From positions 248,001 through 312,000 of the forward strand of contig SAJS01000005.1 of the NCBI GenBank assembly GCA_004017535.1: a stretch of DNA of 64,000 nucleotides, given 5' to 3'. Of the stretch, positions 1 to 64,000 are shown in pieces. Made by a program: the position numbers and the translations under genes. The DNA is from Mesorhizobium sp. Its GTDB lineage: Bacteria; Pseudomonadota; Alphaproteobacteria; Rhizobiales; Rhizobiaceae. Within the stretch, counting starts at the first letter, position 1. The number at the start of each line of letters is the position of its first letter. Below the pieces are notes generated by a model. The model was not told the origin of the DNA. It saw only the letters and a program-made list of their open reading frames with translations, and ran no database searches.

Positions 1-945
1 GGAGCTCGCGACCAGCCCGTCCATGATGCCGGCCTCTTCCCAGATCGCCGCCAGCCCGTCCTCAAGTGCTGCCCGCGCCGCCTCAATCGAATCGGCGCCG
101 AGCCCCAGCACCAGCAGGCAGGGCGCATCGAGCGGCAACTGCCCGGGCGCGTAGCCCAGCGCCCGCTGCATCAGCGAGGCGAAATTGCGCCAAAGGATCT
201 CGGCGGCGGTGAGCCGGGCGCTGGTCGAGCCCAGGAAATGCCGCACGATACGCTGGGCGCTTGCCGCATCCGGCACGCCGACCAACGCCGTGGCACTGGC
301 GCCGGCCACCGGATCGAGCCGCACCGCCACACGGGTGACAACCCCCAGCGTGCCCTCCGCGCCGATGAAGAGATGCTTCAGATCATAGCCGGCGCTGGTC
401 TTCAACACCCTTGTGAGGTCGGAAAACACCCGCCCGTCCGGCAGCACGGCCTCGAGGCCGAGCACGCGGTGGCGCATCGTGCCGTTGCGAAAGGCCATGA
501 TGCCGCCGGCATTGGTGGAAACCATGCCCCCGATCGTGGCGCTGCCGCGCGCGGCAAGATCGATACCGGGGTCGAGCCCATGCGCGGCCGCCGCCTCCTG
601 CAGCGCCCCTAGCGTCAGCCCCGCCTGCACGATCGCCACCCGAGCGAACGGATCGATCTCTTCGATTTGGGCAAGCCCGCCGAGATCGCAGATGATCTGC
701 CCTTGGGAAGTCGCTGCCCCGCCCGCCAACCCCGTGCGCCCGCCTTGGGCGACAAGGCTGACGCCACGCTCCGCGCAGAACCGCATCAGCGCCGCAACCC
801 CCTCGACATCACGCGGGCGGACCAGGGCCGAAGCGCCGAAATTGCGGGCGTCGAAGCCGGGATCGCGGGTGGCGAGGTCCGAGGCGTCCCAGATGGTGGC
901 GGAGGGCAGGGCGGCGCGCAAACCGGCGATGAGGGAGGCGGACAT
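1..945 (-). CDS. FAD-binding oxidase, GlcD/D-2-hydroxyacid dehydrogenase type (C-terminus outside window)
   Basis: This minus-strand gene starts with ATG at 945 and runs off the left edge, leaving about 315 residues of a family usually near 470. The translation shows the type-4 FAD-binding fold: QGGRTGLAGGA around residues 60-71, then GSATIGGMVSTNAGG and AGYDLKHLFIGAEGTLG. These are the pyrophosphate- and flavin-binding stretches of GlcD, D-lactate and D-2-hydroxyglutarate dehydrogenases. Such enzymes oxidise a D-2-hydroxyacid to the 2-ketoacid and pass electrons to the respiratory chain or a flavoprotein. The C-terminal cap that would decide the substrate is not in the window. No signal peptide or membrane segment is seen. 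The family is secure; the substrate is not. Confidence 0.85.
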   Translation of the reverse strand, partial: MSASLIAGLRAALPSATIWDASDLATRDPGFDARNFGASALVRPRDVEGVAALMRFCAERGVSLVAQGGRTGLAGGAATSQGQIICDLGGLAQIEEIDPFARVAIVQAGLTLGALQEAAAAHGLDPGIDLAARGSATIGGMVSTNAGGIMAFRNGTMRHRVLGLEAVLPDGRVFSDLTRVLKTSAGYDLKHLFIGAEGTLGVVTRVAVRLDPVAGASATALVGVPDAASAQRIVRHFLGSTSARLTAAEILWRNFASLMQRALGYAPGQLPLDAPCLLVLGLGADSIEAARAALEDGLAAIWEEAGIMDGLVASS

Positions 946-1137
946 GCGAAGGCTCCGGGGAGGGACGCGATATTCTATAGAGGAACCGGAGCCTCTGAGT
1001 CACGGAGCTTGCCGAAGAGGCCGTTGTGGACTGGCGGATATGGGGACGCGAAGCCCGCTCCTGCGGCCGCGCTCGATGTCAAACGCGCGAAGACAGCGCC
1101 ATCCAAGCCCGTCACCGGGCTGGGGCGCGAGATCGGC

Positions 1138-1167
1138 AAAAAAGGACCCGCCTGACGGTCTGGAGTC
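1138..1167 (-). terminator. Probable intrinsic terminator of the hemoglobin gene
   Basis: Read on the minus strand, a CTGAC/GTCAG stem overlaps the stop codon of the hemoglobin gene and is followed by GCGGGTCC and a run of six T. The stem is short, so this is moderately supported. Confidence 0.45.
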
Positions 1168-1717
1168 AGCCTTTTTTGGCGAAACCGGCGGTAACCTCGT
1201 CCTTGTGCGCAGCGAAGGCCTCCAGGACCTCCGACTTTTCGGCCTCCGGCACCTTGAAGTGGTCCAGGGTCCGCCCCAGTTCCGCCGCGACCTCGTCGAA
1301 TTCCGCCGGAGAGATCCGCAAGTCGCGATGCGCCTCCTCAAGGCCGAGCGGCGTCGCGCCGGGCCTTGTGGCCACGAACTTGTAGGGGCCGCCGGCAACG
1401 TCGCAGACCCACAGCGTGCGCATGAATTTGAGGCCGGGGAGCCGTTCAAGGTTCTTGGTGTGCCATTTCCGTAGCTGTGGGTTCTTGGACTTATTGCCGA
1501 CGATGGGATTCTTCAAGACGGCGTCGCTGAAGTAATCCACCACCGCGGCGATGGCGAACACGCCGCCCAACCGCTCGTACAGGCTTTTGTCAGGCGTGGT
1601 TTGCTTGGTCTGCGCGCGGGCCATGTCGGCCGGCAATACAGCGGTCGATGCGGCGGCCACCGTCAGCCCTGCGACGACACATCGTCTTGTGAAGAAGGTC
1701 GAAACAGCCGTTGTCAT
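1166..1717 (-). CDS. Exported group I truncated hemoglobin-like protein
   Basis: The protein has 183 residues. Residues 1-35 form an export signal with a twin-arginine-like start (TRRCVVAGL) and a small-residue stretch ending near ARA-Q. The mature part begins with YERLGG, the signature of group I truncated globins, and later has LEEAHRDLRISPAEFDEV, which carries the likely proximal histidine in the family's AHxxLxIxxxxFD motif. Truncated globins bind haem and usually deal with O2 or NO. Most are cytoplasmic, so a leader is unusual; globin-fold proteins with leaders do occur in rhizobia. AAGGGAACC precedes the ATG at 1717. It stands alone, with the oxidase gene downstream on the same strand. 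Confidence 0.85.
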   Translation of the reverse strand: MTTAVSTFFTRRCVVAGLTVAAASTAVLPADMARAQTKQTTPDKSLYERLGGVFAIAAVVDYFSDAVLKNPIVGNKSKNPQLRKWHTKNLERLPGLKFMRTLWVCDVAGGPYKFVATRPGATPLGLEEAHRDLRISPAEFDEVAAELGRTLDHFKVPEAEKSEVLEAFAAHKDEVTAGFAKKG

Positions 1718-1979
1718 CTCTGGTTCCCTTCAAGGTTACGCCAGAGCAAGCCGCGGCCTGTCTGGCGGCTACATGATCTTCGGATATGTCCACTTTGCCT
1801 TACCTGGCATCGTCTGAGAGACTAACGAGTCCCCAGTCCCAAATATTCCGGTCGAGGCAATGTTTAATGGCCACGCCAGTTGAAAGACCCGCGCTAGCGC
1901 GTCATCCAGGTTCAGGAACATTCCGCGTCGAACGGAGTTTGAAACGACGGCCCCCGCTCGCAGTGGCCAAGAGCGGTCG

Positions 1980-3554
1980 ATGAGGCGAGCTTATGTCGTC
2001 TCGGTGAGAAATGCGATGAACGTCAGCGGCGAAGCGACCAGATCTTTTTGGATGCTCGATACCAGCTTCCCCAACGCTCCCCGCCTCGAACAGGACGAGC
2101 AGTGCGACGTGGCCGTCGTCGGAGCCGGCATCGCCGGAGTTTCCGTCGCGTATGAGCTGGCCTTGGCAGGTCGCAAGGTGGTGCTTGTGGATCGCGGCCC
2201 CCTGCTCGGCGGCATGACTTCCCGCACGACCGCCCATTTGGCGCCCATCTGCGATGACGGTTTGAGCGCACTGGTTAAGATGCGCGGCGAAGCCCTCGCG
2301 CGCGGATTTCAGGAAAGCCAGGAAGCCGCCGTCGACTGTATCGAACAGCATGTCGGCAGGCTGGAGATCGATTGCGACTTCCGGCGGCTGGACGGCTTCC
2401 TTTTCCCGGCCGCCTGGATGGATGAGAAAGAAGCCGCCAGAGAATGCAACAAGGAATACGCCGCCGCGGCAAAAATCGGCGTCGAGGTTGAGCATGGCAA
2501 GGGTGTAGCGCTCAAGGGCCATGAAAAGGCGCCCATCCTGCGCTATCCGAACCAGGCCACCTTCCATCCGCTGAAATATCTTCGCGCGCTGCTGGCCGAT
2601 TTCCAGAAGCGAGGCGGCAAGGCATTCGCCGACAGCGCCGTCGTTGAAATCGAGGAGGGGAAGCAGGTTCTCCTCAAATGCGACGGGGGCTCTGTCGTCA
2701 CGGCTTCGAACGCAGTGTTCGCCACCAATTCGCCAATCAACACCTGGGTAAAGATCCATAGCAAAATGGCGCCTTTCCGCACCTATGCGATGGCTTTCGA
2801 CATTGAAAGGGGAATTCTTCCCGACGCGCTCTACTGGGACATGGACGATCCCTATTTTTATGTCCGACTCAATCCGGGCCCCGGCGAGACCGACTGTCTC
2901 ATTGCCGGCGGCCGCGATCACAAATCGGGCGAAGCCGATGACGGCGAGGCTCGCTTTACTGCGCTCGAAGCCTGGATCAGGGCATTGGTGCCCGATCTTG
3001 GCAGAGAAAGAGCGAGATGGTCCGGCCAGGTTCTCGATACGATCGACTATTGCGGCTTCATAGGCCGCAGCCCCGGCAACGGCAATGTCTTCATCGCCAC
3101 CGGCGACTCCGGACAGGGCATGACCCACGGCGCATTGGCCGGACTGCTGATCCGCGATTTGATCGTGGAAGGATCGAACCCCTGGGAAGCCGTGTACGCC
3201 CCGGACCGGACGCCGCCCGCAGCCTTTGCACAATATGTCAATGAGAACCTCACGACGGTGAAGAACCTTGCCGGGTATTTGCTGCCCGGCGAGATCAAAT
3301 CGGCTGACGATCTCAAGCCTGGTGAAGGCGGCATCCTTCAGGACGGCTTGAGCAAGCTCGCCGTATGCCGCGAGCGCGACGGAAAGCTGCACAGGCATTC
3401 GGCGAGTTGCACGCATCTGGGCTGCATCGTGCACTGGAATTCCACGGAGCAGTGCTGGGATTGCCCCTGCCACGGCTCGCAGTTCTCGCCAGGCGGAACC
3501 GTCCTCAACGGGCCGGCGATCCGGCCTTTGGCTAGCCCGGCCGGAGAGGCTTGA
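1980..3554 (+). CDS. FAD-dependent oxidoreductase with C-terminal Rieske [2Fe-2S] domain
   Basis: The protein has up to 524 residues. Near residues 43-60 is a Rossmann dinucleotide motif (VVGAGIAGVSVAYELA) of the DAO/GlpO-like flavoprotein family, and later the FAD-contacting GDSGQGMTHG. The last 50 residues form a Rieske domain with both ligand pairs: CTH at 477-479 and CPCH at 495-498. This two-domain layout is known for bacterial putative oxidoreductases, where the cluster probably shuttles electrons to or from the flavin; the substrate is unknown. No export signal is visible. The start is uncertain: an in-frame ATG at 2016 (MNVSGEATRSFW) would fit the family equally well. The gene stands alone between minus-strand genes. 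Confidence 0.85.
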   Translation: MRRAYVVSVRNAMNVSGEATRSFWMLDTSFPNAPRLEQDEQCDVAVVGAGIAGVSVAYELALAGRKVVLVDRGPLLGGMTSRTTAHLAPICDDGLSALVKMRGEALARGFQESQEAAVDCIEQHVGRLEIDCDFRRLDGFLFPAAWMDEKEAARECNKEYAAAAKIGVEVEHGKGVALKGHEKAPILRYPNQATFHPLKYLRALLADFQKRGGKAFADSAVVEIEEGKQVLLKCDGGSVVTASNAVFATNSPINTWVKIHSKMAPFRTYAMAFDIERGILPDALYWDMDDPYFYVRLNPGPGETDCLIAGGRDHKSGEADDGEARFTALEAWIRALVPDLGRERARWSGQVLDTIDYCGFIGRSPGNGNVFIATGDSGQGMTHGALAGLLIRDLIVEGSNPWEAVYAPDRTPPAAFAQYVNENLTTVKNLAGYLLPGEIKSADDLKPGEGGILQDGLSKLAVCRERDGKLHRHSASCTHLGCIVHWNSTEQCWDCPCHGSQFSPGGTVLNGPAIRPLASPAGEA

Positions 3555-3632
3555 CCGCTGCAACCCGCCCGATTTCGTCGCTTATAGCGCCACAACCAGC
3601 GGTCTCCGATTGTTCTGTTTCGGATGATTCGC

Positions 3633-3985
3633 CTACCCTACCCAAACCGAGCACCCGACTTTCTGCCCCGTCGCCGCGTCGCGCACCACTTTCGCATCAC
3701 AGGTGAATTTCGAGAGATAGGCCACCTGTCCAGGCGTGGTGTCGGCGAAGCGGCAGTCGATGGTGGCGGGGGTCAGTCCCTTCGCGCCCAAGCGTTGACC
3801 GCCTTGTCGGCGTCGGCCGTCGCCAGCCACTGGTCGATGCCGCTCGTCTGGTAGGCGTCGATGCCTGTCGGCTGGCGCGTCACGCATCCTCCCAGCGGCA
3901 TCAGCGACGCCAGTGCCGTGCTTGCCTTGCCTGCCCGCTTGCAGTGTTCGCGATCGATGCCGATTCCCGTCTCCTTGTCCCTCAA
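3633..3985 (-). pseudogene. Small lipoprotein gene interrupted by a frameshift
   Basis: Two minus-strand reading frames make sense only when joined. The first (from 3985) gives a lipobox-like LMPLGGC followed by VTRQPTGIDAYQTSGIDQW, and ends at a stop near 3773. The other frame supplies the apparent continuation, KGLTPATIDCRFADTTPG through DAATGQKVGCSVWVG, ending at 3633. The switch falls around 3775-3800, near a GGGCGCGAAGGGA run, and needs one base lost or gained. The rebuilt product would be a lipoprotein of about 115 residues with two later cysteines. The signal peptide is also short, so the N-terminus may be eroded. A sequencing error is the alternative. The family is not recognised. Confidence 0.55.
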
Positions 3986-4061
3986 GGGTGATGGCGGGAT
4001 GGTGCCTGGCTTGGCATCGCCGGTATATTAGCCGCTTCACATGGCCGGATCGCGCGCCGCT

Positions 4062-4493
4062 CTATCGGCTTGCGCGGGCAGGGGGAGCGATCGCGCCCGG
4101 GACGATGTCGGTGTTCTGGGCCACCTTGATGCGCCAGCCGGATTGTTCCTTCTTCACCACCAGAAGCAGGATGCCTTCCCGCGTTCCGGCGGGCGAGCCG
4201 TCCGGGGCGGATGCGCCGGTCAGGGTCCATTTGTAGTGCACCGATGCAAGGCCGGGAGACAGATCGACGACCGACGCGGCGGCGCCCTCCAAGCGACTGT
4301 CGCGAAACATGGTCTTGTGAGTCGCGCGGTGCGCCGCTTCGATCTCGGCCTGGTCTTTCCACCACATGCCCACGACATTGACGAAATTCGCGTCCTCGCT
4401 AAACAGCGCCGCGAAGTCGTCCATGTCATGCCTGTTCCAGGCATCGGCGAACGCGGCCGCGGCGTCCTCGGGTTTGCTGACCTCCTGTACCAT
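4062..4493 (-). CDS. SnoaL/NTF2-like protein (DUF4440, SgcJ/EcaC type)
   Basis: The protein has 143 residues and the alpha+beta cone pattern of the SgcJ/EcaC/DUF4440 group: an N-terminal helix with FADAWNRHDMDDFAALFSEDANFVNVVG, a central WWKDQAEIEAAH, and strands ending in GILLLVVKKEQSGWRIKVAQNTDIVP. These proteins are small cytoplasmic folds used as isomerases, ligand-binding proteins or stress proteins; no catalytic role can be assigned here. I chose ATG 4493 (MVQEVSK) over the longer frame from 4544 because GGGAG lies six bases upstream and the extra 17 residues look like leader sequence. No operon partner is evident. Confidence 0.8.
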   Translation of the reverse strand: MVQEVSKPEDAAAAFADAWNRHDMDDFAALFSEDANFVNVVGMWWKDQAEIEAAHRATHKTMFRDSRLEGAAASVVDLSPGLASVHYKWTLTGASAPDGSPAGTREGILLLVVKKEQSGWRIKVAQNTDIVPGAIAPPARASR

Positions 4494-4677
4494 GGCATGA
4501 TCTCCCTTGCTTTCCGCCAGGCTGGGGTGAGACGATAGCGGCATCCGCGGAACCTGTCACCGCGCTGCCACAGAACTTAGCCGCGCTACTTCCTTAACGC
4601 CTCCGATCCCCAAAATTAACCTTTTGTTAACCATTCGCCCGGCACCCTTTAACCATTGAGTAAGGATTCGCCTGGAC

Positions 4678-5568
4678 GTGACCTTCGCCGCCCCCCTGCA
4701 CAACAAATCGATCCGCTTCCGCGCGCGTTCCTTCGTCGCTTTCACGCTGACGCCGGAGGCGCCGATCGCCGACTGGCTGGAGGGGCTGGATCGCTGGATC
4801 GCCAACTCGCCGGGCTATTTCAACGGGCGGCCTGTAGTGCTGGATCTCAACCTCCTGCAGCCGGGGCCGGAGGAGATCGGCGCGCTGGTCGGCGTGCTCG
4901 GCTCGCGCGGTATCCGCGTCTATGCCATCGAGCTCGAAGGCGCCGAGCTTGGGCCCGGACTGCCGCCGCTCTTGGCCGGCGCCAAGGAGGCGACCGCCGA
5001 GGGGCTGCTGGGCCGGGCCGCGCGAAAGGCGCGGGCCGAGGATCTGGAAGTCGCCGCCGGGGAGCAGGCCCAGGCGGCTGAGCAGATCCAACTGGTCGCG
5101 GAGCCGGCGCCGGCCGAGGCTCCGCAGATCGCGATGTCCGCCGACGAGCCGGTCGACCCCGATCTGGCGAGGCTCGAAGCGGTCAGGATCGAACCGGCGC
5201 AAGCCGCAAGCGCGGGCGCAGAGCCGGCGCATCCTTCCGCCGGCACGCTGATGATCAAAGCGCCGATCCGCTCGGGACAGTCGGTGTTCCATCCGCATGG
5301 CGACGTCATCGTGCTGGGCTCGGTCGCGTCCGGTTCGGAAATCGTCGCCGGCGGCTCGATCCATGTCTATGGCACGCTGCGCGGCCGCGCGATCGCCGGC
5401 TCGGAAGGCAATGTTTCGGCGCGCATCTTCTGCCGCAAGAACGAGGCCGAGCTGCTCGCCGTCGACGGCTGGTACACGACCGCCGAGGAGATGGAAGGCG
5501 TGTCGCGCGGCAAGGCCGTGCAGGCTTTCCTCGACAATGATGCGCTCTGCGTGGTGCCGCTCGGCTGA
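4678..5568 (+). CDS. minC: Septum site-determining protein MinC
   Basis: This is the first gene of minC-minD-minE. MinC is the FtsZ-antagonising part of the Min system and works with membrane-bound MinD to block division near the poles. The 296-residue product has the N-terminal FtsZ-interacting domain (about 1-105, SIRFRARSFVAFTL to IELEG), a long Ala/Glu-rich linker (about 105-185), and the C-terminal beta-helix domain with GQSVFHPHGDVIVLGSV, GSEIVAGGSIHVYGTLRGRA and ARIFCRKNEAELLAVDG. The start is GTG 4678, with AAGGA 11 bases upstream; the frame is closed by a stop at 4657, so no longer product is possible. The linker is longer than in E. coli MinC. Confidence 0.96.
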   Translation: MTFAAPLHNKSIRFRARSFVAFTLTPEAPIADWLEGLDRWIANSPGYFNGRPVVLDLNLLQPGPEEIGALVGVLGSRGIRVYAIELEGAELGPGLPPLLAGAKEATAEGLLGRAARKARAEDLEVAAGEQAQAAEQIQLVAEPAPAEAPQIAMSADEPVDPDLARLEAVRIEPAQAASAGAEPAHPSAGTLMIKAPIRSGQSVFHPHGDVIVLGSVASGSEIVAGGSIHVYGTLRGRAIAGSEGNVSARIFCRKNEAELLAVDGWYTTAEEMEGVSRGKAVQAFLDNDALCVVPLG

Positions 5569-5667
5569 GGCCGCAAGCTTCGGACCGGTTTCGTGTGCCA
5601 AAGTTGTTAACGAGTCCGCCGTGCCCGGCACGGTCATGAATAAGAATCGCCAACGGAGGCTGTATAA

Positions 5668-6483
5668 ATGGGCAAGGTAGTCGTGGTCACATCGGGCAAG
5701 GGGGGCGTCGGCAAGACGACCTCGACGGCCGCGCTCGGCGCCGCCGTGGCCAAGACCGGCAAGAAGGTGGCGCTGGTCGATTTCGACGTCGGCCTGCGCA
5801 ACCTCGACCTCATCATGGGCGCCGAGCGCCGTGTGGTGTTCGACCTCGTCAACGTCATCCAGGGCACCGCGAAGCTGTCGCAAGCACTGATCCGCGACAA
5901 GCGGCTGGAGACGCTCTATCTGCTGCCGGCCTCGCAGACCCGCGACAAGGACGCGCTGACCGAGGAGGGCGTGGCAGAAGTCATCGCCCGGCTGCGCTCG
6001 GTGTTCGACTATGTCTTCTGCGACAGCCCGGCCGGTATCGAGCGCGGCGCCCAGCTCGCCATGCGCTTCGCCGACGAGGCCGTCATAGTCACCAACCCGG
6101 AAGTGTCGTCGGTGCGCGACTCCGACCGCATCATCGGCCTGCTCGACGCCCGCACGATGAAGGCTGAGCAGGGCGAACTGGTGCAAAAACACGTGCTGGT
6201 CACGCGCTACGACGCGGCGCGCGCCGCGCGCGGCGAGATGCTGTCGATCGACGACGTGCTGGAGATCCTCTCCACGCCGCTGCTCGGCATCATCCCGGAA
6301 AGCCAGGATGTGCTGCGGGCCTCCAACCTCGGCTCGCCCGTCACGCTCTCGGAACCGCTCAATGGTGCCGCAAAGGCTTACCTGGAAGCGGCAAGGCGCC
6401 TGGAAGGCGAAGACCTGCCGGTGGTCGTCCCCTTCGAACGCAAGGGCTTCCTCGACCGGCTGCTCGGAAGGAGGGCCGCATGA
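5668..6483 (+). CDS. minD: Septum site-determining ATPase MinD
   Basis: MinD is the membrane-associated ParA-type ATPase that recruits MinC and is released by MinE. The 271-residue product starts [19 protein letters not shown], the deviant Walker A motif with the signature lysine. It also has the switch region [15 protein letters not shown] and the [10 protein letters not shown] motif. The C-terminus ([12 protein letters not shown]) is a short amphipathic basic helix typical of the membrane-targeting sequence. A GGAGG box lies upstream of the ATG. The gene lies about 100 bases after minC and overlaps minE by four bases, so minD and minE are probably translationally coupled. Confidence 0.98.
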
Positions 6484-6752
6484 GCATCCTCGACCTCTTC
6501 AAGCGGCGCACCAGCGCGCCGGTGGCGCGCGAGCGGCTGCAGCTGCTGCTCGCCTATGAGCGCCAGAGCCGCGGCCAGCCCGACCTCGTCTCCATCCTGC
6601 GCGAGGAGATCATGGCGGTCATTGCCAAGCATGTGCAGATCGACCAGGACTACCTCCAGGTCTCGATGGACCGGGGCGCTACCATGTCGACGCTGGAGAT
6701 CGACATCCAGATTCCCAACAAGAGCGCCGCGCCGCTGGCGATGGCGGGGTGA
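6480..6752 (+). CDS. minE: Cell division topological specificity factor MinE
   Basis: MinE stimulates MinD ATPase activity and keeps the MinCD inhibitor away from midcell. The 90-residue product is of normal length. The N-terminal segment [21 protein letters not shown] carries the membrane-binding and MinD-contact region, and the C-terminal half (about 35-85) holds the topological-specificity domain with the [12 protein letters not shown] stretch. Its ATG lies inside the end of minD in an ATGA overlap. Convergent stem-loops follow at 6755-6882. Confidence 0.97.
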
Positions 6753-6754
6753 CT

Positions 6755-6882
6755 CCCTACCCTCCCTCTTGTGGGGAGGGTCGATCCGCAAAGCGGATCG
6801 GGGAGGGGGCTGCGCCAACGCTTCGTCATCCTCGGGTCTGCGCGCGTCGCTTCGCTCCTTGCTCCGCCCTAGGATGACGAAG
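6755..6882. repeat. Palindromic intergenic element between convergent genes
   Basis: Three nested inverted repeats fill the space between minE and the ABC exporter gene: CCTCCC/GGGAGGG (6761-6780), GATCCGC-AAA-GCGGATC (around 6783-6799), and a perfect 12-base pair CTTCGTCATCCT (6821-6832) with AGGATGACGAAG (6871-6882). Such mosaic stem-loops are typical of interspersed intergenic repeats in rhizobial genomes and may act as two-way terminators. There is no T-run. Confidence 0.6.
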
Positions 6883-6908
6883 ACGCGAGGCCGCCGTCCC
6901 CACTCCCC

Positions 6909-8681
6909 TCACTCCGGCTGGTACAATTCATCCATGCTGCGCGCCGCGAGTTCCGCGAATGGCGCCTGCTTCCTCACCCTGCCATGCTCCAGGATCACCA
7001 GGTCGTCGCAGAACGAGATCGTCGAGTGGTGGTGGCTGATGACGATCGTCGTGCGGCGGCCGGCGCGCGACTTCAGCGTCTCCACGATCGCCGCTTCCGA
7101 CAGCCCGTCGACGGCGTTGGTGGCCTCGTCGAGGATCAGGATGTCCGGGTCGCGCACCAGGGCGCGGGCGAGCGCGATGCGCTGCCTCTGGCCGGCCGAC
7201 AGGTTGACGCCGCGATAGCCGACGACCGTCTGGTAGCCCTGCGGCAGTCGCTCGATGAACTCATGTGCCTCGGCGAGCGCGGCCGCGCGCCGCGCTTCTT
7301 CCATGCTCGCCGTGTCCTTGCCGTAGGTGATGTTGTCGAGAATCGTGCCGTCCACCAGCTCCAGCTCCTGGCTGGCGAGGGCAATGCGCGCCCGCCATGC
7401 GACGGGATCGATCTCGCCGAGCGGCGCGCCGTCGACGAGGATGCGGCCGCCGTCCGGCTCGACGAAGCGGCAAAGCAGGTTGACGATGGTCGTCTTGCCG
7501 GCGCCGGAGCGCCCGATCAGCGCCGTCGAGCGGCCGCTTCTTATGTCGAAGCTCGCCGCGTGCAGCACCGCCGCGCGCTGCTCCTCATTGGCATAGCTGA
7601 AGCTCACGCCCTCGAAGGCGATTTTGTTGCTTAAAGACGCGAACGGCCGGCTGCCTTGCGGCGCCGCAGGCTTGCCATTGGCATCGAGCAGCCAGGTCAC
7701 TTCCTCCAGCGAGCCGGAAAGCCCCTGCAACTGGCTCCAGGTCATCTGCAGGGCTCTGACATGCGGCTGCAGCCGGTAGAGCAGGATTAGGAAGGCGGCG
7801 ACCATCGGGAAGCTTAGACCCGCGAGCCATGCGCCGATCACCACCGCGAGGAACAGCATGGCGTGCAGCACTTCGGTCAGCGGCGCCAGCGCGCCCTGCC
7901 GCTTGGCAAGCTGGAAGGCCGCCCGGCGCACGCCGTCCGACGCAGCCTCGAACGCCGCCTTCTCGCGCGCCTCCTGGCCGAAGATGCGGATCAGCCGGCC
8001 GGCATGGACCAGATGCAGCATCCGCGAGGCGAGCGCGCTGTTGCGCGCCGCCACGCTGCGGCTCGGTTTCCTCAGATACGCCGACAGCGCCATATGCGCA
8101 ACCTGGACAAGCGCCAGCCCGAGCATCACCAGCAGCGTCATCTGCCAGGAGAGCAGCAGCAGGAAGACGAGCAGGATGAGCGCGGCCGAGGCGCTGACGA
8201 TCGAGCCCAGCATCGCCTGGATGGCGTCCGACGCCCGCCAGGATTCGCTGGAGATGATGTTGAGCAGCCGCCCGGGGCTCTCCTTCAGGAAGAACGGATA
8301 GCCGACATTGAGCAGCCGCTCGGCGAGCGCGCCGCGGATCGCCTGGCTGGCCTTGCCGTAGATATGGGCGGTGAACACCGAATTGGCGAAGCCGAGCAGG
8401 TTCTTCAAGAGGATCGAGCCGAGGATCGCGGCCGCGATGGCGATCAGCCGCTCGCGCTCGCCGAGCCCGGCGCCGACCTTCTGCAGGAGGGCAGAGAAGC
8501 CCGCCATGCCGGCTGTGTCGCCATGCCCCATGATGATGCCGAGCAGCGGGATGATCAGCCCGATGCCGAAGCCTTCAAGCGCAGCGCTTGCAAGTCCGAG
8601 CGCGACGACGATCGGCAGCAGGCCGAGCTGCCGGCGGCCGAGCGCCTGGTTGAGCATCGGCAGGGTCGGGCGCCGGCTCAT
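6909..8681 (-). CDS. ABC exporter, fused permease and ATPase
   Basis: The product has 590 residues, with an N-terminal six-helix exporter domain (about 20-320) and a C-terminal nucleotide-binding domain. The ATPase has Walker A GRSGAGKTT, the signature LSAGQRQRIALARALV, Walker B ILILDEATN and the switch histidine in VISHHHS. This is the MsbA/lipid-flippase-like class that exports lipids, lipid-linked glycans or peptides. I chose ATG 8681 because it forms an ATGA overlap with the preceding glycosyltransferase; the longer open frame to 9290 only shadows that gene. As the last gene of a glycosyltransferase/acyltransferase operon, it is the likely flippase or exporter for their product; that link is inferred. 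Confidence 0.9.
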   Translation of the reverse strand: MSRRPTLPMLNQALGRRQLGLLPIVVALGLASAALEGFGIGLIIPLLGIIMGHGDTAGMAGFSALLQKVGAGLGERERLIAIAAAILGSILLKNLLGFANSVFTAHIYGKASQAIRGALAERLLNVGYPFFLKESPGRLLNIISSESWRASDAIQAMLGSIVSASAALILLVFLLLLSWQMTLLVMLGLALVQVAHMALSAYLRKPSRSVAARNSALASRMLHLVHAGRLIRIFGQEAREKAAFEAASDGVRRAAFQLAKRQGALAPLTEVLHAMLFLAVVIGAWLAGLSFPMVAAFLILLYRLQPHVRALQMTWSQLQGLSGSLEEVTWLLDANGKPAAPQGSRPFASLSNKIAFEGVSFSYANEEQRAAVLHAASFDIRSGRSTALIGRSGAGKTTIVNLLCRFVEPDGGRILVDGAPLGEIDPVAWRARIALASQELELVDGTILDNITYGKDTASMEEARRAAALAEAHEFIERLPQGYQTVVGYRGVNLSAGQRQRIALARALVRDPDILILDEATNAVDGLSEAAIVETLKSRAGRRTTIVISHHHSTISFCDDLVILEHGRVRKQAPFAELAARSMDELYQPE

Positions 8682-9709
8682 CGCGCGCCGGCCTCGGCCC
8701 TGGCCTCGATGGTCTCGTTGCCCGACCGCAGCTGTCGACCCGGCCGCCTGACAAGCACGAGAGCCATGAATTTCGCCGCGCCCGCGAGGTTCATCAGAAC
8801 GATCGGCCAATGCGAGAGGTTGAGATCCTGGTCGAAGCGCGGCCCGCCGACGAACTCGCGCGTGGCGGCCCGCGCCGCCCAGTAGAAATGGCGAAGCAGC
8901 CAGGGCGCGCGGCGAAAATGCTTCAGCAAGAGCGCGCCGTTGCCGAAATGATAGTCGCGGTGCAGCCGGTCGATCGCCATGCGGTCGCGCCGTCCGTGAT
9001 GGTGGAAGATCGTCATGTCGGGCACATATTCCACCGCCATGCCGGCAAGCATCGCCCGCACCAGATAATCCGTGTCCTCGGCCGAGCGCAGCGCCCCGCC
9101 GGCGCCGAAGCGCTCGTCGAAGGGGCCGATGCGGGCGGCGACGGCGCGGTGCATGGTCATGTTGCAGCCGAGCACGAAGCCGCCCGGATGGACGGCCGGC
9201 GTCAGCCGCTCGCGCTTGTCGCAGCGCTTGATGGTGAAGGGCAGGTCCAGCGCGTCGCCGGTTTCGACGCGGCCGCCGCGGATCAGCCATTTCTCGCCGC
9301 TCGCATAATGCCGCTCCAGGTCGATGAGATAGCTGCGGTCAAGCATGCAGTCGTCGTCGACGAACACCAGCACCCGCCCGCGCGCCCGCGCCAGCCCCGC
9401 ATTGCGCGCCGCCGCCAGTCCGCGGCGAGGCTCCGAGATTGCGGTCAGGGCGATGTCCGAGATCGCGGCGGTCGCCGAAAGGTAGCTGGCCGTGCCGTCG
9501 CGCGAGCCGTTGTCGACCACCACCAGCTCGGCTGTGTAGGCCGGGTGCGCCCGGCACGCGGCGCGGATCGAATCGACACAGGCTTCGAGCACGGCAAGCC
9601 GGTCGCGCGTGCAGACGATGAAGGAGACCTGTGGCCGCTGCCTGGGCCACGGAGGAGGGGGCAGGGCGGCGCGCGGGTGCCGCAGCAGCGGATGGCGCAC
9701 GGCGTTCAT
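8678..9709 (-). CDS. Family 2 glycosyltransferase
   Basis: The product has 343 residues and a GT-A fold. VSFIVCTRDRLAVLEACVDS and VVVDNGSRDGT form the nucleotide-sugar part, and VFVDDDCMLD is the DxD-type metal site. Later come GCNMTMHR, SAEDTDYLVRAM (a general-base-like ED motif) and a basic C-terminus with one hydrophobic stretch (PIVLMNLAGAAKFMALVLV). It would transfer a sugar from a nucleotide donor to a lipid- or glycan-linked acceptor on the inner face of the membrane. ATG 9709 overlaps the stop of the upstream glycosyltransferase by four bases, which supports it over the longer frame to 9877. It is third of four genes. Confidence 0.9.
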   Translation of the reverse strand: MNAVRHPLLRHPRAALPPPPWPRQRPQVSFIVCTRDRLAVLEACVDSIRAACRAHPAYTAELVVVDNGSRDGTASYLSATAAISDIALTAISEPRRGLAAARNAGLARARGRVLVFVDDDCMLDRSYLIDLERHYASGEKWLIRGGRVETGDALDLPFTIKRCDKRERLTPAVHPGGFVLGCNMTMHRAVAARIGPFDERFGAGGALRSAEDTDYLVRAMLAGMAVEYVPDMTIFHHHGRRDRMAIDRLHRDYHFGNGALLLKHFRRAPWLLRHFYWAARAATREFVGGPRFDQDLNLSHWPIVLMNLAGAAKFMALVLVRRPGRQLRSGNETIEARAEAGAR

Positions 9710-10815
9710 GGCGCGGCCATCCTGTAGGGCGCGAGCACTGACGCTGCCGGCGCGGATTTGAAGCGGTAGGCAAGCCCATCGGCGCGCTTGCCCGCCCACA
9801 TCGAGGCCTGGCTCAGCCAGGGCGCCCAGACGCCGGGGCCGAGCGCGTATTTCTCGCGACGGCGGATCGCGTTCCATTTCCCGGTCAGCGTCAGCAATTC
9901 ATGCGTCAGCGCCGGCTGCTCCTCGTCATTGACGAGCTGGTAGAGGAAATAGAAAAGGTTCAGCGCGCCGGCCTCGAAGCTCGGCCGCGTCGGGTCGGGC
10001 AATGCCGCGATCCGGTCTTCAAGCGCCCGGATGAAGGCGGCCGCCCGGCGCACGGTGTCGAGGCAGACGCGATCGGCGATGGGGCGCAGATCCTCGCAGT
10101 CCTGCGCCAAATCCAGACGCTCGAGATTCTCGCCGACAATCTTGAGATGCGTGCGCCGCATCTCCCTGCCGTGGCGGCTGGTCACGCTGGCGGGGTGCAG
10201 GCGGTAGACCAGCAGGCTCTCCGGCATCAGCGCTGCCGGATAGCGCTCGGCCAGCCGCCGGAAGAGGTCGAAATCCTCGGCATGCCGGTAGTTGACGTCG
10301 TAGTGGAGGTCGGCCTCGCTGATGACCTTGCGGTTGTAGACCACTGTCGGGTGCATGAAGATGGTGAAGAATTTCGACAGCACGGTGAGGTCGAGACGGA
10401 ACACCGGATCGAGCCGACCCCGGGCGATGCGGCCGTGCAGCAGCGTGTCGACAAGCGCGCCGCAGAAGCCGAGCTCCGGCCGCGCGGCAAACAGCGCCGC
10501 CTGGCGCGACAGCCGCCAGGGATAGGCGAAGTCGTCGGCGTCCATGCGCGCGACGAGTTCGCCCCGCGCGACCGCCAGCCCCTCATTGAGGCTGGCGACG
10601 AGGCCACGGTTTTCGCGCGAGATGATCGATACGCGGCTGTCGTCCCGGCGGCAGCGTTCGAGGATCTCCAGCGACCTGTCGGTCGATCCGTCGTCGATGG
10701 CGATGATCTCGAGCCGGCCGTAGTCCTGCCGCAGGATCGAGTGCATGGCGGCGGCTACATAGGGCTCGGCATTGTAGACCGGCAACAGCACGGAGATGAG
10801 CGGCGCGGCGGTCAT
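9706..10815 (-). CDS. Family 2 glycosyltransferase
   Basis: The product has 369 residues. The N-terminal GT-A domain reads ISVLLPVYNAEPYVAAAMHS, IIAIDDGSTDRSLEILE and GELVARMDADDFAYPWRL, the last holding the DxD-like metal site. The remaining 150 residues are helical and not recognisable. The protein is soluble or peripheral. ATG 10815 overlaps the acyltransferase stop by four bases. Together with the next glycosyltransferase it probably builds a short glycan or glycolipid head group; donor and acceptor cannot be read from sequence. The open frame continues upstream to 11682, but that part is a shadow of the acyltransferase gene. Confidence 0.9.
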   Translation of the reverse strand: MTAAPLISVLLPVYNAEPYVAAAMHSILRQDYGRLEIIAIDDGSTDRSLEILERCRRDDSRVSIISRENRGLVASLNEGLAVARGELVARMDADDFAYPWRLSRQAALFAARPELGFCGALVDTLLHGRIARGRLDPVFRLDLTVLSKFFTIFMHPTVVYNRKVISEADLHYDVNYRHAEDFDLFRRLAERYPAALMPESLLVYRLHPASVTSRHGREMRRTHLKIVGENLERLDLAQDCEDLRPIADRVCLDTVRRAAAFIRALEDRIAALPDPTRPSFEAGALNLFYFLYQLVNDEEQPALTHELLTLTGKWNAIRRREKYALGPGVWAPWLSQASMWAGKRADGLAYRFKSAPAASVLAPYRMAAP

Positions 10816-11954
10816 GGTCGGCTCCGGTCCGTCGGCTGCAGATCGAGCTCCGGGGCGGCGCCGAACCGGAGGGCCTCGCTCGCACCGCGCGGATGAGCGG
10901 GCGCCACATAGGGGAAATAGCGCTTGAGACCGTTGAGCGGCTTCTCGAAGAACACCCAGGAAAGCGAGGCGACGACCACGGTGGCCGTGCCCGCGACGAG
11001 GAACCGCCCCGGCCCCTGCTCCGAGACGTTGACCGGGATCCATGGCTGCGCCCTGACGGCACAGGCCAGAAGGATCGAATGATAGAGGTATACGCCGTAG
11101 CTGATGCGGCCGAGCCACAGCAGCGGGGGGAGTTCGGCCAGCCTGCCCGGCGTCCCGCGCAGGCCGTTCGAGCATGCGGCGACGATTGCCAGCATCGGAA
11201 CCAGCGGCAGCACCTGCACCAGCGCCCAGCGCGGCCACTCCCAGGCCGAATCCGCCGGCCCGGGATCGGACTGGACCACGAACAGGAACACCAACGCCAG
11301 GGCCGGCCAGCAGAGCCGCATCCATTGCGGCGCATCCGCGCCCCTGGCGCGGCGGACGGCAAGCAGGGCGCCGCAGCCCAGCGCGTCCATCGAGGCCGGC
11401 GGCAGCAGGTCGCGGGCGAGCGCCGGACTGGCGGCGATCGGCCAGTAGAACCGGTAGGCGAGCGAGAAGGCGATGACGCCGATGGCGATCGCCTCGATGC
11501 GCCGGCGCGGCGCCAGAAGCACGATCAGCGGCCAGGCGAGGTAGAACTGCTCCTCGATGCTGAGGCTCCAGAAATGGCAGAGCAGCCAGGGCGTCCAGTC
11601 GTTCTGCCGCGCATACCAGAAATTCGAGAGGTAGAGCGCGTGCCAGGCGAGCGAGGACCTGGATTGTCCCGAGGCGAGCCATGCGAGCGCCAGGACCGCG
11701 AAGTAAGGCGGGAATATCCGGAGCATGCGCCTGGCATAGAAGGAACGCAACGCCGGCCCGGCCGCGAATGCACCGGTGTCACGCGCGTTCAGCAAAAGCC
11801 GGGTGATCAGGAAGCCGGAGAGCACGAAGAACAGCCTGACCCCGAGATGGCCGACGAAGGACGAGCCGCCTGAAGCGAAGAAATGCGAGTAGAGCACCAG
11901 CGTCACCGCAACGCCCCGCAAGGCGTCGAGCTGGATGTCGCGCGCGTTCGCCAT
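10812..11954 (-). CDS. Acyltransferase 3 family membrane O-acyltransferase
   Basis: The product has 380 residues and about ten membrane helices. The acyltransferase-3 hallmarks are present: LDALRGVAVTLVLYSHFF at the N-terminus with the catalytic-type histidine, RLFFVLSGFLITRLLL, and HFWSLSIEEQFYLAWPL. The family adds acetyl, succinyl or other acyl groups to sugars of exopolysaccharide, O-antigen, Nod factor or peptidoglycan from the cytoplasmic face. I chose ATG 11954 (MANARDIQLDALRG) because the family motif starts within the first ten residues. It is first of the four-gene operon. The upstream 600 bases are AT-richer than the genes and are a fair place for the promoter. Confidence 0.9.
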   Translation of the reverse strand: MANARDIQLDALRGVAVTLVLYSHFFASGGSSFVGHLGVRLFFVLSGFLITRLLLNARDTGAFAAGPALRSFYARRMLRIFPPYFAVLALAWLASGQSRSSLAWHALYLSNFWYARQNDWTPWLLCHFWSLSIEEQFYLAWPLIVLLAPRRRIEAIAIGVIAFSLAYRFYWPIAASPALARDLLPPASMDALGCGALLAVRRARGADAPQWMRLCWPALALVFLFVVQSDPGPADSAWEWPRWALVQVLPLVPMLAIVAACSNGLRGTPGRLAELPPLLWLGRISYGVYLYHSILLACAVRAQPWIPVNVSEQGPGRFLVAGTATVVVASLSWVFFEKPLNGLKRYFPYVAPAHPRGASEALRFGAAPELDLQPTDRSRP

Positions 11955-12554
11955 CAGCGGCGTTCGCCAGGTCGGTGATGCCACGCGGCAGAGGGCGGAC
12001 AAATCTCGCCGCCGCGGGCCGACCGCTTGCCGTCCGGGCCCGGGGCGCAATCCCTGCCGGCTGGCGGAATGCCCATCCGAGTCACAATAATGGCAGCCTC
12101 CCAACAGGCATGCCCCCGATCCACGATTGTCGCGGCAGATGGTGCGGTGCAACACAAAATGCTTACGACCTTGAAATAAGATGTGATGCCTTTGTGGAAC
12201 CGAAATAGTTGTGCTGTGAAAATATCCGTACGATCGATCCAGTGGTCCTATGAAGTTATAGGCAATTGGTCTGAGTTGTGGAGAGTATCAGTCGCTAAGG
12301 ATGTGGGCGAATTATCCCTGCAACCGCAGCGGGTATGATGGCAACATTGAGAAAAAGGCTCGATCGTGGTGCCAAATTCTACAGAAGAGTCCGCGGAAAC
12401 ATCTTGAATTTCAAGTTATTGTGCGGCGCAGCAGGCCTGCCTCCCGGGGGAAGAGGCGCCTTGTCCCACCATCCGCCGCCCACTGCCTCACGACGGCGCT
12501 GCCGCAAAGGCCTTATCTCCGATCCGATCAGGGCAGGAGGGGACGGAGAGCTAA
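11955..12554. other. 600-base intergenic region between divergent genes
   Basis: No convincing gene on either strand. The part from about 12130 to 12430 is clearly richer in A and T than its surroundings and probably holds the promoters of the glycan operon (leftward) and of the RhtA-like exporter (rightward). I did not find a strong palindrome or a riboswitch motif. Confidence 0.5.
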
Positions 12555-13442
12555 GTGACGTCGACGCCGATTGCAAAACCGCAGGTGCAAATGGGCGCCA
12601 TGCCCGTGCTCGGCCTGCTTGGCTCGATGCTGTCGGTGCAGGTTGGCGCCGCCTTTGCCAAGGGCCTGTTCCCGGTGCTGGGGCCGGAAGGCACGACCAT
12701 GCTGAGGCTTGCCATCGGCGCGCTGATGCTGGCGGCGGTGCTGATGCCATGGAAGGTGCTGCCCTCGCGGAGAAACCTGCCCTGGCTCGCCGCCTACGGC
12801 ATCACTGTCTGCGCCATGAACCTGCTGTTTTATGCCGCGCTCCAGCGCATTCCGCTGGGCATCTGCGTGGCGCTGGAATTCACCGGACCGCTCTTCGTCG
12901 CGACCCTCGGCTCCAGGCGCCTGCTCGACCTTGTCTGGGTGGGGCTAGCCATCGCCGGCGTCATGCTGCTGTCGCCCTTTGCCGGGATCAGCCGCGGGCT
13001 CGATCCGCTGGGCGTAGTGCTGGCGCTCGCGGCCGGCGCCTGCTGGGGGCTCTACATCATCTTCGCGCAGAAGGCCGGCGCCGAGCTCGGCGCGCGCACC
13101 TCCGCCTATGGCATGGCGATCGCCGCGGTGCTGGCGCTGCCTTTCGGCTTCGGCGCCGCGCAGCCCTATTTCAGTGACCCGCACGTCATGGCCGGCGCAG
13201 CCGTGGTCGGCCTGTTCTCCAGCGCGCTGCCCTTCTACCTGGAAATGCTGGTGCTGGCCCGCATGCCGGCCAGGGTCTATGGCATGCTTGTATGCCTGGA
13301 GCCGGCGGGCGCCGCCCTGACCGGCTTCCTGTTTTTGGCAGAGAAGCTCAACCTTCTGCAATGCGCCGGCATCGCCGCTGTCATTGGCGCCGCCTTCGGC
13401 ACGGCGGTCGCAGCGCGGCGGCCGGCGCCTTCGCCGGCCTGA
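12555..13442 (+). CDS. rhtA: Threonine/homoserine exporter RhtA-like DMT transporter
   Basis: The product has 295 residues, ten predicted membrane helices and two EamA repeats. It follows E. coli RhtA closely as I recall it: GGASLAKSLFP is matched by GAAFAKGLFP, the PLGIxVALEFTGPL motif is present as PLGICVALEFTGPLF, and AGACWGLYIIFAQKAGAELG and SSALPFYLEMLVLARMPARV also correspond. RhtA exports threonine, homoserine and some other amino acids or amino-acid analogues. The GTG start at 12555 follows GGAG; ATG 12600 is an alternative that would shorten the cytoplasmic tail. Transcribed alone. Confidence 0.88.
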   Translation: MTSTPIAKPQVQMGAMPVLGLLGSMLSVQVGAAFAKGLFPVLGPEGTTMLRLAIGALMLAAVLMPWKVLPSRRNLPWLAAYGITVCAMNLLFYAALQRIPLGICVALEFTGPLFVATLGSRRLLDLVWVGLAIAGVMLLSPFAGISRGLDPLGVVLALAAGACWGLYIIFAQKAGAELGARTSAYGMAIAAVLALPFGFGAAQPYFSDPHVMAGAAVVGLFSSALPFYLEMLVLARMPARVYGMLVCLEPAGAALTGFLFLAEKLNLLQCAGIAAVIGAAFGTAVAARRPAPSPA

Positions 13443-13723
13443 CTCCCCGGAAGCCGTCGCGCGCACCAGAATCCATTTCTGAGCGACGCGCTCCAAAGCG
13501 TTGCCCGGCTTGGAGAAATCGATGCGCGCGCGGCAATATCCGACCACATCCGGTGGTTGAAATAAGACTTAGGTCCTATCGAAAATAGCAACAAGTCCGA
13601 GTGGACAAGACAAGGGTCGTGGGCCACTTCCTAATCATGGGCTGATTGGGGATGCTTATGCTGCGACATTGCCGGTGGGGTAGTTCGGCCGACGGGCTGA
13701 AGGGCTGGCGTGGGGAGAGCGGG

Positions 13724-14248
13724 ATGCGCTTGAAGCGCAGGGCCTGCAGGCTGGTCTTGCGAGCGCTGACTGCGTTGGCGCTTGTTGTCGCGCCTTTCAC
13801 GCTCTCCGTCGATGGTGTCGTTGTGACCAAGGCCTATGCCGGCAAAGGCGGCAATGGCGGCGGGAACGGCGGCGGCAATGGTGGTGGAAACAGCGGCGGG
13901 AACGGCGGCGGGAATAGCGGGAACGGCGGCGGGAATAGCGGCGGCAATAGCGGAAACGGAAACAGCAATAGCGGCGGTAACAGCGGAAACAGCAACGGCA
14001 ACAGCAGCGGGAACAACAGCTCGAGCAAAAGCGCCAGCGAGGCGAGCGCCGCCGATGTCGACAGCCACGTGAACGCGGCGACCGGCGATAAGGTCGAGGC
14101 CACCGCCGGCAGCATCCAGGTTACGCACCGCAATGGAATGAAGGAGACGATCGAGAACGGCCGGTTCAAGATGGAAGACAAATACGGACGCACCATCGTC
14201 GACCGCAAGGCTACCATGGCCGATCTCAATCGCCTGAAGAGTTTGTGA
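13724..14248 (+). CDS. Secreted Gly/Asn/Ser-rich protein, paralogue A
   Basis: The product has 174 residues. An N-terminal signal peptide ends at the AYA-G site, followed by about 65 residues made almost only of Gly, Asn and Ser (GGGN, GNGG and SGGN repeats), then a compact C-terminal domain of about 60 residues with VTHRNGMKETIENGRF, GRTIVDRKAT and DLNRLKSL. The next gene encodes the same layout. I chose ATG 13724 because GGGAGAGCGGG precedes it and the leader is of normal length; the longer frame from 13646 adds unlikely residues. Low-complexity linkers of this type occur in surface, biofilm or matrix proteins. I do not recognise the C-terminal domain and assign no function. Confidence 0.8.
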   Translation: MRLKRRACRLVLRALTALALVVAPFTLSVDGVVVTKAYAGKGGNGGGNGGGNGGGNSGGNGGGNSGNGGGNSGGNSGNGNSNSGGNSGNSNGNSSGNNSSSKSASEASAADVDSHVNAATGDKVEATAGSIQVTHRNGMKETIENGRFKMEDKYGRTIVDRKATMADLNRLKSL

Positions 14249-14386
14249 GAGCAGAGTTTGTGAGAGCGAGGTTTTATCCGGATTAGATCTTAAGGGACCG
14301 AAGGTCAGCGCTGCAAAATCAGGTTGCCACCTTTTGCTTCGTCTCTGCGGTCCTGATCGTCTTGCGATGGAATCTGGCTACTCACC

Positions 14387-14418
14387 TTACCCCCGCCTCC
14401 GTGCGGGGGTAATTTTTT
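14387..14418 (+). terminator. Rho-independent terminator after paralogue A
   Basis: The inverted repeat ACCCCCGC/GCGGGGGT with a six-base loop is followed by AATTTTTT. It lies 140 bases after the stop of paralogue A. The rest of the 14249-14620 gap holds the upstream region of paralogue B and no further gene. Confidence 0.8.
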
Positions 14419-14620
14419 CAAGCTGCGGCGATTGCTGCTGTTGCGACATTGGTCACCCATGGCGGCGGAAATGGTCTGATCGGCCGGAGCATGGGTCGTG
14501 GGCCGCTTTCGTCGCGTCGGAGGAATGTGATCCTTGCCTCCGTCAAGAGACCGGTTCCGCGTTGCCCGTGCCGAGAGCGGACCTTCGGCAAACCGAGGTG
14601 GAACCGGCAGAAGGAAAAGA

Positions 14621-15166
14621 ATGCGCCAACCCGCCCGCAAAAGGCTAGCCGACCTGTCGCTGCGCCTCTCTGTCGCGCTGGCGGTTATGGTTGCGCCCTG
14701 CCTGTTGGGGCCGGGCAAGGTGACAAAGCTCGTGTCCGCCGCCTACGCCGGCAACGGCAATAGCGGCGGCAATGGCAATGGCGGCAATTCGGGTTCCGGC
14801 GGCGGTTCCAACTCCGGCTCCGCTGGTGGCTCCAATTCCGGCTCCGCCGGCGGCTCAAATTCCGGCGACGACGGTAACGCCGGCAGCAATCCCGACAACA
14901 GCGACGCCGGGGGCGGCAATCCCAATGCCGGGCCTGGCAACAACAGCGGCAAGGGCAATGCCAGTCCCGGCGGCAAGAACAGCTATAGCAACCCGGCAAC
15001 CGGCGACACGCTCTCGATCGACGGCAACAAGGTCACCGTCGTCCATCGCAACGGCATGAAGGAAGAAGTCCAGAACGGCCGTTTCGAGATGATCGACGCG
15101 CAAGGCCGCACCATCATCGATCGGCAGGCGACGGAGGAGGATCTGAATCGTCTGCTGAACTTGTGA
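14621..15166 (+). CDS. Secreted Gly/Asn/Ser-rich protein, paralogue B
   Basis: The product has 181 residues, with the same three parts as its upstream neighbour: a signal peptide ending at AYA-G (about 43 residues), a Gly/Ser/Asn/Asp-rich stretch of about 75 residues with three GGSNSGSA-type repeats, and a C-terminal domain with NPATGDTLSI, VVHRNGMKEEVQNGRF, GRTIIDRQAT and DLNRLLNL. AAGGAAAAGA precedes ATG 14621. The two C-terminal domains agree at most positions, while the low-complexity parts differ in unit and length, as expected when only the domain is under strong selection. A separate promoter is likely because a terminator stands between the genes. Confidence 0.82.
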   Translation: MRQPARKRLADLSLRLSVALAVMVAPCLLGPGKVTKLVSAAYAGNGNSGGNGNGGNSGSGGGSNSGSAGGSNSGSAGGSNSGDDGNAGSNPDNSDAGGGNPNAGPGNNSGKGNASPGGKNSYSNPATGDTLSIDGNKVTVVHRNGMKEEVQNGRFEMIDAQGRTIIDRQATEEDLNRLLNL

Positions 15167-15208
15167 GGGCCGGGGAAGGCTACCCCCTTTTTCTGCTACC
15201 CTCGCATG

Positions 15209-15240
15209 TCACCCCCGTCCCTTGAGGCGGGGGTGATTTG
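15209..15240 (+). terminator. Probable terminator after paralogue B
   Basis: TCACCCCCG and CGGGGGTGA form a nine-base stem with a ten-base loop, followed by a short TTTG. It lies between convergent genes and resembles the terminator after paralogue A, although the T-run is weak. Confidence 0.6.
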
Positions 15241-15261
15241 CGTTGGGGGGGACTCCAGCCC

Positions 15262-15906
15262 TCAGTTCCTCTCCCTCGCCTCATGCATCAGCAGCGCCGC
15301 TTCGGTGCGGTTGCGCACGTTGAGCTTGGCGAGCACCCTGGTCATGTGATGCTTGACCGTCTTTTCCTGCAACGACAGCCGGGCGGCCACCTCCTTGTTG
15401 CTCAGCCCCTCCGCGACCAGCTTCAGGATCTCGGCTTCGCGGCCGGTGAGCTGGGCGAGCGGGTCCGGCTTGCTGCCGGTGGGCTGCAGAAGGTCGGAAA
15501 GCAGCCTGGCCGAGAGGCTCGGCGAAACATAGCTCTGGCCGTTGGCGACATCGCGCAGGATCTCGGCCAGCGCCTTGGAGCCGACGCCTTTCAGCACATA
15601 GCCGCGCGCGCCGGCCTTCAGCGCCTGGGCGACGTCGGCATTGGTCTCCGACACCGTCAGCATCACGATCTTCTGCTCTGGCATCGCTGAAAGGATGCTG
15701 GCGAGCGCGCTGAGGCCGCCGCCCGGCATGCTGATGTCGAGCAGAAGGATATCGGGCGCGCTGGCGCGCACCAGCCTTTCGGCGTCCTCGGCGCTGGCGC
15801 CTTCACCCACGAGCTCGAAGCCGCCTATCTCGCCGAGGCTGCGCGCAACGCCCTCGCGAAACAGGGGATGGTCGTCGACTATTGCGATGCGGATGGACGT
15901 GCTCAC
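15262..15906 (-). CDS. NarL/DegU-type response regulator
   Basis: The product has 214 residues. The receiver domain (1-120) has IVDDHPLFREG with the acidic pair, LLLDISMPGG with the phospho-acceptor aspartate, and YVLKGV with the conserved lysine. A LuxR-type helix-turn-helix follows (about 150-205): LTGREAEILKLVAEGLSNKEVAARL, then KTVKHHMTRVLAKLNV. It is a DNA-binding output regulator. The GTG start at 15906 overlaps the stop of the sensor kinase gene by four bases (GTGA), so the pair is co-translated and almost certainly cognate. The signal and target genes are not evident. Confidence 0.95.
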   Translation of the reverse strand: MSTSIRIAIVDDHPLFREGVARSLGEIGGFELVGEGASAEDAERLVRASAPDILLLDISMPGGGLSALASILSAMPEQKIVMLTVSETNADVAQALKAGARGYVLKGVGSKALAEILRDVANGQSYVSPSLSARLLSDLLQPTGSKPDPLAQLTGREAEILKLVAEGLSNKEVAARLSLQEKTVKHHMTRVLAKLNVRNRTEAALLMHEARERN

Positions 15907-17312
15907 GGTTGCTCCTCGACAGACAAGGTGATCACCAGTCTTGTTCCTCCAGGGCCTGTCAGTGTCTCGAACTGACCGCCTATGCTTTCGATACGTTCCC
16001 TCAGGCCCGCAAGCCCAAGTCCTTCGCTTCGGGCCGGGTCGAAGCCGGGGCCGGTGTCCACGACCTCGACGAGAAGCTTGCCGCCTTTCGTCGTGGCCCT
16101 GACCTGCTGGCCCTTGCCCTTGCCGTGCCGGAAGGCGTTGTTCAGGCCTTCCTGCACGAAGCGATAGATGCTGATCTTTTCCGAGGTGCCCAGTTCCGGC
16201 AAGCGCTCTGGCAGGGTTAGCAACACATTGGTGCTGGTGCGGCGCTCATGCTCGGCCACCGCCAGCCGTAAAATGTCGGCGATGGCCTGGGTCTCGATCT
16301 GCGGCAGCACCAGCCCGTTGCAGATGCCGCGTATCTCGCGCATCGCTTCGCCGAGCGTCTTGTGGATTCCGGCGATCTCGGCTTCGCGCAGCGTGCTCGA
16401 CGTGGCTGGATCGACCAGCGCCGGGCTGTCCATCCTGAGCGCGGCGAGCGCCACAAGTTGCGCCGGGCCGTCATGCAGGTCGGCGCCTATGCGCCTCAGA
16501 TAGCGCTCGTTGATGGCGGTGGCGCGGCGCGAGGCGCGCTGAACGCGCTGCCGCAGCGTCGAGTTCTGCGCCAGCGCCGCCTGCAATTCCGAGACCTTGG
16601 CCTCGAGCGCCGCCTGCTGGGTGACGATGGTGCGGCTGCCCCGGAAAACGATGCCCGAGAGCAGGGCAAGCGCCGCCGCCGTGGCGCCCGCCACCACCAG
16701 CCAGCTCCACAACAGGGCCGAGTGCAGCGATTCCTCGAAATCGCCGGACAATTCGTAGAACTCAGACACGGCCACGACCTCGCCCGACCAGGGTTCGCGC
16801 ACCGGGTTGTAAATCTCGAGCAGCGGCACCCCCATCGAGCGTTCCTTCTCGTCTTCCTCGTCTGCGAGCCTGTTGGAGTTGTATCTGACCATGACATTGC
16901 CGGCGAAAGCGGCGACGAGATTGGCGTTGGGCTTGATCTGCCTGCCGATGAGGGTGGCGTCCTTCGAATAGAGAATCGTGCCGTCTCGCCGCCATAGCTT
17001 GAACGAGACCAGTCGTTTCCCGAGCGCCCCCTGGCCGAGCGTCTCGTCCAGCGCCCGCTTGACGGTGTCGTCCAGCTCCTGGCTCTTGCGCATGTCCGGC
17101 AGCAGCGGCGCGATCACGCTGTCGACATAGAGCGCGGTGGCGGCGGCGGAATTGTGCAGGACGCCGTCACGGATCTGCGATGTCACCCACAGCCCGACCA
17201 CGAGCATCACCGCCAGAAGGCCGATGCCGCCCGCAATCACGAACTGCCAGGCAAGCGAGAGCCCGCTCCAGATTCGTGCAAGCCGTTTCAGATACCTCCC
17301 AAACATCGGCAC
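15903..17312 (-). CDS. Membrane sensor histidine kinase, NarX/DegS (HisKA_3) type
   Basis: The product has 469 residues. Helix 1 (about 22-44) and helix 2 (about 197-220) flank a periplasmic sensor region of about 150 residues that contains GTILYSKDATLIGRQI and a charged EEDEKERS loop. A coiled-coil-like stretch follows, then the dimerisation/phospho-acceptor motif GADLHDGPAQLVALAALRMDS and the ATPase boxes QEGLNNAFRHGKGKG, VEVVDTGPGFDP and GLGLAGLRERI. It would autophosphorylate on the LHDG histidine and pass the phosphate to the regulator in the next gene. The start is GTG 17312 or ATG 17306. The ligand is unknown; the periplasmic domain matches no family I can name. Confidence 0.93.
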   Translation of the reverse strand: MPMFGRYLKRLARIWSGLSLAWQFVIAGGIGLLAVMLVVGLWVTSQIRDGVLHNSAAATALYVDSVIAPLLPDMRKSQELDDTVKRALDETLGQGALGKRLVSFKLWRRDGTILYSKDATLIGRQIKPNANLVAAFAGNVMVRYNSNRLADEEDEKERSMGVPLLEIYNPVREPWSGEVVAVSEFYELSGDFEESLHSALLWSWLVVAGATAAALALLSGIVFRGSRTIVTQQAALEAKVSELQAALAQNSTLRQRVQRASRRATAINERYLRRIGADLHDGPAQLVALAALRMDSPALVDPATSSTLREAEIAGIHKTLGEAMREIRGICNGLVLPQIETQAIADILRLAVAEHERRTSTNVLLTLPERLPELGTSEKISIYRFVQEGLNNAFRHGKGKGQQVRATTKGGKLLVEVVDTGPGFDPARSEGLGLAGLRERIESIGGQFETLTGPGGTRLVITLSVEEQP

Positions 17313-17837
17313 CGTTCACCCACCCGTTCGCGACAGTATAGGCGAGGGGACGCAATTGCGACACCGACCTTGGTCCGTGCCGACGAGGAAGGTTAATGAC
17401 GGGCCGTTGCCGGCGGGCCGGCGGGGGCAGCTCTGATTCGCAAGCGGCAAGGTCGCCCATACCCCGAATGGCAAATGCCCGCGTCGCTCCTGTTGACGGG
17501 GAAGACGCGGGCCGGCTGCCACCTGAATTCTTGCAGCGCCGACAAAACCACCAATCCGGCCCCAGGTCCAGACCAAAAGACGTATGCCCCGCAGAATATA
17601 GCGCCGCGCCGCCGCCCTCCCAGTCTGGCGCGGTCCTGCCATCGGGCGTTGTGGATATGAATATATAGCGATCTCTGTCGGATGCGCGAGCCCCCGGATG
17701 GACCGCTCTGTCCTTGCATAGACGCGGGAAGTCGCGACGGCATTTGCCCCCAAAATAAGTCAGGGCCAAGGCCTTGATCGGCCGGACACGCGCCACCTAT
17801 ACGATGGACGTTACCTTGCTGTTCGTGGCAACGCAGT
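17313..17837. other. 525-base region without a clear gene
   Basis: Open frames exist on both strands, but none shows family motifs, a good ribosome-binding site or consistent character. On the minus strand, overlapping frames between about 17390 and 17850 could be remains of a decayed gene; I cannot reconstruct a product. Confidence 0.4.
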
Positions 17838-18023
17838 ATGGACGTAGGCACAAAAAACCATAAAAAAATTCAGCGGCTGTCGATCTTTGAGCTCGAGGCA
17901 TTACGGGAAGCTTTCAGGCAGTCTGTTCAGGAGAACGACGTCACGGAAGCCGAATGGGCCCGGCACGCCGAGCATTTCGTCAAGAGCACGCTTCAAAAAG
18001 GCAGCCGGCTTACGCGGGCTTGA
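17838..18023 (+). CDS. Small hypothetical protein, 61 aa
   Basis: The product is a charged, probably helical 61-residue protein (RLSIFELEALREAFRQSVQEND, then EAEWARHAEHFVKSTLQKG). Its amphipathic spacing and rhizobial look (an LxALRxAFxxSVxEN pattern seen in small hypothetical proteins) argue for a real gene. No clear ribosome-binding site precedes ATG 17838. No function can be given. Confidence 0.5.
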   Translation: MDVGTKNHKKIQRLSIFELEALREAFRQSVQENDVTEAEWARHAEHFVKSTLQKGSRLTRA

Positions 18024-18193
18024 GCGTTCGTGCGTCCGGGATCTGGATGATTTCAGGCAGGAACGTTTCGGCCCTGGGCTCTCGGACCATTGCGCCGGCG
18101 CATAGGACCTCAGCGACAATTGCGGGCGCAGGTGGAAACGGACAGTGTGTCCGTGCGCCGGCTCCCCCCAAGGAAACCCAATGGTCGGCGCTT

Positions 18194-18251
18194 TAGCCCG
18201 GCTTGCCTGTAATAGAGCCGTACTCTCTTACCGCCAAGGCAAGCCGGGCTA
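18194..18251. repeat. Perfect 15-base inverted repeat with 28-base loop
   Basis: TAGCCCGGCTTGCCT at 18194-18208 pairs exactly with AGGCAAGCCGGGCTA at 18237-18251. It lies in the otherwise empty 18024-18372 gap. There is no T-run on either side, so it is not a standard terminator. It could be a repeat element, a small-RNA hairpin or a processing site. Confidence 0.6.
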
Positions 18252-18372
18252 CCCCACTCCCTGAATGCTCCAAGGCCGGTCCGTCGTCGAAACGCGGCGC
18301 CGATAGAATGTATGGCCATGGCCATTCCAATGCGGCGGAACGAAAAGCCGGTCGGGCGCGTTCCAGGCGGCG

Positions 18373-18594
18373 ATGTCGAGGAGTCCCCAGTATCACAAGG
18401 CCGAAAGGCTGGTTCAAGTCTCGACAGACGAGGCGGAGCGCTTGGCGCGTGCGGAAAAGAACGCCAGGCTGAAGGAGCTTCGCACCCACGCGTCCTGGCT
18501 GGTGCTCGATCCGCAGGCGCAATTCCAGGAGGAGATCGACTGTTCGGCCCTGTTCGGTGACCTGTCGATCCGAAGGGTCGGCCGCGATGGCTAG
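18373..18594 (+). CDS. Small hypothetical protein, 73 aa
   Basis: The product is a 73-residue hydrophilic, largely helical protein (STDEAERLARAEKNARLKEL) that ends with an acidic/hydrophobic part (FQEEIDCSALFGDLSI). AGGCGG lies just upstream of ATG 18373. It matches no named family I recognise. Codon use resembles the neighbours. It could be a short regulator partner or a stress protein, but that is only a guess from its composition. Confidence 0.5.
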   Translation: MSRSPQYHKAERLVQVSTDEAERLARAEKNARLKELRTHASWLVLDPQAQFQEEIDCSALFGDLSIRRVGRDG

Positions 18595-18624
18595 TGCAAT
18601 TCCGGGAACGCGGCTTTCAGCCCG

Positions 18625-18783
18625 TCACGCGAGCTGCAATGCGGCCGCGCCATCCTCGCGCGCGATCTCGATCAGCCGCGCGACCGCCCATGGCGTCATC
18701 AGCGCAAGGAAAGCAGTGAGATCGAGGAAGAGCGACCGCGCCAGATCGAACCCGCTGTGGTCGTAGCAGACTGCAAACTCCAT
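18625..18783 (-). CDS. Small protein of 52 aa with a hydrophobic centre
   Basis: ATG 18783 to TGA 18625 encodes 52 residues: MEFAVCYDHSGFDLARS, a hydrophobic stretch LFLDLTAFLALMTPWAVARLI, then EIAREDGAAALQLA. AAAAGGGG and AAGG boxes lie 5-18 bases before the start. The balance of a soluble head, a short hydrophobic helix and a charged tail fits a small membrane-associated protein. It fills a stretch with no other credible gene. No family is recognised. Confidence 0.55.
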   Translation of the reverse strand: MEFAVCYDHSGFDLARSLFLDLTAFLALMTPWAVARLIEIAREDGAAALQLA

Positions 18784-18919
18784 AACGCCTTACCCCTTTT
18801 GACCCGCCCGCAGCGCATGTGATCTCGCGCAGCCTTGAGCATGATCCTGATTTGCATCGAATACAAGGGGTCGCTAATCAAACCGAATGTGCACCGCTAT
18901 CGGCGAATCGCGACGCGCT

Positions 18920-19300
18920 TTAGGCCGGCTTCGGCCAGAACAGCCAGGTGAGCGCCAGCGCCGCCAGAACCCAGACCGCGATCATGAAGGCGAGCCCCGC
19001 CTTGCTGACGGGCTTCTCGCGCCGCATGGCTTCTTCGCGGAATTCCCGCATCAGGTCGGGCGGCACCAGCCTGACGGCGAGCATGATGCCGAGAGGCACG
19101 ATCAGCAGGTCGTCCAGATAGCCGATGATCGGGATGAAGTCCGGGATGAGATCGATTGGGCTCAGCGCATAGGCCGCAATGGCGCCCGCGATGGCTTTCG
19201 CGTACCAGGGCACGCGCGAATCACGGGCCGCGATCCAAAGCGCCACCACATCGCGCTTGATGGCGCGCGCCCATTGCTTTGCCGAGTCGAGAGCCGACAT
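18920..19300 (-). CDS. YkvA family protein (DUF1232)
   Basis: The product has 126 residues. The DUF1232 core is clear: VPWYAKAIAGAIAAYALSPIDLIPDFIPIIGYLDDLLIV-type sequence at about 30-70, with the family's YxxSPxDLIPD and GYxDD motifs. A second hydrophobic helix near the C-terminus (MIAVWVLAALALTWLFW) makes it a likely inner-membrane protein with two or three helices. The function of the family is not established. It stands alone. Confidence 0.9.
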   Translation of the reverse strand: MSALDSAKQWARAIKRDVVALWIAARDSRVPWYAKAIAGAIAAYALSPIDLIPDFIPIIGYLDDLLIVPLGIMLAVRLVPPDLMREFREEAMRREKPVSKAGLAFMIAVWVLAALALTWLFWPKPA

Positions 19301-19361
19301 GAGCCCATTGTATAGGGCCGTACGGGCCTTCAGGCCAACGGACGAATACCGGATCGGCCTT

Positions 19362-19544
19362 TCAGGCGCAGTCCTTCAGCTCGACAACCTCGACGCCAAG
19401 ACGGAAAGCCTGGCCATCCGCGTAGGAACGCGCATATTGCTCGGCTTCGAAGGGGAAGATGAGCGTCGTGCCGTAGGCGGTGACGCGCACCGTCCACTTT
19501 TGTCCCCTGACGAGTTCAACACCGTGAAGCTTCGCCGTCACCAT
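19362..19544 (-). CDS. Small hypothetical protein, 60 aa
   Basis: The product is a 60-residue protein with alternating beta-like segments (KWTVRVTAYGTTLIFPFEAEQYARSYADGQAFRLG shortened here to its character) ending VEVVELKDCA. GAGGAGG lies five bases before ATG 19544, which decides this start over the longer frame from 19601. The pattern 'surface strand, AEQYARSYADGQA helix, strand' resembles small rhizobial proteins of unknown role. No membrane segment. Confidence 0.7.
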   Translation of the reverse strand: MVTAKLHGVELVRGQKWTVRVTAYGTTLIFPFEAEQYARSYADGQAFRLGVEVVELKDCA

Positions 19545-19787
19545 CTCACCCTCCTCAGATCCGGCACGCTCGCAACATCCGCATAACGTCGCGAAAGTCA
19601 TTTGAATACAAATAATTCGACTTAATCGTGTCGTTGCGATGTCGATTCCGACATTGGGTCGTTCGCGTCCGTGAAATGGTTCACCGACAGAAGCGTTTTT
19701 GCCGCCGGCCCGCGCCTGGCATAATGGTGATCGGAACCGAGGCCGGCCCCGGAGGGTTGGAGTCGTGGTGCCGCACAGGAGGTTTCC

Positions 19788-19937
19788 ATGATCCGCAAGC
19801 TGAAAACCGGCGAATACCGGCTCTATTCGCGCAAGGTCGATCCCAGGACCGGCAAACGCCGCAATCTAGGCACTTTCAAGTCGCGCGAGGCGGCCGAAAA
19901 GCACGAACGCGAAGTGCAGTATTTCAAGCGGCACTAG
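19788..19937 (+). CDS. Conserved small basic protein, 49 aa
   Basis: ATG 19788 to TAG 19937 encodes 49 residues beginning MIRKLKTGEYRLYSRKVD, with KRRNLGTFKSREAAEKHER and ending VQYFKRH. AGGAGG sits six bases upstream. I recall near-identical short proteins annotated as hypothetical across rhizobia. The layout suggests a small beta-hairpin (GEYRLYSRK, RRNLGTF) followed by a charged helix, similar to the arm-binding or AP2-like N-terminal modules of integrases and to small nucleic-acid binders. A nucleic-acid-binding role is inference only. Confidence 0.75.
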   Translation: MIRKLKTGEYRLYSRKVDPRTGKRRNLGTFKSREAAEKHEREVQYFKRH

Positions 19938-19970
19938 TTGGTTTTCATTTCGCCACCGGTGGCGATAGCA

Positions 19971-20306
19971 TCATCCATGCGGCCTCGGTTGCGTGCGCGG
20001 GCGAGGGTGGTCAGACACGTTCGAGCCGATATGGTCGAGGTCGCAACGTCTCGTCACCATCTCGACCGACCCGGTGTCGACTGTCACCCGCCCCAGCACC
20101 TGCACCGTTGTGCGTCCGAGATCCTCGTCGACATGGACGACGTCGCCCTCGAGCCTGAGCTTGTCGCCGGCCTTGGCATTGGGCTCGACCATGGAATACA
20201 GATGGCCGTTGCCGTCGAGGCTCAGCGTCACGCGGTCGTTGATGCGCTCGACCACGGTGGCGATCACAGCCACCCTGTCGCCGATCTCCACTGCCGGTCG
20301 TGTCAT
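19971..20306 (-). CDS. Hypothetical beta-rich protein, 111 aa
   Basis: The product has 111 residues. The first 90 are strand-rich (VEIGDRVAVIATVVERINDRVTLSL, GDKLRLEGDVVHVDEDLGRTTVQVLG, RVTVDTGSVEMV), which suggests an SH3- or OB-like small barrel. The C-terminal 20 residues are Pro/Arg-rich and disordered. AAGGAGG lies six bases before ATG 20306, which rules out the longer frame starting at 20489. No named family is recognised, and the neighbours give no hint. Confidence 0.7.
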   Translation of the reverse strand: MTRPAVEIGDRVAVIATVVERINDRVTLSLDGNGHLYSMVEPNAKAGDKLRLEGDVVHVDEDLGRTTVQVLGRVTVDTGSVEMVTRRCDLDHIGSNVSDHPRPRTQPRPHG

Positions 20307-20442
20307 CGAGGCCTCCTTTCCGCTCCGCGGTTTTCGCCGCCGGAGCCGGCTGCCGGCACGATGAGCGCCGGCAGCCGCTGAAATAAACGGGAAAACAAGG
20401 ATTTGGTTGCCTCTGGGCTGCCGTTCGCCGCCGGCCGGTCGA

Positions 20443-21345
20443 TCACATGAAACCGGGATTTCGCGGCAAATACTGCGTCCAGTTGCCATAGCCGGGCGAC
20501 GCCATCAACAGCATCGGGAAAGTGATGCGCATGCCTCGATCAACCGCAAGGCCGAGCGCCTTGTCGCAGGTGCCCGGCAGGAAGGCGGATACGTTTTCGG
20601 CTGAGCGATCCGCCGCCAGCCGCAACGCCGTTGCAAAGGCATCGCGAAGAAAATCGGGCCGTGTCACCGCCAAGGGGCCGATATGCCCGCTCGCGCTGAT
20701 GTAGCCGTAGCCGACCGCCTCGCTGCCAGCGAGGAGCAGGACACCTGTCGTCGAGGAATCGGTACGTAGGTAGCGGTGATGCTTCTCTCGCGATACGCCC
20801 AGGGCGCGGGCATCGATCTCGGCCAGTTTTTCCATCGTCGCGGCGCTGCCGTCTATTTCGACCGCGTGCAATGACGGTTGAGGCAATGCCTTGATCACCC
20901 GTTCGCGCGCGGCGCTGAGAACGTAGATCGGCGTTTTGGGAAACAAGCCGTGCCGCATGTAAAGTCCCTGCGAGACACGATTGAAGGTGAACGTGATGAG
21001 TGCCCTGCGGGCTGCGCCCGATTTGCGGGCGTGCTCCATGGTCTGTTCCAGGAGCGCGTTGCCGATGCCGTGGCCCTGTCGGCCAGGGTCGACGAACAAC
21101 TGGGCGAGGAACCAGATATCGCCGCAGACCCAGCTCCAGGCGAAGCCCGCAATGTCCCTGTCGTCTTCCGCCACCCACAGTCCGTCGGGGTCGTCCTTGA
21201 GTGAAAACAGCTGGAAATTGGGCGGGCTCGGCGCCGCCATCGGGCCAAAGCCGTGCCGAACGGTAAGGTCGTTGATGCTGGCGACCACCATTGCATCGGC
21301 AGCGGCCAGGTCATCGGCGCGAGCAGGTCTATAAACGAGCGACAT
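20443..21345 (-). CDS. GNAT family N-acetyltransferase, two-domain
   Basis: The product has 300 residues. The N-terminal GNAT domain has strand 4 and the acetyl-CoA loop in LAQLFVDPGRQGHGIGNALLEQTMEHA (the Q/RxGxG/A type RQGHGIG). The C-terminal half (about 150-295) reads like a second, degenerate GNAT repeat with AVGYGYISASGHIGPLAV and RSAENVSAFLPG. This two-domain form is common for stand-alone bacterial acetyltransferases with unknown substrates. I chose ATG 21345 (MSLVYRPARADD) because the family motif starts immediately; the frame reaches 21384. Confidence 0.8.
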   Translation of the reverse strand: MSLVYRPARADDLAAADAMVVASINDLTVRHGFGPMAAPSPPNFQLFSLKDDPDGLWVAEDDRDIAGFAWSWVCGDIWFLAQLFVDPGRQGHGIGNALLEQTMEHARKSGAARRALITFTFNRVSQGLYMRHGLFPKTPIYVLSAARERVIKALPQPSLHAVEIDGSAATMEKLAEIDARALGVSREKHHRYLRTDSSTTGVLLLAGSEAVGYGYISASGHIGPLAVTRPDFLRDAFATALRLAADRSAENVSAFLPGTCDKALGLAVDRGMRITFPMLLMASPGYGNWTQYLPRNPGFM

Positions 21346-21468
21346 GGAACAATCCCAACCATAAAGCGCGAGCCGCAGCAGCATTCGATCATATCAGCGA
21401 TCCATGCCTGCCGTCTTGGCCGTTGGACCGCTGCGGCTCGGCCCCGGAATGCTGCGGCTCGGCCCGCG

Positions 21469-21493
21469 CGGAACCACGCGGGCCGCCAGATGT
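21469..21493 (+). promoter_or_regulatory. Candidate EcfG-type (general stress) promoter of ku
   Basis: GGAAC at 21469-21473 and TGTT at 21490-21493 are separated by 16 bases, close to the alphaproteobacterial EcfG consensus GGAAC-N16/17-CGTT with one mismatch. It lies 34 bases before the ku start. A chance match is possible in GC-rich DNA. Confidence 0.35.
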
Positions 21494-21526
21494 TCCTGTT
21501 GATCGCAACGACAAGAGGAATGGCAC

Positions 21527-22351
21527 ATGGTTGCGCCGCGCGCGGTCTGGAAGGGTTTTCTCAAGGTCGGATCGGTCTCGTGCGGCGTGAAGCTGGTCGG
21601 CGCGACCAGCGAAACCGGAAAAGTTCATTTCAGGATTCTGAACCGCAAGGACGGCCTGCCGGTGAAAAGCGCCTATGTCGACGAGCAGACCGGCGATATC
21701 GTCGAGACCGAGGACCAGACCAAGGGCTTCGAGGTGGAGAAGGACGATTTCATCGAGATCGAGCCGGATGAGATCAAGAAGCTGAAACTCACCTCGGCGC
21801 ACACATTGGAGGTTGACGAGTTCGTCGCCCTTGACGAGATCGACACTCGCTATCTGGAAAAGCCCTATTACCTCATGCCCGCCGACGGCGCCGCGCTCGA
21901 AGCCTTCAGCGTGCTGCGCGAGGCGATGAAGAAAAAGCGCGTCGCCGCAAGATCCTGCGTCGTGCTCTACCAGCGCGGCCGCGAGGTCGTCATCCAGCCT
22001 TTCGGCAAGGGCATGCTGCTCACCGAAATGCGCACCCGCGACGAGATGGTCTCGGAGAAGAGCGTTTTCGAAGACCTGACGTCACCGAAATACGACAAGG
22101 ATCTGCTCGAGATTGCCGAGCTGTTGATCGATAAGAAGGTGACGAAGTTCGATCCTTCGAAGTTCGAGGACACCTATGAGGATGCATTGATCGCGATGAT
22201 CGATGCCAAGCGCAAGGGTAAGAAACCGCCGAAGGCCGCGCCGCCGCCAAAGCAAAACGTCATCGACCTCGCCTCGGTGCTGAGGAAGAGCCTCGCCAAG
22301 GAAGGCATCAAGGCGCCCCCGAAAGCCAAGCCTGCCCGCAAGTCGGCCTGA
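21527..22351 (+). CDS. ku: Ku protein, non-homologous end joining
   Basis: The product has 274 residues, the normal length for bacterial Ku. It follows the family along its length: WKGFLKVGSVSCGVKLVGAT at the N-terminus, NRKDGLPVKSAYVDEQTGDIVE, PYYLMPADGAALEAFSVLREAM, and ELLIDKKVTKFDPSKFEDTYEDAL near the end, followed by a Lys/Pro-rich tail (KAPPKAKPARK) that may extend DNA contact. Ku forms a homodimeric ring on double-strand ends and recruits LigD. No ligD lies within the window. Rhizobia often carry several ku copies. The gene is monocistronic; an imperfect stem-loop overlaps its stop. Confidence 0.96.
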   Translation: MVAPRAVWKGFLKVGSVSCGVKLVGATSETGKVHFRILNRKDGLPVKSAYVDEQTGDIVETEDQTKGFEVEKDDFIEIEPDEIKKLKLTSAHTLEVDEFVALDEIDTRYLEKPYYLMPADGAALEAFSVLREAMKKKRVAARSCVVLYQRGREVVIQPFGKGMLLTEMRTRDEMVSEKSVFEDLTSPKYDKDLLEIAELLIDKKVTKFDPSKFEDTYEDALIAMIDAKRKGKKPPKAAPPPKQNVIDLASVLRKSLAKEGIKAPPKAKPARKSA

Positions 22352-22431
22352 TCGGCCGACTGATATGATCGCCCAAGTTCGATTGGCGAATCCACTCACT
22401 CCAGCCGGACGTAGTCCTTCCCGGTTGCCGT

Positions 22432-22453
22432 ATCCTACCCTGGGGGATAGGAT
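22432..22453. promoter_or_regulatory. Candidate DmeR/RcnR-type operator
   Basis: A palindrome with arms ATCCTA (22432-22437) and TAGGAT (22448-22453) encloses a C-tract and G-tract (CCC-T-GGGGG). RcnR/CsoR proteins recognise G/C-tracts flanked by AT-rich inverted arms. It ends six bases before the dmeR start, so binding would also cover the ribosome-binding region. Confidence 0.75.
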
Positions 22454-22459
22454 TGAGCC

Positions 22460-22717
22460 ATGACGATACATAGCTCCCATCCAGATATCATTGCCCGGCT
22501 CAAGCGCGCGCACGGCCATCTCGCCGCAGTGCTCACCATGTTCGAGCAGGGCCGTTCCTGCCTGGACCTCGCGCAACAGCTCCATGCCGTCGAAAGCGCC
22601 GTCGGCAACGCCAAGCGCGAGCTGATCCACGACCATATGGAGCATTGCCTAGTCGAGGGCGGCGAGCCGACCCGGGACACGCTGAAAGAGCTGAAGCAGC
22701 TCACCAAATATCTGTAA
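22460..22717 (+). CDS. dmeR: Metal-sensing repressor of the RcnR/CsoR family
   Basis: The product is an 85-residue all-helical DUF156 protein. Candidate ligands are C34, H59, H62 and C63, with H4 and H7 at the N-terminus. Aligned with RcnR (C35, H60, H64), the last ligand is Cys as in CsoR, while the N-terminal histidines recall RcnR, so residues alone do not fix the metal. The adjacent CDF pump and RcnA-type exporter, and the known dmeR-dmeF pairs of Rhizobium leguminosarum and Agrobacterium, point to cobalt and nickel. It would repress its own operon through the palindrome just upstream and release DNA on binding metal. Confidence 0.88.
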   Translation: MTIHSSHPDIIARLKRAHGHLAAVLTMFEQGRSCLDLAQQLHAVESAVGNAKRELIHDHMEHCLVEGGEPTRDTLKELKQLTKYL

Positions 22718-22725
22718 GGTGGCTC

Positions 22726-24078
22726 ATGTTGACGAGGACTCTCGACTGGTTCGGCTTCGGCTCGCACGGGCATGACCACGGCGGACATGGCGGGCACGAT
22801 CATGGCGGGCAGGGGCATGACCATCACGGGCCGCACGGGCACACGCATGGCGTGATCGATGCGACGATCGCCACGACTGCGCGCGGCATCTGGGCGATCA
22901 AATGGTCGTTCGTCATCCTGACGATAACGGCCGCGCTGCAGCTCGCCGTCGTCCTCTTCTCGGGCAGCGTGGCGCTGCTTGCCGACACGATCCACAACAT
23001 CGCCGACGCGACGACCGCAATCCCGCTCTGGATCGCCTTCGTGCTGGCGCGACGCAGGCCGACCCGAACGTTCACCTACGGCCTCGGTCGCGTCGAGGAT
23101 CTTGCCGGCATCGTCATCGTGCTGATCATCCTGGCGAGCGCGCTGGTTGCCGGCTACGAAGCGATCGATCGCCTGTTCAATCCGCAGCCGGTGCAGTTCC
23201 TGGGCTGGCTCGCCGCTGCCGGCATCATCGGCTTCCTCGGCAATGAGGCGGTGGCCGTCTTCCGCATTCGCGTCGGCCGTCAGATCAACAGCGCGGCCCT
23301 GATCGCCGATGGCTACCACGCGCGCACCGACGGGCTGACCAGCCTTGCCGTCGTTGCCGGCGCGGTTGGCGTCTGGCTTGGTTACCCGCTTGCCGACCCG
23401 ATCATCGGCCTGCTGATCACCATCGCTATTTTCGGCATCGTCTGGCAGTCGGCGCGTTCCGTGCTGACGCGCATGCTCGACGGTGTGGAGCCGAGGCTGG
23501 TCGACGAGGTTCATCACGCCGCCGACCATGTCGCCGGGATCCACAGGGTGGTCGACGCGAAGGCCCGCTGGCTCGGCCACAAGCTGCATGTCGATGTGGA
23601 GATCGCGGTCAATGACGGGCTGCTGCTCGCCGCCGCCAACAACATCGCCGCTTCGCTGAAGACCGAGCTCTTCGCGCACATTCCCGCGCTCGACGTCGCC
23701 ACGGTGCGCTTTGCCGCGTCTAAGGCCGAAGGTGGCCACCATCACGCGCCTGACCCCTTCCTGGTGTCGGGCAAGCTGGCGAGCGGCCTGCTCGAGATCG
23801 TCGACACGCCCCAGGGCGAGCGCATGCGGCTGCGCCTCTCGCGCCACGCCGAGGGCTTGCAAGCGAACGTCGCTATCGAACGCGCCGGCGGCGCCGTCGA
23901 GAGCCTGCCGCTGTCGCCGGTCGGCGGCGACCATCACTATCTGCAAAGCCTTGTCGCGCCAGCCGAGCCGCATGAGTTCAGCGCCAGGCTGCAACTGGCG
24001 GCCGGTCAGGACAGCGAGGACCTGCCCTTCGCCATGGCCGAGCCGGAAGGCCACCAGCACCAGCACGCGCATGGATGA
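22726..24078 (+). CDS. dmeF: CDF cation efflux transporter (Co/Ni), DmeF-like
   Basis: The product has 450 residues. A very His-rich N-terminus (about 14-42, HGHDHGGHGGHDHG-type) probably gathers metal. Six helices follow, with the CDF metal-site motifs LLADTIHNIADATT in helix 2 (D and HxxxD) and ALIADGYHARTDGLTS in helix 5. The C-terminal cytoplasmic domain carries HVAGIHRVVDAKARWLGHKLHVDVEI, the ferredoxin-like CDF tail. About 110 further residues with His clusters follow, longer than typical. The protein exchanges divalent cations for protons. ATG 22726 lies eight bases after dmeR, and the stop overlaps the next gene (ATGA). Confidence 0.92.
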   Translation: MLTRTLDWFGFGSHGHDHGGHGGHDHGGQGHDHHGPHGHTHGVIDATIATTARGIWAIKWSFVILTITAALQLAVVLFSGSVALLADTIHNIADATTAIPLWIAFVLARRRPTRTFTYGLGRVEDLAGIVIVLIILASALVAGYEAIDRLFNPQPVQFLGWLAAAGIIGFLGNEAVAVFRIRVGRQINSAALIADGYHARTDGLTSLAVVAGAVGVWLGYPLADPIIGLLITIAIFGIVWQSARSVLTRMLDGVEPRLVDEVHHAADHVAGIHRVVDAKARWLGHKLHVDVEIAVNDGLLLAAANNIAASLKTELFAHIPALDVATVRFAASKAEGGHHHAPDPFLVSGKLASGLLEIVDTPQGERMRLRLSRHAEGLQANVAIERAGGAVESLPLSPVGGDHHYLQSLVAPAEPHEFSARLQLAAGQDSEDLPFAMAEPEGHQHQHAHG

Positions 24079-24788
24079 TACAGGCGCTCTTTGACTACCA
24101 GCGCGAGACCTACCTGGCGGTTGCCCAGCACCTCAAGGCGTTCGCCGGCGACGGCAACTGGCTTACGCTCCTTGCGGTCCTGCCGATGGGCGTCGTGTTC
24201 GGGGCGGCTCACGCCCTGACGCCGGGCCATTCGAAGACACTGCTCGCCGCCTACATCGCCGGCTCGCAGGTGAAATTGGCTCGTGGATTGCTCGCCTCGC
24301 TTGCCCTTTCCTTCACCCATATCACTTTGGCGGTGCTTATCGCGGTGCTGGCGCTGCCGCTCGTCTCGATCTCGCTGGGCAGCGTCGGCCGCGCTCCCGC
24401 GCTGGAAACGCTGAGCCGTGGGCTGCTCGGTCTGATCGGCGTGTGGATAATCTGGCGCGCGCTGCGCGGCCATCACCACCATCACGTCCATGAGGGCGAA
24501 GCGGTCGGCTTCATGGCTGGGCTGATCCCTTGCCCGCTGACGCTGTTCGTCATGACTTACGCCATTTCGCGCGGCATACCTTGGGCCGGACTTGTCTTCG
24601 CTGTCGCGATGATGGTGGGCGTCGCGATCACGCTCGGCATCGTGGTCCTGCTGGCGATGCTGTTCCGCAGCGGGTCGGTTGCCGCGCTGGAACGGCTGGG
24701 ATCGAGCACGGCCGGCGTGGCGACCATCCTGGAGATCGGGACCGGGATGATTCTGGTTGGCGCGGCATTGCATCAGATCTTCGGGTAG
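24075..24788 (+). CDS. rcnA: Nickel/cobalt efflux protein, RcnA/NicO family
   Basis: The product has 237 residues and six predicted helices. It has the family motif VVFGAAHALTPGHSKTLLAAYI (HAxxPGHxK), the second-domain motif GLIPCPLTLFVM and a His-rich loop RGHHHHHVHEGEAVGF between them. RcnA-type proteins export Ni and Co. The ATG lies in the dmeF stop, so the two pumps are co-translated, and both would be under DmeR. The gene is shorter than E. coli RcnA mainly because the His loop is short. It ends four bases before a convergent gene. Confidence 0.92.
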   Translation: MIQALFDYQRETYLAVAQHLKAFAGDGNWLTLLAVLPMGVVFGAAHALTPGHSKTLLAAYIAGSQVKLARGLLASLALSFTHITLAVLIAVLALPLVSISLGSVGRAPALETLSRGLLGLIGVWIIWRALRGHHHHHVHEGEAVGFMAGLIPCPLTLFVMTYAISRGIPWAGLVFAVAMMVGVAITLGIVVLLAMLFRSGSVAALERLGSSTAGVATILEIGTGMILVGAALHQIFG

Positions 24789-24792
24789 TGCG

Positions 24793-25764
24793 TCACCGCA
24801 CGCTGATCAGCGCCGTGCCGGCGATCGCCAGCAGCGCTCCCGCCCAGGCGGCTGCGGTCGGCCTTTGCCCGCTGCGCAGCCACACCATCGGCAGGATGAT
24901 GACCGGCGTCATCGAGGACAGCGTCGAGATGATGCCGACATTGCCGTTGCGCAGCGCGGCCATCAGGCATGACATGCCGAGCGAGGTGCCGACGAAGGCG
25001 GACAGCACCGCGAGCCCGACCGTGCCGAACTGGACGGCCTCCCTTTTGCCCTTGCCGAACGGGGTAGCCGTGAGCGCGATGAACAGGATGACGGCGAGGC
25101 CGGAACGCAGCGCCATGGCGGTGAACGGCTCGACGCCGGCCGCCATGGCCGGCCGCGCCAGAAGAGTGCCGATTGCCTGGCCGAGCGCCGTTGTCACGCC
25201 AAGCACGATGCCTGGTCCCATGCGGCCGGTGAGCGGCGGGCCGGGCACGGTGCTGACCGGCACGGTCGAAGGGGTGATGACCGGCATCGCCCGCGCCAGG
25301 TCGCCTCGCTTGAGGAAGCGCCGCGGCATGCCGATGGCAAGCACGATGCCCGCCAGCACCAGCGCCACGCCCATCGCCTGCCAGCGGCTGATGGTTTCGC
25401 CGAGCACGAGATAGCCGAGCGCCAGCGCGAATGGCGAGGTGAGCGAGAAGAGCAGCGCCGTGATGCGCGGGCCGACCGAATAGATGGTGGCGAAATAGGT
25501 CGTGCTGGCGATGCTGATGCCGGCGAAGCTCGACCCGGCGAGCAGCCAGAACTCCCTCGCTCCGATCGTGTGCCAGCCGCCGATCGCCAGCGACACAGAG
25601 CCGGTCATCACGAAGGTGGCGAGCATCTGCCAGCGGGCAAGCTGGAGGAGGGGAACGCGCCCCTTCAGCTCGCTGAGGAACATGGAGCTCAGCGCGCTGC
25701 ACATGGCGGCGGTGACGGCAAGGGCTTCGGAGACGAACATGGTTGGCGGCTGCGGCGATTCCAC
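24793..25764 (-). CDS. DMT superfamily (EamA) transporter
   Basis: The product has 323 residues, about ten helices and two EamA repeats. The first repeat ends LGETISRWQAMGVALVLAGIVLAIG, and the second contains GLAVLSAFVGTSLGMSCLMAALRNGNVGIISTLSSMTPVIILPM with WAGALLAIAGTALI at the end. It is a metabolite or drug exporter of unknown substrate. Pro/Thr-rich residues between the repeats form a long cytoplasmic loop. The start is either GTG 25764 or ATG 25740; neither has a strong ribosome-binding site. It is convergent with rcnA and probably unrelated to it. Confidence 0.85.
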   Translation of the reverse strand: MESPQPPTMFVSEALAVTAAMCSALSSMFLSELKGRVPLLQLARWQMLATFVMTGSVSLAIGGWHTIGAREFWLLAGSSFAGISIASTTYFATIYSVGPRITALLFSLTSPFALALGYLVLGETISRWQAMGVALVLAGIVLAIGMPRRFLKRGDLARAMPVITPSTVPVSTVPGPPLTGRMGPGIVLGVTTALGQAIGTLLARPAMAAGVEPFTAMALRSGLAVILFIALTATPFGKGKREAVQFGTVGLAVLSAFVGTSLGMSCLMAALRNGNVGIISTLSSMTPVIILPMVWLRSGQRPTAAAWAGALLAIAGTALISVR

Positions 25765-25956
25765 CCAGGATTGGGCAGGCGCCGATGCTTACGCCAGCTC
25801 GCCGCAATGCGCTAGCCGGACCGGCGACCGCATACGCGCATGCACCGGTACATCAAGTCGAGGACGACGGCGCACTTGGCCCGAACACGGCAGCGGCGGG
25901 GCGTGTGCCCCGCCGGTTCCAGAGCGTCATTCCGGCAATAGGGCTATACGGACGGT

Positions 25957-26361
25957 CTATTGCATGGCTGCGGGGTTCATCCACAAGAACTCCCAGACAT
26001 TGCCATCCGGGTCTTCTATGTGGCGGTTGAACATGAAGCCGAGATCCTGCACCGGGTTGGGGTCGGCGCGGCCGCCCGCTGCAACACCTTTCTCGATGAC
26101 CGCGTTGACCGCGTCCTTGCTGTCGACGGTCAGCGCGATCAGCATTTGGCTCTCGCGCCTTGCATCGCCGATCGGCCGGGCCGTGAACTGGCTGTAGTGC
26201 TGGTGCGTCAGCAACATGACCCCGATCGATTCGGAGAACATGATCGAGCTGGCCTGGTCATTTGAGAACTGCGGGTTGAGCGTGCCGCCGATCGCGAGAT
26301 AAAACTTGGTCGCTGCCTGCAGATCGCGCACCGGCAGATTGAGGAAGACCATTTGGGTCAT
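25957..26361 (-). CDS. VOC family (glyoxalase-like) protein
   Basis: The product has 134 residues and two beta-alpha-beta-beta-beta modules: MVFLNLPVRDLQAATKFYLAIGG and a second half with DSKDAVNAVIEKGVAAGG and HIEDPDGNVWEFLWMNP. The HxxDPDGNxWE stretch is the usual C-terminal metal-site region. It is close to the group annotated as lactoylglutathione lyase-like, whose substrates are mostly unknown. I prefer ATG 26361, with GGAG nine bases upstream, over ATG 26382. It is divergent from a TetR gene across a tandem operator and is its likely target. Confidence 0.85.
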   Translation of the reverse strand: MTQMVFLNLPVRDLQAATKFYLAIGGTLNPQFSNDQASSIMFSESIGVMLLTHQHYSQFTARPIGDARRESQMLIALTVDSKDAVNAVIEKGVAAGGRADPNPVQDLGFMFNRHIEDPDGNVWEFLWMNPAAMQ

Positions 26362-26387
26362 CGGGTTGAAACTCCGTTTCATTGACG

Positions 26388-26449
26388 GGTACTAGTCAGT
26401 CTAGTACCGTAGTGATGGCTATCATGCGGGAACGGTACCGTCTAGTACT
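26388..26449. promoter_or_regulatory. Tandem operators between VOC gene and TetR gene
   Basis: Site 1 is a perfect palindrome: GGTACTAG (26388-26395), five-base spacer, CTAGTACC (26401-26408). Site 2, at 26434-26449, repeats the motif imperfectly (GGTAC ... CTAGTACT). Both lie in the 102-base divergent intergenic space and are proposed binding sites for the TetR product. Confidence 0.75.
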
Positions 26450-26463
26450 GATAGAGGGACGCT

Positions 26464-27096
26464 ATGAAAATTGCTGTTGAGACCAGATCAGCCCGCAAGG
26501 ATCGTGAGATCATCGAGGCGGCGACCGCCGCGTTCATCGCCAAGGGCTATGATGGGACCAGCATGGAGGAGATCGCCACCAGGGCAAGTGCTTCCAAGCA
26601 GACCGTCTACAAGCACTTCAAGGACAAGGAGACGCTTTTCACCGAAGTCGTGGAGTCCACCGCTTCTCAGGTCAACGACGTTGTCGAGTCCGTCACGATG
26701 CTGCTTTCCGAGGCAAAATTCCTGGAGGGCGGCCTGCAGCAGCTTGCCCGGCGATTGACCACGACGCTGATGAACGACGAGTTGCTGAGGCTCCGGCGGC
26801 TGATTATCGCCAACGCCGATCGGATGCCGCAGCTTGGCCGTAGCTGGTATGACAAAGGCTTTGAGCGCATGCTTGCCTCGGTGGCGGAGTGCTTTCAAAA
26901 GCTCACCAGCCGAGGCCTGTTGCATACCGGCGACCCCCGTTTGGCGGCCAGCCATTTCTTTGGCATGCTGCTCTGGATCCCGATGAACGAAGCCATGTTC
27001 ACCGGAAGCAACCCGCGCTCGAAAGCCGACCTTGAGCGCCACGCCGATGCCTCAGTCGAAGCGTTCCTCGCCGCTTATGGGGTGCGCTCGAAGTAG
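26464..27096 (+). CDS. TetR/AcrR family repressor
   Basis: The product has 210 residues. The N-terminal HTH domain reads IIEAATAAFIAKGYDGTSMEEIATRASASKQTVYKHFKDKETLF, a textbook TetR N-terminus, and the rest is the helical ligand domain of the TetR_C_7/AefR-like type (RRLIIANADRMPQLGRSWYDKG, ARLAASHFFGMLLW-like). It most likely represses itself and the divergent VOC gene through the tandem palindromes. The inducer is unknown. A ribosome-binding site of the GAGGGAC type precedes ATG 26464. Confidence 0.92.
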   Translation: MKIAVETRSARKDREIIEAATAAFIAKGYDGTSMEEIATRASASKQTVYKHFKDKETLFTEVVESTASQVNDVVESVTMLLSEAKFLEGGLQQLARRLTTTLMNDELLRLRRLIIANADRMPQLGRSWYDKGFERMLASVAECFQKLTSRGLLHTGDPRLAASHFFGMLLWIPMNEAMFTGSNPRSKADLERHADASVEAFLAAYGVRSK

Positions 27097-27179
27097 TGGC
27101 GCCGCCTGACATGATCTGCGCAGCGCAACGAGCGCGTTACGTCGCTTTGTGCTTCGACGCGGTTAGCCGGCCCGAGTCG

Positions 27180-27803
27180 TTAAACAGCGCCTGCCCGTTT
27201 CGCGCCGAAGATTGACCACGCAGCCCTCATCAGCGCCATCGTGACCAGCAGCACTGCAAGGCTCGGCAGGTGGAACACCATGTCCCGCCATCTGGGTTCG
27301 ATCACCGCGCCGGTGCTGAAAGCCTCGCCGCTGAACTGGCACAGGATCCACGACGCGCCGCTGCGCACCATGTCGGCGTCGATGTCGGAGATCAGCGCCT
27401 TCGCCTGGCGCTCGGCCGCGGGCATCGTCGCCATATAGGCGAGCAGCGCCTTGGCGGTGGCGAGATAGGCGTGGCTGCATTCGTTGAAGGGGCTCTCCTC
27501 GTCGCCGAGGCTTCCCGGCATCAGGCCCCACAGGCAGTAGGTGAATTGCAGATTGCCGTGATTGTAGAGCCGCCGGAAGGTCGGGTCGGTCACGGTCTGG
27601 CGTTGGGCAAGGTCGAGGATATCGCCGCGATAGCGCGCGATCACAGCCATCTGGCCGTGGGTCAGGCTGGGGATCTGGACGCCTGGGGGAGGCGGAGCCG
27701 ACGAGCCGCCATGCGCCTGCACGGACGTGACCAGCATGACCAGCAGGGCGGTCGCCCAGAAGAAATCGGCCGCCAGGGCGAGGAACCTTGGCGGCCAACG
27801 CAT
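27180..27803 (-). CDS. Unknown membrane-anchored protein in the cbtBA operon
   Basis: The product has 207 residues. An N-terminal hydrophobic segment (LALAADFFWATALLVMLVTSVQA, about 8-30) resembles a signal or anchor and would leave a mature or exposed AHGGSS. A periplasmic-type domain of about 130 residues has cysteines in FTYCLWG, FNECSHAY and WILCQF, and a C-terminal membrane helix (FHLPSLAVLLVTMALMRAAW) follows. ATG 27803 lies four bases after the cbtA stop, so it is the third gene under the cobalamin riboswitch. I do not recognise the family. A role as a cobalt-uptake accessory is inferred from position only. Confidence 0.75.
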   Translation of the reverse strand: MRWPPRFLALAADFFWATALLVMLVTSVQAHGGSSAPPPPGVQIPSLTHGQMAVIARYRGDILDLAQRQTVTDPTFRRLYNHGNLQFTYCLWGLMPGSLGDEESPFNECSHAYLATAKALLAYMATMPAAERQAKALISDIDADMVRSGASWILCQFSGEAFSTGAVIEPRWRDMVFHLPSLAVLLVTMALMRAAWSIFGAKRAGAV

Positions 27804-27807
27804 GGGT

Positions 27808-28548
27808 TCAGGCGTAGCGGCGTGCAGCGCCGCGCTGGTCGCGCACCGCGACCAGGCGCTCGGCAACCGCGCCGAAGCCGAGGCCGACGACCGTCCACAG
27901 CACCAGCTGGATGCCGAGCGAGGCGACGCGGAACTGCCACAGCACCGTCGCCGAGAAGTTCTCCGGCACTTCGTTGATGTCGGGCAGGGCCGCCTTCACC
28001 AGCGCGAAGACGACGAGGAAGGCGAGCCCAGCCGCGATCGAGGCATTCCAGGCGCCGAGCTTGCTCCACAGCCGCTGCGCCAGGCCGACCGCCGCCACCA
28101 TCGCCGCGATCGAGATGACGATCATGATGAAGAACAGTTCGGTGCGGTAGGTGATGGTTTCGGGATTGCCGACCGCGGGCGGGTTGGCCGGGTATTTGAG
28201 GCTCGGAACCACGATCACGGCAAGGAAGCCGAGCAACGCCAGCAGCGCCGAGGTGCCGCGCGGCCCAAGCGAGCCCAGCCGGCCATAGGCATAGGCAAAG
28301 ACCAGCGAGAACAGCCCGCCGAGCGCCGCGCCATAGACCAGCACGCCGGTTGCCAGGCCGATGCCTGCCTGCGTGGCGCGGCTGACCATCTCGGGCTCCG
28401 GCGCGCCGCCGGCCGCCTGGGCCTGCTGTTCCTCGAAGGCGATCGCCTTGTCAACCTGCGGCTCGCCGTAGACACGCGCGAAGGCGAACGCCAGAATCCC
28501 CGCCACAAGCCCGACAAGCATGCCGCGCAGCAAAAGTTTTCCGACCAT
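27808..28548 (-). CDS. cbtA: Cobalt transporter subunit CbtA
   Basis: The product has 246 residues and five or six predicted helices. It matches the CbtA family: LLRGMLVGLVAGILAFAFARVYGEPQVDKAI near the N-terminus, then a TQAGIGLATGVLVYGAALGGLFSL segment and PSLKYPANPPAVGNPETI, which is characteristic. CbtA works with the small His-tailed CbtB as a predicted cobalt uptake system in organisms making cobalamin. The gene follows cbtB by 46 bases and lies downstream of a cobalamin riboswitch, consistent with repression when cobalamin is abundant. Confidence 0.93.
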   Translation of the reverse strand: MVGKLLLRGMLVGLVAGILAFAFARVYGEPQVDKAIAFEEQQAQAAGGAPEPEMVSRATQAGIGLATGVLVYGAALGGLFSLVFAYAYGRLGSLGPRGTSALLALLGFLAVIVVPSLKYPANPPAVGNPETITYRTELFFIMIVISIAAMVAAVGLAQRLWSKLGAWNASIAAGLAFLVVFALVKAALPDINEVPENFSATVLWQFRVASLGIQLVLWTVVGLGFGAVAERLVAVRDQRGAARRYA

Positions 28549-28594
28549 GTCACTAACCCTTTATGGAAAGCGGGTTCAGCGAGGCTGAAACCGC

Positions 28595-28804
28595 CTAGTG
28601 GCAGGGGAAGCCGAGCAGGTGGCGGCCGTCATGCACGAATTCGTGCACCGCCGTGCCACGGATCAGCGAGGTCGCGCCTTCTTCCGCGCCGACGAAATAG
28701 ATCATCAGCATCAGCATCAGGCCGGCGAAGATGGCCCAGGGCAGAAGCTCGCGGACGGGAATCGCAACCGGGCCGTAGGTCGGGGCGAAGGTGGTGTCGG
28801 ACAT
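28595..28804 (-). CDS. cbtB: Cobalt transporter subunit CbtB
   Basis: The product has 69 residues: one membrane helix (LLPWAIFAGLMLMLMIYFVG) and the C-terminal histidine motif HEFVHDGRHLLGFPCH that defines CbtB and probably binds cobalt outside the membrane. AGGAGG sits five bases before ATG 28804. It is the first gene after the cobalamin riboswitch. The longer open frame reaching 29644 is an artefact of the riboswitch region. Confidence 0.95.
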   Translation of the reverse strand: MSDTTFAPTYGPVAIPVRELLPWAIFAGLMLMLMIYFVGAEEGATSLIRGTAVHEFVHDGRHLLGFPCH

Positions 28805-28814
28805 TTGACCTCCT

Positions 28815-28955
28815 ATGGGATGCTGCGTCCCGTTGATCCAACTGTGCTGCGGGATAAGGCCTGACTTTCGGCTGGTGCCGATCACAGTGGCGCGACCGTG
28901 CCGGACTCGCACCGGCTTCCAATCCCGTATAGCGCTAAAACACTTGTCAGCACTT
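28815..28955 (-). promoter_or_regulatory. Cobalamin riboswitch
   Basis: Read on the minus strand, the leader of cbtB contains the conserved cobalamin aptamer parts in order: GGTGCGAGTCCGGCACGGTC, GCGCCACTGTGATCGG and the B12-box AAGTCAGG (complement of 28860-28867). After the core, a GGGA/TCCC stem and the AGGAGG of cbtB lie close together, which suggests that ligand binding hides the ribosome-binding site. Ends are approximate. Confidence 0.93.
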
Positions 28956-29032
28956 CGTTCGCCTGTCAACGACATGTAATGGCCAGCGCGGCTTCGCCTG
29001 GCCGAAATTTCACTGGACCACGGAGTTTTTGG

Positions 29033-29605
29033 ATGTTCGCCCGCCTGACGATGATCGCAAGCGGCGCGACGCCCGGTATGCGCAAGGCCCGCTTCCCGAC
29101 CGACGAGGCGCCGGAGCCGAGCGCGTTCGACCGCGCCGGCGCGATCGCTTCGTCGCTGCGCCGGGCCGACCGCGTCTGGGCAAGTCCGGCGCTTGCCGCG
29201 CGCAGGACGGCCGAGGCCCTTGGCCTGGAAGCGACGGTCGAGCCGCTGCTTGCCGAGCAGGATTTCGCGCGCTGGGCCGGCAAAAGCTTCGAGGAGGTGC
29301 GGGCCGAAGACCCGGAAGGCATGGCGGCCTGGTTCGCCGATCCGGGCGCCGCATCCCACGGCGGCGAATCGCTTGTCGCGGTGGCTCGGCGGGCTGCCGC
29401 GCTGATGGAGCGGCTGGCCGGCGAGGGCGGCCACACCATCGCGCTCACCCATGCCGTGCCGATCCGCGCCGCCATCGTGCATGTGCTGGGCGCGCCGCTC
29501 TCCTCGGTCTGGAAGATCGACATCGAGCCGCTGTCGCTCACCGAGTTCCGCAGCGACGGCCGCCGCTGGGTGCTGCATGCGAGCGGGGTGATCGCCGGCG
29601 GCTAG
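29033..29605 (+). CDS. Histidine-phosphatase-fold protein lacking the catalytic RHG histidine
   Basis: The product has 190 residues. The branch-1/2 histidine phosphatase fold is recognisable from RADRVWASPALAARRTAEALGL (the SPxxRAxxTAE motif) and TIALTHAVPIRAAIVHVLG with the second histidine. The N-terminal LxRHGxT motif is replaced by LTMIASGATPGMRKARFP: the phospho-accepting histidine and preceding arginine are absent, so classical phosphatase chemistry is unlikely. It is divergent from the cobalamin-riboswitch operon, and relatives annotated as histidine phosphatases occur near cobalt/cobalamin genes in rhizobia as I recall. It could be a binding or regulatory protein. Confidence 0.75.
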   Translation: MFARLTMIASGATPGMRKARFPTDEAPEPSAFDRAGAIASSLRRADRVWASPALAARRTAEALGLEATVEPLLAEQDFARWAGKSFEEVRAEDPEGMAAWFADPGAASHGGESLVAVARRAAALMERLAGEGGHTIALTHAVPIRAAIVHVLGAPLSSVWKIDIEPLSLTEFRSDGRRWVLHASGVIAGG

Positions 29606-29771
29606 ACGGTCGGGCGCGGGTCGATCCCGCGCGGATCCCCTCAAGCTTCGACAACCGTCAGCCCCTGTATCAAGGCTCGTCGTTTCAGCGATCGCTAACG
29701 GAACGGAAACGCATCGCTGCTATCGTGCTGCCCCGTGGCGAGGAAACCCTTGCCCTAGGAGCCCGCCGGAT

Positions 29772-30044
29772 ATGGCCAATTATCCCGAGACCGAGCGCCG
29801 TCTTCATGTGCGCGAATTCGTGCTCAAGGAAGCCACGATCATTGCCGGGGCCGTAAAAGTCGGCTGCTCGGTCCGCAATCAGCACGAGCAGGGCGCGGAA
29901 CTGCGCGTCCCCGCCGATACGGACATACCGGAACGCTTCCTGCTCGAGGTTCCAGCCGACGATATAACCTATCGCGCATTGGTGCGATGGCGTCGCAACG
30001 ACCGCATCGGCGTGGCGCTCTACAGCAACGCGCCGAGGGACTGA
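29772..30044 (+). CDS. PilZ domain protein
   Basis: The product has 90 residues. It has the PilZ-like RxxxR (ERRLHVREF) and a second motif VRNQHEQGAELRVP that corresponds to the (D/N)xSxxG loop with His in place of Ser, then strands ending RALVRWRRNDRIGVAL. PilZ proteins bind cyclic di-GMP. The changed loop residue means binding may be weakened; many rhizobial single-domain PilZ proteins vary there. It stands alone. Confidence 0.75.
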   Translation: MANYPETERRLHVREFVLKEATIIAGAVKVGCSVRNQHEQGAELRVPADTDIPERFLLEVPADDITYRALVRWRRNDRIGVALYSNAPRD

Positions 30045-30159
30045 AGCGCGGTCCTCGGCAATTCGTGACTTTATCCTGTCCGGACGGCATGCAACCCCGC
30101 GCATGGGGAACGCAACCGCGGCGCGTGCGTTCATTGGGCCGATCAACTGGGATTCGCGC

Positions 30160-30249
30160 ATGAGCAGGACGGCCGTTTAGGTGGTGCTGATCGCCATCAT
30201 TCTCGTGGGCCTCTATTTGTTGCAGGCCAATGGCATGGCCAAATTCTGA
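30160..30249 (+). pseudogene. Very small membrane-protein frame interrupted by an amber codon
   Basis: ATG 30160 opens MSRTAV, then TAG (30178-30180), then the same frame continues VVLIAIILVGLYLLQANGMA to TGA 30249. A single G-to-A change in a TGG codon would account for it. The post-stop part is one membrane helix. Alternatively GTG 30181, with AGGAC upstream, starts a 22-residue protein. It lies in the 30045-30278 gap. Confidence 0.4.
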
Positions 30250-30278
30250 AGCGGCGGCGCGCGGCGCCGTTCGCCGGG

Positions 30279-30800
30279 TCAGCAGCAGCTGTTCTCTCCG
30301 CAGCACGGCTTGCCCGCGGCCGCCTGCTCCTTCAGCCAGCGGTCACGCGGCTTGCAGCTCGCCGGGCGCGGCGTAAGCTCGACCTCGATGGCGCCGCCAA
30401 CGACGCTTGGCTGGGCGGCGCGGTGCAGTTCCATCGGGCGGACGCCGTCGCTGACCTCGAAGGTCAGCTTCGCCGCCTGGTCGAGGGCCACGTGATCCGA
30501 GACCTTGCGAATGATCGCCGCGAACTTGCCGGCCGGCATATGGACCGGCCCGCCTTCGTCCACGTCCCATAGCTGGACGAAAATCTCCGACCATGATTCC
30601 GGATTGGCCTCGCAATCCAGCGCCGAGAACTGGCCTGCCTTCACCTCGGTGACATGATAGCCTGGTTTAACCGGCCGCCCGTCATAGCGGAACACCAGCG
30701 GCCTGTCCTTGTAGTCGGCCAGCGCGCCCAGCAGGTCGCCGATGGTCAGGTCGGAGGGGTCGATCGGGGCGGCGATTTTATGATTGTCAGGAGACAGCAT
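30279..30800 (-). CDS. DUF6428 family protein next to the ars operon
   Basis: The product has 173 residues. It matches the small family I know as DUF6428 that accompanies arsR genes: DLLGALADYKDRPLVFRYDGRPVKPGYHVTEVKAG, then WSEIFVQLWD and HMPAGKFAAIIRKVSD. The C-terminus is Cys-rich (GKPCCGENSCC), a plausible site for arsenite or a soft metal. Its biochemical role is not established. It is divergent from arsR, and both promoters share the 26-base palindrome, so it is presumably arsenic-induced. Confidence 0.85.
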   Translation of the reverse strand: MLSPDNHKIAAPIDPSDLTIGDLLGALADYKDRPLVFRYDGRPVKPGYHVTEVKAGQFSALDCEANPESWSEIFVQLWDVDEGGPVHMPAGKFAAIIRKVSDHVALDQAAKLTFEVSDGVRPMELHRAAQPSVVGGAIEVELTPRPASCKPRDRWLKEQAAAGKPCCGENSCC

Positions 30801-30815
30801 GTCGGCTATTCCTCA

Positions 30816-30841
30816 TTTCAATATTTCAAGGATTATTGAAA
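30816..30841. promoter_or_regulatory. Candidate ArsR operator
   Basis: TTTCAATA (30816-30823) and TATTGAAA (30834-30841) are perfect inverted arms with a ten-base spacer. The palindrome lies between the divergent DUF6428 and arsR genes and ends one base before the arsR start. Confidence 0.75.
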
Positions 30842-30842
30842 C

Positions 30843-31193
30843 GTGGATGAACGTCAAGCCCTGATCGCCTTCGGCGCGTTGTCGCAGGAAACCCGCCTGC
30901 GCCTGCTGCGCCTATTGGTCGTTGCCGGACCGGAAGGCATTTCCGCAGGCTCGCTCGCCGAACAGGTCGAGGTCTCGCCCTCCAATGTCAGCTTCCACCT
31001 CAAGGAACTGGAACGGTCCGGCCTCGTCACCGCGCGGCGTGATGCCCGCTCGATCGTTTATAGCGCCCAGTACGACGCGCTGTCCGGCCTGATCCGGTTC
31101 CTGATGGAGGATTGCTGCTCGGGCCGTCCGGAAATCTGCGCGCCGGCGCTTGCCGCGCCTTGCTGCCGGCCGGGCGAGGGGACCAGGCAATGA
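30843..31193 (+). CDS. arsR: ArsR family arsenic-responsive repressor
   Basis: The product has 116 residues. The winged-helix core is clear: LIAFGALSQETRLRLLRLLV, AGSLAEQVEVSPSNVSFHLKELERSGLVTARRDARSIVYSAQ. The C-terminal part has cysteines in DCCSG, EICAP and APCCRPG, which fits an ArsR whose arsenite site lies at the C-terminus rather than in the DNA-binding helix. The GTG start at 30843 abuts the palindromic operator. The stop overlaps aqpS (ATGA). Confidence 0.92.
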   Translation: MDERQALIAFGALSQETRLRLLRLLVVAGPEGISAGSLAEQVEVSPSNVSFHLKELERSGLVTARRDARSIVYSAQYDALSGLIRFLMEDCCSGRPEICAPALAAPCCRPGEGTRQ

Positions 31194-31924
31194 CTGCCGC
31201 GCGCTTGGCCCAGCAGCGCAAACCGATGAGCGGCTTCGATCCATCGCGCCGGTTCGTCGCCGAAGCCCTGGGCACCGCTCTGCTGGTGGCGACGGTCGTC
31301 GGTTCCGGCATCATGGCCGAGACGCTGACGCACGACACCGCGCTGGCGCTGCTCGGCAACACGCTCGCGACCGGCGCCATGCTGGCGGTGTTGATCACCA
31401 TCCTCGGGCCGATCTCCGGCGCGCATTTCAATCCCGCGGTTTCGCTGGTGTGCTGCCTCAACCGGTCGCTGCCTGCCCGCGATCTCCCGCCCTATCTCGT
31501 CGCGCAGTTTATCGGCGGCATCGCCGGCGCGGCCGCGGCGCATCTCATGTTCGCCCTGCCGGTTCTGGAGATCGCGACGAAGCCGCGGACCGGGCCGGCG
31601 CAATGGTTCTCCGAAGGCGTCGCGGCATTCGGCCTTGTCGCCGTCATTCTCGCCGGCATTCGCTTCGAACGGCGGGCCGTGCCGTGGCTGGTCGGGCTCT
31701 ATATCACGGCGGCCTATTGGTTCACGGCGTCCACGTCCTTCGCCAATCCTGCCGTTGCCGCGGCGCGCTCGCTCACCGACACCTTCTCCGGCATCAGGCC
31801 GGTCGATCTGCCGGGCTTCATCGTCGCCGAGCTGCTCGGCGCCCTGATCGCGCTTGCGCTGATGGGCTGGCTGCTCAAGCCCGAAACCGTCCAGCAATCC
31901 CATCCCCTGAAAGCAGAACCATGA
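31190..31924 (+). CDS. aqpS: Aquaglyceroporin AqpS of the arsenic operon
   Basis: The product is a 244-residue MIP family channel with six helices and the two half-helix motifs HFNPAVS and FANPAVAAAR. In Sinorhizobium meliloti the arsR-aqpS-arsC-arsH operon uses AqpS instead of an ArsB pump: ArsC reduces arsenate inside and AqpS lets arsenite flow out. This locus has the same first three genes in the same order, with four-base overlaps at both ends. The short N-terminal extension MTAARLAQQRKPMSGFDPS is hydrophilic; an internal ATG is possible. Confidence 0.93.
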   Translation: MTAARLAQQRKPMSGFDPSRRFVAEALGTALLVATVVGSGIMAETLTHDTALALLGNTLATGAMLAVLITILGPISGAHFNPAVSLVCCLNRSLPARDLPPYLVAQFIGGIAGAAAAHLMFALPVLEIATKPRTGPAQWFSEGVAAFGLVAVILAGIRFERRAVPWLVGLYITAAYWFTASTSFANPAVAAARSLTDTFSGIRPVDLPGFIVAELLGALIALALMGWLLKPETVQQSHPLKAEP

Positions 31925-32343
31925 CGGTCACGATCTACCACAATCCCGCTTGCGGCACCTCGCGCAACACGCTCGCCATGATCCGCGCCAGCGGCGAGGA
32001 ACCGGTGGTGATCGAATATCTGAAGACGCCGCCGAGCCGCGAGCGGCTGCTCGAACTGATCGCAGCGATGGGGATCGCGCCCCGTCAATTGCTGCGGGAG
32101 AAGGGAACGCCCTACGCCGAGCTCGGTCTCGCCGATCCGAAATGGAGTGACGACGAGCTGATCGATTTCATGCTCGCCCATCCGATCCTGATCAACAGGC
32201 CGATCGTTGAGACGCCGAAAGGGACAAGACTGTGCCGGCCATCGGAAGCGGTGCTGCCGCTACTCGACAATCCGGTGCGGGAGTTTATCAAGGAGGACGG
32301 CGAGCAGGTCGCCTATACGGGCAATTCCGGGAAAAGTGCGTAG
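31921..32343 (+). CDS. arsC: Arsenate reductase, glutaredoxin-dependent (ArsC)
   Basis: The product has 140 residues and the thioredoxin-like ArsC/Spx fold. The catalytic cysteine is C11 in YHNPACGTSRNTL, and the arginines that stabilise arsenate are in LREKGTPY, NRPIVETPKGTRLCRP. The family reduces arsenate to arsenite with glutathione and glutaredoxin. The ATG overlaps the aqpS stop. No arsH follows, unlike in S. meliloti; the next gene on this strand is an MFS transporter beyond a minus-strand acetyltransferase gene. Confidence 0.95.
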   Translation: MTVTIYHNPACGTSRNTLAMIRASGEEPVVIEYLKTPPSRERLLELIAAMGIAPRQLLREKGTPYAELGLADPKWSDDELIDFMLAHPILINRPIVETPKGTRLCRPSEAVLPLLDNPVREFIKEDGEQVAYTGNSGKSA

Positions 32344-32387
32344 CGGCTTTCCGTCCGAATTGCGAAAAAAAGATCCCGGCCTCCCGC

Positions 32388-32906
32388 TTAGGGCGCCAGA
32401 TGCTTCATGAAATAGATGGATGCCCTTGGTTTGCCGAACGGGTCGACGGAATGATGCGGCACGACGCCGACTTGCCGCCAATTCATTCGCCGATAGAGCC
32501 GCTCGCTTGCTCCGCCTTCGGCGGTGTCGAGAAGGAGAAGGGAGCGTTTTCTCTTCCTTGCCTCGTCTTCCAGGGACGCCATGAGCGCGGAACCGATGCC
32601 TTGCCGCTGGAAATCTTGATGCACGAGCAGCATGTAAACCTCCGCCCGGTGCAGCGCGTTCGGTTCCGGCGACAGATAGAGCTGGACGGTGCCGACGAGA
32701 TTGTCCTCGACATAGGCGCAGATGAGAAGACGTTCCCCGTCCGTCAGCGAGGGGAGGATGCCTTGCCAATAGGACCGGGCCTGTTCGGCGTCGAACGGCA
32801 GGACGAAGCCGACGAGCGCCCCATCCTCGATGCTCTGCATCAAGAGCCCGGCGAGGGCGTCGAGCTGCGCCGTTGCTTCGGCCTCATCGATTACCGCGAT
32901 ACGCAT
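32388..32906 (-). CDS. GNAT family N-acetyltransferase
   Basis: The product has 172 residues with the GNAT core: NLVGTVQLYLSPEPNALHRAEVYMLLVHQDFQRQGIGSALMASLEDEA, in which RQGIGSA is the acetyl-CoA loop, then LLLLDTAEGGASERLYRRMNW. It belongs to the small-molecule or amino-acid acetyltransferase group; arsenite-linked substrates cannot be concluded from position. It is divergent from the MFS gene with a 29-base gap. Confidence 0.88.
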   Translation of the reverse strand: MRIAVIDEAEATAQLDALAGLLMQSIEDGALVGFVLPFDAEQARSYWQGILPSLTDGERLLICAYVEDNLVGTVQLYLSPEPNALHRAEVYMLLVHQDFQRQGIGSALMASLEDEARKRKRSLLLLDTAEGGASERLYRRMNWRQVGVVPHHSVDPFGKPRASIYFMKHLAP

Positions 32907-32935
32907 GTGCGCTCCCCTTCGAGGCTCGATTGATA

Positions 32936-34147
32936 ATGGGCTTTGAGCAATCCGTGAAGGCCGAAGCGCCTGCGCCCATCGCCGGCAACCGCCACGTCCT
33001 CGTCACGTCTCTCGGCATCACCCAGATCATCGCCTGGGGATCGTCCTACTATCTGCCGGCGGTCCTTGCCGCGCCGATAGCAAAGGATACCGGCTGGTCG
33101 CTGGCATCGGTCGTTGCCGGGTTGTCCTGCGGGCTGCTGCTTGCCGGGCTTGTGTCCCCCATCACGGGCCGGCTGATCCAGCGCCATGGCGGCCGTCCGG
33201 TGCTTGCCGCCGGCTCGCTGTTGCTGGCGGCCGCGCATTCGTTGCTGGCGACGGCAACCGCCTATCCGCTTTACCTGGTTGCCTGGCTCCTGATGGGCGT
33301 CGGCATGTCGAGCGGTCTGTACGACGCCGGCTTCGCCACGCTGGGGCGGCTCTATGGTCAGGCAGCGCGTAGCGCCATCACCAACCTGACGCTCTTCGGT
33401 GGTTTCGCCAGCACCGTCTGCTGGCCGCTCAGCGCCTTGCTGGTCGAGCATGGCGGATGGCGCATCGCCTGCCTTTCCTATGCCGCGATCCATCTGACGA
33501 TCTGCCTGCCGCTCCACCTCTGGGTGATACCGCCGCCTCCACCCACGGCGCCCGCCCCGGTAAGAGGCAAGTCGAAAGAGGCATCTGCCCCGGGCAGGAC
33601 GCGGGCACGCTTCATTCTGCTTGCCTTGATCCTGACATTGGCCGCGATGATCGCATCCACGCTCTCCGTCCACCTGCTGACGCTGCTGCAACTGCGCGGC
33701 GTCGGCCTGACGGCGGCAGTCGGTCTTGGCGCCCTGGTTGGCCCGTCACAGGTCGGCGCGCGCGTGGCCGAGCTGCTGATCGGCCGCAACCGGCATCACC
33801 CGATCTGGACGATGCTGGCATCCGTGTCGCTGCTCGCGGCGGGGATCTGGCTGCTCCTGGCGAGCCATGCATTCATCGCGCTCGCCTTGATCCTCTACGG
33901 CGCGGGCAACGGCATCCATACGATCGCGCGCGGCGCGCTGCCGCTGGTGCTGTTCGATCCGCAGCAATACGCCGTCCTGATGGGCAAGCTCGCAACGCCG
34001 AGCCTCATCATCCAGGCGGCAGCCCCCTCGGTCGGTGCGCTGCTTCTGGGCATGGGCGGCGGCAATCTTGTCCTCACCACGCTGGCGCTCGCGGCGACGC
34101 TCAATGTGGGGTTCTCTATCTGCCTGCTTGCGGCCGTGCGCCGCTGA
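32936..34147 (+). CDS. Major facilitator superfamily transporter
   Basis: The product has 403 residues and twelve helices. The N-half has [31 protein letters not shown] and the loop 2-3 motif [14 protein letters not shown] Pro/Ala-rich central loop ([18 protein letters not shown]) separates the halves, and the C-half has [31 protein letters not shown]. This resembles MFS proteins often found beside ars operons in alphaproteobacteria, though the substrate is unproven. ATG 32936 fits the family start. Confidence 0.87.
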
Positions 34148-34256
34148 TCCTCGGATCGGTTTGACGCCCGACGAAATCGCCGATCTGTCCCGGATATCCG
34201 TTTTTCAGGAGGCTCCGGACGGAAGCCGCCGCACATCTTTTGGCGAATTGTGCCAA

Positions 34257-34301
34257 TGCATGTCGCTCAAGTGCGCCGTGGTTTCGACTGAGCGACATGC
34301 A
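34257..34301. repeat. Intergenic palindrome of the ATGCATGTCG type
   Basis: TGCATGTCGCTCA (34257-34269) and TGAGCGACATGCA (34289-34301) pair exactly over 13 bases with a 19-base loop. I recall closely similar ATGCATGTCG hairpins as a high-copy interspersed intergenic element in Mesorhizobium and relatives. It lies between convergent genes. Confidence 0.65.
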
Positions 34302-34345
34302 CAAGACTTAACTGCGAGTAGCGAATCTGAACGATCGCGAGGCGC

Positions 34346-35071
34346 TCAGAAACGGTAATTCACGAAGGCCTTCAGCGTGTGGAAAGCCACGTCGTCCTTG
34401 ACTGTCAGCCCCTCGCCATTGTCGAGTATCTGCTTCGAGCCAAGGTCAACATAGGCATACTCGGTGCCGAAGGAGATGCGATCGGTGATGGCGTGCTCGA
34501 GGCCCGCGCCGATCGTCCAGCCGGTGCGTGTCTGCTCCTCGTCGAAGACGGTCGTCCCGCCGACCGTCAGTGTCTGCTCGGTCTTGCCAAAGGCAAGGCC
34601 GCCATGGCCGTAGATCAGCGTGCGATCCCAGGCGTGGCCCAGCCGCGCGCGAACGGTGCCAAGATATTTGAGATCGACTTTGCCATTGAAGATCTCGGTG
34701 CCGTCCACCGAGGCCGTGACCGAAGAGCCGTAGCTGGACGCGGCAATATCCGCCACGGCACCGATCACCCAGCGGTTGGCGAACTGCCAGTCATAGCCGG
34801 CCTGGATGCCGCCGAGGAAGCCGCTCGCGGAAATCTCGAACGCGCCGTTGATCGGCGGCGGGTTTCCGTCGGCAAAGATCTGCCGCGAATTGAGGTTCAT
34901 GTCGCCCACGGCGAACGAACCGAAGCCGCCGAAATAGGGCCCCGTCCAGTTGAAACTCTCCTCCGTCGGCGGCATCGGGGCCGCTTCCGGGGCGAGCGCA
35001 TCGGCCGCGAAAGCGCTGCCGGCGGCAAGAACGATCGCCATGGCGGCCATGGACGTGGGTATGATCTTCAT
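34346..35071 (-). CDS. Outer-membrane beta-barrel protein, Omp25/31-like
   Basis: The product has 241 residues. A Sec signal peptide (MKIIPTSMAAMAIVLAAGSAFA) is followed by a Pro-rich segment, FNWTGPYFGGFGSFAVG (the Omp25/31 start WxGxYxG), and alternating amphipathic strands ending in the terminal aromatic VNYRF, the usual sorting signal. GTVRARLGHAWDRTLIYGHGGLAFG and GWTIGAGLEHAITDRISFGTEYAYVDLG are typical barrel strands. These proteins act as structural or porin-like outer-membrane proteins in Rhizobiales. I chose ATG 35071 because GAGGAACG lies upstream and the leader starts there. Confidence 0.9.
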   Translation of the reverse strand: MKIIPTSMAAMAIVLAAGSAFAADALAPEAAPMPPTEESFNWTGPYFGGFGSFAVGDMNLNSRQIFADGNPPPINGAFEISASGFLGGIQAGYDWQFANRWVIGAVADIAASSYGSSVTASVDGTEIFNGKVDLKYLGTVRARLGHAWDRTLIYGHGGLAFGKTEQTLTVGGTTVFDEEQTRTGWTIGAGLEHAITDRISFGTEYAYVDLGSKQILDNGEGLTVKDDVAFHTLKAFVNYRF

Positions 35072-35474
35072 CGGATACGTTCCTCGTTGGATTGCCAGTT
35101 TCGAAATTGCGTCCACATTCCTTCCCGCCCATGCGTGAGCGGGCTCCCGGGGCCGTCAGCCAATTTGCGAAGACATGTCCGCTCATTGCGGACATGAAAA
35201 TCGAGTACCACCCCTTCAACGCACCGCTAGCAGAGAAAATCCGGGTGCGTGTGGCGGAGACGGAAGTCAAAATTGCAGTAACGGAACAGTTGTTGTTCCG
35301 AAATTTCAGTCTTGCAAATTTGTCACACTTAACTCACTTTCCGAAAGCTGAGAGATCATTCTGGACAGGGCTCAAACCAGGGCGGGAATGGTGTTTTCAA
35401 GCGCCAACGGACAGGCAAACGTCAATTGCCGGCGGTCGCCATCCAACTCCAGGCAGACTTCGACAGGGAGCACG
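35072..35474. other. 403-base divergent intergenic region
   Basis: No gene with family support on either strand. The frame from 35092 on the plus strand has no motif. The region holds the palindrome CGGAACA/TGTTCCG and an AT-richer segment at about 35265-35365 suitable for promoters of the outer-membrane gene and the AraC gene. Confidence 0.5.
35282..35300. promoter_or_regulatory. Palindrome, possible operator
   Basis: CGGAACA and TGTTCCG are exact inverted arms with a five-base spacer. It lies between the Omp gene and the AraC-type gene. The binder is unknown. Confidence 0.45.
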
Positions 35475-36440
35475 ATGGCGAGCGCTGATCGGGTGGCTAC
35501 ATTCTCGGCGGACGACATTCCCGAAGATCAACGGGACGAGTTCATTCGCGATTTCTACGGTCGCATCCAGATGCGGTTGGACATCACGCCGCGTGCCGAC
35601 ACGCCTCTCAAATTCTCTGCCCGCACCCTGATCCTGCCCGGGATGAATCTCACCAAGGGCGCCGTCTCTCCCATGGTCTGGGAGCGCAACAGCGCGCTGA
35701 TGGCCGACGGCAACGACGATATCCTCCTGTCCTGGAACAAGGGCGGCTACCGCTTCACCATGCCTGGGCGTGGCGATTTCAGCACCGATCCCGGCACCGC
35801 CGCCATCTTCCCGATGGACCGCCGCTACTCGGTCGTCAGCGAGGATTCGCAATGGACCATGGCGCTTCAGTTCAAGCGCTCGCTGCTGACCCCGCTGGTG
35901 AAGAACCTCGACGATGCGCGTCCCGACAGTCTCGGCCGCACGCTCCCGGCCCACCGGCTGCTGTTCGATTACCTCTGGTCGCTCCTGCATATCGAGGAGC
36001 CCGAGACGCTCGCGCCTCTCGCTTCCCGCCATATCACCGATCTTCTAGCCGTCTCCTTCGGTGGCATGGAGGCCCATACGCATCCCCCCGGCGTCCGCGC
36101 CGCAAGGCTTGCGGCCATCAAGCAGCACATCGCCCGCAATCTCACCGATCCCGGGCTCAACGCCGGGCAGATATCGCGAAAATTCGGTATCAGCGAGCGC
36201 TATGTCCGCCAGCTCTTTGCCGGGGAGGGCACAAGCTTTTCCGACTACGTCAACGGGGAGCGGCTCGCCTATGTCCATAGCTGCCTCACCGACCGCCGGC
36301 AGTTGCTGCGGCGCATCGCAGACATTGCCTTTGAGGTCGGCTTCAACGAGCCATCCACCTTCTATCGGCAGTTCCGGCTGCGCTACGGCATGACGCCGAC
36401 TGAAGTTCGTGCCCTGACCGAGAAGGGCGATAGCGGCTGA
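35475..36440 (+). CDS. AraC family transcriptional regulator
   Basis: The product has 321 residues. The N-terminal 200 residues resemble the AraC-binding-like/cupin part with LLSWNKGGYRFTMPGRGDF. The C-terminal double HTH has LNAGQISRKFGISERYVRQLFAGEGTSFSDYV and IADIAFEVGFNEPSTFYRQFRLRYGMTP, which is typical. The start is ATG 35475 with GGGAG upstream; the frame extends to 35388. The ligand and targets are unknown; the divergent Omp gene 400 bases away is one candidate. Confidence 0.92.
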   Translation: MASADRVATFSADDIPEDQRDEFIRDFYGRIQMRLDITPRADTPLKFSARTLILPGMNLTKGAVSPMVWERNSALMADGNDDILLSWNKGGYRFTMPGRGDFSTDPGTAAIFPMDRRYSVVSEDSQWTMALQFKRSLLTPLVKNLDDARPDSLGRTLPAHRLLFDYLWSLLHIEEPETLAPLASRHITDLLAVSFGGMEAHTHPPGVRAARLAAIKQHIARNLTDPGLNAGQISRKFGISERYVRQLFAGEGTSFSDYVNGERLAYVHSCLTDRRQLLRRIADIAFEVGFNEPSTFYRQFRLRYGMTPTEVRALTEKGDSG

Positions 36441-36602
36441 AGCCTTGGCGGTTCGCTGCGCATCTTCGTCCGAAGCGGCGCATCGGTGTGTTTGCCAGCA
36501 GCCTGATCTCCGCGCGCAGCCGCTACTTGTCCGCCGCCAGCGTCTCGTTGAGCACGGCCGCCAGGTGGAGCCGCCGAGCGCCAACTCGATCGCGCCGCCT
36601 CC

Positions 36603-36629
36603 AAAAAAAGACCCGGCAATTGCCGGGTC
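36603..36629 (-). terminator. Intrinsic terminator of the DUF2171 gene
   Basis: GACCCGGCAA/TTGCCGGGTC forms a ten-base perfect stem at 36610-36629, and the minus strand then runs into seven T (A-run at 36603-36609). It lies 36 bases downstream of the DUF2171 stop. Confidence 0.85.
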
Positions 36630-36664
36630 GGGTTCGTCCCATTCATTCCACGAGCGCTTCCGCC

Positions 36665-36949
36665 TCAGTCGCGATGTTCCGGCATCGCCTTCAACTGGTC
36701 CTTTGTCCAGCTGGTGACGGCGTGGACGTCGCCGTCCTCGTCGCGCATGAAATCGAGCTGGCTGGCGGTGACGGCCACCGGCTTGGCGCCAATGCCGAGA
36801 AAGCCGCCGACATCGATGACGACCTGGCTGCCGTGCAGGTGATCGACGGAGCCGATCTTCTCGTCATCGGGCCCATAGATGGTCGCGCCTTCGAGGATGT
36901 CGGGCGTGAGCTCGGCATTGGTCAGTCTTACGTGGTTGGTGTGGTCCAT
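36665..36949 (-). CDS. DUF2171 / PRC-barrel-like protein
   Basis: The product has 94 residues: IYGPDDEKIGSVDHLHGSQVVIDVGGFLGIGAKPVAVTASQLDF, the PRC-barrel-like DUF2171 core seen in many rhizobial and sphingomonad stress-type proteins. It is soluble and short. AGGAG precedes the ATG. Its role is not established. It has its own terminator and is probably monocistronic. Confidence 0.85.
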   Translation of the reverse strand: MDHTNHVRLTNAELTPDILEGATIYGPDDEKIGSVDHLHGSQVVIDVGGFLGIGAKPVAVTASQLDFMRDEDGDVHAVTSWTKDQLKAMPEHRD

Positions 36950-37030
36950 GTCGCATCTCCTGTAGTTGTACAGGGATGAACCTCCGATGAGGCCGGGAGT
37001 TCCGGCGAGGAAGTGAAAAGTGGGCGTTGC

Positions 37031-37444
37031 TCAGCGGAGCGCCGCCCAGCCCGTCACGAGGATGAGGACAAGCGTGACTGCCGCGCCCGAGACATAGAGG
37101 ATCGTCCTGACGCTGCCGCCCTTGGCGGCGTCTCCCCCTCGCAGGTAGATCACCATGTGCATGAGGCGTATCGCCAGGTGCGCCCAGACGAGGACGGCCA
37201 GCGCCACCGGCCCGACGCCGACCGTCATCGCAAGCACCGCAGGCACGACGAAGGGGGCGAGCGCCTCGACCGAGTTCATGTGGACGCGGTCGATCCTGTA
37301 GAGCGGGTTGGCGTCGTCGGCCGGGATGACTGGGCCCGAGAGCTTGCCGGCAAATCCCTTGGACGAGCCGGAATAGACCGCCAGCGCCACCGACAGGAGG
37401 CAAAGCGCAAGCAGGCCGAGGATGCTCAGCCGATAGATTTCCAT
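37031..37444 (-). CDS. MAPEG family membrane protein
   Basis: The product has 137 residues and four hydrophobic helices. It has the MAPEG-like RIDRVHMNSVEALAPFVVPAVLA (the RxxxxHxNxxE motif that lines the glutathione site) and RLMHMVIYLRGG. Eukaryotic relatives are microsomal glutathione transferases and FLAP; bacterial members are uncharacterised or have weak GST activity. AGGAGCGAACAGG precedes ATG 37444. Confidence 0.88.
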   Translation of the reverse strand: MEIYRLSILGLLALCLLSVALAVYSGSSKGFAGKLSGPVIPADDANPLYRIDRVHMNSVEALAPFVVPAVLAMTVGVGPVALAVLVWAHLAIRLMHMVIYLRGGDAAKGGSVRTILYVSGAAVTLVLILVTGWAALR

Positions 37445-37524
37445 CCTGTTCGCTCCTCTTGTCGCATCGTCACGCGCGTTGCGCGCATCTCACAATGCGG
37501 GGTGCCGCCTGGCGGACCGCACGG

Positions 37525-38010
37525 TCAGCCCGCCTCGGCGAAAAGCGCGCGGTAACGCTGCAGGTAGAGCGGCCACCCCTGATCGCTGTCGACGCCGCCC
37601 CGCACGCCTTCCCAACCCTGGCCATGCCGTTCGATATGACGGTGCTCGATTTCGACTCGGGTCCGGTTTTCCGACTCGGCGGTAAAGCGGACTTCCCACT
37701 CGCTCGTCTTGGCGAGGTCGGTCTCGATTTGCCAGCGCGGGCTGATGTCCCAGCTTAAAAGCAGCCGGTTCGGCGGTTCGTAGGCAAGCACGCGGGCGAA
37801 GCGGCATTCCGAGCCGTCGACGCCGCGATCGTAGACGTGACCGCCTACGCGCGGCTCGAAGATCGTCTCGGCGATCGGGACGGCGAGCAGATTGTGCTCG
37901 CGCGGTTTGAAGCTGCCGAAATCCTCGGTGAACACCTTGAAGGCTCGCGCGATCGGCGCCGCCACGACGACGGAATGTCTGACGGGAGCGGGTGCCGGCT
38001 GCTTGATCAT
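37525..38010 (-). CDS. SRPBCC/AHSA1 domain protein
   Basis: The product has 161 residues and the START-like SRPBCC fold typical of AHSA1 proteins: HSVVVAAPIARAFKVFTEDFGSFKP, AETIFEPRVGGHVYDRGVDGSECRFARVLAYEPPNRLLLSWDI and WEVRFTAESENRTRVEIEHRHIERHGQGWEGV. These bind hydrophobic ligands in a deep pocket. In many bacteria the gene is paired with an ArsR-type gene that regulates it. Here its ATG overlaps that repressor's stop (ATGA), so they are co-translated. Confidence 0.92.
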   Translation of the reverse strand: MIKQPAPAPVRHSVVVAAPIARAFKVFTEDFGSFKPREHNLLAVPIAETIFEPRVGGHVYDRGVDGSECRFARVLAYEPPNRLLLSWDISPRWQIETDLAKTSEWEVRFTAESENRTRVEIEHRHIERHGQGWEGVRGGVDSDQGWPLYLQRYRALFAEAG

Positions 38011-38324
38011 GTGTCGTCCTCCCTCGGTCGCTCGACAAGCTGCGCGTAGGCCGCGAGCGTTTTCACCCAGAACTGGTCGATCTCCGCCCGAAACGCGGCG
38101 AGGCCGTCAGGATCGATCCGATAAATGCGCTCCTTGCCCGACCGCGTGTCCGCAACCAGCCCGGCGTCCTTGAGCACCTTCAGATGCTGTGAGACCGCCG
38201 GCCGGGTGACGGGCAACGCGCCGGCAAGCCCGCTGACCGAGCTTGGCCGCTCGACCAGCAGTTCGAAGATCGCGCGCCGCGTCGGATCGCCGAGCGCCGT
38301 CCAATATTTCGCGTTAGTGACCAC
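38007..38324 (-). CDS. ArsR/SmtB family winged-helix repressor
   Basis: The product has 105 residues: WTALGDPTRRAIFELLVERPSSVSGLAGALPVTRPAVSQHLKVLKDAGLVADTRSGKERIYRIDPDGLAAFR, the non-metal ArsR type that pairs with AHSA1 genes. No metal-site cysteines are present. The GTG start at 38324 lies inside a 28-base palindrome, so autorepression can act at both promoter and start codon. Confidence 0.93.
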   Translation of the reverse strand: MVTNAKYWTALGDPTRRAIFELLVERPSSVSGLAGALPVTRPAVSQHLKVLKDAGLVADTRSGKERIYRIDPDGLAAFRAEIDQFWVKTLAAYAQLVERPREDDT

Positions 38325-38334
38325 TAACGCGAAA
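38307..38334. promoter_or_regulatory. Operator-like palindrome covering the repressor start codon
   Basis: Arms TTTCGCGTTAGTG and CACTAACGCGAAA pair over 13 bases with a two-base centre. The GTG start codon (complement of 38322-38324) and the next codons lie inside it. This is the expected place and symmetry for an ArsR dimer site. Confidence 0.85.
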
Positions 38335-38414
38335 CTAGGGCGCGATGATTATCCTGTCAACCTGGTTGGGACAGCGCCAACCATGCGTCGGGACACAAAT
38401 AGACTGCCAGCCGG

Positions 38415-38738
38415 TCAGCTGCGCCGTTTCGCCTGCAGGCTCCGCGCCGCCTGCTCGATCGCCGCGCGATCGTTGCCCAGCCGGTCGAGCAGTTCCTGCG
38501 CCTCGTCGCCCGAAATGCCTGTGCGCATGGCAAGCGCCTCCACCGTCAGCACATCCGCGCTGTCGATCTCGCGCGTTTCGGGCAGGGCGTCACCCGCCGT
38601 CAGCGGCAGGGCGGCCTCGCGGTCGATCTCCAATTCGGCCTGGTGCCAGTGTCGTTCATGATTGCCGAGGATGCCGCCCTCGCGCTGAAAGATCTCATAG
38701 GCGCGCTGCCTGATCTTCTCGGTCCGATCGTCGTCCAT
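38415..38738 (-). CDS. DUF2934 protein with DUF3606-like C-terminus
   Basis: The product has 107 residues. The N-terminal part is DUF2934 (IRQRAYEIFQREGGILGNHERHWHQAELEI). The C-terminal part has RTGISGDEAQELLDRLGNDRAAIEQAAR, which follows the DUF3606 pattern also present in two other small genes of this window. Both families are small, abundant in rhizobia, and often under stress control; no biochemical role is known. I chose ATG 38738 because the GGAGG is only two bases from ATG 38744 but eight from 38738. Confidence 0.82.
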   Translation of the reverse strand: MDDDRTEKIRQRAYEIFQREGGILGNHERHWHQAELEIDREAALPLTAGDALPETREIDSADVLTVEALAMRTGISGDEAQELLDRLGNDRAAIEQAARSLQAKRRS

Positions 38739-38807
38739 CGCCATTCCTCCTTGCGTGTCACAAGAACGCGGGACAGGGCGGAACGATCCGTATCGTCGGC
38801 GACCGGC

Positions 38808-39917
38808 CTACGGCCCGTAAATCGCGACCGGCTTGCCGAACATGCCGGGCTCGGGTTTCACGCCCAGCCCCGGCCGCTGCGGCACGTCGATATGGCCTTG
38901 CTTGATGACGACCGGGTGCTTCTGGTCGAAATGGCCCTCGATGTATTCCTGGGCGATCCAGGCGCCTTCCATGCGGCGCGGCTCGACGGTGGCGGCAAGA
39001 TGCACGCAGGCCGCCGCGATGATGTCGCCGCCCCAGGCGTCGTCGCAGCTATGCGGCAGGGAGCGGATGGCGCAAAGGTCTCGCACAGTCGCCATCTTCG
39101 TCAACCCACCGAGGCGCGTCACCTTGAAGCCGAAGCCGTCCGTAATGCCCATTGAGATTGCCCGCAGCACCGCGTTCTGGTCCTCGGTGCTCTCGTCGAG
39201 ATAGACCGGATGCGTGACGCGGCCTTTCAGCGTCGCGATCTCGTCCATCGTGTTGCAGGGCTGCTCGAAGACGAAGGGGATCGCCTGACAGAGCCGGTCG
39301 AGATGGAGCGCGGCGGCGACCGTCAGGCCACGGTTGCCGTCGACTGCCAGCCGGGCCTTGTAGCCGACCGCTTCCCAGACCTTGCGGACAACGGCTACGT
39401 CCTCTTCCAAATCGCGCCCGCCGATCTTCACCTGCAGGCGCGGATAGCCGGCCTTCACCTTGTCGGCGGCGATCCGCGCCGTCTCCTCCGGCTCCCCGAC
39501 GATCAGCGAATAATAGGCCGGCACCCGGTCGGTGAGCGCGCCGCCCAACAGCGTCGAGACCGGCACGCCGAGCTTTTGCCCGAGCAGGTCGAGAAAAGCC
39601 ATGTCGAAGGCGGCCTTGGCATAGCCGTGCCCGTTGAGCCGCTCGTCCATCCGCTTCACAAGCAGTCTGATCGAGGCGATCTCCGAACCGATCAGGCCGG
39701 GCGCGATTTCGGCGATCGCGGCGCGCGCGCCCAGCGCGTGATGCGGCTGGTAGACCGGGCCGATCGGGCAGGTCTCGCCCCAGCCTGTGAGCCCGTCACC
39801 GGTGATGATCTCGACCAGTGTGGAGTCCAGCGCCTCCACATCGGCGCTGGCCATGCGGTAGACGCCGTTCTTGACCGGCAGCTGCGCCGAATAGACGTTG
39901 ATCCGCTCGATGCGCAT
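38808..39917 (-). CDS. Enolase-superfamily enzyme, mandelate racemase/muconate lactonising group
   Basis: The product has 369 residues with the N-terminal capping domain (MRIERINVYSAQLPV, WGETCPIGPVYQPHHALGARAAI) and a modified TIM barrel. Catalytic-site candidates are the lysine in RLQVKIGGRD, metal ligands D in VDGNRG, E in FEQPC and D/E in YLDEST, and the second lysine in FGFKVTRLGGLTK. Lysines on both faces fit the racemase/epimerase or dehydratase members acting on proline derivatives, such as hydroxyproline-betaine epimerase HpbD and cis-3-hydroxyproline dehydratase. The preceding gene encodes a DMGDH-like flavoprotein, which favours a betaine or N-methyl substrate. GGAGGGAAG precedes ATG 39917. 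Confidence 0.85.
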   Translation of the reverse strand: MRIERINVYSAQLPVKNGVYRMASADVEALDSTLVEIITGDGLTGWGETCPIGPVYQPHHALGARAAIAEIAPGLIGSEIASIRLLVKRMDERLNGHGYAKAAFDMAFLDLLGQKLGVPVSTLLGGALTDRVPAYYSLIVGEPEETARIAADKVKAGYPRLQVKIGGRDLEEDVAVVRKVWEAVGYKARLAVDGNRGLTVAAALHLDRLCQAIPFVFEQPCNTMDEIATLKGRVTHPVYLDESTEDQNAVLRAISMGITDGFGFKVTRLGGLTKMATVRDLCAIRSLPHSCDDAWGGDIIAAACVHLAATVEPRRMEGAWIAQEYIEGHFDQKHPVVIKQGHIDVPQRPGLGVKPEPGMFGKPVAIYGP

Positions 39918-39972
39918 CCAGGCTTCCCTCCAAAGGACAGGTCGGCAACGGGGCCCTTGCAGGCCCCGCCTG

Positions 39973-42411
39973 TTACATCCGTGCTCTGGCCGAGGTCGGA
40001 TCGTAAGGCGAGTCCGCAATGACCTCGGCGACCTTCCAGTCGCCCAGGATCGCGACGTCGAGCTTGGTGCCGGGCCTGGCAAAACGCTCGGGCAGCAGCG
40101 CCAGCGCCACGTCATGCCCGAGCGCGTAGCCATAGCCGCCAGACGTGATGCGCCCGACCAGCTTGCCGTCGCCGTAGAGCCCCTCATTGGCAAAGGTGCT
40201 GGCGCCGTCAGTCTGGATCCTGAGCGTCACCGAGCGGCGCTGGTCGTTGCGCTCCTTGTATTTCAGCACCGCGTCGCGTCCGACGAAGTCGCCCTTGTCG
40301 AGGCGGATGAAGCGCTCCAGCCCGCTCTCCAGCGCGTTGAGCTCGGGGTTCATGTCGCGATACATGGCGCGATAGGATTTCTCGAGCCTGAGCGACTCCA
40401 GCGCGTGCAGCCCCACAAGCCGCATGCCGTGCTTCTCGCCTTCCCTCAGGATCGCGTCGAGCAACTGCCTCTGGTGGGGCAGGGGGTGGTACAGCTCCCA
40501 GCCGAGCTCGCCCTCATAGTTGACGCGCAGCAGCCGCACATCGCTGGCCAGGGCCACGCTGCCGGTCTTCACGCCGAACCAGGGGAAGCTTTCGTTGGAA
40601 AGGTCGATCTCGGTCAGCGGCTGCAGCACTTCGCGCGCTTTGGGGCCGACAACGGTAAAGCAGCCGCGGTCGTTGGTGACATTTCTCAGGCTCACGCTGC
40701 CGTCGGCAGGCAGCAGCCTCGACAGATCGTCCAGATTCCAGCGCTCGGCGCGCGGCGTCGAGATCAGGTAGAACAGCTCCTCGCCGAGACGCGCCACCAT
40801 ATACTCCGCCTGCACGCCACCATTGGCCGTCAAATGATGCGCCAGCGTCACCTTGCCGACTGAGGGCAAGCGGTTGGCGATGATCCGGTCCAGCCATTGC
40901 GCTGCGCCGCGTCCCGACACCTCGAACTTGGTCATCGGCGTCATCTCGACCAGGCCGACGGCGTTGCGCACCGCCAGCACCTCCTCGCCGACGAGGTTGC
41001 CCTTGGGCGTCCAGCGCCAGCTATACTGGTCCTTGGCCTCGACCCCGTCGCGGGCGAACCAGTTGGGCATCTCCCAACCATTGAGCACGCCCCAGACGGC
41101 GCCCAGCTCGGTCAGCCTGTCATAGGAGGGGGCGGTCTTCTGCGGCCTTGCTGCAGGCATGTCCTGCCCCGGATACTTCTGCTCGGCATGCGTGCCCCAG
41201 GCCTCGCGCACCTTCTGGCGCGTCCATTCCTTATTGGCGTAGTCGCCGAAGCGGCGCGGGTCGAGATCGGACGTGTCGAGGCTGTTGCCGCCCTCGACGA
41301 TCCGCTCCGACAGGTAATAGCCTATTGTCCCGCCCCACAGAATGCCGCCCGGCACGCCCTCGGCGAGCCAGACATTGGGCAGGCCCCAGGCCGGTCCCAT
41401 CAAGGGCAGCTCGTCGGCGGTCATCTGGAAGGGCCCGCGCACATTGGCCTTGATGCCGACGCGCCCGAGCGCCGGCACCAGCCGCAAGGCCTGCTCCCAG
41501 TTCCACGACACCGCCTCGAAATCCTCTTCCAGCAGGTCGGCGCCGAACCAGCCGGGAACGCCGTCCTCGGCGAACAGCTTGAGGTGTTCGGTGCGCTCGT
41601 AAGGCCCGAACATCAGCCCGTCGCCTTCCTCGCGCAGATAGCCCTCGAAACCCTCGTCGCGCAGGATCGGCATTTCGGGCCGGCCGCCGCGCTTGCGCTC
41701 CACCACTTCCGGCACCGCTTCGGTGATCCAGTATTGGTGCAGGATCGGTATCGCCGGGATGTCGAGACCGAGCAGCGCGCCGGTCTGGCGCGCGTAATTG
41801 CCGGTGGCGCAAATCACATGCTCGCAGGTGATGTTGCCCTGGTTGGTCTCGACCAGCCACTCGCCGCCAGGCGTCCGCCTGAGGCCCGTAACTTCGGTGT
41901 TGAGATAGACTTTGGCGCCAGTATCGCGCGCGCCCTTGGCCATGGCATGCGTCACGTCGGCCGGCGCGATATGCCCGTCATCGGGATGGTAGAGCGCGCC
42001 CAGCATCTCCTTGTTGTCGAGCAGCGGCCAGAGCTTTCGCGCTTCGTCGGGCGTCAGCAGATGCGCCCGCATGCCCTGCACCTCGGCGACGCTCATATAA
42101 CTTTTGAATTCATCGAGCCGGTCCCGTGAATTGGCGATGCGCAACTGGCCGCATTTGTGCCAGCCCACCGGCTGTCCGGTCTCGGCCTCCAGCCCCTCAT
42201 AAATCTCGATTGTCTTGTTGATCATGCGCCCGACATTGATGTTGCGGGCATAGGAGGGGATCAGCCCCGCCGCGTGCCAAGTCGAGCCGGCGGTCAGTTG
42301 CGTGCGCTCCAGCAGCGCCACGTCGGTCCAGCCGCGCTTGGCCAGGCCATAGAGGATACCAGCGCCAACGCACCCTCCGCCAACGATCACTACCCGCGCA
42401 TGTGTCTGCAT
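39973..42411 (-). CDS. Dimethylglycine/sarcosine dehydrogenase-like flavoprotein (DAO + GcvT domains)
   Basis: The product has 812 residues, the normal DMGDH size. The N-terminal FAD domain starts ARVVIVGGGCVGAGILYGLAKRGW and contains STWHAAGLIPSYARN, a covalent-flavin histidine region. A middle FAO_M part follows, then GcvT-like folate-binding domains from about residue 430: GVEAKDQYSWRW, EMTPMTKFEVSGRGAAQWL, ELGWELYHP, and the C-terminal GcvT barrel with DKGDFVGRDAV. These enzymes demethylate N-methylated amino acids and pass the methyl as formaldehyde to tetrahydrofolate. Located 55 bases upstream of the enolase-superfamily gene, it suggests catabolism of a betaine. ATG 42411 fits the family start. 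Confidence 0.92.
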   Translation of the reverse strand: MQTHARVVIVGGGCVGAGILYGLAKRGWTDVALLERTQLTAGSTWHAAGLIPSYARNINVGRMINKTIEIYEGLEAETGQPVGWHKCGQLRIANSRDRLDEFKSYMSVAEVQGMRAHLLTPDEARKLWPLLDNKEMLGALYHPDDGHIAPADVTHAMAKGARDTGAKVYLNTEVTGLRRTPGGEWLVETNQGNITCEHVICATGNYARQTGALLGLDIPAIPILHQYWITEAVPEVVERKRGGRPEMPILRDEGFEGYLREEGDGLMFGPYERTEHLKLFAEDGVPGWFGADLLEEDFEAVSWNWEQALRLVPALGRVGIKANVRGPFQMTADELPLMGPAWGLPNVWLAEGVPGGILWGGTIGYYLSERIVEGGNSLDTSDLDPRRFGDYANKEWTRQKVREAWGTHAEQKYPGQDMPAARPQKTAPSYDRLTELGAVWGVLNGWEMPNWFARDGVEAKDQYSWRWTPKGNLVGEEVLAVRNAVGLVEMTPMTKFEVSGRGAAQWLDRIIANRLPSVGKVTLAHHLTANGGVQAEYMVARLGEELFYLISTPRAERWNLDDLSRLLPADGSVSLRNVTNDRGCFTVVGPKAREVLQPLTEIDLSNESFPWFGVKTGSVALASDVRLLRVNYEGELGWELYHPLPHQRQLLDAILREGEKHGMRLVGLHALESLRLEKSYRAMYRDMNPELNALESGLERFIRLDKGDFVGRDAVLKYKERNDQRRSVTLRIQTDGASTFANEGLYGDGKLVGRITSGGYGYALGHDVALALLPERFARPGTKLDVAILGDWKVAEVIADSPYDPTSARARM

Positions 42412-42547
42412 CAAACCACCAGTTTTTTCGACCGAGCCGAGAACAACCACGGTCGAAGCTACAGGCGGGGATTGGCGCTGTAACGTCTTCAAAAATTAGG
42501 GGTCATGATAAGTTGGATTTATGCAGCAGCCTGCGGGCTGGCCGCAG

Positions 42548-43546
42548 TCACTGCGCCTGCCCGTCCTGCGCCGTCTCGTCCTTGAAATCGACCTTCGTTC
42601 CCGGCTTGACCAGGACGGCGAGGTCTTCGGCGTCCCAGTTGGTCATCCGGATGCAGCCATGCGAGAAGGTGGTGCCGATCTTGCCCGGGTCTGGCGTGCC
42701 GTGGATGCCATAGCTCTCGATCGAGAGGTCGATCCACACCGATCCGACGGGATTGTTGGGCCCTTTCGCGATGGTGAAGGGATGCTTGGTCTTCACGCCT
42801 TTGAAGGCGAATTTCGGGTTGTAGTGATAGGTCGGATTGTGCACCACGCGCTTGACCTCGGCCGTGCCGCTCGGCGCCGGTTTCTCCTCGCTGCCGATCG
42901 AGGCCGGATAGACGGCAATCGCCTTGCCTGCCCCATCGAGCGCGCGCACCTGGCGCGATGCCTTGTCGACCTCGACGCTGGCTATCTGTGAAGGCGGATC
43001 GCCGCGGCCGACGTCGGGCACGACCAGAGTCGTGCCGGCCTTGTTGAACCCGGCTTTGGGATTGAGCATCCTCAGCAATTCTTCGCTGACATGAAACCGC
43101 TCGGCCAGCTTCTCGCGCGCGTTGCGATAACCCAGGCGCTTGAGATGCGCCATGCTCTCCATGCGGGCCGGGATGCGCCTTGTGAAGGGGCCGCGCATAT
43201 CCTTCGCGGTCGTCTCATATGTCGCCAGCACCGGGCCGGCGAAGGTCGCCGCGAGCTTGTCCCACGTCTCCCGCGTGAGCTTGCCGTCGGAGGGCAATCC
43301 GTTCGCTGCCTGGAAGGCCGCGACCGCCTTGGTGAAGTTCTGCGACGCGCGGCCGTCGATCAGGCCGGGCGAGAAGCGGGCGCGATCCAGAAGCACCTGC
43401 GCCTTGAGCAACATGGGGCTGACGCCTTTTTGTTCGCCTTCGCTGAATTGCGCTTGGTTGACGGCGTCGGGTTCCAGCCTCGCTGCCCGCGTAGCGCCGC
43501 ACGCGATGCCGAGCGCCACCGCGACGAAAACAAGAAGCCTGATCAT
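42548..43546 (-). CDS. Periplasmic L,D-transpeptidase (YkuD) with peptidoglycan-binding-like domain
   Basis: The product has 332 residues. A signal peptide (MIRLLVFVAVALGIACGATRAA) is followed by a peptidoglycan-binding-like repeat (RFSPGLIDGRASQNFTKAVAAFQ), a LysM-like region (LAERFHVSEELLRMLNP) and the YkuD domain with its catalytic HGTPDPGKIGTTFSHGCIRM, which holds His and the nucleophilic Cys. The enzyme makes 3-3 cross-links in peptidoglycan or attaches proteins to it. I chose ATG 43546 because GGAG lies eight bases upstream; the frame opens at 43555. Confidence 0.94.
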   Translation of the reverse strand: MIRLLVFVAVALGIACGATRAARLEPDAVNQAQFSEGEQKGVSPMLLKAQVLLDRARFSPGLIDGRASQNFTKAVAAFQAANGLPSDGKLTRETWDKLAATFAGPVLATYETTAKDMRGPFTRRIPARMESMAHLKRLGYRNAREKLAERFHVSEELLRMLNPKAGFNKAGTTLVVPDVGRGDPPSQIASVEVDKASRQVRALDGAGKAIAVYPASIGSEEKPAPSGTAEVKRVVHNPTYHYNPKFAFKGVKTKHPFTIAKGPNNPVGSVWIDLSIESYGIHGTPDPGKIGTTFSHGCIRMTNWDAEDLAVLVKPGTKVDFKDETAQDGQAQ

Positions 43547-43555
43547 AGACATCAC

Positions 43556-43881
43556 TCCGACCGCGACAAGGACCTGTCTCTATGACGCGGCAGCCCCGAT
43601 CTGGTTCCTGTCGCGGGCAGCGCGGAGGTCATCGTGAATGTGCGCTTTCCCGCATATACGTTTGAATTTTAAGCTGGAAAGCAGTTCCCATGAGCGCGCA
43701 ATGGTGGCAATATCTCATAAGGGCCTATGCATTGACCGATTATATGGCCCCCCGGTCCTGGTAACCGGCGGCTCCCCAACGCCCCCCGCCCATGCCGTCG
43801 GTTGCCTCCATTTCGGGATCAATATCCAAGCTGGCTTCTTGTCGGAGGAAGGAGGCGGCGTTGCCCGCCGCCTCGGTCACA
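43556..43881. other. 326-base region without a gene
   Basis: No coding frame with support on either strand. The region carries the promoter side of the L,D-transpeptidase gene and the downstream side of a DUF982 gene. An A/T-richer patch at about 43650-43750 is the only feature noticed. Confidence 0.4.
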
Positions 43882-44166
43882 TCAGACATGCTTCGGCTGC
43901 GCACTTCCCAGAATGGGAGGAATGGCGCCATCCTCGATGAGGATGTCCTTCTTGCGCGCAAAGGCGACGAAAACGCCCCTCGCTGTTTCCGCATCGACAT
44001 CCCCGGCGAGCGCGGCCCTGCAGGCACGGATGGCCGCCTTCTGCTCCGGGCTGTTACCGCACCAGTCGATGACGAATTGGTAGGCGTCTACGACGGTGTT
44101 CAACTGACGCGGAAATCCCAGTCCTACCCAGACGCGGATTGGTTTTTCGAACGGTTTGGCGAACAT
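43882..44166 (-). CDS. DUF982 domain protein
   Basis: The product has 94 residues: KPIRVWVGLGFPRQLNTVVDAYQFVIDWCGN, then KAAIRACRAALAGDVDAETARGVFVAFARKKDIL. This is the DUF982 pattern (strand, W-rich helix, RAC/AxR helix), a family expanded in rhizobia with no known function. GAGGACG precedes ATG 44166. It is followed at once upstream by a second DUF982 gene in tandem. Confidence 0.85.
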   Translation of the reverse strand: MFAKPFEKPIRVWVGLGFPRQLNTVVDAYQFVIDWCGNSPEQKAAIRACRAALAGDVDAETARGVFVAFARKKDILIEDGAIPPILGSAQPKHV

Positions 44167-44193
44167 GGCAAACGTCCTCGATCCGCGACGGTG

Positions 44194-44496
44194 CTAGGCG
44201 GTCAGCCCGCCGCCCTTGCGGCCTTTGCCGACCATCCAGGGCAGGGTGGTGCTCACGTCTTCATGGATTCTGGCGGATTTCGCAAAACCGCAAAATGCCT
44301 CTCTGGCGGCCGTCAGCGGAAAACCGCTGTCGAACGCCCGCTGGCAGGCGCGCAGCGCCGTTTCATAGATCGGCCCGCGCCGGTTCTTGGGCCATTCATA
44401 GAGGAATTCCAAGGCGTCCTCGAGGCACGCGATCTCCTGGACGAGGCTGTCTCCGCTCTTGACGAAAACAGGGCTGTCGAACATCCGATCGTTCAT
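44194..44496 (-). CDS. DUF982 domain protein, second tandem copy
   Basis: The product has 100 residues: DSPVFVKSGDSLVQEIACLEDALEFLYEWPKNRRGPIYETALRACQRAFDSGFPLTAAREAFCGFAKSA-type DUF982 sequence (shown here in parts). It is diverged from its neighbour but keeps the ALRAC helix. GGAGG lies seven bases before ATG 44496. The tandem pair probably arose by duplication; they may be co-transcribed. Confidence 0.85.
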   Translation of the reverse strand: MNDRMFDSPVFVKSGDSLVQEIACLEDALEFLYEWPKNRRGPIYETALRACQRAFDSGFPLTAAREAFCGFAKSARIHEDVSTTLPWMVGKGRKGGGLTA

Positions 44497-44696
44497 AAGA
44501 TCCTCCAAGTCGAACGAACAATTTGAGTTTGATGGGGGCGGGACCGCGCCGGTCTGCGCCCGATTTCGATATGGGTTTACGAGTTTGAACCGTCAAGGAC
44601 TTGGCGCATGCTCCTCTATGCCCCATTGCTCAGGCCTGATGTTCCGCGCGCCGATCAGTCGATCAGCCGGGATCCGAGCCTCCGGCGGCCGTCTTC

Positions 44697-44924
44697 TCAC
44701 CGACTGGAATTGAGCTTTTGGATACGCCCCTTGTCCAGCCGGAACACGCCGTCCGTACCGCCCTGCTGCTCGAAATCGGTTTGAAGCTCATCCCACGTGC
44801 CGAGATATTCGCCACACTCGGCGCAATGGATCGGCGTTGCGGGTTGGGCATCGGCTGGAATGTTCAAACGGATGACGCCGCAGAACGGGCATTCCAGTCT
44901 GTGGTCCAGGTACTGGGTGGTCAT
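44697..44924 (-). CDS. Small zinc-ribbon protein
   Basis: The product has 75 residues. Two Cys pairs, CPFC (12-15) and CAEC (34-37), form a zinc ribbon (HRLECPFCGVIRLNIP, PIHCAECGEYLGTWDEL). The rest is hydrophilic (FEQQGGTDGVFRLDKGRIQKL). Such proteins often serve as nucleic-acid or protein adaptors; no specific role can be assigned. The ribosome-binding site before ATG 44924 is weak. Confidence 0.75.
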   Translation of the reverse strand: MTTQYLDHRLECPFCGVIRLNIPADAQPATPIHCAECGEYLGTWDELQTDFEQQGGTDGVFRLDKGRIQKLNSSR

Positions 44925-45069
44925 GACCGTTCAGCATCGTGCAAACGGCATGCCCGCGCAAGCCGACGGACTTCGACGAGCCGACGCCTGGTTCGGCACG
45001 GTCTGCGAAACCGCAAGCCGCGAAGCGCCTTCACGGTCGCGCAGGCCGCGAGAACATGCGCCGCGCCGG

Positions 45070-45270
45070 TCACACACGACCTGAAGCGGACGCCTGAGCA
45101 CGCGCCCTTATGATCCGGGCTTCCCGCAGAAGCGATGGACGGTCGCGCCCGACGGACTTTATCAGCCTCCTGGCTTGAGCATCGGAGATGCCGGTTCTTT
45201 CCTTCAGCAGAATGACGAGCTGCTTGTCGTCAATTCGACCATGGGAACTGCCTTCACCGGGTTCAGTCAT
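45070..45270 (-). CDS. Small DUF3606-like protein
   Basis: The product has 66 residues: IDDKQLVILLKERTGISDAQARRLIKSVGRDRPSLLREARII, with the DUF3606 helix-turn pattern. AGGAGG precedes ATG 45270. It shares the GxS..QAR.L...GrDr pattern with the genes at 38415 and 47926. Likely a stress-associated small protein; function unknown. Confidence 0.7.
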   Translation of the reverse strand: MTEPGEGSSHGRIDDKQLVILLKERTGISDAQARRLIKSVGRDRPSLLREARIIRARAQASASGRV

Positions 45271-45357
45271 GTCGAAGATCCTCCTGCCAACCGAACCGGA
45301 AAACCCGTCGAAAGTTTCATCACGGTCTCTTGCTTTGTCCGGCCGCCACGCCGCGCG

Positions 45358-45561
45358 TTATCTGCCCAGCGGTCTTCGCGACAGCTCGGCCAATTCCCGC
45401 TCGTCGGTGATGCCCGCCATGTAGTTCGCGATGATGCGCGCTGCCCGCCGCTCGCGCTGCTCGTCGGTTTCATCCGCGCCGGCGCTGAGTTCAAGGACGC
45501 GGCCAAGGAAGGTCACCTCGTCCGGCAGGAATGCGCCTTTCGACAGTCTCGTAGTCGGCAT
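45358..45561 (-). CDS. Small hypothetical protein, 67 aa
   Basis: The product has 67 residues: an MPTTRLSKGAFLPDEVTFLGRVLELSAG start and the helical TDEQRERRAARIIANYMAGITDERELAELSRRPLG. GGAGGAGGAG precedes ATG 45561 directly, which fixes the start over the longer frame. I recognise the ARxIxxxYxxGxxDxxxLxxL spacing from small rhizobial hypotheticals but no named function. Confidence 0.72.
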   Translation of the reverse strand: MPTTRLSKGAFLPDEVTFLGRVLELSAGADETDEQRERRAARIIANYMAGITDERELAELSRRPLGR

Positions 45562-45729
45562 CTCTCCTCCTCCGTGCCCAGAGCCCAAAGATGCCCGGCC
45601 GGTAGACGGGTTCGTCACGCGACCGCCGATCGGGCGTGCCCCAACATTCTGACACGTCCATCCTGCACGTTTGTAGGTGATCCGCTCTAACCCAGGTGAA
45701 TCGGCATTACGAAACTCTTCGTGCCGAAC

Positions 45730-47070
45730 CTAGAGCTGCGTGTGCAGCTTGCTCGCAAGCCAATCGGTGACTTTCTCGGTCAGCGGACGCGCCTGCCATT
45801 CCGCCAGGCTGATCTGCCTCGACCGTTTCAGATCCTCGTTGAACAGGTCGATCTGCGTCTGCGCAAAATCCTTGCCGTAGACATTGAGGCTGGCTTCGTC
45901 ATTCAGGCGCAAAGAGCGCTCGTCCAGGTTGGTGGAACCGAAGCTTGCCCAGACGTCATCGACGATGAGCAGTTTGGGATGATACATCGTCGGCTGAAAC
46001 TCGTAGATGCGCACGCCAGCTTCGAGCAGCTCTCCCCAGAAGTGGCGCGAGCCCTTTCGCACGATCGGCACATCGGTCAGCGAATTGGGCACGATGACGT
46101 CGACGGCCACGCCTCGTTTCCTGGCGTCGAGTATCTGCTGCAGCGCAATTTCGTCCGGCACGAAATAGGCCATGCCGATGCGCAGGTGATCCTTGGCCGC
46201 GGCGATCGCGGCCAGCATCATCAGCTCCATGTTCTCGGAGCCGTTCGGTTGGGATGAAAGGACCAGCTGGGCGCTAAGCGCGCCTGCGGGTTGGGCTGGC
46301 GGATAGAACTTCTCTCCCTGCAATGTTTCGCCCGCGGTCTCCAGCCAGTTCTCGGCGAAGGCCGCCTGGAACGCGCCCACCGAAGGCCCCTCAATCCGAT
46401 AATGGGTGTCACGCCACTCGTTCGGATTGCGCGCATCGCCCAGCCAGTTGTCCGCGATGCCGACCCCGCCGGTGAACGCGACCCGCCCGTCCACGATGAG
46501 CAGTTTGCGGTGGGTCCGGTTGTTCACCCGGTCAAGCGTATACCAGTAGACGGGCCGGTAGCGCTGGAACCGCACCCCGGCGCCAGTCATGATGTGGATC
46601 AGGTTCTCGTCGAAGGGCAGGGAGCCAAGCCAGTCGACCAGCACTCGGACCTCGACGCCTTCGCGGGCTTTCGCGGCCAAGGCCGTGGCGAACTGATAGC
46701 CGACCGAGCCCGACCAATAAATGTAGGCTTCCATGTCGATGCTGGATCGGGCCGTGCCGATCGCTTGCAGCATCGCAGGAAAAATCTCGTCGCCGTTGAC
46801 GAGGGTTTGCACGGCGTTCTGCCCGGAGACCTGCCCTTGCGAATAGCTGCTCATGCTTTGCACGAATTGCGGATCCGCCGCGTCGAAACGGTGCGGAACG
46901 ATCGTGCGGATGACACGCGGCTCCGGGGTCAGGTTTACCACGGCCAGCGTGACAATCGCGGCGGCGACGGTCACGGCGACATATTTGAGGATGTCCAGCC
47001 AATAGCCCGCCTTGCGCCCGGCAGCGAGTGCCTTGCTGGCCAGCAGCGCTCTAAAGCCCTGAGCCTTCAC
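45730..47070 (-). CDS. cls: Cardiolipin synthase-like phospholipase D family protein
   Basis: The product has 446 residues. One N-terminal membrane helix (YVAVTVAAAIVTLAVVNL) is followed by two phospholipase D repeats with HRKLLIVDGRVAFTGGVGIADNW and YHPKLLIVDDVWASFGSTNLDERS, each with the HxK(x)4D motif. This layout is that of ClsB/YbhO-like synthases, which join two phosphatidylglycerols or use phosphatidylethanolamine. A hydrolase cannot be ruled out. It stands alone. Confidence 0.9.
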   Translation of the reverse strand: MKAQGFRALLASKALAAGRKAGYWLDILKYVAVTVAAAIVTLAVVNLTPEPRVIRTIVPHRFDAADPQFVQSMSSYSQGQVSGQNAVQTLVNGDEIFPAMLQAIGTARSSIDMEAYIYWSGSVGYQFATALAAKAREGVEVRVLVDWLGSLPFDENLIHIMTGAGVRFQRYRPVYWYTLDRVNNRTHRKLLIVDGRVAFTGGVGIADNWLGDARNPNEWRDTHYRIEGPSVGAFQAAFAENWLETAGETLQGEKFYPPAQPAGALSAQLVLSSQPNGSENMELMMLAAIAAAKDHLRIGMAYFVPDEIALQQILDARKRGVAVDVIVPNSLTDVPIVRKGSRHFWGELLEAGVRIYEFQPTMYHPKLLIVDDVWASFGSTNLDERSLRLNDEASLNVYGKDFAQTQIDLFNEDLKRSRQISLAEWQARPLTEKVTDWLASKLHTQL

Positions 47071-47260
47071 GTCTTTCGCCTGCGGTCAGTTTCTCCCAAC
47101 AGCAAGAATGTTCGACCGTGATTCAGGTTCCCGGCCGACGTGCGCGCGCTGCGACCGGCGCCCGGTCAGCCGTTCCCCGGCCCGCCGCTCACCATCGAGC
47201 GAGCGCTGCATCCTTTGCGACCAATCGGCGTTGAAGAAGATCATTCGAGGATGGTCTTGC

Positions 47261-47614
47261 ATGGATATCAAGCTGGAACAGCCCGTAGCCGAAGCCTCGC
47301 CGGAGGCCGACATGCTCGTGAACAAAACGGCGCATTTCGTGGAGGAATGGATCAATGAGCATAAGGCCGAACCTCGGGTCTCGATGCCGACCGAGATAGT
47401 CGCCGCCGAATTGGCCGACCAATGTATCGCCGACGCCGAAAGCCAAGGCATAGAGCCTGACGAGATCAGCGAGGAAGTGGGCGACCTCAAGGAATATATC
47501 GCCGAGACCGTGCTGGAGGAGCAACGCAGCGGCGGCGGCGATGATCAGGGATCGATTGCGCCTGCGCCGCCCGCTGGTGGAAACGGAAAGCCAAATGCCG
47601 AAATTCCGCTTTGA
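47261..47614 (+). CDS. DUF768 family protein
   Basis: The product has 117 residues. The DUF768 core is at about 22-85: TAHFVEEWINEHKAEPRVSMPTEIVAAELADQCIADAESQGIEPDEISEEVGDLKEYI-like sequence (parts shown). The C-terminal 30 residues are Gly/Pro-rich. DUF768 is largely confined to Mesorhizobium and relatives. GAGG lies ten bases before ATG 47261. It overlaps the next gene by 20 bases in another frame. Confidence 0.85.
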   Translation: MDIKLEQPVAEASPEADMLVNKTAHFVEEWINEHKAEPRVSMPTEIVAAELADQCIADAESQGIEPDEISEEVGDLKEYIAETVLEEQRSGGGDDQGSIAPAPPAGGNGKPNAEIPL

Positions 47615-47879
47615 GTTCCTCGAATCCGCGGCGCAGCCGCCTATCCAGGTCGAGATGGAAAATCTCGAAACCGCGAAAGCCGAGGCCAAGCGAGCTGCGA
47701 AGGAAGCCATGCTCGACGGCATTGCCGCAGGGGCGGACCCGACATCCCGGGTGACCAAGATCTACGACGAGGCCGGCTACCTGGTGACGACCATCGAATT
47801 CCAGGATCTGGTGTCCGAAACCCAGCGTCCCGGTCAGGCGGACGAGGCCGGCGAGCCCGGCGTGATGCGCTCAGGTTGA
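47595..47879 (+). CDS. DUF6894-like protein
   Basis: The product has 94 residues: MPKFRFEFLESAAQPPIQVEMENLETAKAEAKRAAKEAMLDG, the usual DUF6894 start (short strand pair then an ExAxxEAxRAA helix), then VTKIYDEAGYLVTTIEFQDL. The C-terminus is a charged tail. The start lies inside the DUF768 gene, so the two are co-translated. Function unknown. Confidence 0.8.
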   Translation: MPKFRFEFLESAAQPPIQVEMENLETAKAEAKRAAKEAMLDGIAAGADPTSRVTKIYDEAGYLVTTIEFQDLVSETQRPGQADEAGEPGVMRSG

Positions 47880-47925
47880 GGCTCGATCCACGCCGGCGGG
47901 GACTGCTCGCGTCGATATCCAGGCC

Positions 47926-48126
47926 TTATTCGTCGCCCTTGTAGGTCTTGGCTGCTTCCTCGATCTTGCGCCAATCGTTGCCATAGCGCCGCACAAGTTC
48001 GCGCGCCTGAGCAGGTGATAGTCCCTGCGTCTCGACGACGTGCTTCACCTCCGTCTCTTCGCCCTTCAGCGGACGCGAGCGCGGCCGCCTGGAATGTCTG
48101 GCCGTCGCCGTTTTTTGTCTCGCCAT
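47926..48126 (-). CDS. Small DUF3606-like protein
   Basis: The product has 66 residues: a basic N-terminus (MARQKTATARHSRRPRSRPL) and VVETQGLSPAQARELVRRYGNDWRKIEEAAKTYKG, the third copy in the window of the GxS-QAR-L-GnD pattern. The basic tail may bind nucleic acid. ATG 48126 lies just downstream (on its strand) of the LysR gene. Confidence 0.7.
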   Translation of the reverse strand: MARQKTATARHSRRPRSRPLKGEETEVKHVVETQGLSPAQARELVRRYGNDWRKIEEAAKTYKGDE

Positions 48127-48190
48127 GAATGACCCTCTCTCGGATCGGTATCAACCGCGGAGCCGAAGGAAGGTTTCCTGAGCCCGAGCG

Positions 48191-49078
48191 TCAGCCCGGG
48201 CAGATCTCCGAAAACAACCAGTCGCGAAACGCCTTGACCTTGCGCTGGCGGATCGCCTCCGGCGGATAGACTAGATAGAAGCTCGACACCGCCTTCAGTG
48301 CGTGGTCGAACGGCCGCACCAGCCGGCCGGTGGCAAGGTCGGCGGAGACCAGCATGGTGCGGCCGAGCACCACGCCTTCGCCCTGCACTGCGGATTCCAC
48401 GGCGAAGGTGGCGGAATCGAAGGTCAGGCCGCTGTTGGGATCGACGCCTTCGACGCCGGCGCTGGCCAGCCACGCCGCCCAGTCGATGCGGTAGCCGTCG
48501 CGGATCAGCGTGTGATACCTGAGGTCCTCGGGCCGCTTCAGCGGATGCGGCCCTTCCAGCAGCTTCGGGCTGCAGACCGGAAACACCTCCTCGCCGGTGA
48601 GGAGTTCCGAGGTCAGCCCGTGATAGTGGCCGCCGCCATATCGTATGGCGACGTCGATGCCGTCGCCGCGGAAATTGGTTAGCCGGCCGGTGGTCGAGAC
48701 GCGCACGTCGATATCGCCATGCGAGCGGTGAAAACGGTAGAGCCGCGGCACCAGCCATTTGCCGGCAAACCCGTCCGACGTGCTGACGTTGAGCGTCGAG
48801 CCGGAGTGGCGCGAGGTCGCGGTCTGCGTCGCCAGCGCGAGCTGGTCGAGCGCCTCGCGCACGGCAACCGCATAAGGCTCGCCGACCGGTGTGAGCCGCA
48901 CCGAGCGCGTCGCGCGCTCGAAGAGCTGCACGCCGAGTTGATCCTCCAGATGTTTTATCGCCCGGCTGATCGCGCCATGCGTGAGGTTGAGCTCGTCGGC
49001 GGCCCTGGAAAAATTCAAATGCCGTGCGGCGGCCTCGAAGGCCGGCAAGGCGTTAAGCGGCGGCAGTCTGCGGGTCAT
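48191..49078 (-). CDS. LysR family regulator (GcvA-like)
   Basis: The product has 295 residues. The HTH reads LNALPAFEAAARHLNFSRAADELNLTHGAISRAIKHLEDQLGVQLFERATRSVRLT, typical of the GcvA/AmpR branch. The effector domain (about 90-295) has the type-2 periplasmic-binding fold. The T-N11-A palindrome nine bases upstream fits autoregulation. It is divergent from the VOC-SDR pair, which it probably activates. Confidence 0.93.
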   Translation of the reverse strand: MTRRLPPLNALPAFEAAARHLNFSRAADELNLTHGAISRAIKHLEDQLGVQLFERATRSVRLTPVGEPYAVAVREALDQLALATQTATSRHSGSTLNVSTSDGFAGKWLVPRLYRFHRSHGDIDVRVSTTGRLTNFRGDGIDVAIRYGGGHYHGLTSELLTGEEVFPVCSPKLLEGPHPLKRPEDLRYHTLIRDGYRIDWAAWLASAGVEGVDPNSGLTFDSATFAVESAVQGEGVVLGRTMLVSADLATGRLVRPFDHALKAVSSFYLVYPPEAIRQRKVKAFRDWLFSEICPG

Positions 49079-49087
49079 GGCGAAGCT

Positions 49088-49110
49088 ATTTGTGAGTTAT
49101 GGTAACAAAT
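49088..49110. promoter_or_regulatory. LysR-type T-N11-A operator
   Basis: ATTTGT and ACAAAT pair with an 11-base spacer, the standard LysR box geometry, between the LysR start and the divergent VOC gene. Confidence 0.75.
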
Positions 49111-49202
49111 ACTTGCCAAACTTTGGTTTGTCCGTCGAGCTTTTTCCAGCCAAAAATCCTCACAGAATTTGTGATCAAAACTCACCAACGTGCGAGGACG
49201 CC

Positions 49203-49664
49203 ATGGCCACCGTTCATCCCTTCCTCTGGTTCAACCTCGATGCCGAGGCCGCGCGGGATTTCTATCTGTCGGTCTTCAAGAACAGCCGCGCGCTCGGCGC
49301 GATCGAGTTCACCGACAAGCCGCATGCGATCTTCGACTTCGAGCTCGAAGGCCAGCGCTTTACCGCGCTCAACGCCGGCGGCGTGCCGCCTTTCAACGAG
49401 CGCATCTCGCTCTACATCGAGACAGGGGACCAGGAAGAGACCGACTATTTCTGGAGCGCGCTCACCGCCGGCGGCGGCTCGGAACAGCCCTGCGGCTGGC
49501 TGAAGGACAAGTTCGGCGTCTATTGGCAGGTCATCCCGGGCGAAGCCTTGCGGCTGATGAACGATCCGGACCGCGAAAAGGCCCACCGGGCGCGCCAGGC
49601 GATGTATTCGATGAAGAAGATCATCCTCGCCGACATCGCCGCCGCCCACGCCGGCCGCGCCTGA
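49203..49664 (+). CDS. VOC family PhnB-like protein (3-demethylubiquinone methyltransferase-like)
   Basis: The product has 153 residues of the VOC/PhnB type: HPFLWFNLDAEAARDFYLSVFKNSRALGAIEFTDKPHAIFDFELEGQRFTALNAG, then WLKDKFGVYWQVIPGEA. Families named after 3-demethylubiquinone methyltransferase mostly are misnomers, so I do not assign that reaction. It begins at ATG 49203 and is followed 32 bases later by the SDR gene. Confidence 0.87.
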   Translation: MATVHPFLWFNLDAEAARDFYLSVFKNSRALGAIEFTDKPHAIFDFELEGQRFTALNAGGVPPFNERISLYIETGDQEETDYFWSALTAGGGSEQPCGWLKDKFGVYWQVIPGEALRLMNDPDREKAHRARQAMYSMKKIILADIAAAHAGRA

Positions 49665-49696
49665 TTCAACTCATCACTGCAAGACGGAGAAAACCC

Positions 49697-50425
49697 ATGA
49701 CCAGTCTCACTGGAAAGAAGATCATCGTCGTCGGCGGCAGCTCCGGCATCGGCTTCGGCGTCGCGGCAGCCGCGCTGGAACACGGTGCGGAAGTCGTGAT
49801 CGTCGGCCGCTCCGAGGACAAGCTGAAGGCCACCGAAGAGCGGCTCGGGGCAGGACACGTGACAGGCATTGCCGCCGACGTGGCGAACGAGGCCGACGTG
49901 TCCCGCATGTTCGAGCAAGCCGGCGCCTTCGATCATCTGGTGGCGACGGCCGGCACGCCGCCGCCCAATTCTCCGATCGGCGAGACCGACATGGATTTCG
50001 TGCGCGGCTTCGTCGACGGCAAGCTGATCGGGTCGGTGATGCTTGCCAAGCATGCTGTGCGCAAATTGAGCAAAGGCGGCTCGATGATCTTCACCTCTGG
50101 CATCAACAAGGACCGCCCGCCGGTTCCGGGCGGCGCGGTGGTCGCGGCGGTCGCCGGTTCCTTCAGCTATTTCGCCCGGGCGCTGGCGCTGGAGCTCGCG
50201 CCCACCCGCGTCAACATCGTCTCGCCCGGCTGGGTCGACACCGAAATGTGGGATGAGATCGTCGGAGAAGCCAAGACGGGCTATTTCGAGCAGATGGGCG
50301 GCCGCATCCCGGCCGGCAGGATCGCCAGGCCCGCCGACATCGCGCCGGCCTATCTCTATCTCATGCAGAACGAATTCATGACCGGCGAGACGATCCACAT
50401 CGATGGTGGGCAAAGATTGGTGTGA
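49697..50425 (+). CDS. Short-chain dehydrogenase family protein lacking the YxxxK motif
   Basis: The product has 242 residues. The Rossmann motif VVGGSSGIGFGVA, DVANEAD, and the C-terminal PGWVDTEMW and FMTGETIHIDGGQRLV are classical SDR features. At the catalytic position the expected YxxxK is replaced (GGAVVAAVAGSFSYFARALALELA), although the serine-containing ITSGI strand is present as FTSGIN. Reduction through Tyr-Lys therefore seems impossible, and it belongs with atypical SDRs that may bind cofactor only. Likely co-regulated with the VOC gene by the LysR protein. Confidence 0.83.
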   Translation: MTSLTGKKIIVVGGSSGIGFGVAAAALEHGAEVVIVGRSEDKLKATEERLGAGHVTGIAADVANEADVSRMFEQAGAFDHLVATAGTPPPNSPIGETDMDFVRGFVDGKLIGSVMLAKHAVRKLSKGGSMIFTSGINKDRPPVPGGAVVAAVAGSFSYFARALALELAPTRVNIVSPGWVDTEMWDEIVGEAKTGYFEQMGGRIPAGRIARPADIAPAYLYLMQNEFMTGETIHIDGGQRLV

Positions 50426-50580
50426 GCGGGAGGGCCGGGCCTCTGTCTGAGGATCCGACTCCGCCATCGCCGTCCATCAGTGCCGGCTTCGCCAGATCCT
50501 CGCTGAACGTAGCGTTTCCGGCGCAACGCTATATACATGACGTTCGAATGAGCAGTGCCTCCGCCTCGTCGAGGAATGCC

Positions 50581-50910
50581 ATGCGAAGGGTCATCGTCAC
50601 CGCCATCTGCGTTGCCGCCGCGACAGGCGCCGACGCCCATGACTGGTACCAAAACAAGGTCGATCCGGTAACGAACTTCAAATGCTGCGGCGGCACGGAT
50701 TGCCGCCCAATCCCGGAATCCTCGGTGCAGTCCAGGGCAGACGGCGGCTATGTCTATCTGCCCGAGGGCTTCAACATCCCTCGAGATCGCGTGCAGGAAT
50801 CCCCGGACGGCCGATACCATATCTGCGAGAACAGATACGTCATCACCAACCAGCCCTATCTGCGCTGCTTCTTCGCGCCGCGGCTCAAAGTCTCGCGGTT
50901 GCTGCGCTGA
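50581..50910 (+). CDS. Small exported protein with four cysteines
   Basis: The product has 109 residues. A short signal peptide (MRRVIVTAICVAAATGADA) precedes HDWYQNKVDPVTNFKCCGGTDCRPIPES, and a second part ends HICENRYVITNQPYLRCFFAP. The cysteines (two adjacent, one at CRP, one at HICE, one at RCF) suggest disulphides and possibly a haem- or metal-binding fold. I recall similar short rhizobial secreted proteins of unknown function. ATG 50581 gives the leader. Confidence 0.75.
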   Translation: MRRVIVTAICVAAATGADAHDWYQNKVDPVTNFKCCGGTDCRPIPESSVQSRADGGYVYLPEGFNIPRDRVQESPDGRYHICENRYVITNQPYLRCFFAPRLKVSRLLR

Positions 50911-50968
50911 CCGGATGACCCTCGACCCCGCGCCGTACCGGAAATCGTCATCGCCAGCGGGTGAGCAT

Positions 50969-51715
50969 TCACTTTCGCGCGAAGCTGAAAGCGAAATGGC
51001 TGCCGCGATGATAGACGGCGGCATGGACGACCGGGGTTCCGGTCCCGTCGAAACAGGTCTCCGTAATGAGCAGGGCTGGCCCGAAGTCGCGCAGGTCGTT
51101 TCGCTGCACGATCTCGTCCGGCAGCGTCACGGCTGCAACCGAAGCGGCCGACATGCGCGGCTGATGGCGGTATCTTTCCAGCAGCGCGAGCAGCGAGCCG
51201 CTCCATTCGATGTCGAAGAGGCGGCCCGGCAAAAGGCCCCTCGGCACATAGTCCAGTGAATAGATGAGGGGCAGATCATTGTGCAGCCGCAGCCGTTCAA
51301 GTCGGATGACGCGCTCTCCATCCGCCAACCGTAGTTGCTGCTGGATCAATGGAGCAGGCGTTTCCTCGGCAATGGAAAGAACCTTGTTGACGGTGTCGTA
51401 GCCATAGTGGCGCGCCATGTCGGTCACGCTTTCGAATACCGTGATGGGACGGTCGACCTGGACGGCGGAATTCGCGGTGACGAAGCGGCCGAGACCATGG
51501 GTGACGGAGATGACGCCGTCTTGTTCGAGAAGCTTCAGCGCCTCGCGCAGCGCAGGGCGCGAGATGCGGAAGCGCTGCGTCAGCTGGGATTCCGTTGGCA
51601 GCCGGTCTCCGGGCTTGAGCCCTTCGGTCCTGATGAGGTCGGCCAAGCGGTCGCGGAGCTGGACCGCCAATGTGCGCGCATCGCGAAGCGGTTCGTCCAA
51701 GTCCCTCTTCCCCAT
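50969..51715 (-). CDS. GntR family regulator with UTRA domain (FrlR/HutC-like)
   Basis: The product has 248 residues. The winged HTH is at about 10-75: LIRTEGLKPGDRLPTESQLTQRFRISRPALREALKLLEQDGVISVTHGLGRFV. The C-terminal UTRA domain (about 95-245) binds a small effector, often a sugar phosphate. It is divergent from the frlB-like gene across the palindrome at 51852-51870. FrlR of other bacteria is of this type, so a fructosamine-6-phosphate effector is plausible but inferred. Confidence 0.9.
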   Translation of the reverse strand: MGKRDLDEPLRDARTLAVQLRDRLADLIRTEGLKPGDRLPTESQLTQRFRISRPALREALKLLEQDGVISVTHGLGRFVTANSAVQVDRPITVFESVTDMARHYGYDTVNKVLSIAEETPAPLIQQQLRLADGERVIRLERLRLHNDLPLIYSLDYVPRGLLPGRLFDIEWSGSLLALLERYRHQPRMSAASVAAVTLPDEIVQRNDLRDFGPALLITETCFDGTGTPVVHAAVYHRGSHFAFSFARK

Positions 51716-51851
51716 TGTGCCAATTCTCCCTTTGTTGTCCGACAATCGCGCCCAGGTCAAGCGGAGGCAGGCCGTGGCGATCTCGTGGCAGATAGGAAGA
51801 GGGCCGAGACCCGATCCGCAAAATTTGTCTTGAAATGTGCTTGCCAAGATG

Positions 51852-51870
51852 TCAGTTGTCTTACAACTGA
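51852..51870. promoter_or_regulatory. GntR operator between gntR and frlB-like gene
   Basis: TCAGTTGT (51852-51859) and ACAACTGA (51863-51870) pair exactly around a three-base centre. It sits 16 bases before the frlB-like start, where a repressor would block transcription. A similar half appears upstream of the binding-protein gene. Confidence 0.75.
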
Positions 51871-51886
51871 ACAACTCGAGGGAACA

Positions 51887-52900
51887 ATGCTCAATTTCGA
51901 CGAAGCCCGGTTTGTGCGCATCCAAGCGGGGGCAGTGGCCTTGCGCGAGCGCATTGAAGCTGTTGTGGCGCAGTGCCTCGCCGCCGGGGCGCAAAACATC
52001 TTCTTTCTCGGCACCGGCGGTGCGGCGATCCTGATGCATCCAGCCGCGCAATTGCTGCAACGCCGATCCCGCTTCCCGGCCCTTATTGACATTACCGCCG
52101 AGCTTCAGCTTGCCCAATCCGTTCACCTGACCGACAAATCGATCGTCGTGTTGCCTTCGCTCTCCGGCACGACCAAGGAAAGCGTGGCGCTGCTGTCGAG
52201 GATCAAGGAAGTCGGAGCGACGGTGATCGCGCTGGTCGGACATGAGGAGACGCCCCTCGGCAAGGGTGGGGACCATGTCTTCGTCAACTTCGCCGAGGAC
52301 GACACGTCCTGCGAATCTTTCTATCTCCAGTCGCTCTTCATCGCGCTTGCGGTGCTGAAGCATCGCGGTGAGCTCGCCGAATCCGAACGGATACTCGCCG
52401 AACTGGAGCAGATGCCGTCACTGCTGCTCGGGGTAAAGCGGAGCTATGAAAAGGAAGCGGCCGGTTTGGCCCAAACACTGGCCGCCTCCGACTATCACAT
52501 CATAACCGGCGCCGGGAACGTCTGGCCGCAGGCCTGGTATTACGGCATGTGCATCCTGGAGGAGATGCAGTGGATCCGCACCCGCCCGGTGCATGCTTCT
52601 GACTTTTTCCATGGCACGCTGGAACTGGTGGACAAAGACGTCAGCGTGGTGCTCTTCAAGGGTGAAGACAGCGCGCGGCCGCTGGCCGATCGCGTCGCGA
52701 AATTCGCCCCTGCCTATACGGACAAGTTGACGGTGCTCGACACCGCCCGTTTTGAACTGCCCGGCATTTCGCCGGATGTGCGCGCGCTGGTTTCACCGAT
52801 CGTGCTCGCGACAGCGCTCGAACGGGTCAGCGCTCATCTCGAGGTGATCCGCAACCACCCGCTTACCACGCGCCGCTACTACAAGCGCGTTGCCTATTGA
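51887..52900 (+). CDS. SIS domain protein, FrlB-like fructosamine-6-phosphate deglycase
   Basis: The product has 337 residues, with two SIS domains. The first has NIFFLGTGGAAILMHPAAQLL and VVLPSLSGTTKESVALLSRIKEVGATVIALVGHEET; the second has ITGAGNVWPQAWYYGMCILEEMQWIRTRPVHASDFFHGTLELVD, in which E and H resemble FrlB and GlmS isomerase sites. FrlB splits fructoselysine-6-phosphate into glucose-6-phosphate and lysine. The adjacent PfkB kinase would make the substrate. A related glucoselysine or other fructosamine substrate is possible. Confidence 0.8.
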   Translation: MLNFDEARFVRIQAGAVALRERIEAVVAQCLAAGAQNIFFLGTGGAAILMHPAAQLLQRRSRFPALIDITAELQLAQSVHLTDKSIVVLPSLSGTTKESVALLSRIKEVGATVIALVGHEETPLGKGGDHVFVNFAEDDTSCESFYLQSLFIALAVLKHRGELAESERILAELEQMPSLLLGVKRSYEKEAAGLAQTLAASDYHIITGAGNVWPQAWYYGMCILEEMQWIRTRPVHASDFFHGTLELVDKDVSVVLFKGEDSARPLADRVAKFAPAYTDKLTVLDTARFELPGISPDVRALVSPIVLATALERVSAHLEVIRNHPLTTRRYYKRVAY

Positions 52901-52941
52901 GCTAAGCCCTCGGGCCGGCACCTTATCGGGTAGCGCGGGAT

Positions 52942-53754
52942 ATGAGCAGCTTTCGATTTGCCGCGGTCGGCGACAACTGTATCGATCGCCTCGGAGCGCC
53001 GATCGGCCGCTCGCTGGTCGGCGGCAACGCCCTCAACGTTGCCGTCCAACTCGCCCGGCTTGGCCACGACAGCTTCTATTTCGGTGCCGTGGGCTGCGAC
53101 GCCGACGGCGAACGCACCCGCGCCGAACTTGCAGCCAATCGGGTAGCCGTCGAGCACCTGCGCGCAGGCCAGGGCAGCACCGCCTCCACGGACATCAAAG
53201 TCTTGCCGTCCGGCGAGCGTCTGATCGCCGCCGAGGATTTCGGCGCCTGCGCCGGTTATGCGCCGGACCAGGCCGAACTGGCGATCTTGAGGGCGATGGA
53301 TCACGTCCATATCGGTTGGCTGGACGATGGCGGCGCCTTGCGCAGGCACCTGTCGCGGGCAGGCGTCAGCGTCTCGCAGGACATCTCGGTCAACGCCGAT
53401 CCCGCCGATCTCGGTGTGGAGGGTTTGAGGATAGTTTTCTGCTCGACCGAGCAACGTCGCGCCGCGGCGGAAGCGATGGCGGCGGATCTCCTGTCGCGCG
53501 GCGCAGGCTGCGCTGTCGTCATGCGCGGTGCCGAGGGGTCGATGGCGCTGACGGCCCGCGAGCGCGCCGAGACAGGCATCCGCCCGGTCGAGGTCCTCGA
53601 CACGACCGGCGCCGGCGACAGTTTCATCGCCGGTTTTCTGCATGCATGGTTGGCCAGGAAGCCGCTCTTGCAATGCCTCGAAAGCGGCCGCGATCATGCT
53701 GCTCTGGCCTGCCGCCATCTCGGCGGCTTTCCCCAGGCGGGGATGCCGCATTGA
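52942..53754 (+). CDS. PfkB family sugar kinase, FrlD-like
   Basis: The product has 270 residues of the ribokinase/PfkB fold: FAAVGDNCIDRLGAPIGRSLVGGNALNVAVQLARLGHDSFYFGAVGCDADGERTR at the N-terminus, where GGNALN is the substrate-binding lid region, and VLDTTGAGDSFIAGFLHAWL at the C-terminus with the catalytic base DTTGAGDS. FrlD phosphorylates fructoselysine; the partner FrlB-like gene lies 41 bases upstream. The start is ATG 52942. Confidence 0.85.
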   Translation: MSSFRFAAVGDNCIDRLGAPIGRSLVGGNALNVAVQLARLGHDSFYFGAVGCDADGERTRAELAANRVAVEHLRAGQGSTASTDIKVLPSGERLIAAEDFGACAGYAPDQAELAILRAMDHVHIGWLDDGGALRRHLSRAGVSVSQDISVNADPADLGVEGLRIVFCSTEQRRAAAEAMAADLLSRGAGCAVVMRGAEGSMALTARERAETGIRPVEVLDTTGAGDSFIAGFLHAWLARKPLLQCLESGRDHAALACRHLGGFPQAGMPH

Positions 53755-53757
53755 AGC

Positions 53758-54729
53758 TCAGCGTTTGAGTGAGCGGCCGAACCGTTCCTCGATGCGGGAC
53801 TGCAGGAATTCGAGCCCAATGGACAAAAGCCAATAGATCATCGAGGCGGTGATCAGCATCTCGATATGCCGGAACTCTGTCTGGCCCTGCGTGCGCGCAA
53901 GGTACATGATCTCCCAGACGCCAACCACCGAAACCAGGGAGGAATCCTTCAGCATTGCGATGAACTGATTGCCGGTCGGCGGCACGATGACCCGCATCGC
54001 CTGTGGCAGGATCACCAGAAACATCGTTTGGTTGGGGCTAAGGCCAAGCGCAGTGGCGCCTTCCGTCTGACCCCTTGGAATGCTTTCGATGCCGGCGCGG
54101 AAGATCTCGGTCATATACGCGCCGTAGCAAAGGGACAGCGCCATGATCCCGGCAGGCACGGCCCCGATCACATAGCCGACCTGCGGCAGCCCGAGATATA
54201 TGATGTAGATCTGCATCAGCAGCGGCAGACCGCGAAACAGCGAGGTGTAGAAGGTCGCCAGCCCATAGACAGTGCCGTTCTTGGAAAGCTTGGCTATGGC
54301 GCCGATGAAGGCGATGACCGTGGCGATGGCGATCGAAATGGCGGAAATGTAGAGCGTGGTCACCACGCCCTGCGAAATGAGGAAACCGATCTTCCTCGCG
54401 ATGAACGAAAAGGACAGATCGAACGAATAGAAGAACAGCATCAGCAGCACGAACAGCTCGATCCATACGGCCACGATCTGCTGCTTGCGCCCGAGTTGCT
54501 GCAGCGCTTTCCAGTTAACGGCCACGATCAGCGCGATCAGCACCGCCGAGACGCCTCGCGCCACCACGGGGTTGGCCGCAAGCCATTCGATCGAGCCCGG
54601 GATGAGCTTGCCGATCCAATCGGCCTTGATGCCAAGACCGTAGAGGCCCGCGGCGAAAGCGGCGAGCGCCAGCCACACGCCGATGCGCCGCGCGGCGTCC
54701 GGATAATTGAGCAGCAGTCTGCCGATCAC
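53758..54729 (-). CDS. Amino-acid ABC transporter permease (HisM/GlnP type)
   Basis: The product has 323 residues. About 110 N-terminal residues hold extra helices, then the permease core has VVTTLYISAISIAIATVIAFIGAIAKLSKNG, YTSLFRGLPLLMQIYIIYLGL and the cytoplasmic EAA-like loop EGATALGLSPNQTMFLVILPQAMRVIVPPTGNQ. This is the polar amino acid permease family, where the same protein can form both halves of the pore. It is the third minus-strand gene of the operon. The ATP-binding subunit is not in this window. Confidence 0.9.
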   Translation of the reverse strand: MIGRLLLNYPDAARRIGVWLALAAFAAGLYGLGIKADWIGKLIPGSIEWLAANPVVARGVSAVLIALIVAVNWKALQQLGRKQQIVAVWIELFVLLMLFFYSFDLSFSFIARKIGFLISQGVVTTLYISAISIAIATVIAFIGAIAKLSKNGTVYGLATFYTSLFRGLPLLMQIYIIYLGLPQVGYVIGAVPAGIMALSLCYGAYMTEIFRAGIESIPRGQTEGATALGLSPNQTMFLVILPQAMRVIVPPTGNQFIAMLKDSSLVSVVGVWEIMYLARTQGQTEFRHIEMLITASMIYWLLSIGLEFLQSRIEERFGRSLKR

Positions 54730-54748
54730 CTGTCGATATCCCTTCTGG

Positions 54749-56029
54749 TCAGTGGGGGCGTTCCCGCCACCAATCTTGCGCCTGCAGCTTCCAATAGGTG
54801 AGTTGCGCCGCGGCGAGCCCCACCGGTCCGCCCGCCCAGGCCAGTCCGAACGGCGCGAACAGACGGTAGCGGTCGGACTGGCCGAGTATCGCCTCGGCGA
54901 CCACCTTGCCGGCTAAGGCCGTCGTGTTGATGCCGTGGCCGCCAAACGCCGTCAGATACCAGACGCCTGGCTGCAGTTCCCCGACCTGGGGCATCAGGTG
55001 GCGGGCGTAGGCCATCAGTCCCGACCATGCGAGTTCGGTCCTGAGCGTAGCGAGTTGGGGGTAGGTTCCAACCATCTCCCGGCGCAACTCCCTGGCCAGC
55101 GCCGCGGGCGAAGCGGCCCGGGTGGTGATGCGCCCACCCCAGAGCAGCCGCTTTCCATCTTCCACGACGCGGTAGTAGTCGCCGGCCCTGCGGTTGTCGC
55201 CGACGGCGTCCGTCGTCGCGATGGCGCTGGCGATGAGTTCGGGAGCCTCCTCGCTCAGCATCACGTAGGTCGCAATCGGCAGGACGGCCCGCTTCAGCCG
55301 GCCGACCAGCGGTCCCGTGTAGCCGCCTGTGGCAAACACCGCTTGCCGCGCGCGCACTTCGCCGCTTGCGGTGCGTATGGTCTTTTTCGGGCCGTCGAGC
55401 CTGGCCTCGATCGCGCTGGAGCCCTCGTGAATTCTGCCGCCCAGCCGCTCGATCTCGACGCCGACGGCGCGCAGATAGTTGAGCGGATGCATGTGGAAGG
55501 CGCTGGCATCGCGCAGGCCTTGGTAGTAGCGGTCGGAATGCAGCAGCGCGCGCACCTGGTCGCGCTCAAGATAGTCGAGCGGATAGTCGAAATCCCGGGC
55601 GAGCCTCTCGGCATGCGCCTTCAGTTCGGCACCGCCGTCATGGCGCAGCACGCTCATGATCCCGGGGCGAGGCTTCGCAGCCGTGATGTCGAGATCTCTG
55701 ATCGTTTGTCGCACGAAATCGACGCCCTCGATCGACAGCCGGTGCAGCTCTTGTGCCGCCGCGGCGCCGGCCATCGCGGCGATCTTGTCGCTGCCGGTCG
55801 CGAAGCCGGGACTGACGAAGCCTCCGTTGCGGCCAGAGGCGCCGAAGCCGATGCTCTCGGCTTCGAGCAGCACGACCTGCTCTCCGGCGCGCGCTAGCTG
55901 CAGCGCCGTCGTCAGACCGGCCAGTCCGCCGCCGACAACGACTGTGTCGCATTCGGCGGGCCCTGCGAGCGGTGGTCTGACCTTCTCGTCGGCAAGGGTG
56001 CGGCGATAATAGGTGTCGGGATAGCTCAT
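54749..56029 (-). CDS. DAO-family FAD-dependent oxidoreductase (PuuB/OrdL-like)
   Basis: The product has 426 residues. The dinucleotide motif TVVVGGGLAGLTTALQLARAGE is followed by IGFGASGRNGGFVSPGFATG, a hallmark of the OrdL/PuuB group, then DYYRVVEDGKRLLWGGRITT and the C-terminal GLMAYARHLMPQVGEL and AFGGHGINTTALAGK. The family includes gamma-glutamylputrescine oxidase, D-amino acid and sarcosine oxidases and Amadoriase-like enzymes. With transport genes and an FrlB-FrlD pair beside it, oxidation of a fructosyl amino acid is a reasonable guess. It is not proven. Confidence 0.85.
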   Translation of the reverse strand: MSYPDTYYRRTLADEKVRPPLAGPAECDTVVVGGGLAGLTTALQLARAGEQVVLLEAESIGFGASGRNGGFVSPGFATGSDKIAAMAGAAAAQELHRLSIEGVDFVRQTIRDLDITAAKPRPGIMSVLRHDGGAELKAHAERLARDFDYPLDYLERDQVRALLHSDRYYQGLRDASAFHMHPLNYLRAVGVEIERLGGRIHEGSSAIEARLDGPKKTIRTASGEVRARQAVFATGGYTGPLVGRLKRAVLPIATYVMLSEEAPELIASAIATTDAVGDNRRAGDYYRVVEDGKRLLWGGRITTRAASPAALARELRREMVGTYPQLATLRTELAWSGLMAYARHLMPQVGELQPGVWYLTAFGGHGINTTALAGKVVAEAILGQSDRYRLFAPFGLAWAGGPVGLAAAQLTYWKLQAQDWWRERPH

Positions 56030-56080
56030 GACGGGTTCTGATGGAAGCAGGCGGTCTTGAGAGGCCGCCCGCGATGAGCG

Positions 56081-56908
56081 TCAATCGGCGCTGTAGTTCT
56101 TGCCGTACCACTTGGTGGTCAGCGTGGCGAGCGTGCCGTCTTTTTTCATCTGGTCGATGATGCCGCCGATCTTGGTGGTCCACTCGGCGTCGCCCTTGTC
56201 CGCGATCACTACCAGCGGCTCGCGAAACGCGTAGTCACCGGGCAGGATGCGCAGCGGATAACCGTTCTTGATGGCGTTTTGAGCGGTCTGCTCGGGCGCG
56301 ATGACTGCGTCGAGCCGCACCCCGTCCCCCAATCTCAGATCGTCGAAGGGCAGCATGGAATCGGCGAAAGTCCGGATCTCGCCCGGCTGCAGCTTGTATT
56401 GGATCGGCGGAAGGCCGGGGGCATCGATCTCCAATTGGCGGCGGATGAAATCTTCCGAGGTGGTGGCGGTCTCGACGCCGATGACCTTGCCGTTCAGATC
56501 GTCCACGGACTTCGCCTTGCTGTCTTTGTGGACCACATAAACATAGGGGCTGTAATAATAGATGCCGGCGAAATCGATCACCTTGGATCGGGCCTTGGTT
56601 GGCGTCACCGAGCCAACGCCAAGATCATAGCGGCCTTGCCAGTGGCCTCCGGTCATGGTTGCCCAATCGGGCGTCTCGAAGCTGACTTCGACGCCCAGGC
56701 GCTTGGCGATCTCTTTGGAGACGTCGATATCGAAGCCGACCAACTGGTTGCTTTCGTCGAGAAAGCTCTGCGGCGGCCAGCCGCTGTTGGTCGCAACCAC
56801 CATGGCCTTCTTGGATGTGACGCGATCGAGCGTCTCTCCCGCCCACGCCGCCGACGCGAATGCGAGCGCGCCGGCAGCCAGCGCGAAACAAGCGATAAAT
56901 CTCCTCAC
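56081..56908 (-). CDS. Amino-acid ABC transporter substrate-binding protein
   Basis: The product has 275 residues. A signal peptide (VRRFIACFALAAGALAFASAAWA) is followed by a type-2 periplasmic binding protein fold: LVGFDIDVSKEIAKRLGVEVSFETPDW, DLGVGSVTPTKARSKVIDFAGIYYY and DALIAP-type hinge positions. The start is GTG 56908 with GGGAGG five bases upstream. It is the first gene of the transport operon; the ligand is unknown but expected to be an amino-acid conjugate. Confidence 0.9.
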   Translation of the reverse strand: MRRFIACFALAAGALAFASAAWAGETLDRVTSKKAMVVATNSGWPPQSFLDESNQLVGFDIDVSKEIAKRLGVEVSFETPDWATMTGGHWQGRYDLGVGSVTPTKARSKVIDFAGIYYYSPYVYVVHKDSKAKSVDDLNGKVIGVETATTSEDFIRRQLEIDAPGLPPIQYKLQPGEIRTFADSMLPFDDLRLGDGVRLDAVIAPEQTAQNAIKNGYPLRILPGDYAFREPLVVIADKGDAEWTTKIGGIIDQMKKDGTLATLTTKWYGKNYSAD

Positions 56909-56931
56909 GAAACCTCCCTCTCGTATGTAAG

Positions 56932-56943
56932 ATGTCTGACAAC
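56932..56943. promoter_or_regulatory. Candidate second GntR site upstream of the binding-protein gene
   Basis: ATGTCTGACAAC matches nine of twelve bases of TTGTAAGACAAC, the reverse reading of the gntR-frlB operator. It lies 24 bases before the GTG start and overlaps an imperfect palindrome TGTAAGA/TCTGACA. Confidence 0.5.
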
Positions 56944-56971
56944 GCAACTTGTCCGTAAGCGAGAGGGTTAG

Positions 56972-57307
56972 TCAAGCGTCTTTGTCGGCGCATCGTCGAG
57001 TTTTGGCCTGCGATGCGTTGGCGCCGACGAACCATGCCAGCACCTTGCCGTTCATGCAGCGGTAGTTGGCCCTCGTCCGTAGCTCCTGCTCCTGCGCCGC
57101 GCTCCTGGCGGCGGGAAACAGTTTTTTGAACGCCTTGATCGTGCCGTTGTAAAGCTCATGCGAATAGGGGCAGACAGTGTCGTCACTTGACGGCAGAAGC
57201 TGTAGAGATCCTGCGCCGCGGCAGCCGGCGCCGCCGCGCTGCCGCGCTGCCGACAAGGCCGAAAGCAGCGCTGGGGCAAGGAAGCCGATTGTCGAACGCG
57301 GTCATCG
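56972..57307 (-). pseudogene. Frameshifted and truncated small exported-protein gene
   Basis: AAGGAGGTCACG precedes ATG 57307, but the first frame ends early at VK-stop. A signal-like stretch appears in one frame (FLAPALLSALSAA), AAAAQDLYSFC in another, and SSDDTVCPYSHELYNGTIKAFKKLFP through RANYRCMNGKVLAWFVGAN in a third, which runs to a stop at 56972. Related secreted proteins, as I recall, continue past this point with more cysteines. At least two shifts and a truncated end mark decay. Confidence 0.6.
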
Positions 57308-57385
57308 TGACCTCCTTGGTTGACCGGAGCAAAGCGCGCTACAAATCGTTAGACCCGATAGTGCAGGTTGCAGGAGTGGCAAGCA

Positions 57386-57922
57386 TTGGCGCAACAAGTC
57401 AAATGGCAGGAGCCTCTCTCCTTTCGCTTCGCCGATGACGGGCTGGTGCCCAATCACCCGCGCTGGCCGATGCTTGTCTATCCGGGCGCGGTGCCACTGC
57501 CGGACGATGTCGATCCGGCGGCCATCTTCGAGGATATTTTCGCCGCCAATGGCTGGGGCGACAGCTGGCGGAACGGCATCTACAGCTTCGTTCACTACCA
57601 TTCGCGCATACATGAGGTTCTGGGCATCGCGCGCGGCGCCGCCGAGGTGCGCTTCGGCGGCGACAAGGGCAAGGTGCTTGAGGTCCAGGCGGGCGACGTG
57701 GCGGTGCTGCCCGCCGGCACGGGCCACCAGCGCCTGTCCGGCTCGGCCGATCTCCTGGTGGTCGGCGCATATCCGCCGTTCGGCACATACGATCTGTGCC
57801 GCAGCCCCGAGCAGCATGCCGAGGCGCTGCGCAGGATCCCTGAGGTCCACCGGCCGGACAAGGATCCGCTTTTTGGCGACGACGGGCCGCTGCTGAAAGC
57901 GTGGAGCAGTTTGGCGGCCTGA
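57386..57922 (+). CDS. Cupin domain protein (YjlB-like)
   Basis: The product has 178 residues. The cupin metal-site pattern HYHSRIHEVLGIARGAAEVRFGG and LEVQAGDVAVLPAGTGHQRLSGSADLLVVGAYPP are present, which matches the YjlB group of cupins of unknown function. The start is TTG 57386, with GGAG nine bases upstream; TTG 57368 is the alternative. It stands alone. Confidence 0.8.
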   Translation: MAQQVKWQEPLSFRFADDGLVPNHPRWPMLVYPGAVPLPDDVDPAAIFEDIFAANGWGDSWRNGIYSFVHYHSRIHEVLGIARGAAEVRFGGDKGKVLEVQAGDVAVLPAGTGHQRLSGSADLLVVGAYPPFGTYDLCRSPEQHAEALRRIPEVHRPDKDPLFGDDGPLLKAWSSLAA

Positions 57923-57942
57923 ACCGCAACGCGGCGGTCAGC

Positions 57943-58302
57943 TTACGGATAATGCTCCTTCTTCGGCGCATAGATTGCCGGATCGAAATCCAGCTCCTTC
58001 GGCAGCGGCCGGCTTGAGCACTGCAGGTGCGTCTGGCGGGCGAGCAGCAGCCGCTGCTGCCGCTCATGCTCCTTCACGGCCGCCACCATCCCCATGCTGT
58101 AGGGTCCAAGCAGCACACCGAACCCCCAGCCAGGATGGTCCTTCTCGCGCTGCGCATAGTCGGCTGCAGCGGCGCGGGCCTGCTGGCATCCCGGCGATGC
58201 CCATTTCGGATCCTGTTGCGACAGCGAGGCGCCATAGTCGGCCGGCGAGGACACGCATCCAGCCACACCCGCGCAGAGCGCGGCGATCACCGCATTTCGC
58301 AT
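57943..58302 (-). CDS. Predicted lipoprotein, unknown family
   Basis: The product has 119 residues. A short signal peptide with the lipobox VAGC (MRNAVIAALCAGVAGC) is followed by a mature domain rich in Ala, Gln and Arg, with a GWGFGVLLGPYSMGMVAAV hydrophobic stretch. The mature part has two further cysteines. Function unknown. Confidence 0.75.
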   Translation of the reverse strand: MRNAVIAALCAGVAGCVSSPADYGASLSQQDPKWASPGCQQARAAAADYAQREKDHPGWGFGVLLGPYSMGMVAAVKEHERQQRLLLARQTHLQCSSRPLPKELDFDPAIYAPKKEHYP

Positions 58303-58532
58303 CCTTGAGTCCTCGCTAAATTAGGCGGCACAGTACACGGAACGCTTCTTTGCACAAGCGAGATAGCGCGAGCCTGCGGATGAGACGGGATGCTCCCCGG
58401 GCGGCTGCAGCCGGCAGCTGGACTGGCGGACATGGCCTGCCGCGATCCACGACCGAAGCGACCACGCCGCCGGCCTCGGTCAAGACCTATGCCAGCCGCC
58501 AGCATCCCGACCATTATTGAACGCAGCCCCGC

Positions 58533-59084
58533 TCAGAATCTGCGGCTGAGATAGGCCGATCCGCCAAGCCCAAAGCGCCATTCGAATTCCACCGCCTTGG
58601 TCAGGCCGATCCGGCGGCCGCTGACGATGGCGGAGGGATCGGCCCGCGACGGGGCGAACTCGAAAGGCGGCGCGGTCAGCGGCAGCCGGTTGTGCGAGCC
58701 GTCGACGGCCAGCGCCTGGCAGAGCTTGCCGGGCCCGGAGCAGAGCAGCCGCTCGTCAGCTACGCCGCGCCGGCCGTGCATCTCGGCAATGCCGGACAGC
58801 GGCTGGAGCGCGCGGATCAGCACGGCGCTGCCCGGCAGGCACACCGCGTTCAGGCACCAGTGCAGGCCGTAGGAGCGGTACACATAGGCCGTGCCGGGCG
58901 CGCCATACATCGGCGCGTTGCGCGGCGTGCGGCCACGATACGCGTGTGAGGCGGGATCGTCGGGCCGATAGGCCTCGGTCTCGACGATGATGCCGCCGAT
59001 ACCGGATAGCGCAAGCGTGGCGCCGATCAGGTCGCGGGCGACCACGAGCGCGTCGCGGGCGAAGAAATCGCGATCAGGCGGCAT
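58533..59084 (-). CDS. DNA-3-methyladenine glycosylase (MPG/AAG)
   Basis: The product has 183 residues of the MPG family: FARDALVVARDLIGATLAL, GIIVETEAYRPDDPASHAYRGRTPRNAPMYGAPGTAYVYRSYGLHWCLNAVC and VLIRALQPLSGI. The catalytic glutamate is in VETEAY. The enzyme excises 3-methyladenine and other alkylated or deaminated purines. The start is ATG 59084; it overlaps the TetR gene upstream by 11 bases. Confidence 0.95.
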   Translation of the reverse strand: MPPDRDFFARDALVVARDLIGATLALSGIGGIIVETEAYRPDDPASHAYRGRTPRNAPMYGAPGTAYVYRSYGLHWCLNAVCLPGSAVLIRALQPLSGIAEMHGRRGVADERLLCSGPGKLCQALAVDGSHNRLPLTAPPFEFAPSRADPSAIVSGRRIGLTKAVEFEWRFGLGGSAYLSRRF

Positions 59085-59697
59085 GGCGGCGCGTGCTGGT
59101 CAGATAGGCCATGATCATCCTGCCGCATTGGTCGATCGCCCGCTCGCCGCGAACACTGACCGGATGCCGCTCGATGGCGCGATGGACCACGTTTTCCAGC
59201 AGCGTCTCGATGAGCGCGGCCGCCTCGCCAAGGTCGAGATCGGGCGCGATCTCGTGCCGATGCCGCGCCAGCTGGCCCTCGATGATCCCCGCGATCCGGT
59301 CGCCGACCTCGCGGACCTTTTCCGCGCGATAACGCGGTGCCAGCTCGTTCAGCGCCAAATGGAGTTTCGGGTCATGCGGATGCGCGACCATGGCCACCTC
59401 GATCATGGCGCCGATGGTTTCCTCAAGCGATCCATATGGGCGCATCTCCACCGCCTCGATGAACGCGGCCGACAGCTTCTCGGCATAGTAGTCGATCATC
59501 GCCGCCGCCAACGCCTGCTTGTTCGGGAAATACTGGTAGAGTGAGCCGACGCTCACACCGGCGCGCTCGGCGACCCGTGCCGTGGTCAAAGCCTCGAAGC
59601 CGAGGTCGGTCAAAAGCTGAGCCGCCGCCTGGAGAATCGCCTCCACAGTGGCCCGCGCGCGCTGCTGCCGGGGAAATTTGCGTTGCATTACATCCAT
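59074..59697 (-). CDS. TetR/AcrR family repressor
   Basis: The product has 207 residues. The TetR HTH reads ATVEAILQAAAQLLTDLGFEALTTARVAERAGVSVGSLYQYFPNKQALAAAMI. The ligand domain is of the TetR_C type with no recognisable effector. It overlaps the glycosylase gene downstream and is divergent from a membrane-protein gene with a 20-base palindrome between them, so it probably regulates that gene and itself. Confidence 0.92.
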   Translation of the reverse strand: MDVMQRKFPRQQRARATVEAILQAAAQLLTDLGFEALTTARVAERAGVSVGSLYQYFPNKQALAAAMIDYYAEKLSAAFIEAVEMRPYGSLEETIGAMIEVAMVAHPHDPKLHLALNELAPRYRAEKVREVGDRIAGIIEGQLARHRHEIAPDLDLGEAAALIETLLENVVHRAIERHPVSVRGERAIDQCGRMIMAYLTSTRRHAA

Positions 59698-59739
59698 TTA
59701 GCCGACCGCGCTGAATCGAGTCCGAAAAGCGAATACAAA

Positions 59740-59759
59740 ATGTGACGAAACCGTCACAT
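59740..59759. promoter_or_regulatory. Candidate TetR operator
   Basis: ATGTGACG and CGTCACAT pair exactly around AAAC in the intergenic space between the TetR gene and the divergent membrane-protein gene. The symmetry and length fit a TetR dimer. Confidence 0.78.
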
Positions 59760-59838
59760 ATTCGGCGAACCATTGCAAGCGAGGCATCACGGGCCGATCG
59801 ATGCGGGTCCCGAATGCCGGAAACCTGGAGATAAACCC

Positions 59839-60285
59839 ATGGTCTATACAGGCATGCTCGATGTCCACGCCTTCGGTATGATGGCGGCCGTCCTGCTGTT
59901 CGTGACAACGGAACTCCTCCTGTTCGCCGGTGGAAGGGCAGGGCTGGCGCGGTTCGCGCTCTATGCCAGCCGCTTTGGCAACATGCTCGCCATGATCGGC
60001 ATGCTTGCCGGCATCGGGCTGATCTATCTCGGCGGCTGGCCGCTCACCACGCCATGGCTGCTGTTTTCCTTTGTCCTGATCGCCATCATGATGGTGGTCA
60101 GCCGACGCTTCGTGCGGCCCTGGCAGCAAAGGTTTCAGGCCGCCGTTGCCGGCGCGTCGCATGCCGATCTGGACGCGCTGGCCGGCGATCGCCGGGCGCT
60201 TGTTGGCCGTGCCGCAGTGTTAGCCCTGTTCGTGCTGGTCGCGGCTATGATGATGCTGAAGCCGGAACTGGCGCAGCTCACATAA
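59839..60285 (+). CDS. Integral membrane protein of unknown family
   Basis: The product has 148 residues and four hydrophobic helices (FGMMAAVLLFVTTELLLFAGG, GNMLAMIGMLAGIGLIYLGGW, LLFSFVLIAIMMVV, VLALFVLVAAMMMLKP). It resembles small four-helix proteins such as the DUF2269 type, but I cannot place it. CTGGAGATAAACCC precedes ATG 59839. It is the divergent partner of the TetR gene. Confidence 0.8.
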   Translation: MVYTGMLDVHAFGMMAAVLLFVTTELLLFAGGRAGLARFALYASRFGNMLAMIGMLAGIGLIYLGGWPLTTPWLLFSFVLIAIMMVVSRRFVRPWQQRFQAAVAGASHADLDALAGDRRALVGRAAVLALFVLVAAMMMLKPELAQLT

Positions 60286-60514
60286 ACGAGCGGCGGAGAT
60301 GCGCGGCAAAGGCGCTTCGGCCCAGAGCAATGCCCGTAAACCGCCGGGGCGCGGCTTCCTCATAGGCGATCCGCAGATCGGCTGTCTCGGTGAAGCGGTG
60401 CATGGGCTGCTCCTCGGCGCTGTCGCCGACTCAACCTGCCGATGGCCACTATGGCATCCGCCGTCCACCTGGAGTGGGATACGCGGCGCTGCCGTGGGCG
60501 AGACGTTGTGATGC

Positions 60515-61663
60515 TCAACCCAGCAGATTGCGCGCCGCGCGCATGAAGATCCGCGAGCCGATCGGGATCAGGTCGTCGGGAAAATCATAGTCGGGGTTGT
60601 GCAGAGATGGGTGCCTTTCGCCGGCGCCGAGGAAGAACATCGCCGATTTGGCGCTGTGGCCGAAAATGCCGAAATCCTCCGAGGCGCGCATCGGCAGCGC
60701 CGCCTCGCTGCGCGCAACGCCTTCCTCGTCGAGCGCGCGGGCGAGATGCTCCACCGCGTCCGGCGCGTTGACGCTGGCGACGAAGATCTCGTGATAGTCG
60801 AAGCGCACCGAGAGACCATGCCTGGCCGCGATTTTTGCCGCGAGCGCTTCGGCCGAGGCGACGAGTTCCGCCATGCGCTCGTCGCGCCTGGTGCGCAGCG
60901 TCGCCCACACTTCCGCATGGCCCGGCGCGATGCCGAACACGGCTTCGCCCATCGAACAATGGGTGACGGTCACCATGCCGAAATCCTCGTCCGCGAAAGT
61001 GCCGCGCCCGAGCGCTGGCAGCGCCGGCATCAATTCGCTCACCGCCGGCATCGGCGAGGTGCCGGTTTCCGGCATCGAGGAATGCGCGGTCTTGCCCTCG
61101 AGCAGGATGCGCATGCCGCGCGAGGCGCAGTTGACGGTGCCGGCCTTGAGCCGCACCTCGCCAAACGGCACGCCGGGCAAATTGTGCAGCGAAAAGGCGA
61201 AGTCCGGCGCGATCTCGGCGAAGCGCGGATCGGCGACTACGCCGGCCGCGCCATTGCCGGTCTCCTCCGCCGGCTGGAACATCAAGACGACACGGCCCCG
61301 CGCCGGCCGCTCGCGGCCGAACTGGCGGCCGAGCGCGGCCAAGATCGCGGTGTGCCCGTCATGCCCGCACATATGCGACTTGCCCGGCACTTGCGAAGAA
61401 TGCGCGACGCGCGAAATCTCCTCGATGGGCAGCGCGTCGAGCTCGGAGCGGAACAGAACGGTCGGCCCGGCCTCGCCGCTGTCATAGACCGCCGCCACGC
61501 CATGGCCGCCGAGCCCCGTCAGCACCTTGTCCGGCCCCGTATCGGCGAGGAAGTCCACCACTTCCCTGGCGGTTTTCTCTTCCTCGTTCGAAATCTCCGG
61601 CTGCCGGTGCAGCTTGCGGCGCCATTCGGTCAGCTCGACGATGTCTCGATTGGTAAGCGTCAT
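60515..61663 (-). CDS. M20 family amidohydrolase (hippurate hydrolase/IAA-amino acid hydrolase type)
   Basis: The product has 382 residues. It has the M20 metal-site parts SHMCGHDGHTAILAALG, PAEETGNGAAGVV and the C-terminal GHSAKSAMFFLGAGERHPSLHNPDYDFPDDL. The family removes N-acyl or amino-acid conjugates, such as hippurate, acetyl-lysine or IAA-aspartate. The start is ATG 61663. The gene stands alone; the 60286-60514 stretch upstream of its stop holds no further gene. Confidence 0.93.
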   Translation of the reverse strand: MTLTNRDIVELTEWRRKLHRQPEISNEEEKTAREVVDFLADTGPDKVLTGLGGHGVAAVYDSGEAGPTVLFRSELDALPIEEISRVAHSSQVPGKSHMCGHDGHTAILAALGRQFGRERPARGRVVLMFQPAEETGNGAAGVVADPRFAEIAPDFAFSLHNLPGVPFGEVRLKAGTVNCASRGMRILLEGKTAHSSMPETGTSPMPAVSELMPALPALGRGTFADEDFGMVTVTHCSMGEAVFGIAPGHAEVWATLRTRRDERMAELVASAEALAAKIAARHGLSVRFDYHEIFVASVNAPDAVEHLARALDEEGVARSEAALPMRASEDFGIFGHSAKSAMFFLGAGERHPSLHNPDYDFPDDLIPIGSRIFMRAARNLLG

Positions 61664-61861
61664 GGTGGGCTCCGTTTGGCTTTCGGTCACACAAGCACGA
61701 TAGGGTTTTTCTCGCGCCGTGCCATGCGCATCAATTGTAATAGGCCATCGCCCTGTTTTCTCCCAGCTTCTGGCGCCGGGGCGACCCAATCGGCAAAATA
61801 CACCGTAAACCTCTGAAATCCTTAACACGATTTTCATTCCGGTCGCCTAACCACTTAGGCC

Positions 61862-63832
61862 ATGACAAGGCATGATGAGCGGCTGGCTGCGGGTCCCTCT
61901 TCCGGGGAACGCGGCGGAGCCGTGGACGCCGGCATCCTGCGCGATCAGCTCGCTGACCTCAGCAAGGGCGTCTTCATCTCGATGCCCATCGGCACGGTGC
62001 TGGCAGCCTTGATCCTGGCGGTGCAGCTGTTGTCGGGCGGCGGCCTTGCCGCGGTGGCGTGGTTTGCCGCGATCGCCCTGGTCAATGGCGCGCGCGTGGT
62101 GCTCGCGCTCGCCCAGTCGGGCGCGGCCGACGAGCGGCTGGAGGCGGTCGGCGCCCGGCTTTCGCTCTATGGCTTGCTGGCGCTGGCGTCGGGTGTGGCC
62201 TGGTCGTTCCTGGCGCTGCTCAGCGACGGATACACCACCGCCCAGGCGCCGCTCTATCTGATCGTGCTCGCCGGCACCTCCGCCGGCTCGGTCACCTATT
62301 GCACCTCCCACGCGCCGGCCTCGATCAACTTCATCACGCTCCCGCTTCTCACCGCCGCCGCCTGCGTGCTGGCGCAAGGCGGCGTCGAGAACGACGTGCT
62401 GGGCTTCACCATCCTGCTTTTCCTCGGCGGCATGATCAGAAGCGCGCTTCTGGGGCAATCCCGGTTCCGCAAGACGAGCCGCCTCAAATACGAGGCGCGC
62501 GAGTTCGCCGCCGAGATGGAACGCAACTCCAGGCGCGATCCGCTGACGGGCCTGCTCAACCGCTCCGGGCTGGAGCAGGCAATCGCCGGGCTCGGTGTTT
62601 CCGACGGCCCGTTCGTGGCCATGCTGGTCGACCTCGACGGCTTCAAATCCGTCAACGACACCTATGGCCACACCATCGGCGACGGCCTGCTGGTCAAGGT
62701 GGCGCGCCGGATCGAGGACCACGCCCCGGAAGGTGCCACCATCGCGCGCATCGGCGGCGACGAGTTCGTGCTGCTCTTCTCCGCCTGCAGGTCGCCGCAA
62801 GCGGCCGGCGAGCTTGCATCCACCATCATCGCGGCCATCGCCAATCCGGACCCGGAGCTGAACTCGGTGCGCGTCGGCGCCTCGATCGGCATCTATCAGT
62901 CGGACAAGCCGCAATTGACGGAGATGCTGCTCAAGGCCGATTTCGCGCTCTATGCGGCCAAGCGCGGCGGCAGGAACGAATACTGCCTGTTCGACGCGGG
63001 TCTCGACGCCGCGCTGGAGCGCAGGAACCGCATCGAGCGCGATCTGCGTGGCGCGATCGGGTCGGGCGCGCTCTGCTGCTGGTTCCAGCCGCTGGTGCGG
63101 CTCGACACCAGCGCAGTCGTCGGCTTCGAGGCGCTGCTGCGCTGGCAGCACGAGGTCCATGGCGCCATCTCGCCGCCCGAGATCGTCACCGCCGCGCGCG
63201 AGACCGGCCTGCTTTCGCTGCTGACCGAAACGGTGTTCCTCAATTGCTGCGCCATGATCGCAGAGCTGGCGCGGCAGGGCCGCTCGGATGTGCGGGTGGC
63301 GATGAATCTTTCACCACGCGAGCTCGAGGCCGGCAATGTCGACGACATGATCCTCGACGGGCTCAAGGCGAAGAACGTGCCCGCCGCGATGCTCGAGATC
63401 GAGATCACCGAGGAGGCGCCGGTCGACCGCGACCGGGTCGGCCAAAAGGTCGGGCGCCTGGCGGATGCCGGCATATCGATCGTTCTCGACGATTTCGGCA
63501 CCGGCTTCTCGACCCTGGTGTCGCTGAAGGACAGCCGCATCCGCAAGATCAAGATCGACAAGGATTTCGTGCGCGACCTGGCGAAATCCGTCGAGGATCA
63601 GGCCGTGGTCGAGGCGGTGATCGGCCTTGGCCGCACGCTGGGGATAGAGGTGATGGCCGAGGGCGTCGAGACCGACGCCGACCGCATGATCCTGCGCTCG
63701 CTGGGCTGCATGATCGCGCAGGGCTACCTGTTTTCGGCGGCACTGCCGATGCACGACGCGCTCGCTTTCGACGCGGCCGGCGAGGTTATTTTCGAGCCGT
63801 TGCGCAATCCCCGCAGCGGCAGCGCCGCCTGA
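61862..63832 (+). CDS. Membrane GGDEF-EAL protein (cyclic-di-GMP turnover)
   Basis: The product has 656 residues. The N-terminal part has about six helices (residues about 40-200). The GGDEF domain reads DPLTGLLNRSGLEQA, DLDGFKSVNDTYGHTIGD and IARIGGDEFVLLF, with an intact signature. The EAL domain has VVGFEALLRW, DDFGTGFS and MAEGVET with the catalytic residues in place. The protein may make or degrade cyclic di-GMP, and both domains look intact. The sensor part is unlabelled. Confidence 0.95.
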   Translation: MTRHDERLAAGPSSGERGGAVDAGILRDQLADLSKGVFISMPIGTVLAALILAVQLLSGGGLAAVAWFAAIALVNGARVVLALAQSGAADERLEAVGARLSLYGLLALASGVAWSFLALLSDGYTTAQAPLYLIVLAGTSAGSVTYCTSHAPASINFITLPLLTAAACVLAQGGVENDVLGFTILLFLGGMIRSALLGQSRFRKTSRLKYEAREFAAEMERNSRRDPLTGLLNRSGLEQAIAGLGVSDGPFVAMLVDLDGFKSVNDTYGHTIGDGLLVKVARRIEDHAPEGATIARIGGDEFVLLFSACRSPQAAGELASTIIAAIANPDPELNSVRVGASIGIYQSDKPQLTEMLLKADFALYAAKRGGRNEYCLFDAGLDAALERRNRIERDLRGAIGSGALCCWFQPLVRLDTSAVVGFEALLRWQHEVHGAISPPEIVTAARETGLLSLLTETVFLNCCAMIAELARQGRSDVRVAMNLSPRELEAGNVDDMILDGLKAKNVPAAMLEIEITEEAPVDRDRVGQKVGRLADAGISIVLDDFGTGFSTLVSLKDSRIRKIKIDKDFVRDLAKSVEDQAVVEAVIGLGRTLGIEVMAEGVETDADRMILRSLGCMIAQGYLFSAALPMHDALAFDAAGEVIFEPLRNPRSGSAA

Positions 63833-63838
63833 CAAAGG

Positions 63839-63890
63839 CGGGGGAGAGGTGGCTCGGCGAAGCCGAGACGGAGAGCGGGGCGCCCGATGC
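63839..63890. repeat. Palindromic intergenic element, similar to the one at 6755
   Basis: CTCGGC-GAA-GCCGAG sits in a GGGGGAGAGG...GGAGAGCGGGG context, which resembles the element between minE and the ABC exporter in its purine-rich flanks. It is a small stem-loop after the GGDEF-EAL stop. Confidence 0.45.
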
Positions 63891-63947
63891 GATTGCTCTG
63901 GGTGGCGCTCTCGTGAAACCTTTTGATTTTTGGGCCGTTGTCGCGCG

Positions 63948-64000
63948 ATGCCCCCGGCCAAGCGCAAACCGAAACCGGATGACAGTGCCATTGAGCGCGG
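63948..64000 (+). CDS. Start of an unidentified gene cut by the window edge
   Basis: ATG 63948 opens 17 codons, MPPAKRKPKPDDSAIER, to the right edge. The basic, Pro-rich beginning looks like a real N-terminus, but no clear ribosome-binding site precedes it and no family can be named. Confidence 0.35.
   Translation, partial: MPPAKRKPKPDDSAIER

Follow-up and report, generated by a model that had tools for sequence, protein, structure and literature searches.

What does a DAO-family flavoprotein do beside genes for the deglycation of Amadori compounds (fructosamines), and does one regulator govern both? An excerpt of one source (PMC8262997) reports such compounds in foods, in plants undergoing decomposition and in plant tissues. 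We examined a locus of this kind in a window of 64,000 nucleotides (the whole stretch of DNA that was analysed). The preliminary description had named a GntR-UTRA regulator, an FrlB-like and an FrlD-like protein, a periplasmic binding protein (SBP), a DAO flavoprotein and a permease, and each of these genes was confirmed in place:

50969..51715, minus strand: gntR, GntR-UTRA (HutC-type) regulator, 248 aa; PF00392 and PF07702 above cut-off
51887..52900, plus strand: frlB-like, predicted SIS sugar-phosphate deglycase, 337 aa; PF01380, PDB 2a3n, NF008481
52942..53754, plus strand: frlD-like PfkB kinase, 270 aa; PF00294, NF007321
53758..54729, minus strand: amino-acid-type ABC permease with an N-terminal extension, 323 aa; PF00528 at 141-317, TIGR01726 above cut-off
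54749..56029, minus strand: DAO-family FAD oxidoreductase, 426 aa; PF01266, 198 bits
56081..56908, minus strand: amino-acid-type periplasmic binding protein (SBP_bac_3), 275 aa, GTG start; PF00497

The SBP-flavoprotein-permease operon is convergent to the frlB-like/frlD-like pair, and the PDB matches of the SBP are polar amino-acid binding proteins. We observed the gene set in 73 of the 86 loci examined (the window and 72 others), in four relative orders, and found no description of it in the literature searched. A gene for a DMT-family transporter (its NCBIfam match is weak) lies within the gene string in 39 of the 73 loci; proteins of this family often export amino acids.

The six genes are accompanied by matching switch sites, and together these are well supported. 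A shared operator core, TTGTCNNACAA, occurs three times at the locus:

51735..51745, no strand assigned: operator O1, TTGTCCGACAA, about 20 bp before gntR; core in 65 of 72 other loci
51850..51866, plus strand: operator O2, TGTCAGTTGTCTTACAA, about 21 bp upstream of the frlB-like gene; among 72 other loci, composite in 65
56926..56942, minus strand: operator O3, TTGTCAGACATCTTACA, about 18 bp upstream of the SBP gene; among 71 other loci, composite in 56 and core in 64

The composite, TGTCAGNNNTCTTACA, is common to the frlB and SBP promoters, and the 6.86 Mb genome holds exactly two perfect copies of it (O2 and O3); the reversed pattern, with one mismatch allowed, also gave 2 genome matches. 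Its retention in 65/72 (frlB) and 56/71 (SBP) related loci compares with 0 in shuffles, and of the 121 composite copies counted across 1.45 Mb of related loci, all lay within 400 bp of one of the three gene starts. Footprints across the related loci were seen for O1 (65/72), O2 (68/72) and O3 (64/71), with a shuffle maximum of 1. In the window the motif TTGTCNKACAW gave four strand-hits at three places (shuffle mean 0.10), O1 being matched on both strands. The HutC-type operator consensus is TNGTNNNACNA, and the wHTH and UTRA domains of the regulator, along with an operator of this kind near its own gene, place it among the GntR-UTRA (HutC) regulators with a palindromic operator. Judging from position and conservation, GntR probably binds O1-O3.

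The earlier proposal that a shared operator ties both arms to one regulator was therefore strongly supported by the footprinting, with boundaries other than those described. The exact 19-bp palindrome TCAGTTGTNNNACAACTGA is indeed present at 51852-51870 (0 in 100 shuffles), but just 3 of the 72 other loci have kept it; conservation covers GATGTCAGTTGTCTTACAAC and so does not extend to the palindrome's right outer part. A site before the SBP gene likewise exists, but the actual site is TGTCAGACATCTTACA (minus strand, 56926-56941), and the count of two sites had missed O1 before gntR. A sigma-70 scan gave 0 promoters as against 1.4 in shuffles, and was uninformative.

That this is an Amadori-type locus has support from homology and context, but the FrlB and FrlD scores fall below the curated NCBIfam cut-offs. 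The best model for the FrlB-like protein (of 12 families) was NF008481, fructoselysine-6-P deglycase, with 74.7 bits for a cut-off of 430, and that for the FrlD-like protein (of 22 families) was NF007321, fructoselysine 6-kinase, with 139.8 bits for a cut-off of 247. The substrate could therefore be another amino sugar or adduct. In the PDB the FrlB-like protein is nearest to 2a3n/8glr (2a3n, 205 bits), which we take to be the Salmonella STM4540/GfrF protein. Its SIS domain is above cut-off, and E226 and H242, presumably the base/acid pair, lie 16 residues apart as in FrlB/FraB-type enzymes and are invariant in alignment A2 (9 sequences, lowest identity 29%). According to an excerpt of a published study (PMC9609667), FraB and FrlB have a general acid and a general base in common. 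The frl/gfr fructoselysine systems of E. coli, B. subtilis and Salmonella are alike in their PfkB kinase and SIS deglycase (frl). Unlike them, and apart from the lower scores of its FrlB and FrlD, this locus has ABC uptake of the amino-acid type, a GntR operator set of its own and a flavoprotein that is co-regulated.

The flavoprotein had been proposed to add a parallel, oxidative route, acting as an Amadoriase that splits the unphosphorylated Amadori compound on its sugar side into glucosone and amino acid beside FrlD-FrlB. The operon for deoxyfructosyl-glutamine on pAtC58 (L044, which we take to be soc) does likewise pair an SBP and an ABC transporter with an FAD oxidoreductase, and an SBP-DAO-permease set without FrlB would fit a self-sufficient oxidative system. 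However, the flavoprotein could be aligned with SocD of pAtC58 over only 120 residues (29% identity), and a PDB sequence search at E 0.001 returned no fructosyl-amine oxidase, while SocD matched several. In the tree, where branches are long, SocD grouped with a DadA-like protein, far from the flavoprotein clade; the flavoprotein is not closer to SocD or fructosyl-amine oxidases than to other DAO families. We found no SocD match in the window (E 1e-5) or in the 72 related loci (E 1e-20); SocC, searched at E 1e-5, matched nothing in the window; it matched 2 of the 72 loci, once at 1.7 kb from the flavoprotein. The soc SBP is 21% identical to that of the locus, a LacI-type regulator adjoins the soc operon, and no SIS or PfkB gene is annotated alongside. 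When the AF2 model of the flavoprotein (mean pLDDT 90.3) was compared using Foldseek, glycine oxidase and N-methyltryptophan oxidase came first among the best 50 of 1,945 rows, D-Arg dehydrogenase was also near, and fructosyl-amine oxidase was absent. On the predicted structure, then, its neighbours are amine and amino-acid oxidases. On these alignment, PDB, tree, Foldseek and SocC/SocD results we dropped an Amadoriase by homology as the main reading, and as the flavoprotein is also found together with its transporter but without FrlB/FrlD, we hold the parallel route to be rather unlikely. DAO-fold enzymes are, as a group, structurally too alike to reveal the substrate.

Since the SBP-flavoprotein-permease module occurs without FrlB, we rejected the view that flavoprotein and FrlB are strictly coupled one to one. 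In 7 of 19 family genomes no close frlB accompanies the flavoprotein, and on the flavoprotein tree (29 chosen rows and an outgroup) the presence of FrlB changes 9 times, a rough number as 11 of 27 inner branches are unresolved. The module could thus handle an unrelated amino acid and share only the regulator with FrlB/FrlD. Against this stand the composite operator common to both promoters, with its two perfect genome copies, and the finding that, among 199 family genomes, the flavoprotein lies within 5 kb in 12 of the 12 having an FrlB at least 72% identical. We consider an unrelated substrate quite improbable. Next to FrlB-less flavoprotein copies we observed a RidA-family gene in one locus (L223) and PALP-type genes in two (L225 and L217); the other neighbours scanned at such copies were mixed.

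The ATP-binding subunit had been described as missing from the window, and this was upheld. The S. meliloti operon ATPase, used in tblastn against the whole window, gave a single match, of 24% identity, near 7 kb and thus well away from the locus; there is hence no partner ATPase in the window. In 30 of 73 loci the gene string includes an ATPase at least 60% identical to the S. meliloti one, and ATPase paralogues (69-72%) lie at other sites in the genome itself. The idea that the ATPase is a distant member of the regulon was set aside, as no TTGTCNGACAW site lay near the two best paralogues, which is not proof.

The two enzymes might also act in sequence: the flavoprotein would oxidise the amino-acid side of the intact adduct to yield a 2-oxo acid together with 1-amino-1-deoxyfructose, and FrlD and FrlB would then convert the latter to glucose-6-phosphate and ammonia. 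Elsewhere in the genome, a separate second DAO lineage adjoins a 59%-identical FrlB in another operon, as it does in 17 of the 17 loci of that class examined. Of the 16 genus hits of this second FrlB class, coverage extended to all but L026 and L029. In a third class, FrlB occurs with IDS-epimerase-like and ArgH/EDDS-lyase-like proteins, which could free a sugar amine from an aspartate adduct. There is also a parallel in the PF01266 enzymes PbfC and PbfD, which, according to an excerpt (PMC10590968), recur in a catabolic cluster of another pathway, that of phosphonates, and oxidise an N-methyl amine. Unlike that setting, none of the six genes here is a phosphonate gene, and with the aminophosphonate oxidoreductase model TIGR03329 (cut-off 633) our flavoprotein scored only 107 bits and the second-locus protein 422. 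On the other side, the sugar amine would have no evident use in modules lacking FrlB/FrlD, the ArgH-like protein also exceeds the ordinary argininosuccinate lyase cut-off (345 vs 279.5 bits), and we know of no FrlB that acts on unsubstituted fructosamine-6-phosphate. We regard the sequential route as unlikely.

Relatives of FrlB beside other candidate enzymes for the amino-acid end hint at a wider theme. This FrlB subfamily might mark a strategy in which the amino-acid end of sugar-amino-acid adducts is attacked first, an FrlD/FrlB core being joined by a partner chosen by the amino acid: the flavoprotein (two separate lineages), an asparaginase with IDS-epimerase-like and EDDS-lyase-like proteins, or a hydantoinase/oxoprolinase with an M20 hydrolase. 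Because of the argininosuccinate lyase score, we lowered our confidence in this theme slightly, and regard it as unlikely. It is not universal, since the FrlB of L121 adjoins histidinol-dehydrogenase and TPP-enzyme genes. That of L100 adjoins a GMC oxidoreductase/sorbitol-dehydrogenase pair (two proteins), and in L114 and L117 partial scans showed no clear partner enzyme; the Pfam neighbour scan covered loci other than L123, L124, L125 and L214.

Together, the recurrence of the gene set, the footprinted operators with two perfect genome copies, the 12/12 proximity of FrlB and flavoprotein, the DMT gene in the string, the oxidase-like fold neighbours, the RidA/PALP neighbours and the Glu/His pair of FrlB have led us to favour, with about even confidence, one GntR regulon that joins FrlD/FrlB deglycation to a second, separable module, one for uptake and oxidation that works at the amino-acid end. 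The GntR-UTRA protein would most likely repress from O1, O2 and O3, and be released when a pathway metabolite binds it. By homology, FrlD would phosphorylate the imported fructosamine at C6, and FrlB would split the product into glucose-6-phosphate and amino acid. In the other module, the SBP and permease may import the glycated and/or the free amino acid, probably with an ATPase shared from elsewhere, and the flavoprotein would oxidise at the amino-acid end; most likely it acts on an imported amino acid or amine, or on one released by FrlB, and not on the sugar side as an Amadoriase would.

A precise operator and a probable regulon can now be given for this gene set, which is widespread among rhizobia. 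The flavoprotein, like the partner enzymes of the sister loci, suggests that the amino-acid end of glycated amino acids has a chemistry yet to be explored. IDS-epimerase and EDDS-lyase enzymes are known mainly from man-made chelators; if the wider theme is true, it would give their relatives natural roles, and may explain their function in nature.

The six genes of the locus were recovered by ORF and domain searches, which upheld the reading frames and domains of the preliminary description and refined the gene starts:

50969-51715, minus strand, GntR-UTRA regulator
51887-52900, plus strand, SIS protein, FrlB-like
52942-53754, plus strand, PfkB kinase, FrlD-like
53758-54729, minus strand, permease
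54749-56029, minus strand, DAO flavoprotein
56081-56908, minus strand, SBP

Transcription of the frlBD pair converges with that of the SBP operon, and the two almost abut (53754/53758). The genome is 6.86 Mb in size, and the nearest named relatives at the locus (among the best 80 of 499 confirmed stretches) are Mesorhizobium. An M20 hydrolase (60515-61837) and a GGDEF-EAL protein (61862-63832) are encoded farther downstream.

We scanned genome contigs with an FrlB alignment, and examined 86 loci (the best 80 of the 499 confirmed stretches, five plasmid loci and the window). GntR, FrlB, flavoprotein and SBP occurred together in 73 of these, and the set was incomplete in 13. Four relative orders were seen: the SBP operon was convergent with frlBD in 55 loci, lay ahead of it on the strand of frlB in 14 and on the opposite strand in 3, while gntR followed frlD in 1. 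Of the 73 loci, 39 have a DMT-family transporter (identity 50% or more) and 30 an ATPase (60% or more); FrlD fell below threshold in one (L113).

The two arms had been proposed to share a palindromic operator. The palindrome at 51852-51870 is indeed exact in the window, but it was found in just 3 of 72 related loci and is not the conserved stretch. With the window excluded, a TTGTCNNACAA-type core was observed upstream of gntR (65/72 related loci), frlB (68/72) and the SBP gene (64/71), as against a maximum of 1 in dinucleotide shuffles. Column counts gave GATGTCAGTTGTCTTACAAC at the frlB promoter and GTTGTCAGACATCTTACATA at the SBP promoter; the 68, 70 and 63 distinct sites counted were picked by likeness to the core, so that core columns are favoured. 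Much of the conservation of GATGTCAGTTGTCTTACAAC and GTTGTCAGACATCTTACATA lies outside the selection core, with low information in the farther flanks. The composite common to both sites, TGTCAGNNNTCTTACA, occurred before frlB in 65 of 72 loci and before the SBP gene in 56 of 71 (shuffles, 0), and all 121 of its copies in these loci (1.45 Mb of sequence) fell within 400 bp of one of the three starts. A perfect composite stands at just two places in the window's own genome, the frlB promoter and the SBP promoter; a single further copy has a mismatch, and the reversed composite gave 2 matches when a mismatch was allowed. The shorter TTGTCNGACAW gave 38 strand-hits in this genome versus 14 for its reversed control, and is thus not specific by itself. 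Since two loci (L115, L122) were without all three sites and three others (L109, L118, L119) each missed two, the most distant relatives use variants. Both arms do carry a shared site, although its boundaries differ from those first proposed and the gntR-proximal site had been overlooked. We consider the regulon established as far as sequence allows.

The nearest solved chains to the FrlB-like protein were 2a3n (205 bits) and 8glr (200 bits), followed by 3eua, a putative fructose-aminoacid-6-phosphate deglycase. E226 and H242 were invariant in nine sequences, including that of the window. The top family of the FrlD-like protein was fructoselysine 6-kinase. Both proteins are named '-like' because their scores stayed under the curated cut-offs. 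Among the papers listed in our literature searches, none was noticed that describes this locus; the 2005 work of Baek on deoxyfructosyl-glutamine genes in Rhizobiaceae may cover part of it.

An Amadoriase-type second route had been suggested for the flavoprotein. The SocD of pAtC58, identified by its position beside repABC, was 29% identical to it across 120 aligned residues and, unlike the flavoprotein, matched PDB fructosyl-amine oxidases at E 0.001. Searches with SocD found nothing in the window (E 1e-5) or in the 72 related loci (E 1e-20); SocC matched in 2 of the 72. In a 31-row tree with several long branches, three groups stood apart: the clade of the window flavoprotein (98/72), that of the second locus (100/100), and SocD together with a DadA-like protein (99/96). 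Given this low likeness, the missing PDB match and the separate clade, the second route was not borne out. Family models scored the flavoprotein at 155 bits for pipecolate oxidase (cut-off 600) and at 107 bits for aminophosphonate oxidoreductase (cut-off 633). Early matches of its AF2 model (mean pLDDT 90.3) in a structure search were glycine oxidase (TMq 0.72), N-methyl-Trp oxidase (0.68) and D-Arg dehydrogenase (0.64), with no fructosyl-amine oxidase among the 50 of 1,945 rows shown. These neighbours fit an amine or amino-acid oxidase, and the fold does not fix the substrate. The enzyme may oxidise the intact adduct, on its sugar or amino-acid side; most likely, it oxidises the amino-acid part.

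The absence of a partner ATPase from the window was confirmed, the sole match there (24%) being distant from the locus. Elsewhere in the genome there are paralogues of 69-72%, one of which adjoins a 64% permease (locus L182). Either of two ATPases can drive the B. subtilis fructosamine importer (PMC12632257), and by analogy sharing of an ATPase is plausible here.

Other FrlB loci carry other partners. A second, frlB-frlC-frlD-like operon of the same genome (L155, G000:C71:73001-92000, at 6751-16572) encodes a LacI regulator, FrlB (59%), a CUT1-type SBP and permease, a TIM barrel (top model fructoselysine 3-epimerase, 117 of 305 bits), PfkB (37%), a MalK-like ATPase and a different DAO protein (28%) of separate lineage. 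This flavoprotein was present in 17/17 loci of the class examined (L155; L197-L210; L215; L216); of the 16 genus hits, L197-L210 account for 14. A third class, whole or in part (L042 at 800-10880, L043, L111, L112, L120), combines FrlB with asparaginase, an IDS-epimerase-like MmgE/PrpD protein (top PDB match IDS-epimerase 2hp0, 206 bits) and an ArgH homologue. The top PDB matches of the latter, 6rx8/6g3d, are titled argininosuccinate lyase and are presumably EDDS lyase; the L042 homologue also exceeds the argininosuccinate lyase cut-off and may thus be an ordinary lyase. This class may encode a fructose-asparagine/aspartate route with fumarate and a sugar amine as end products. The fourth class (L196:8693-17980, L226:9341-18998) has FrlB/FrlD with GntR, an M20 hydrolase, ABC genes and hydantoinase A/oxoprolinase, with hydantoinase B seen in L226, and could open glycated oxoproline or hydantoin. 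More distant loci (L211-L213, FrlB 28-29%) gave kinase, ABC and LacI-type matches and no flavoprotein, lyase or epimerase match. A partner enzyme for every FrlB locus was rejected as a theme, since L121 and L100 do not fit; at L121:8346-14949, FrlB (67%) lies beside PGDH_C, TerC, polysaccharide-deacetylase, histidinol-dehydrogenase-like and TPP-enzyme genes, a different pathway.

Of 199 genomes of the family, 19 have an orthologue of the flavoprotein (E 1e-130) and 12 encode an FrlB with an identity of 72% or more; in all 12 the flavoprotein was at most 5 kb away. The remaining 7 of the 19 were without such an FrlB, although one of these, G012, encodes an FrlB of 56% identity on a different contig. 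SBP, flavoprotein and permease were grouped in six of the seven, with no GntR, FrlB or FrlD match in the surrounding 15-19 kb. The seventh (L219, 6960-11708) keeps SBP-flavoprotein-permease and has a short frlD-like frame alone after the frlB-type operator site; frlB was not detected there. FrlB presence changed nine times on a flavoprotein tree, a count from chosen rows with many unresolved forks, in which L227 was scored as FrlB-less. At that locus (L227:12906-18918, same genus), the SBP-flavoprotein-permease operon directly adjoins a second-class frlD/flavoprotein operon. Among the neighbours scanned beside FrlB-less modules, L223 has a RidA-family gene and L225 a PALP enzyme; an M20 hydrolase was also seen, as were several unrelated genes. 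A Shinella plasmid locus (L217) retains an orthologous GntR and a core site, with a PALP enzyme annotated as diaminopropionate ammonia-lyase and FrlB/FrlD absent nearby; its module, too, is trailed by an M20 gene (36% identical) and a diguanylate cyclase. The modularity of the flavoprotein operon speaks against a simple story. The regulon is likely to serve glycated amino acids.
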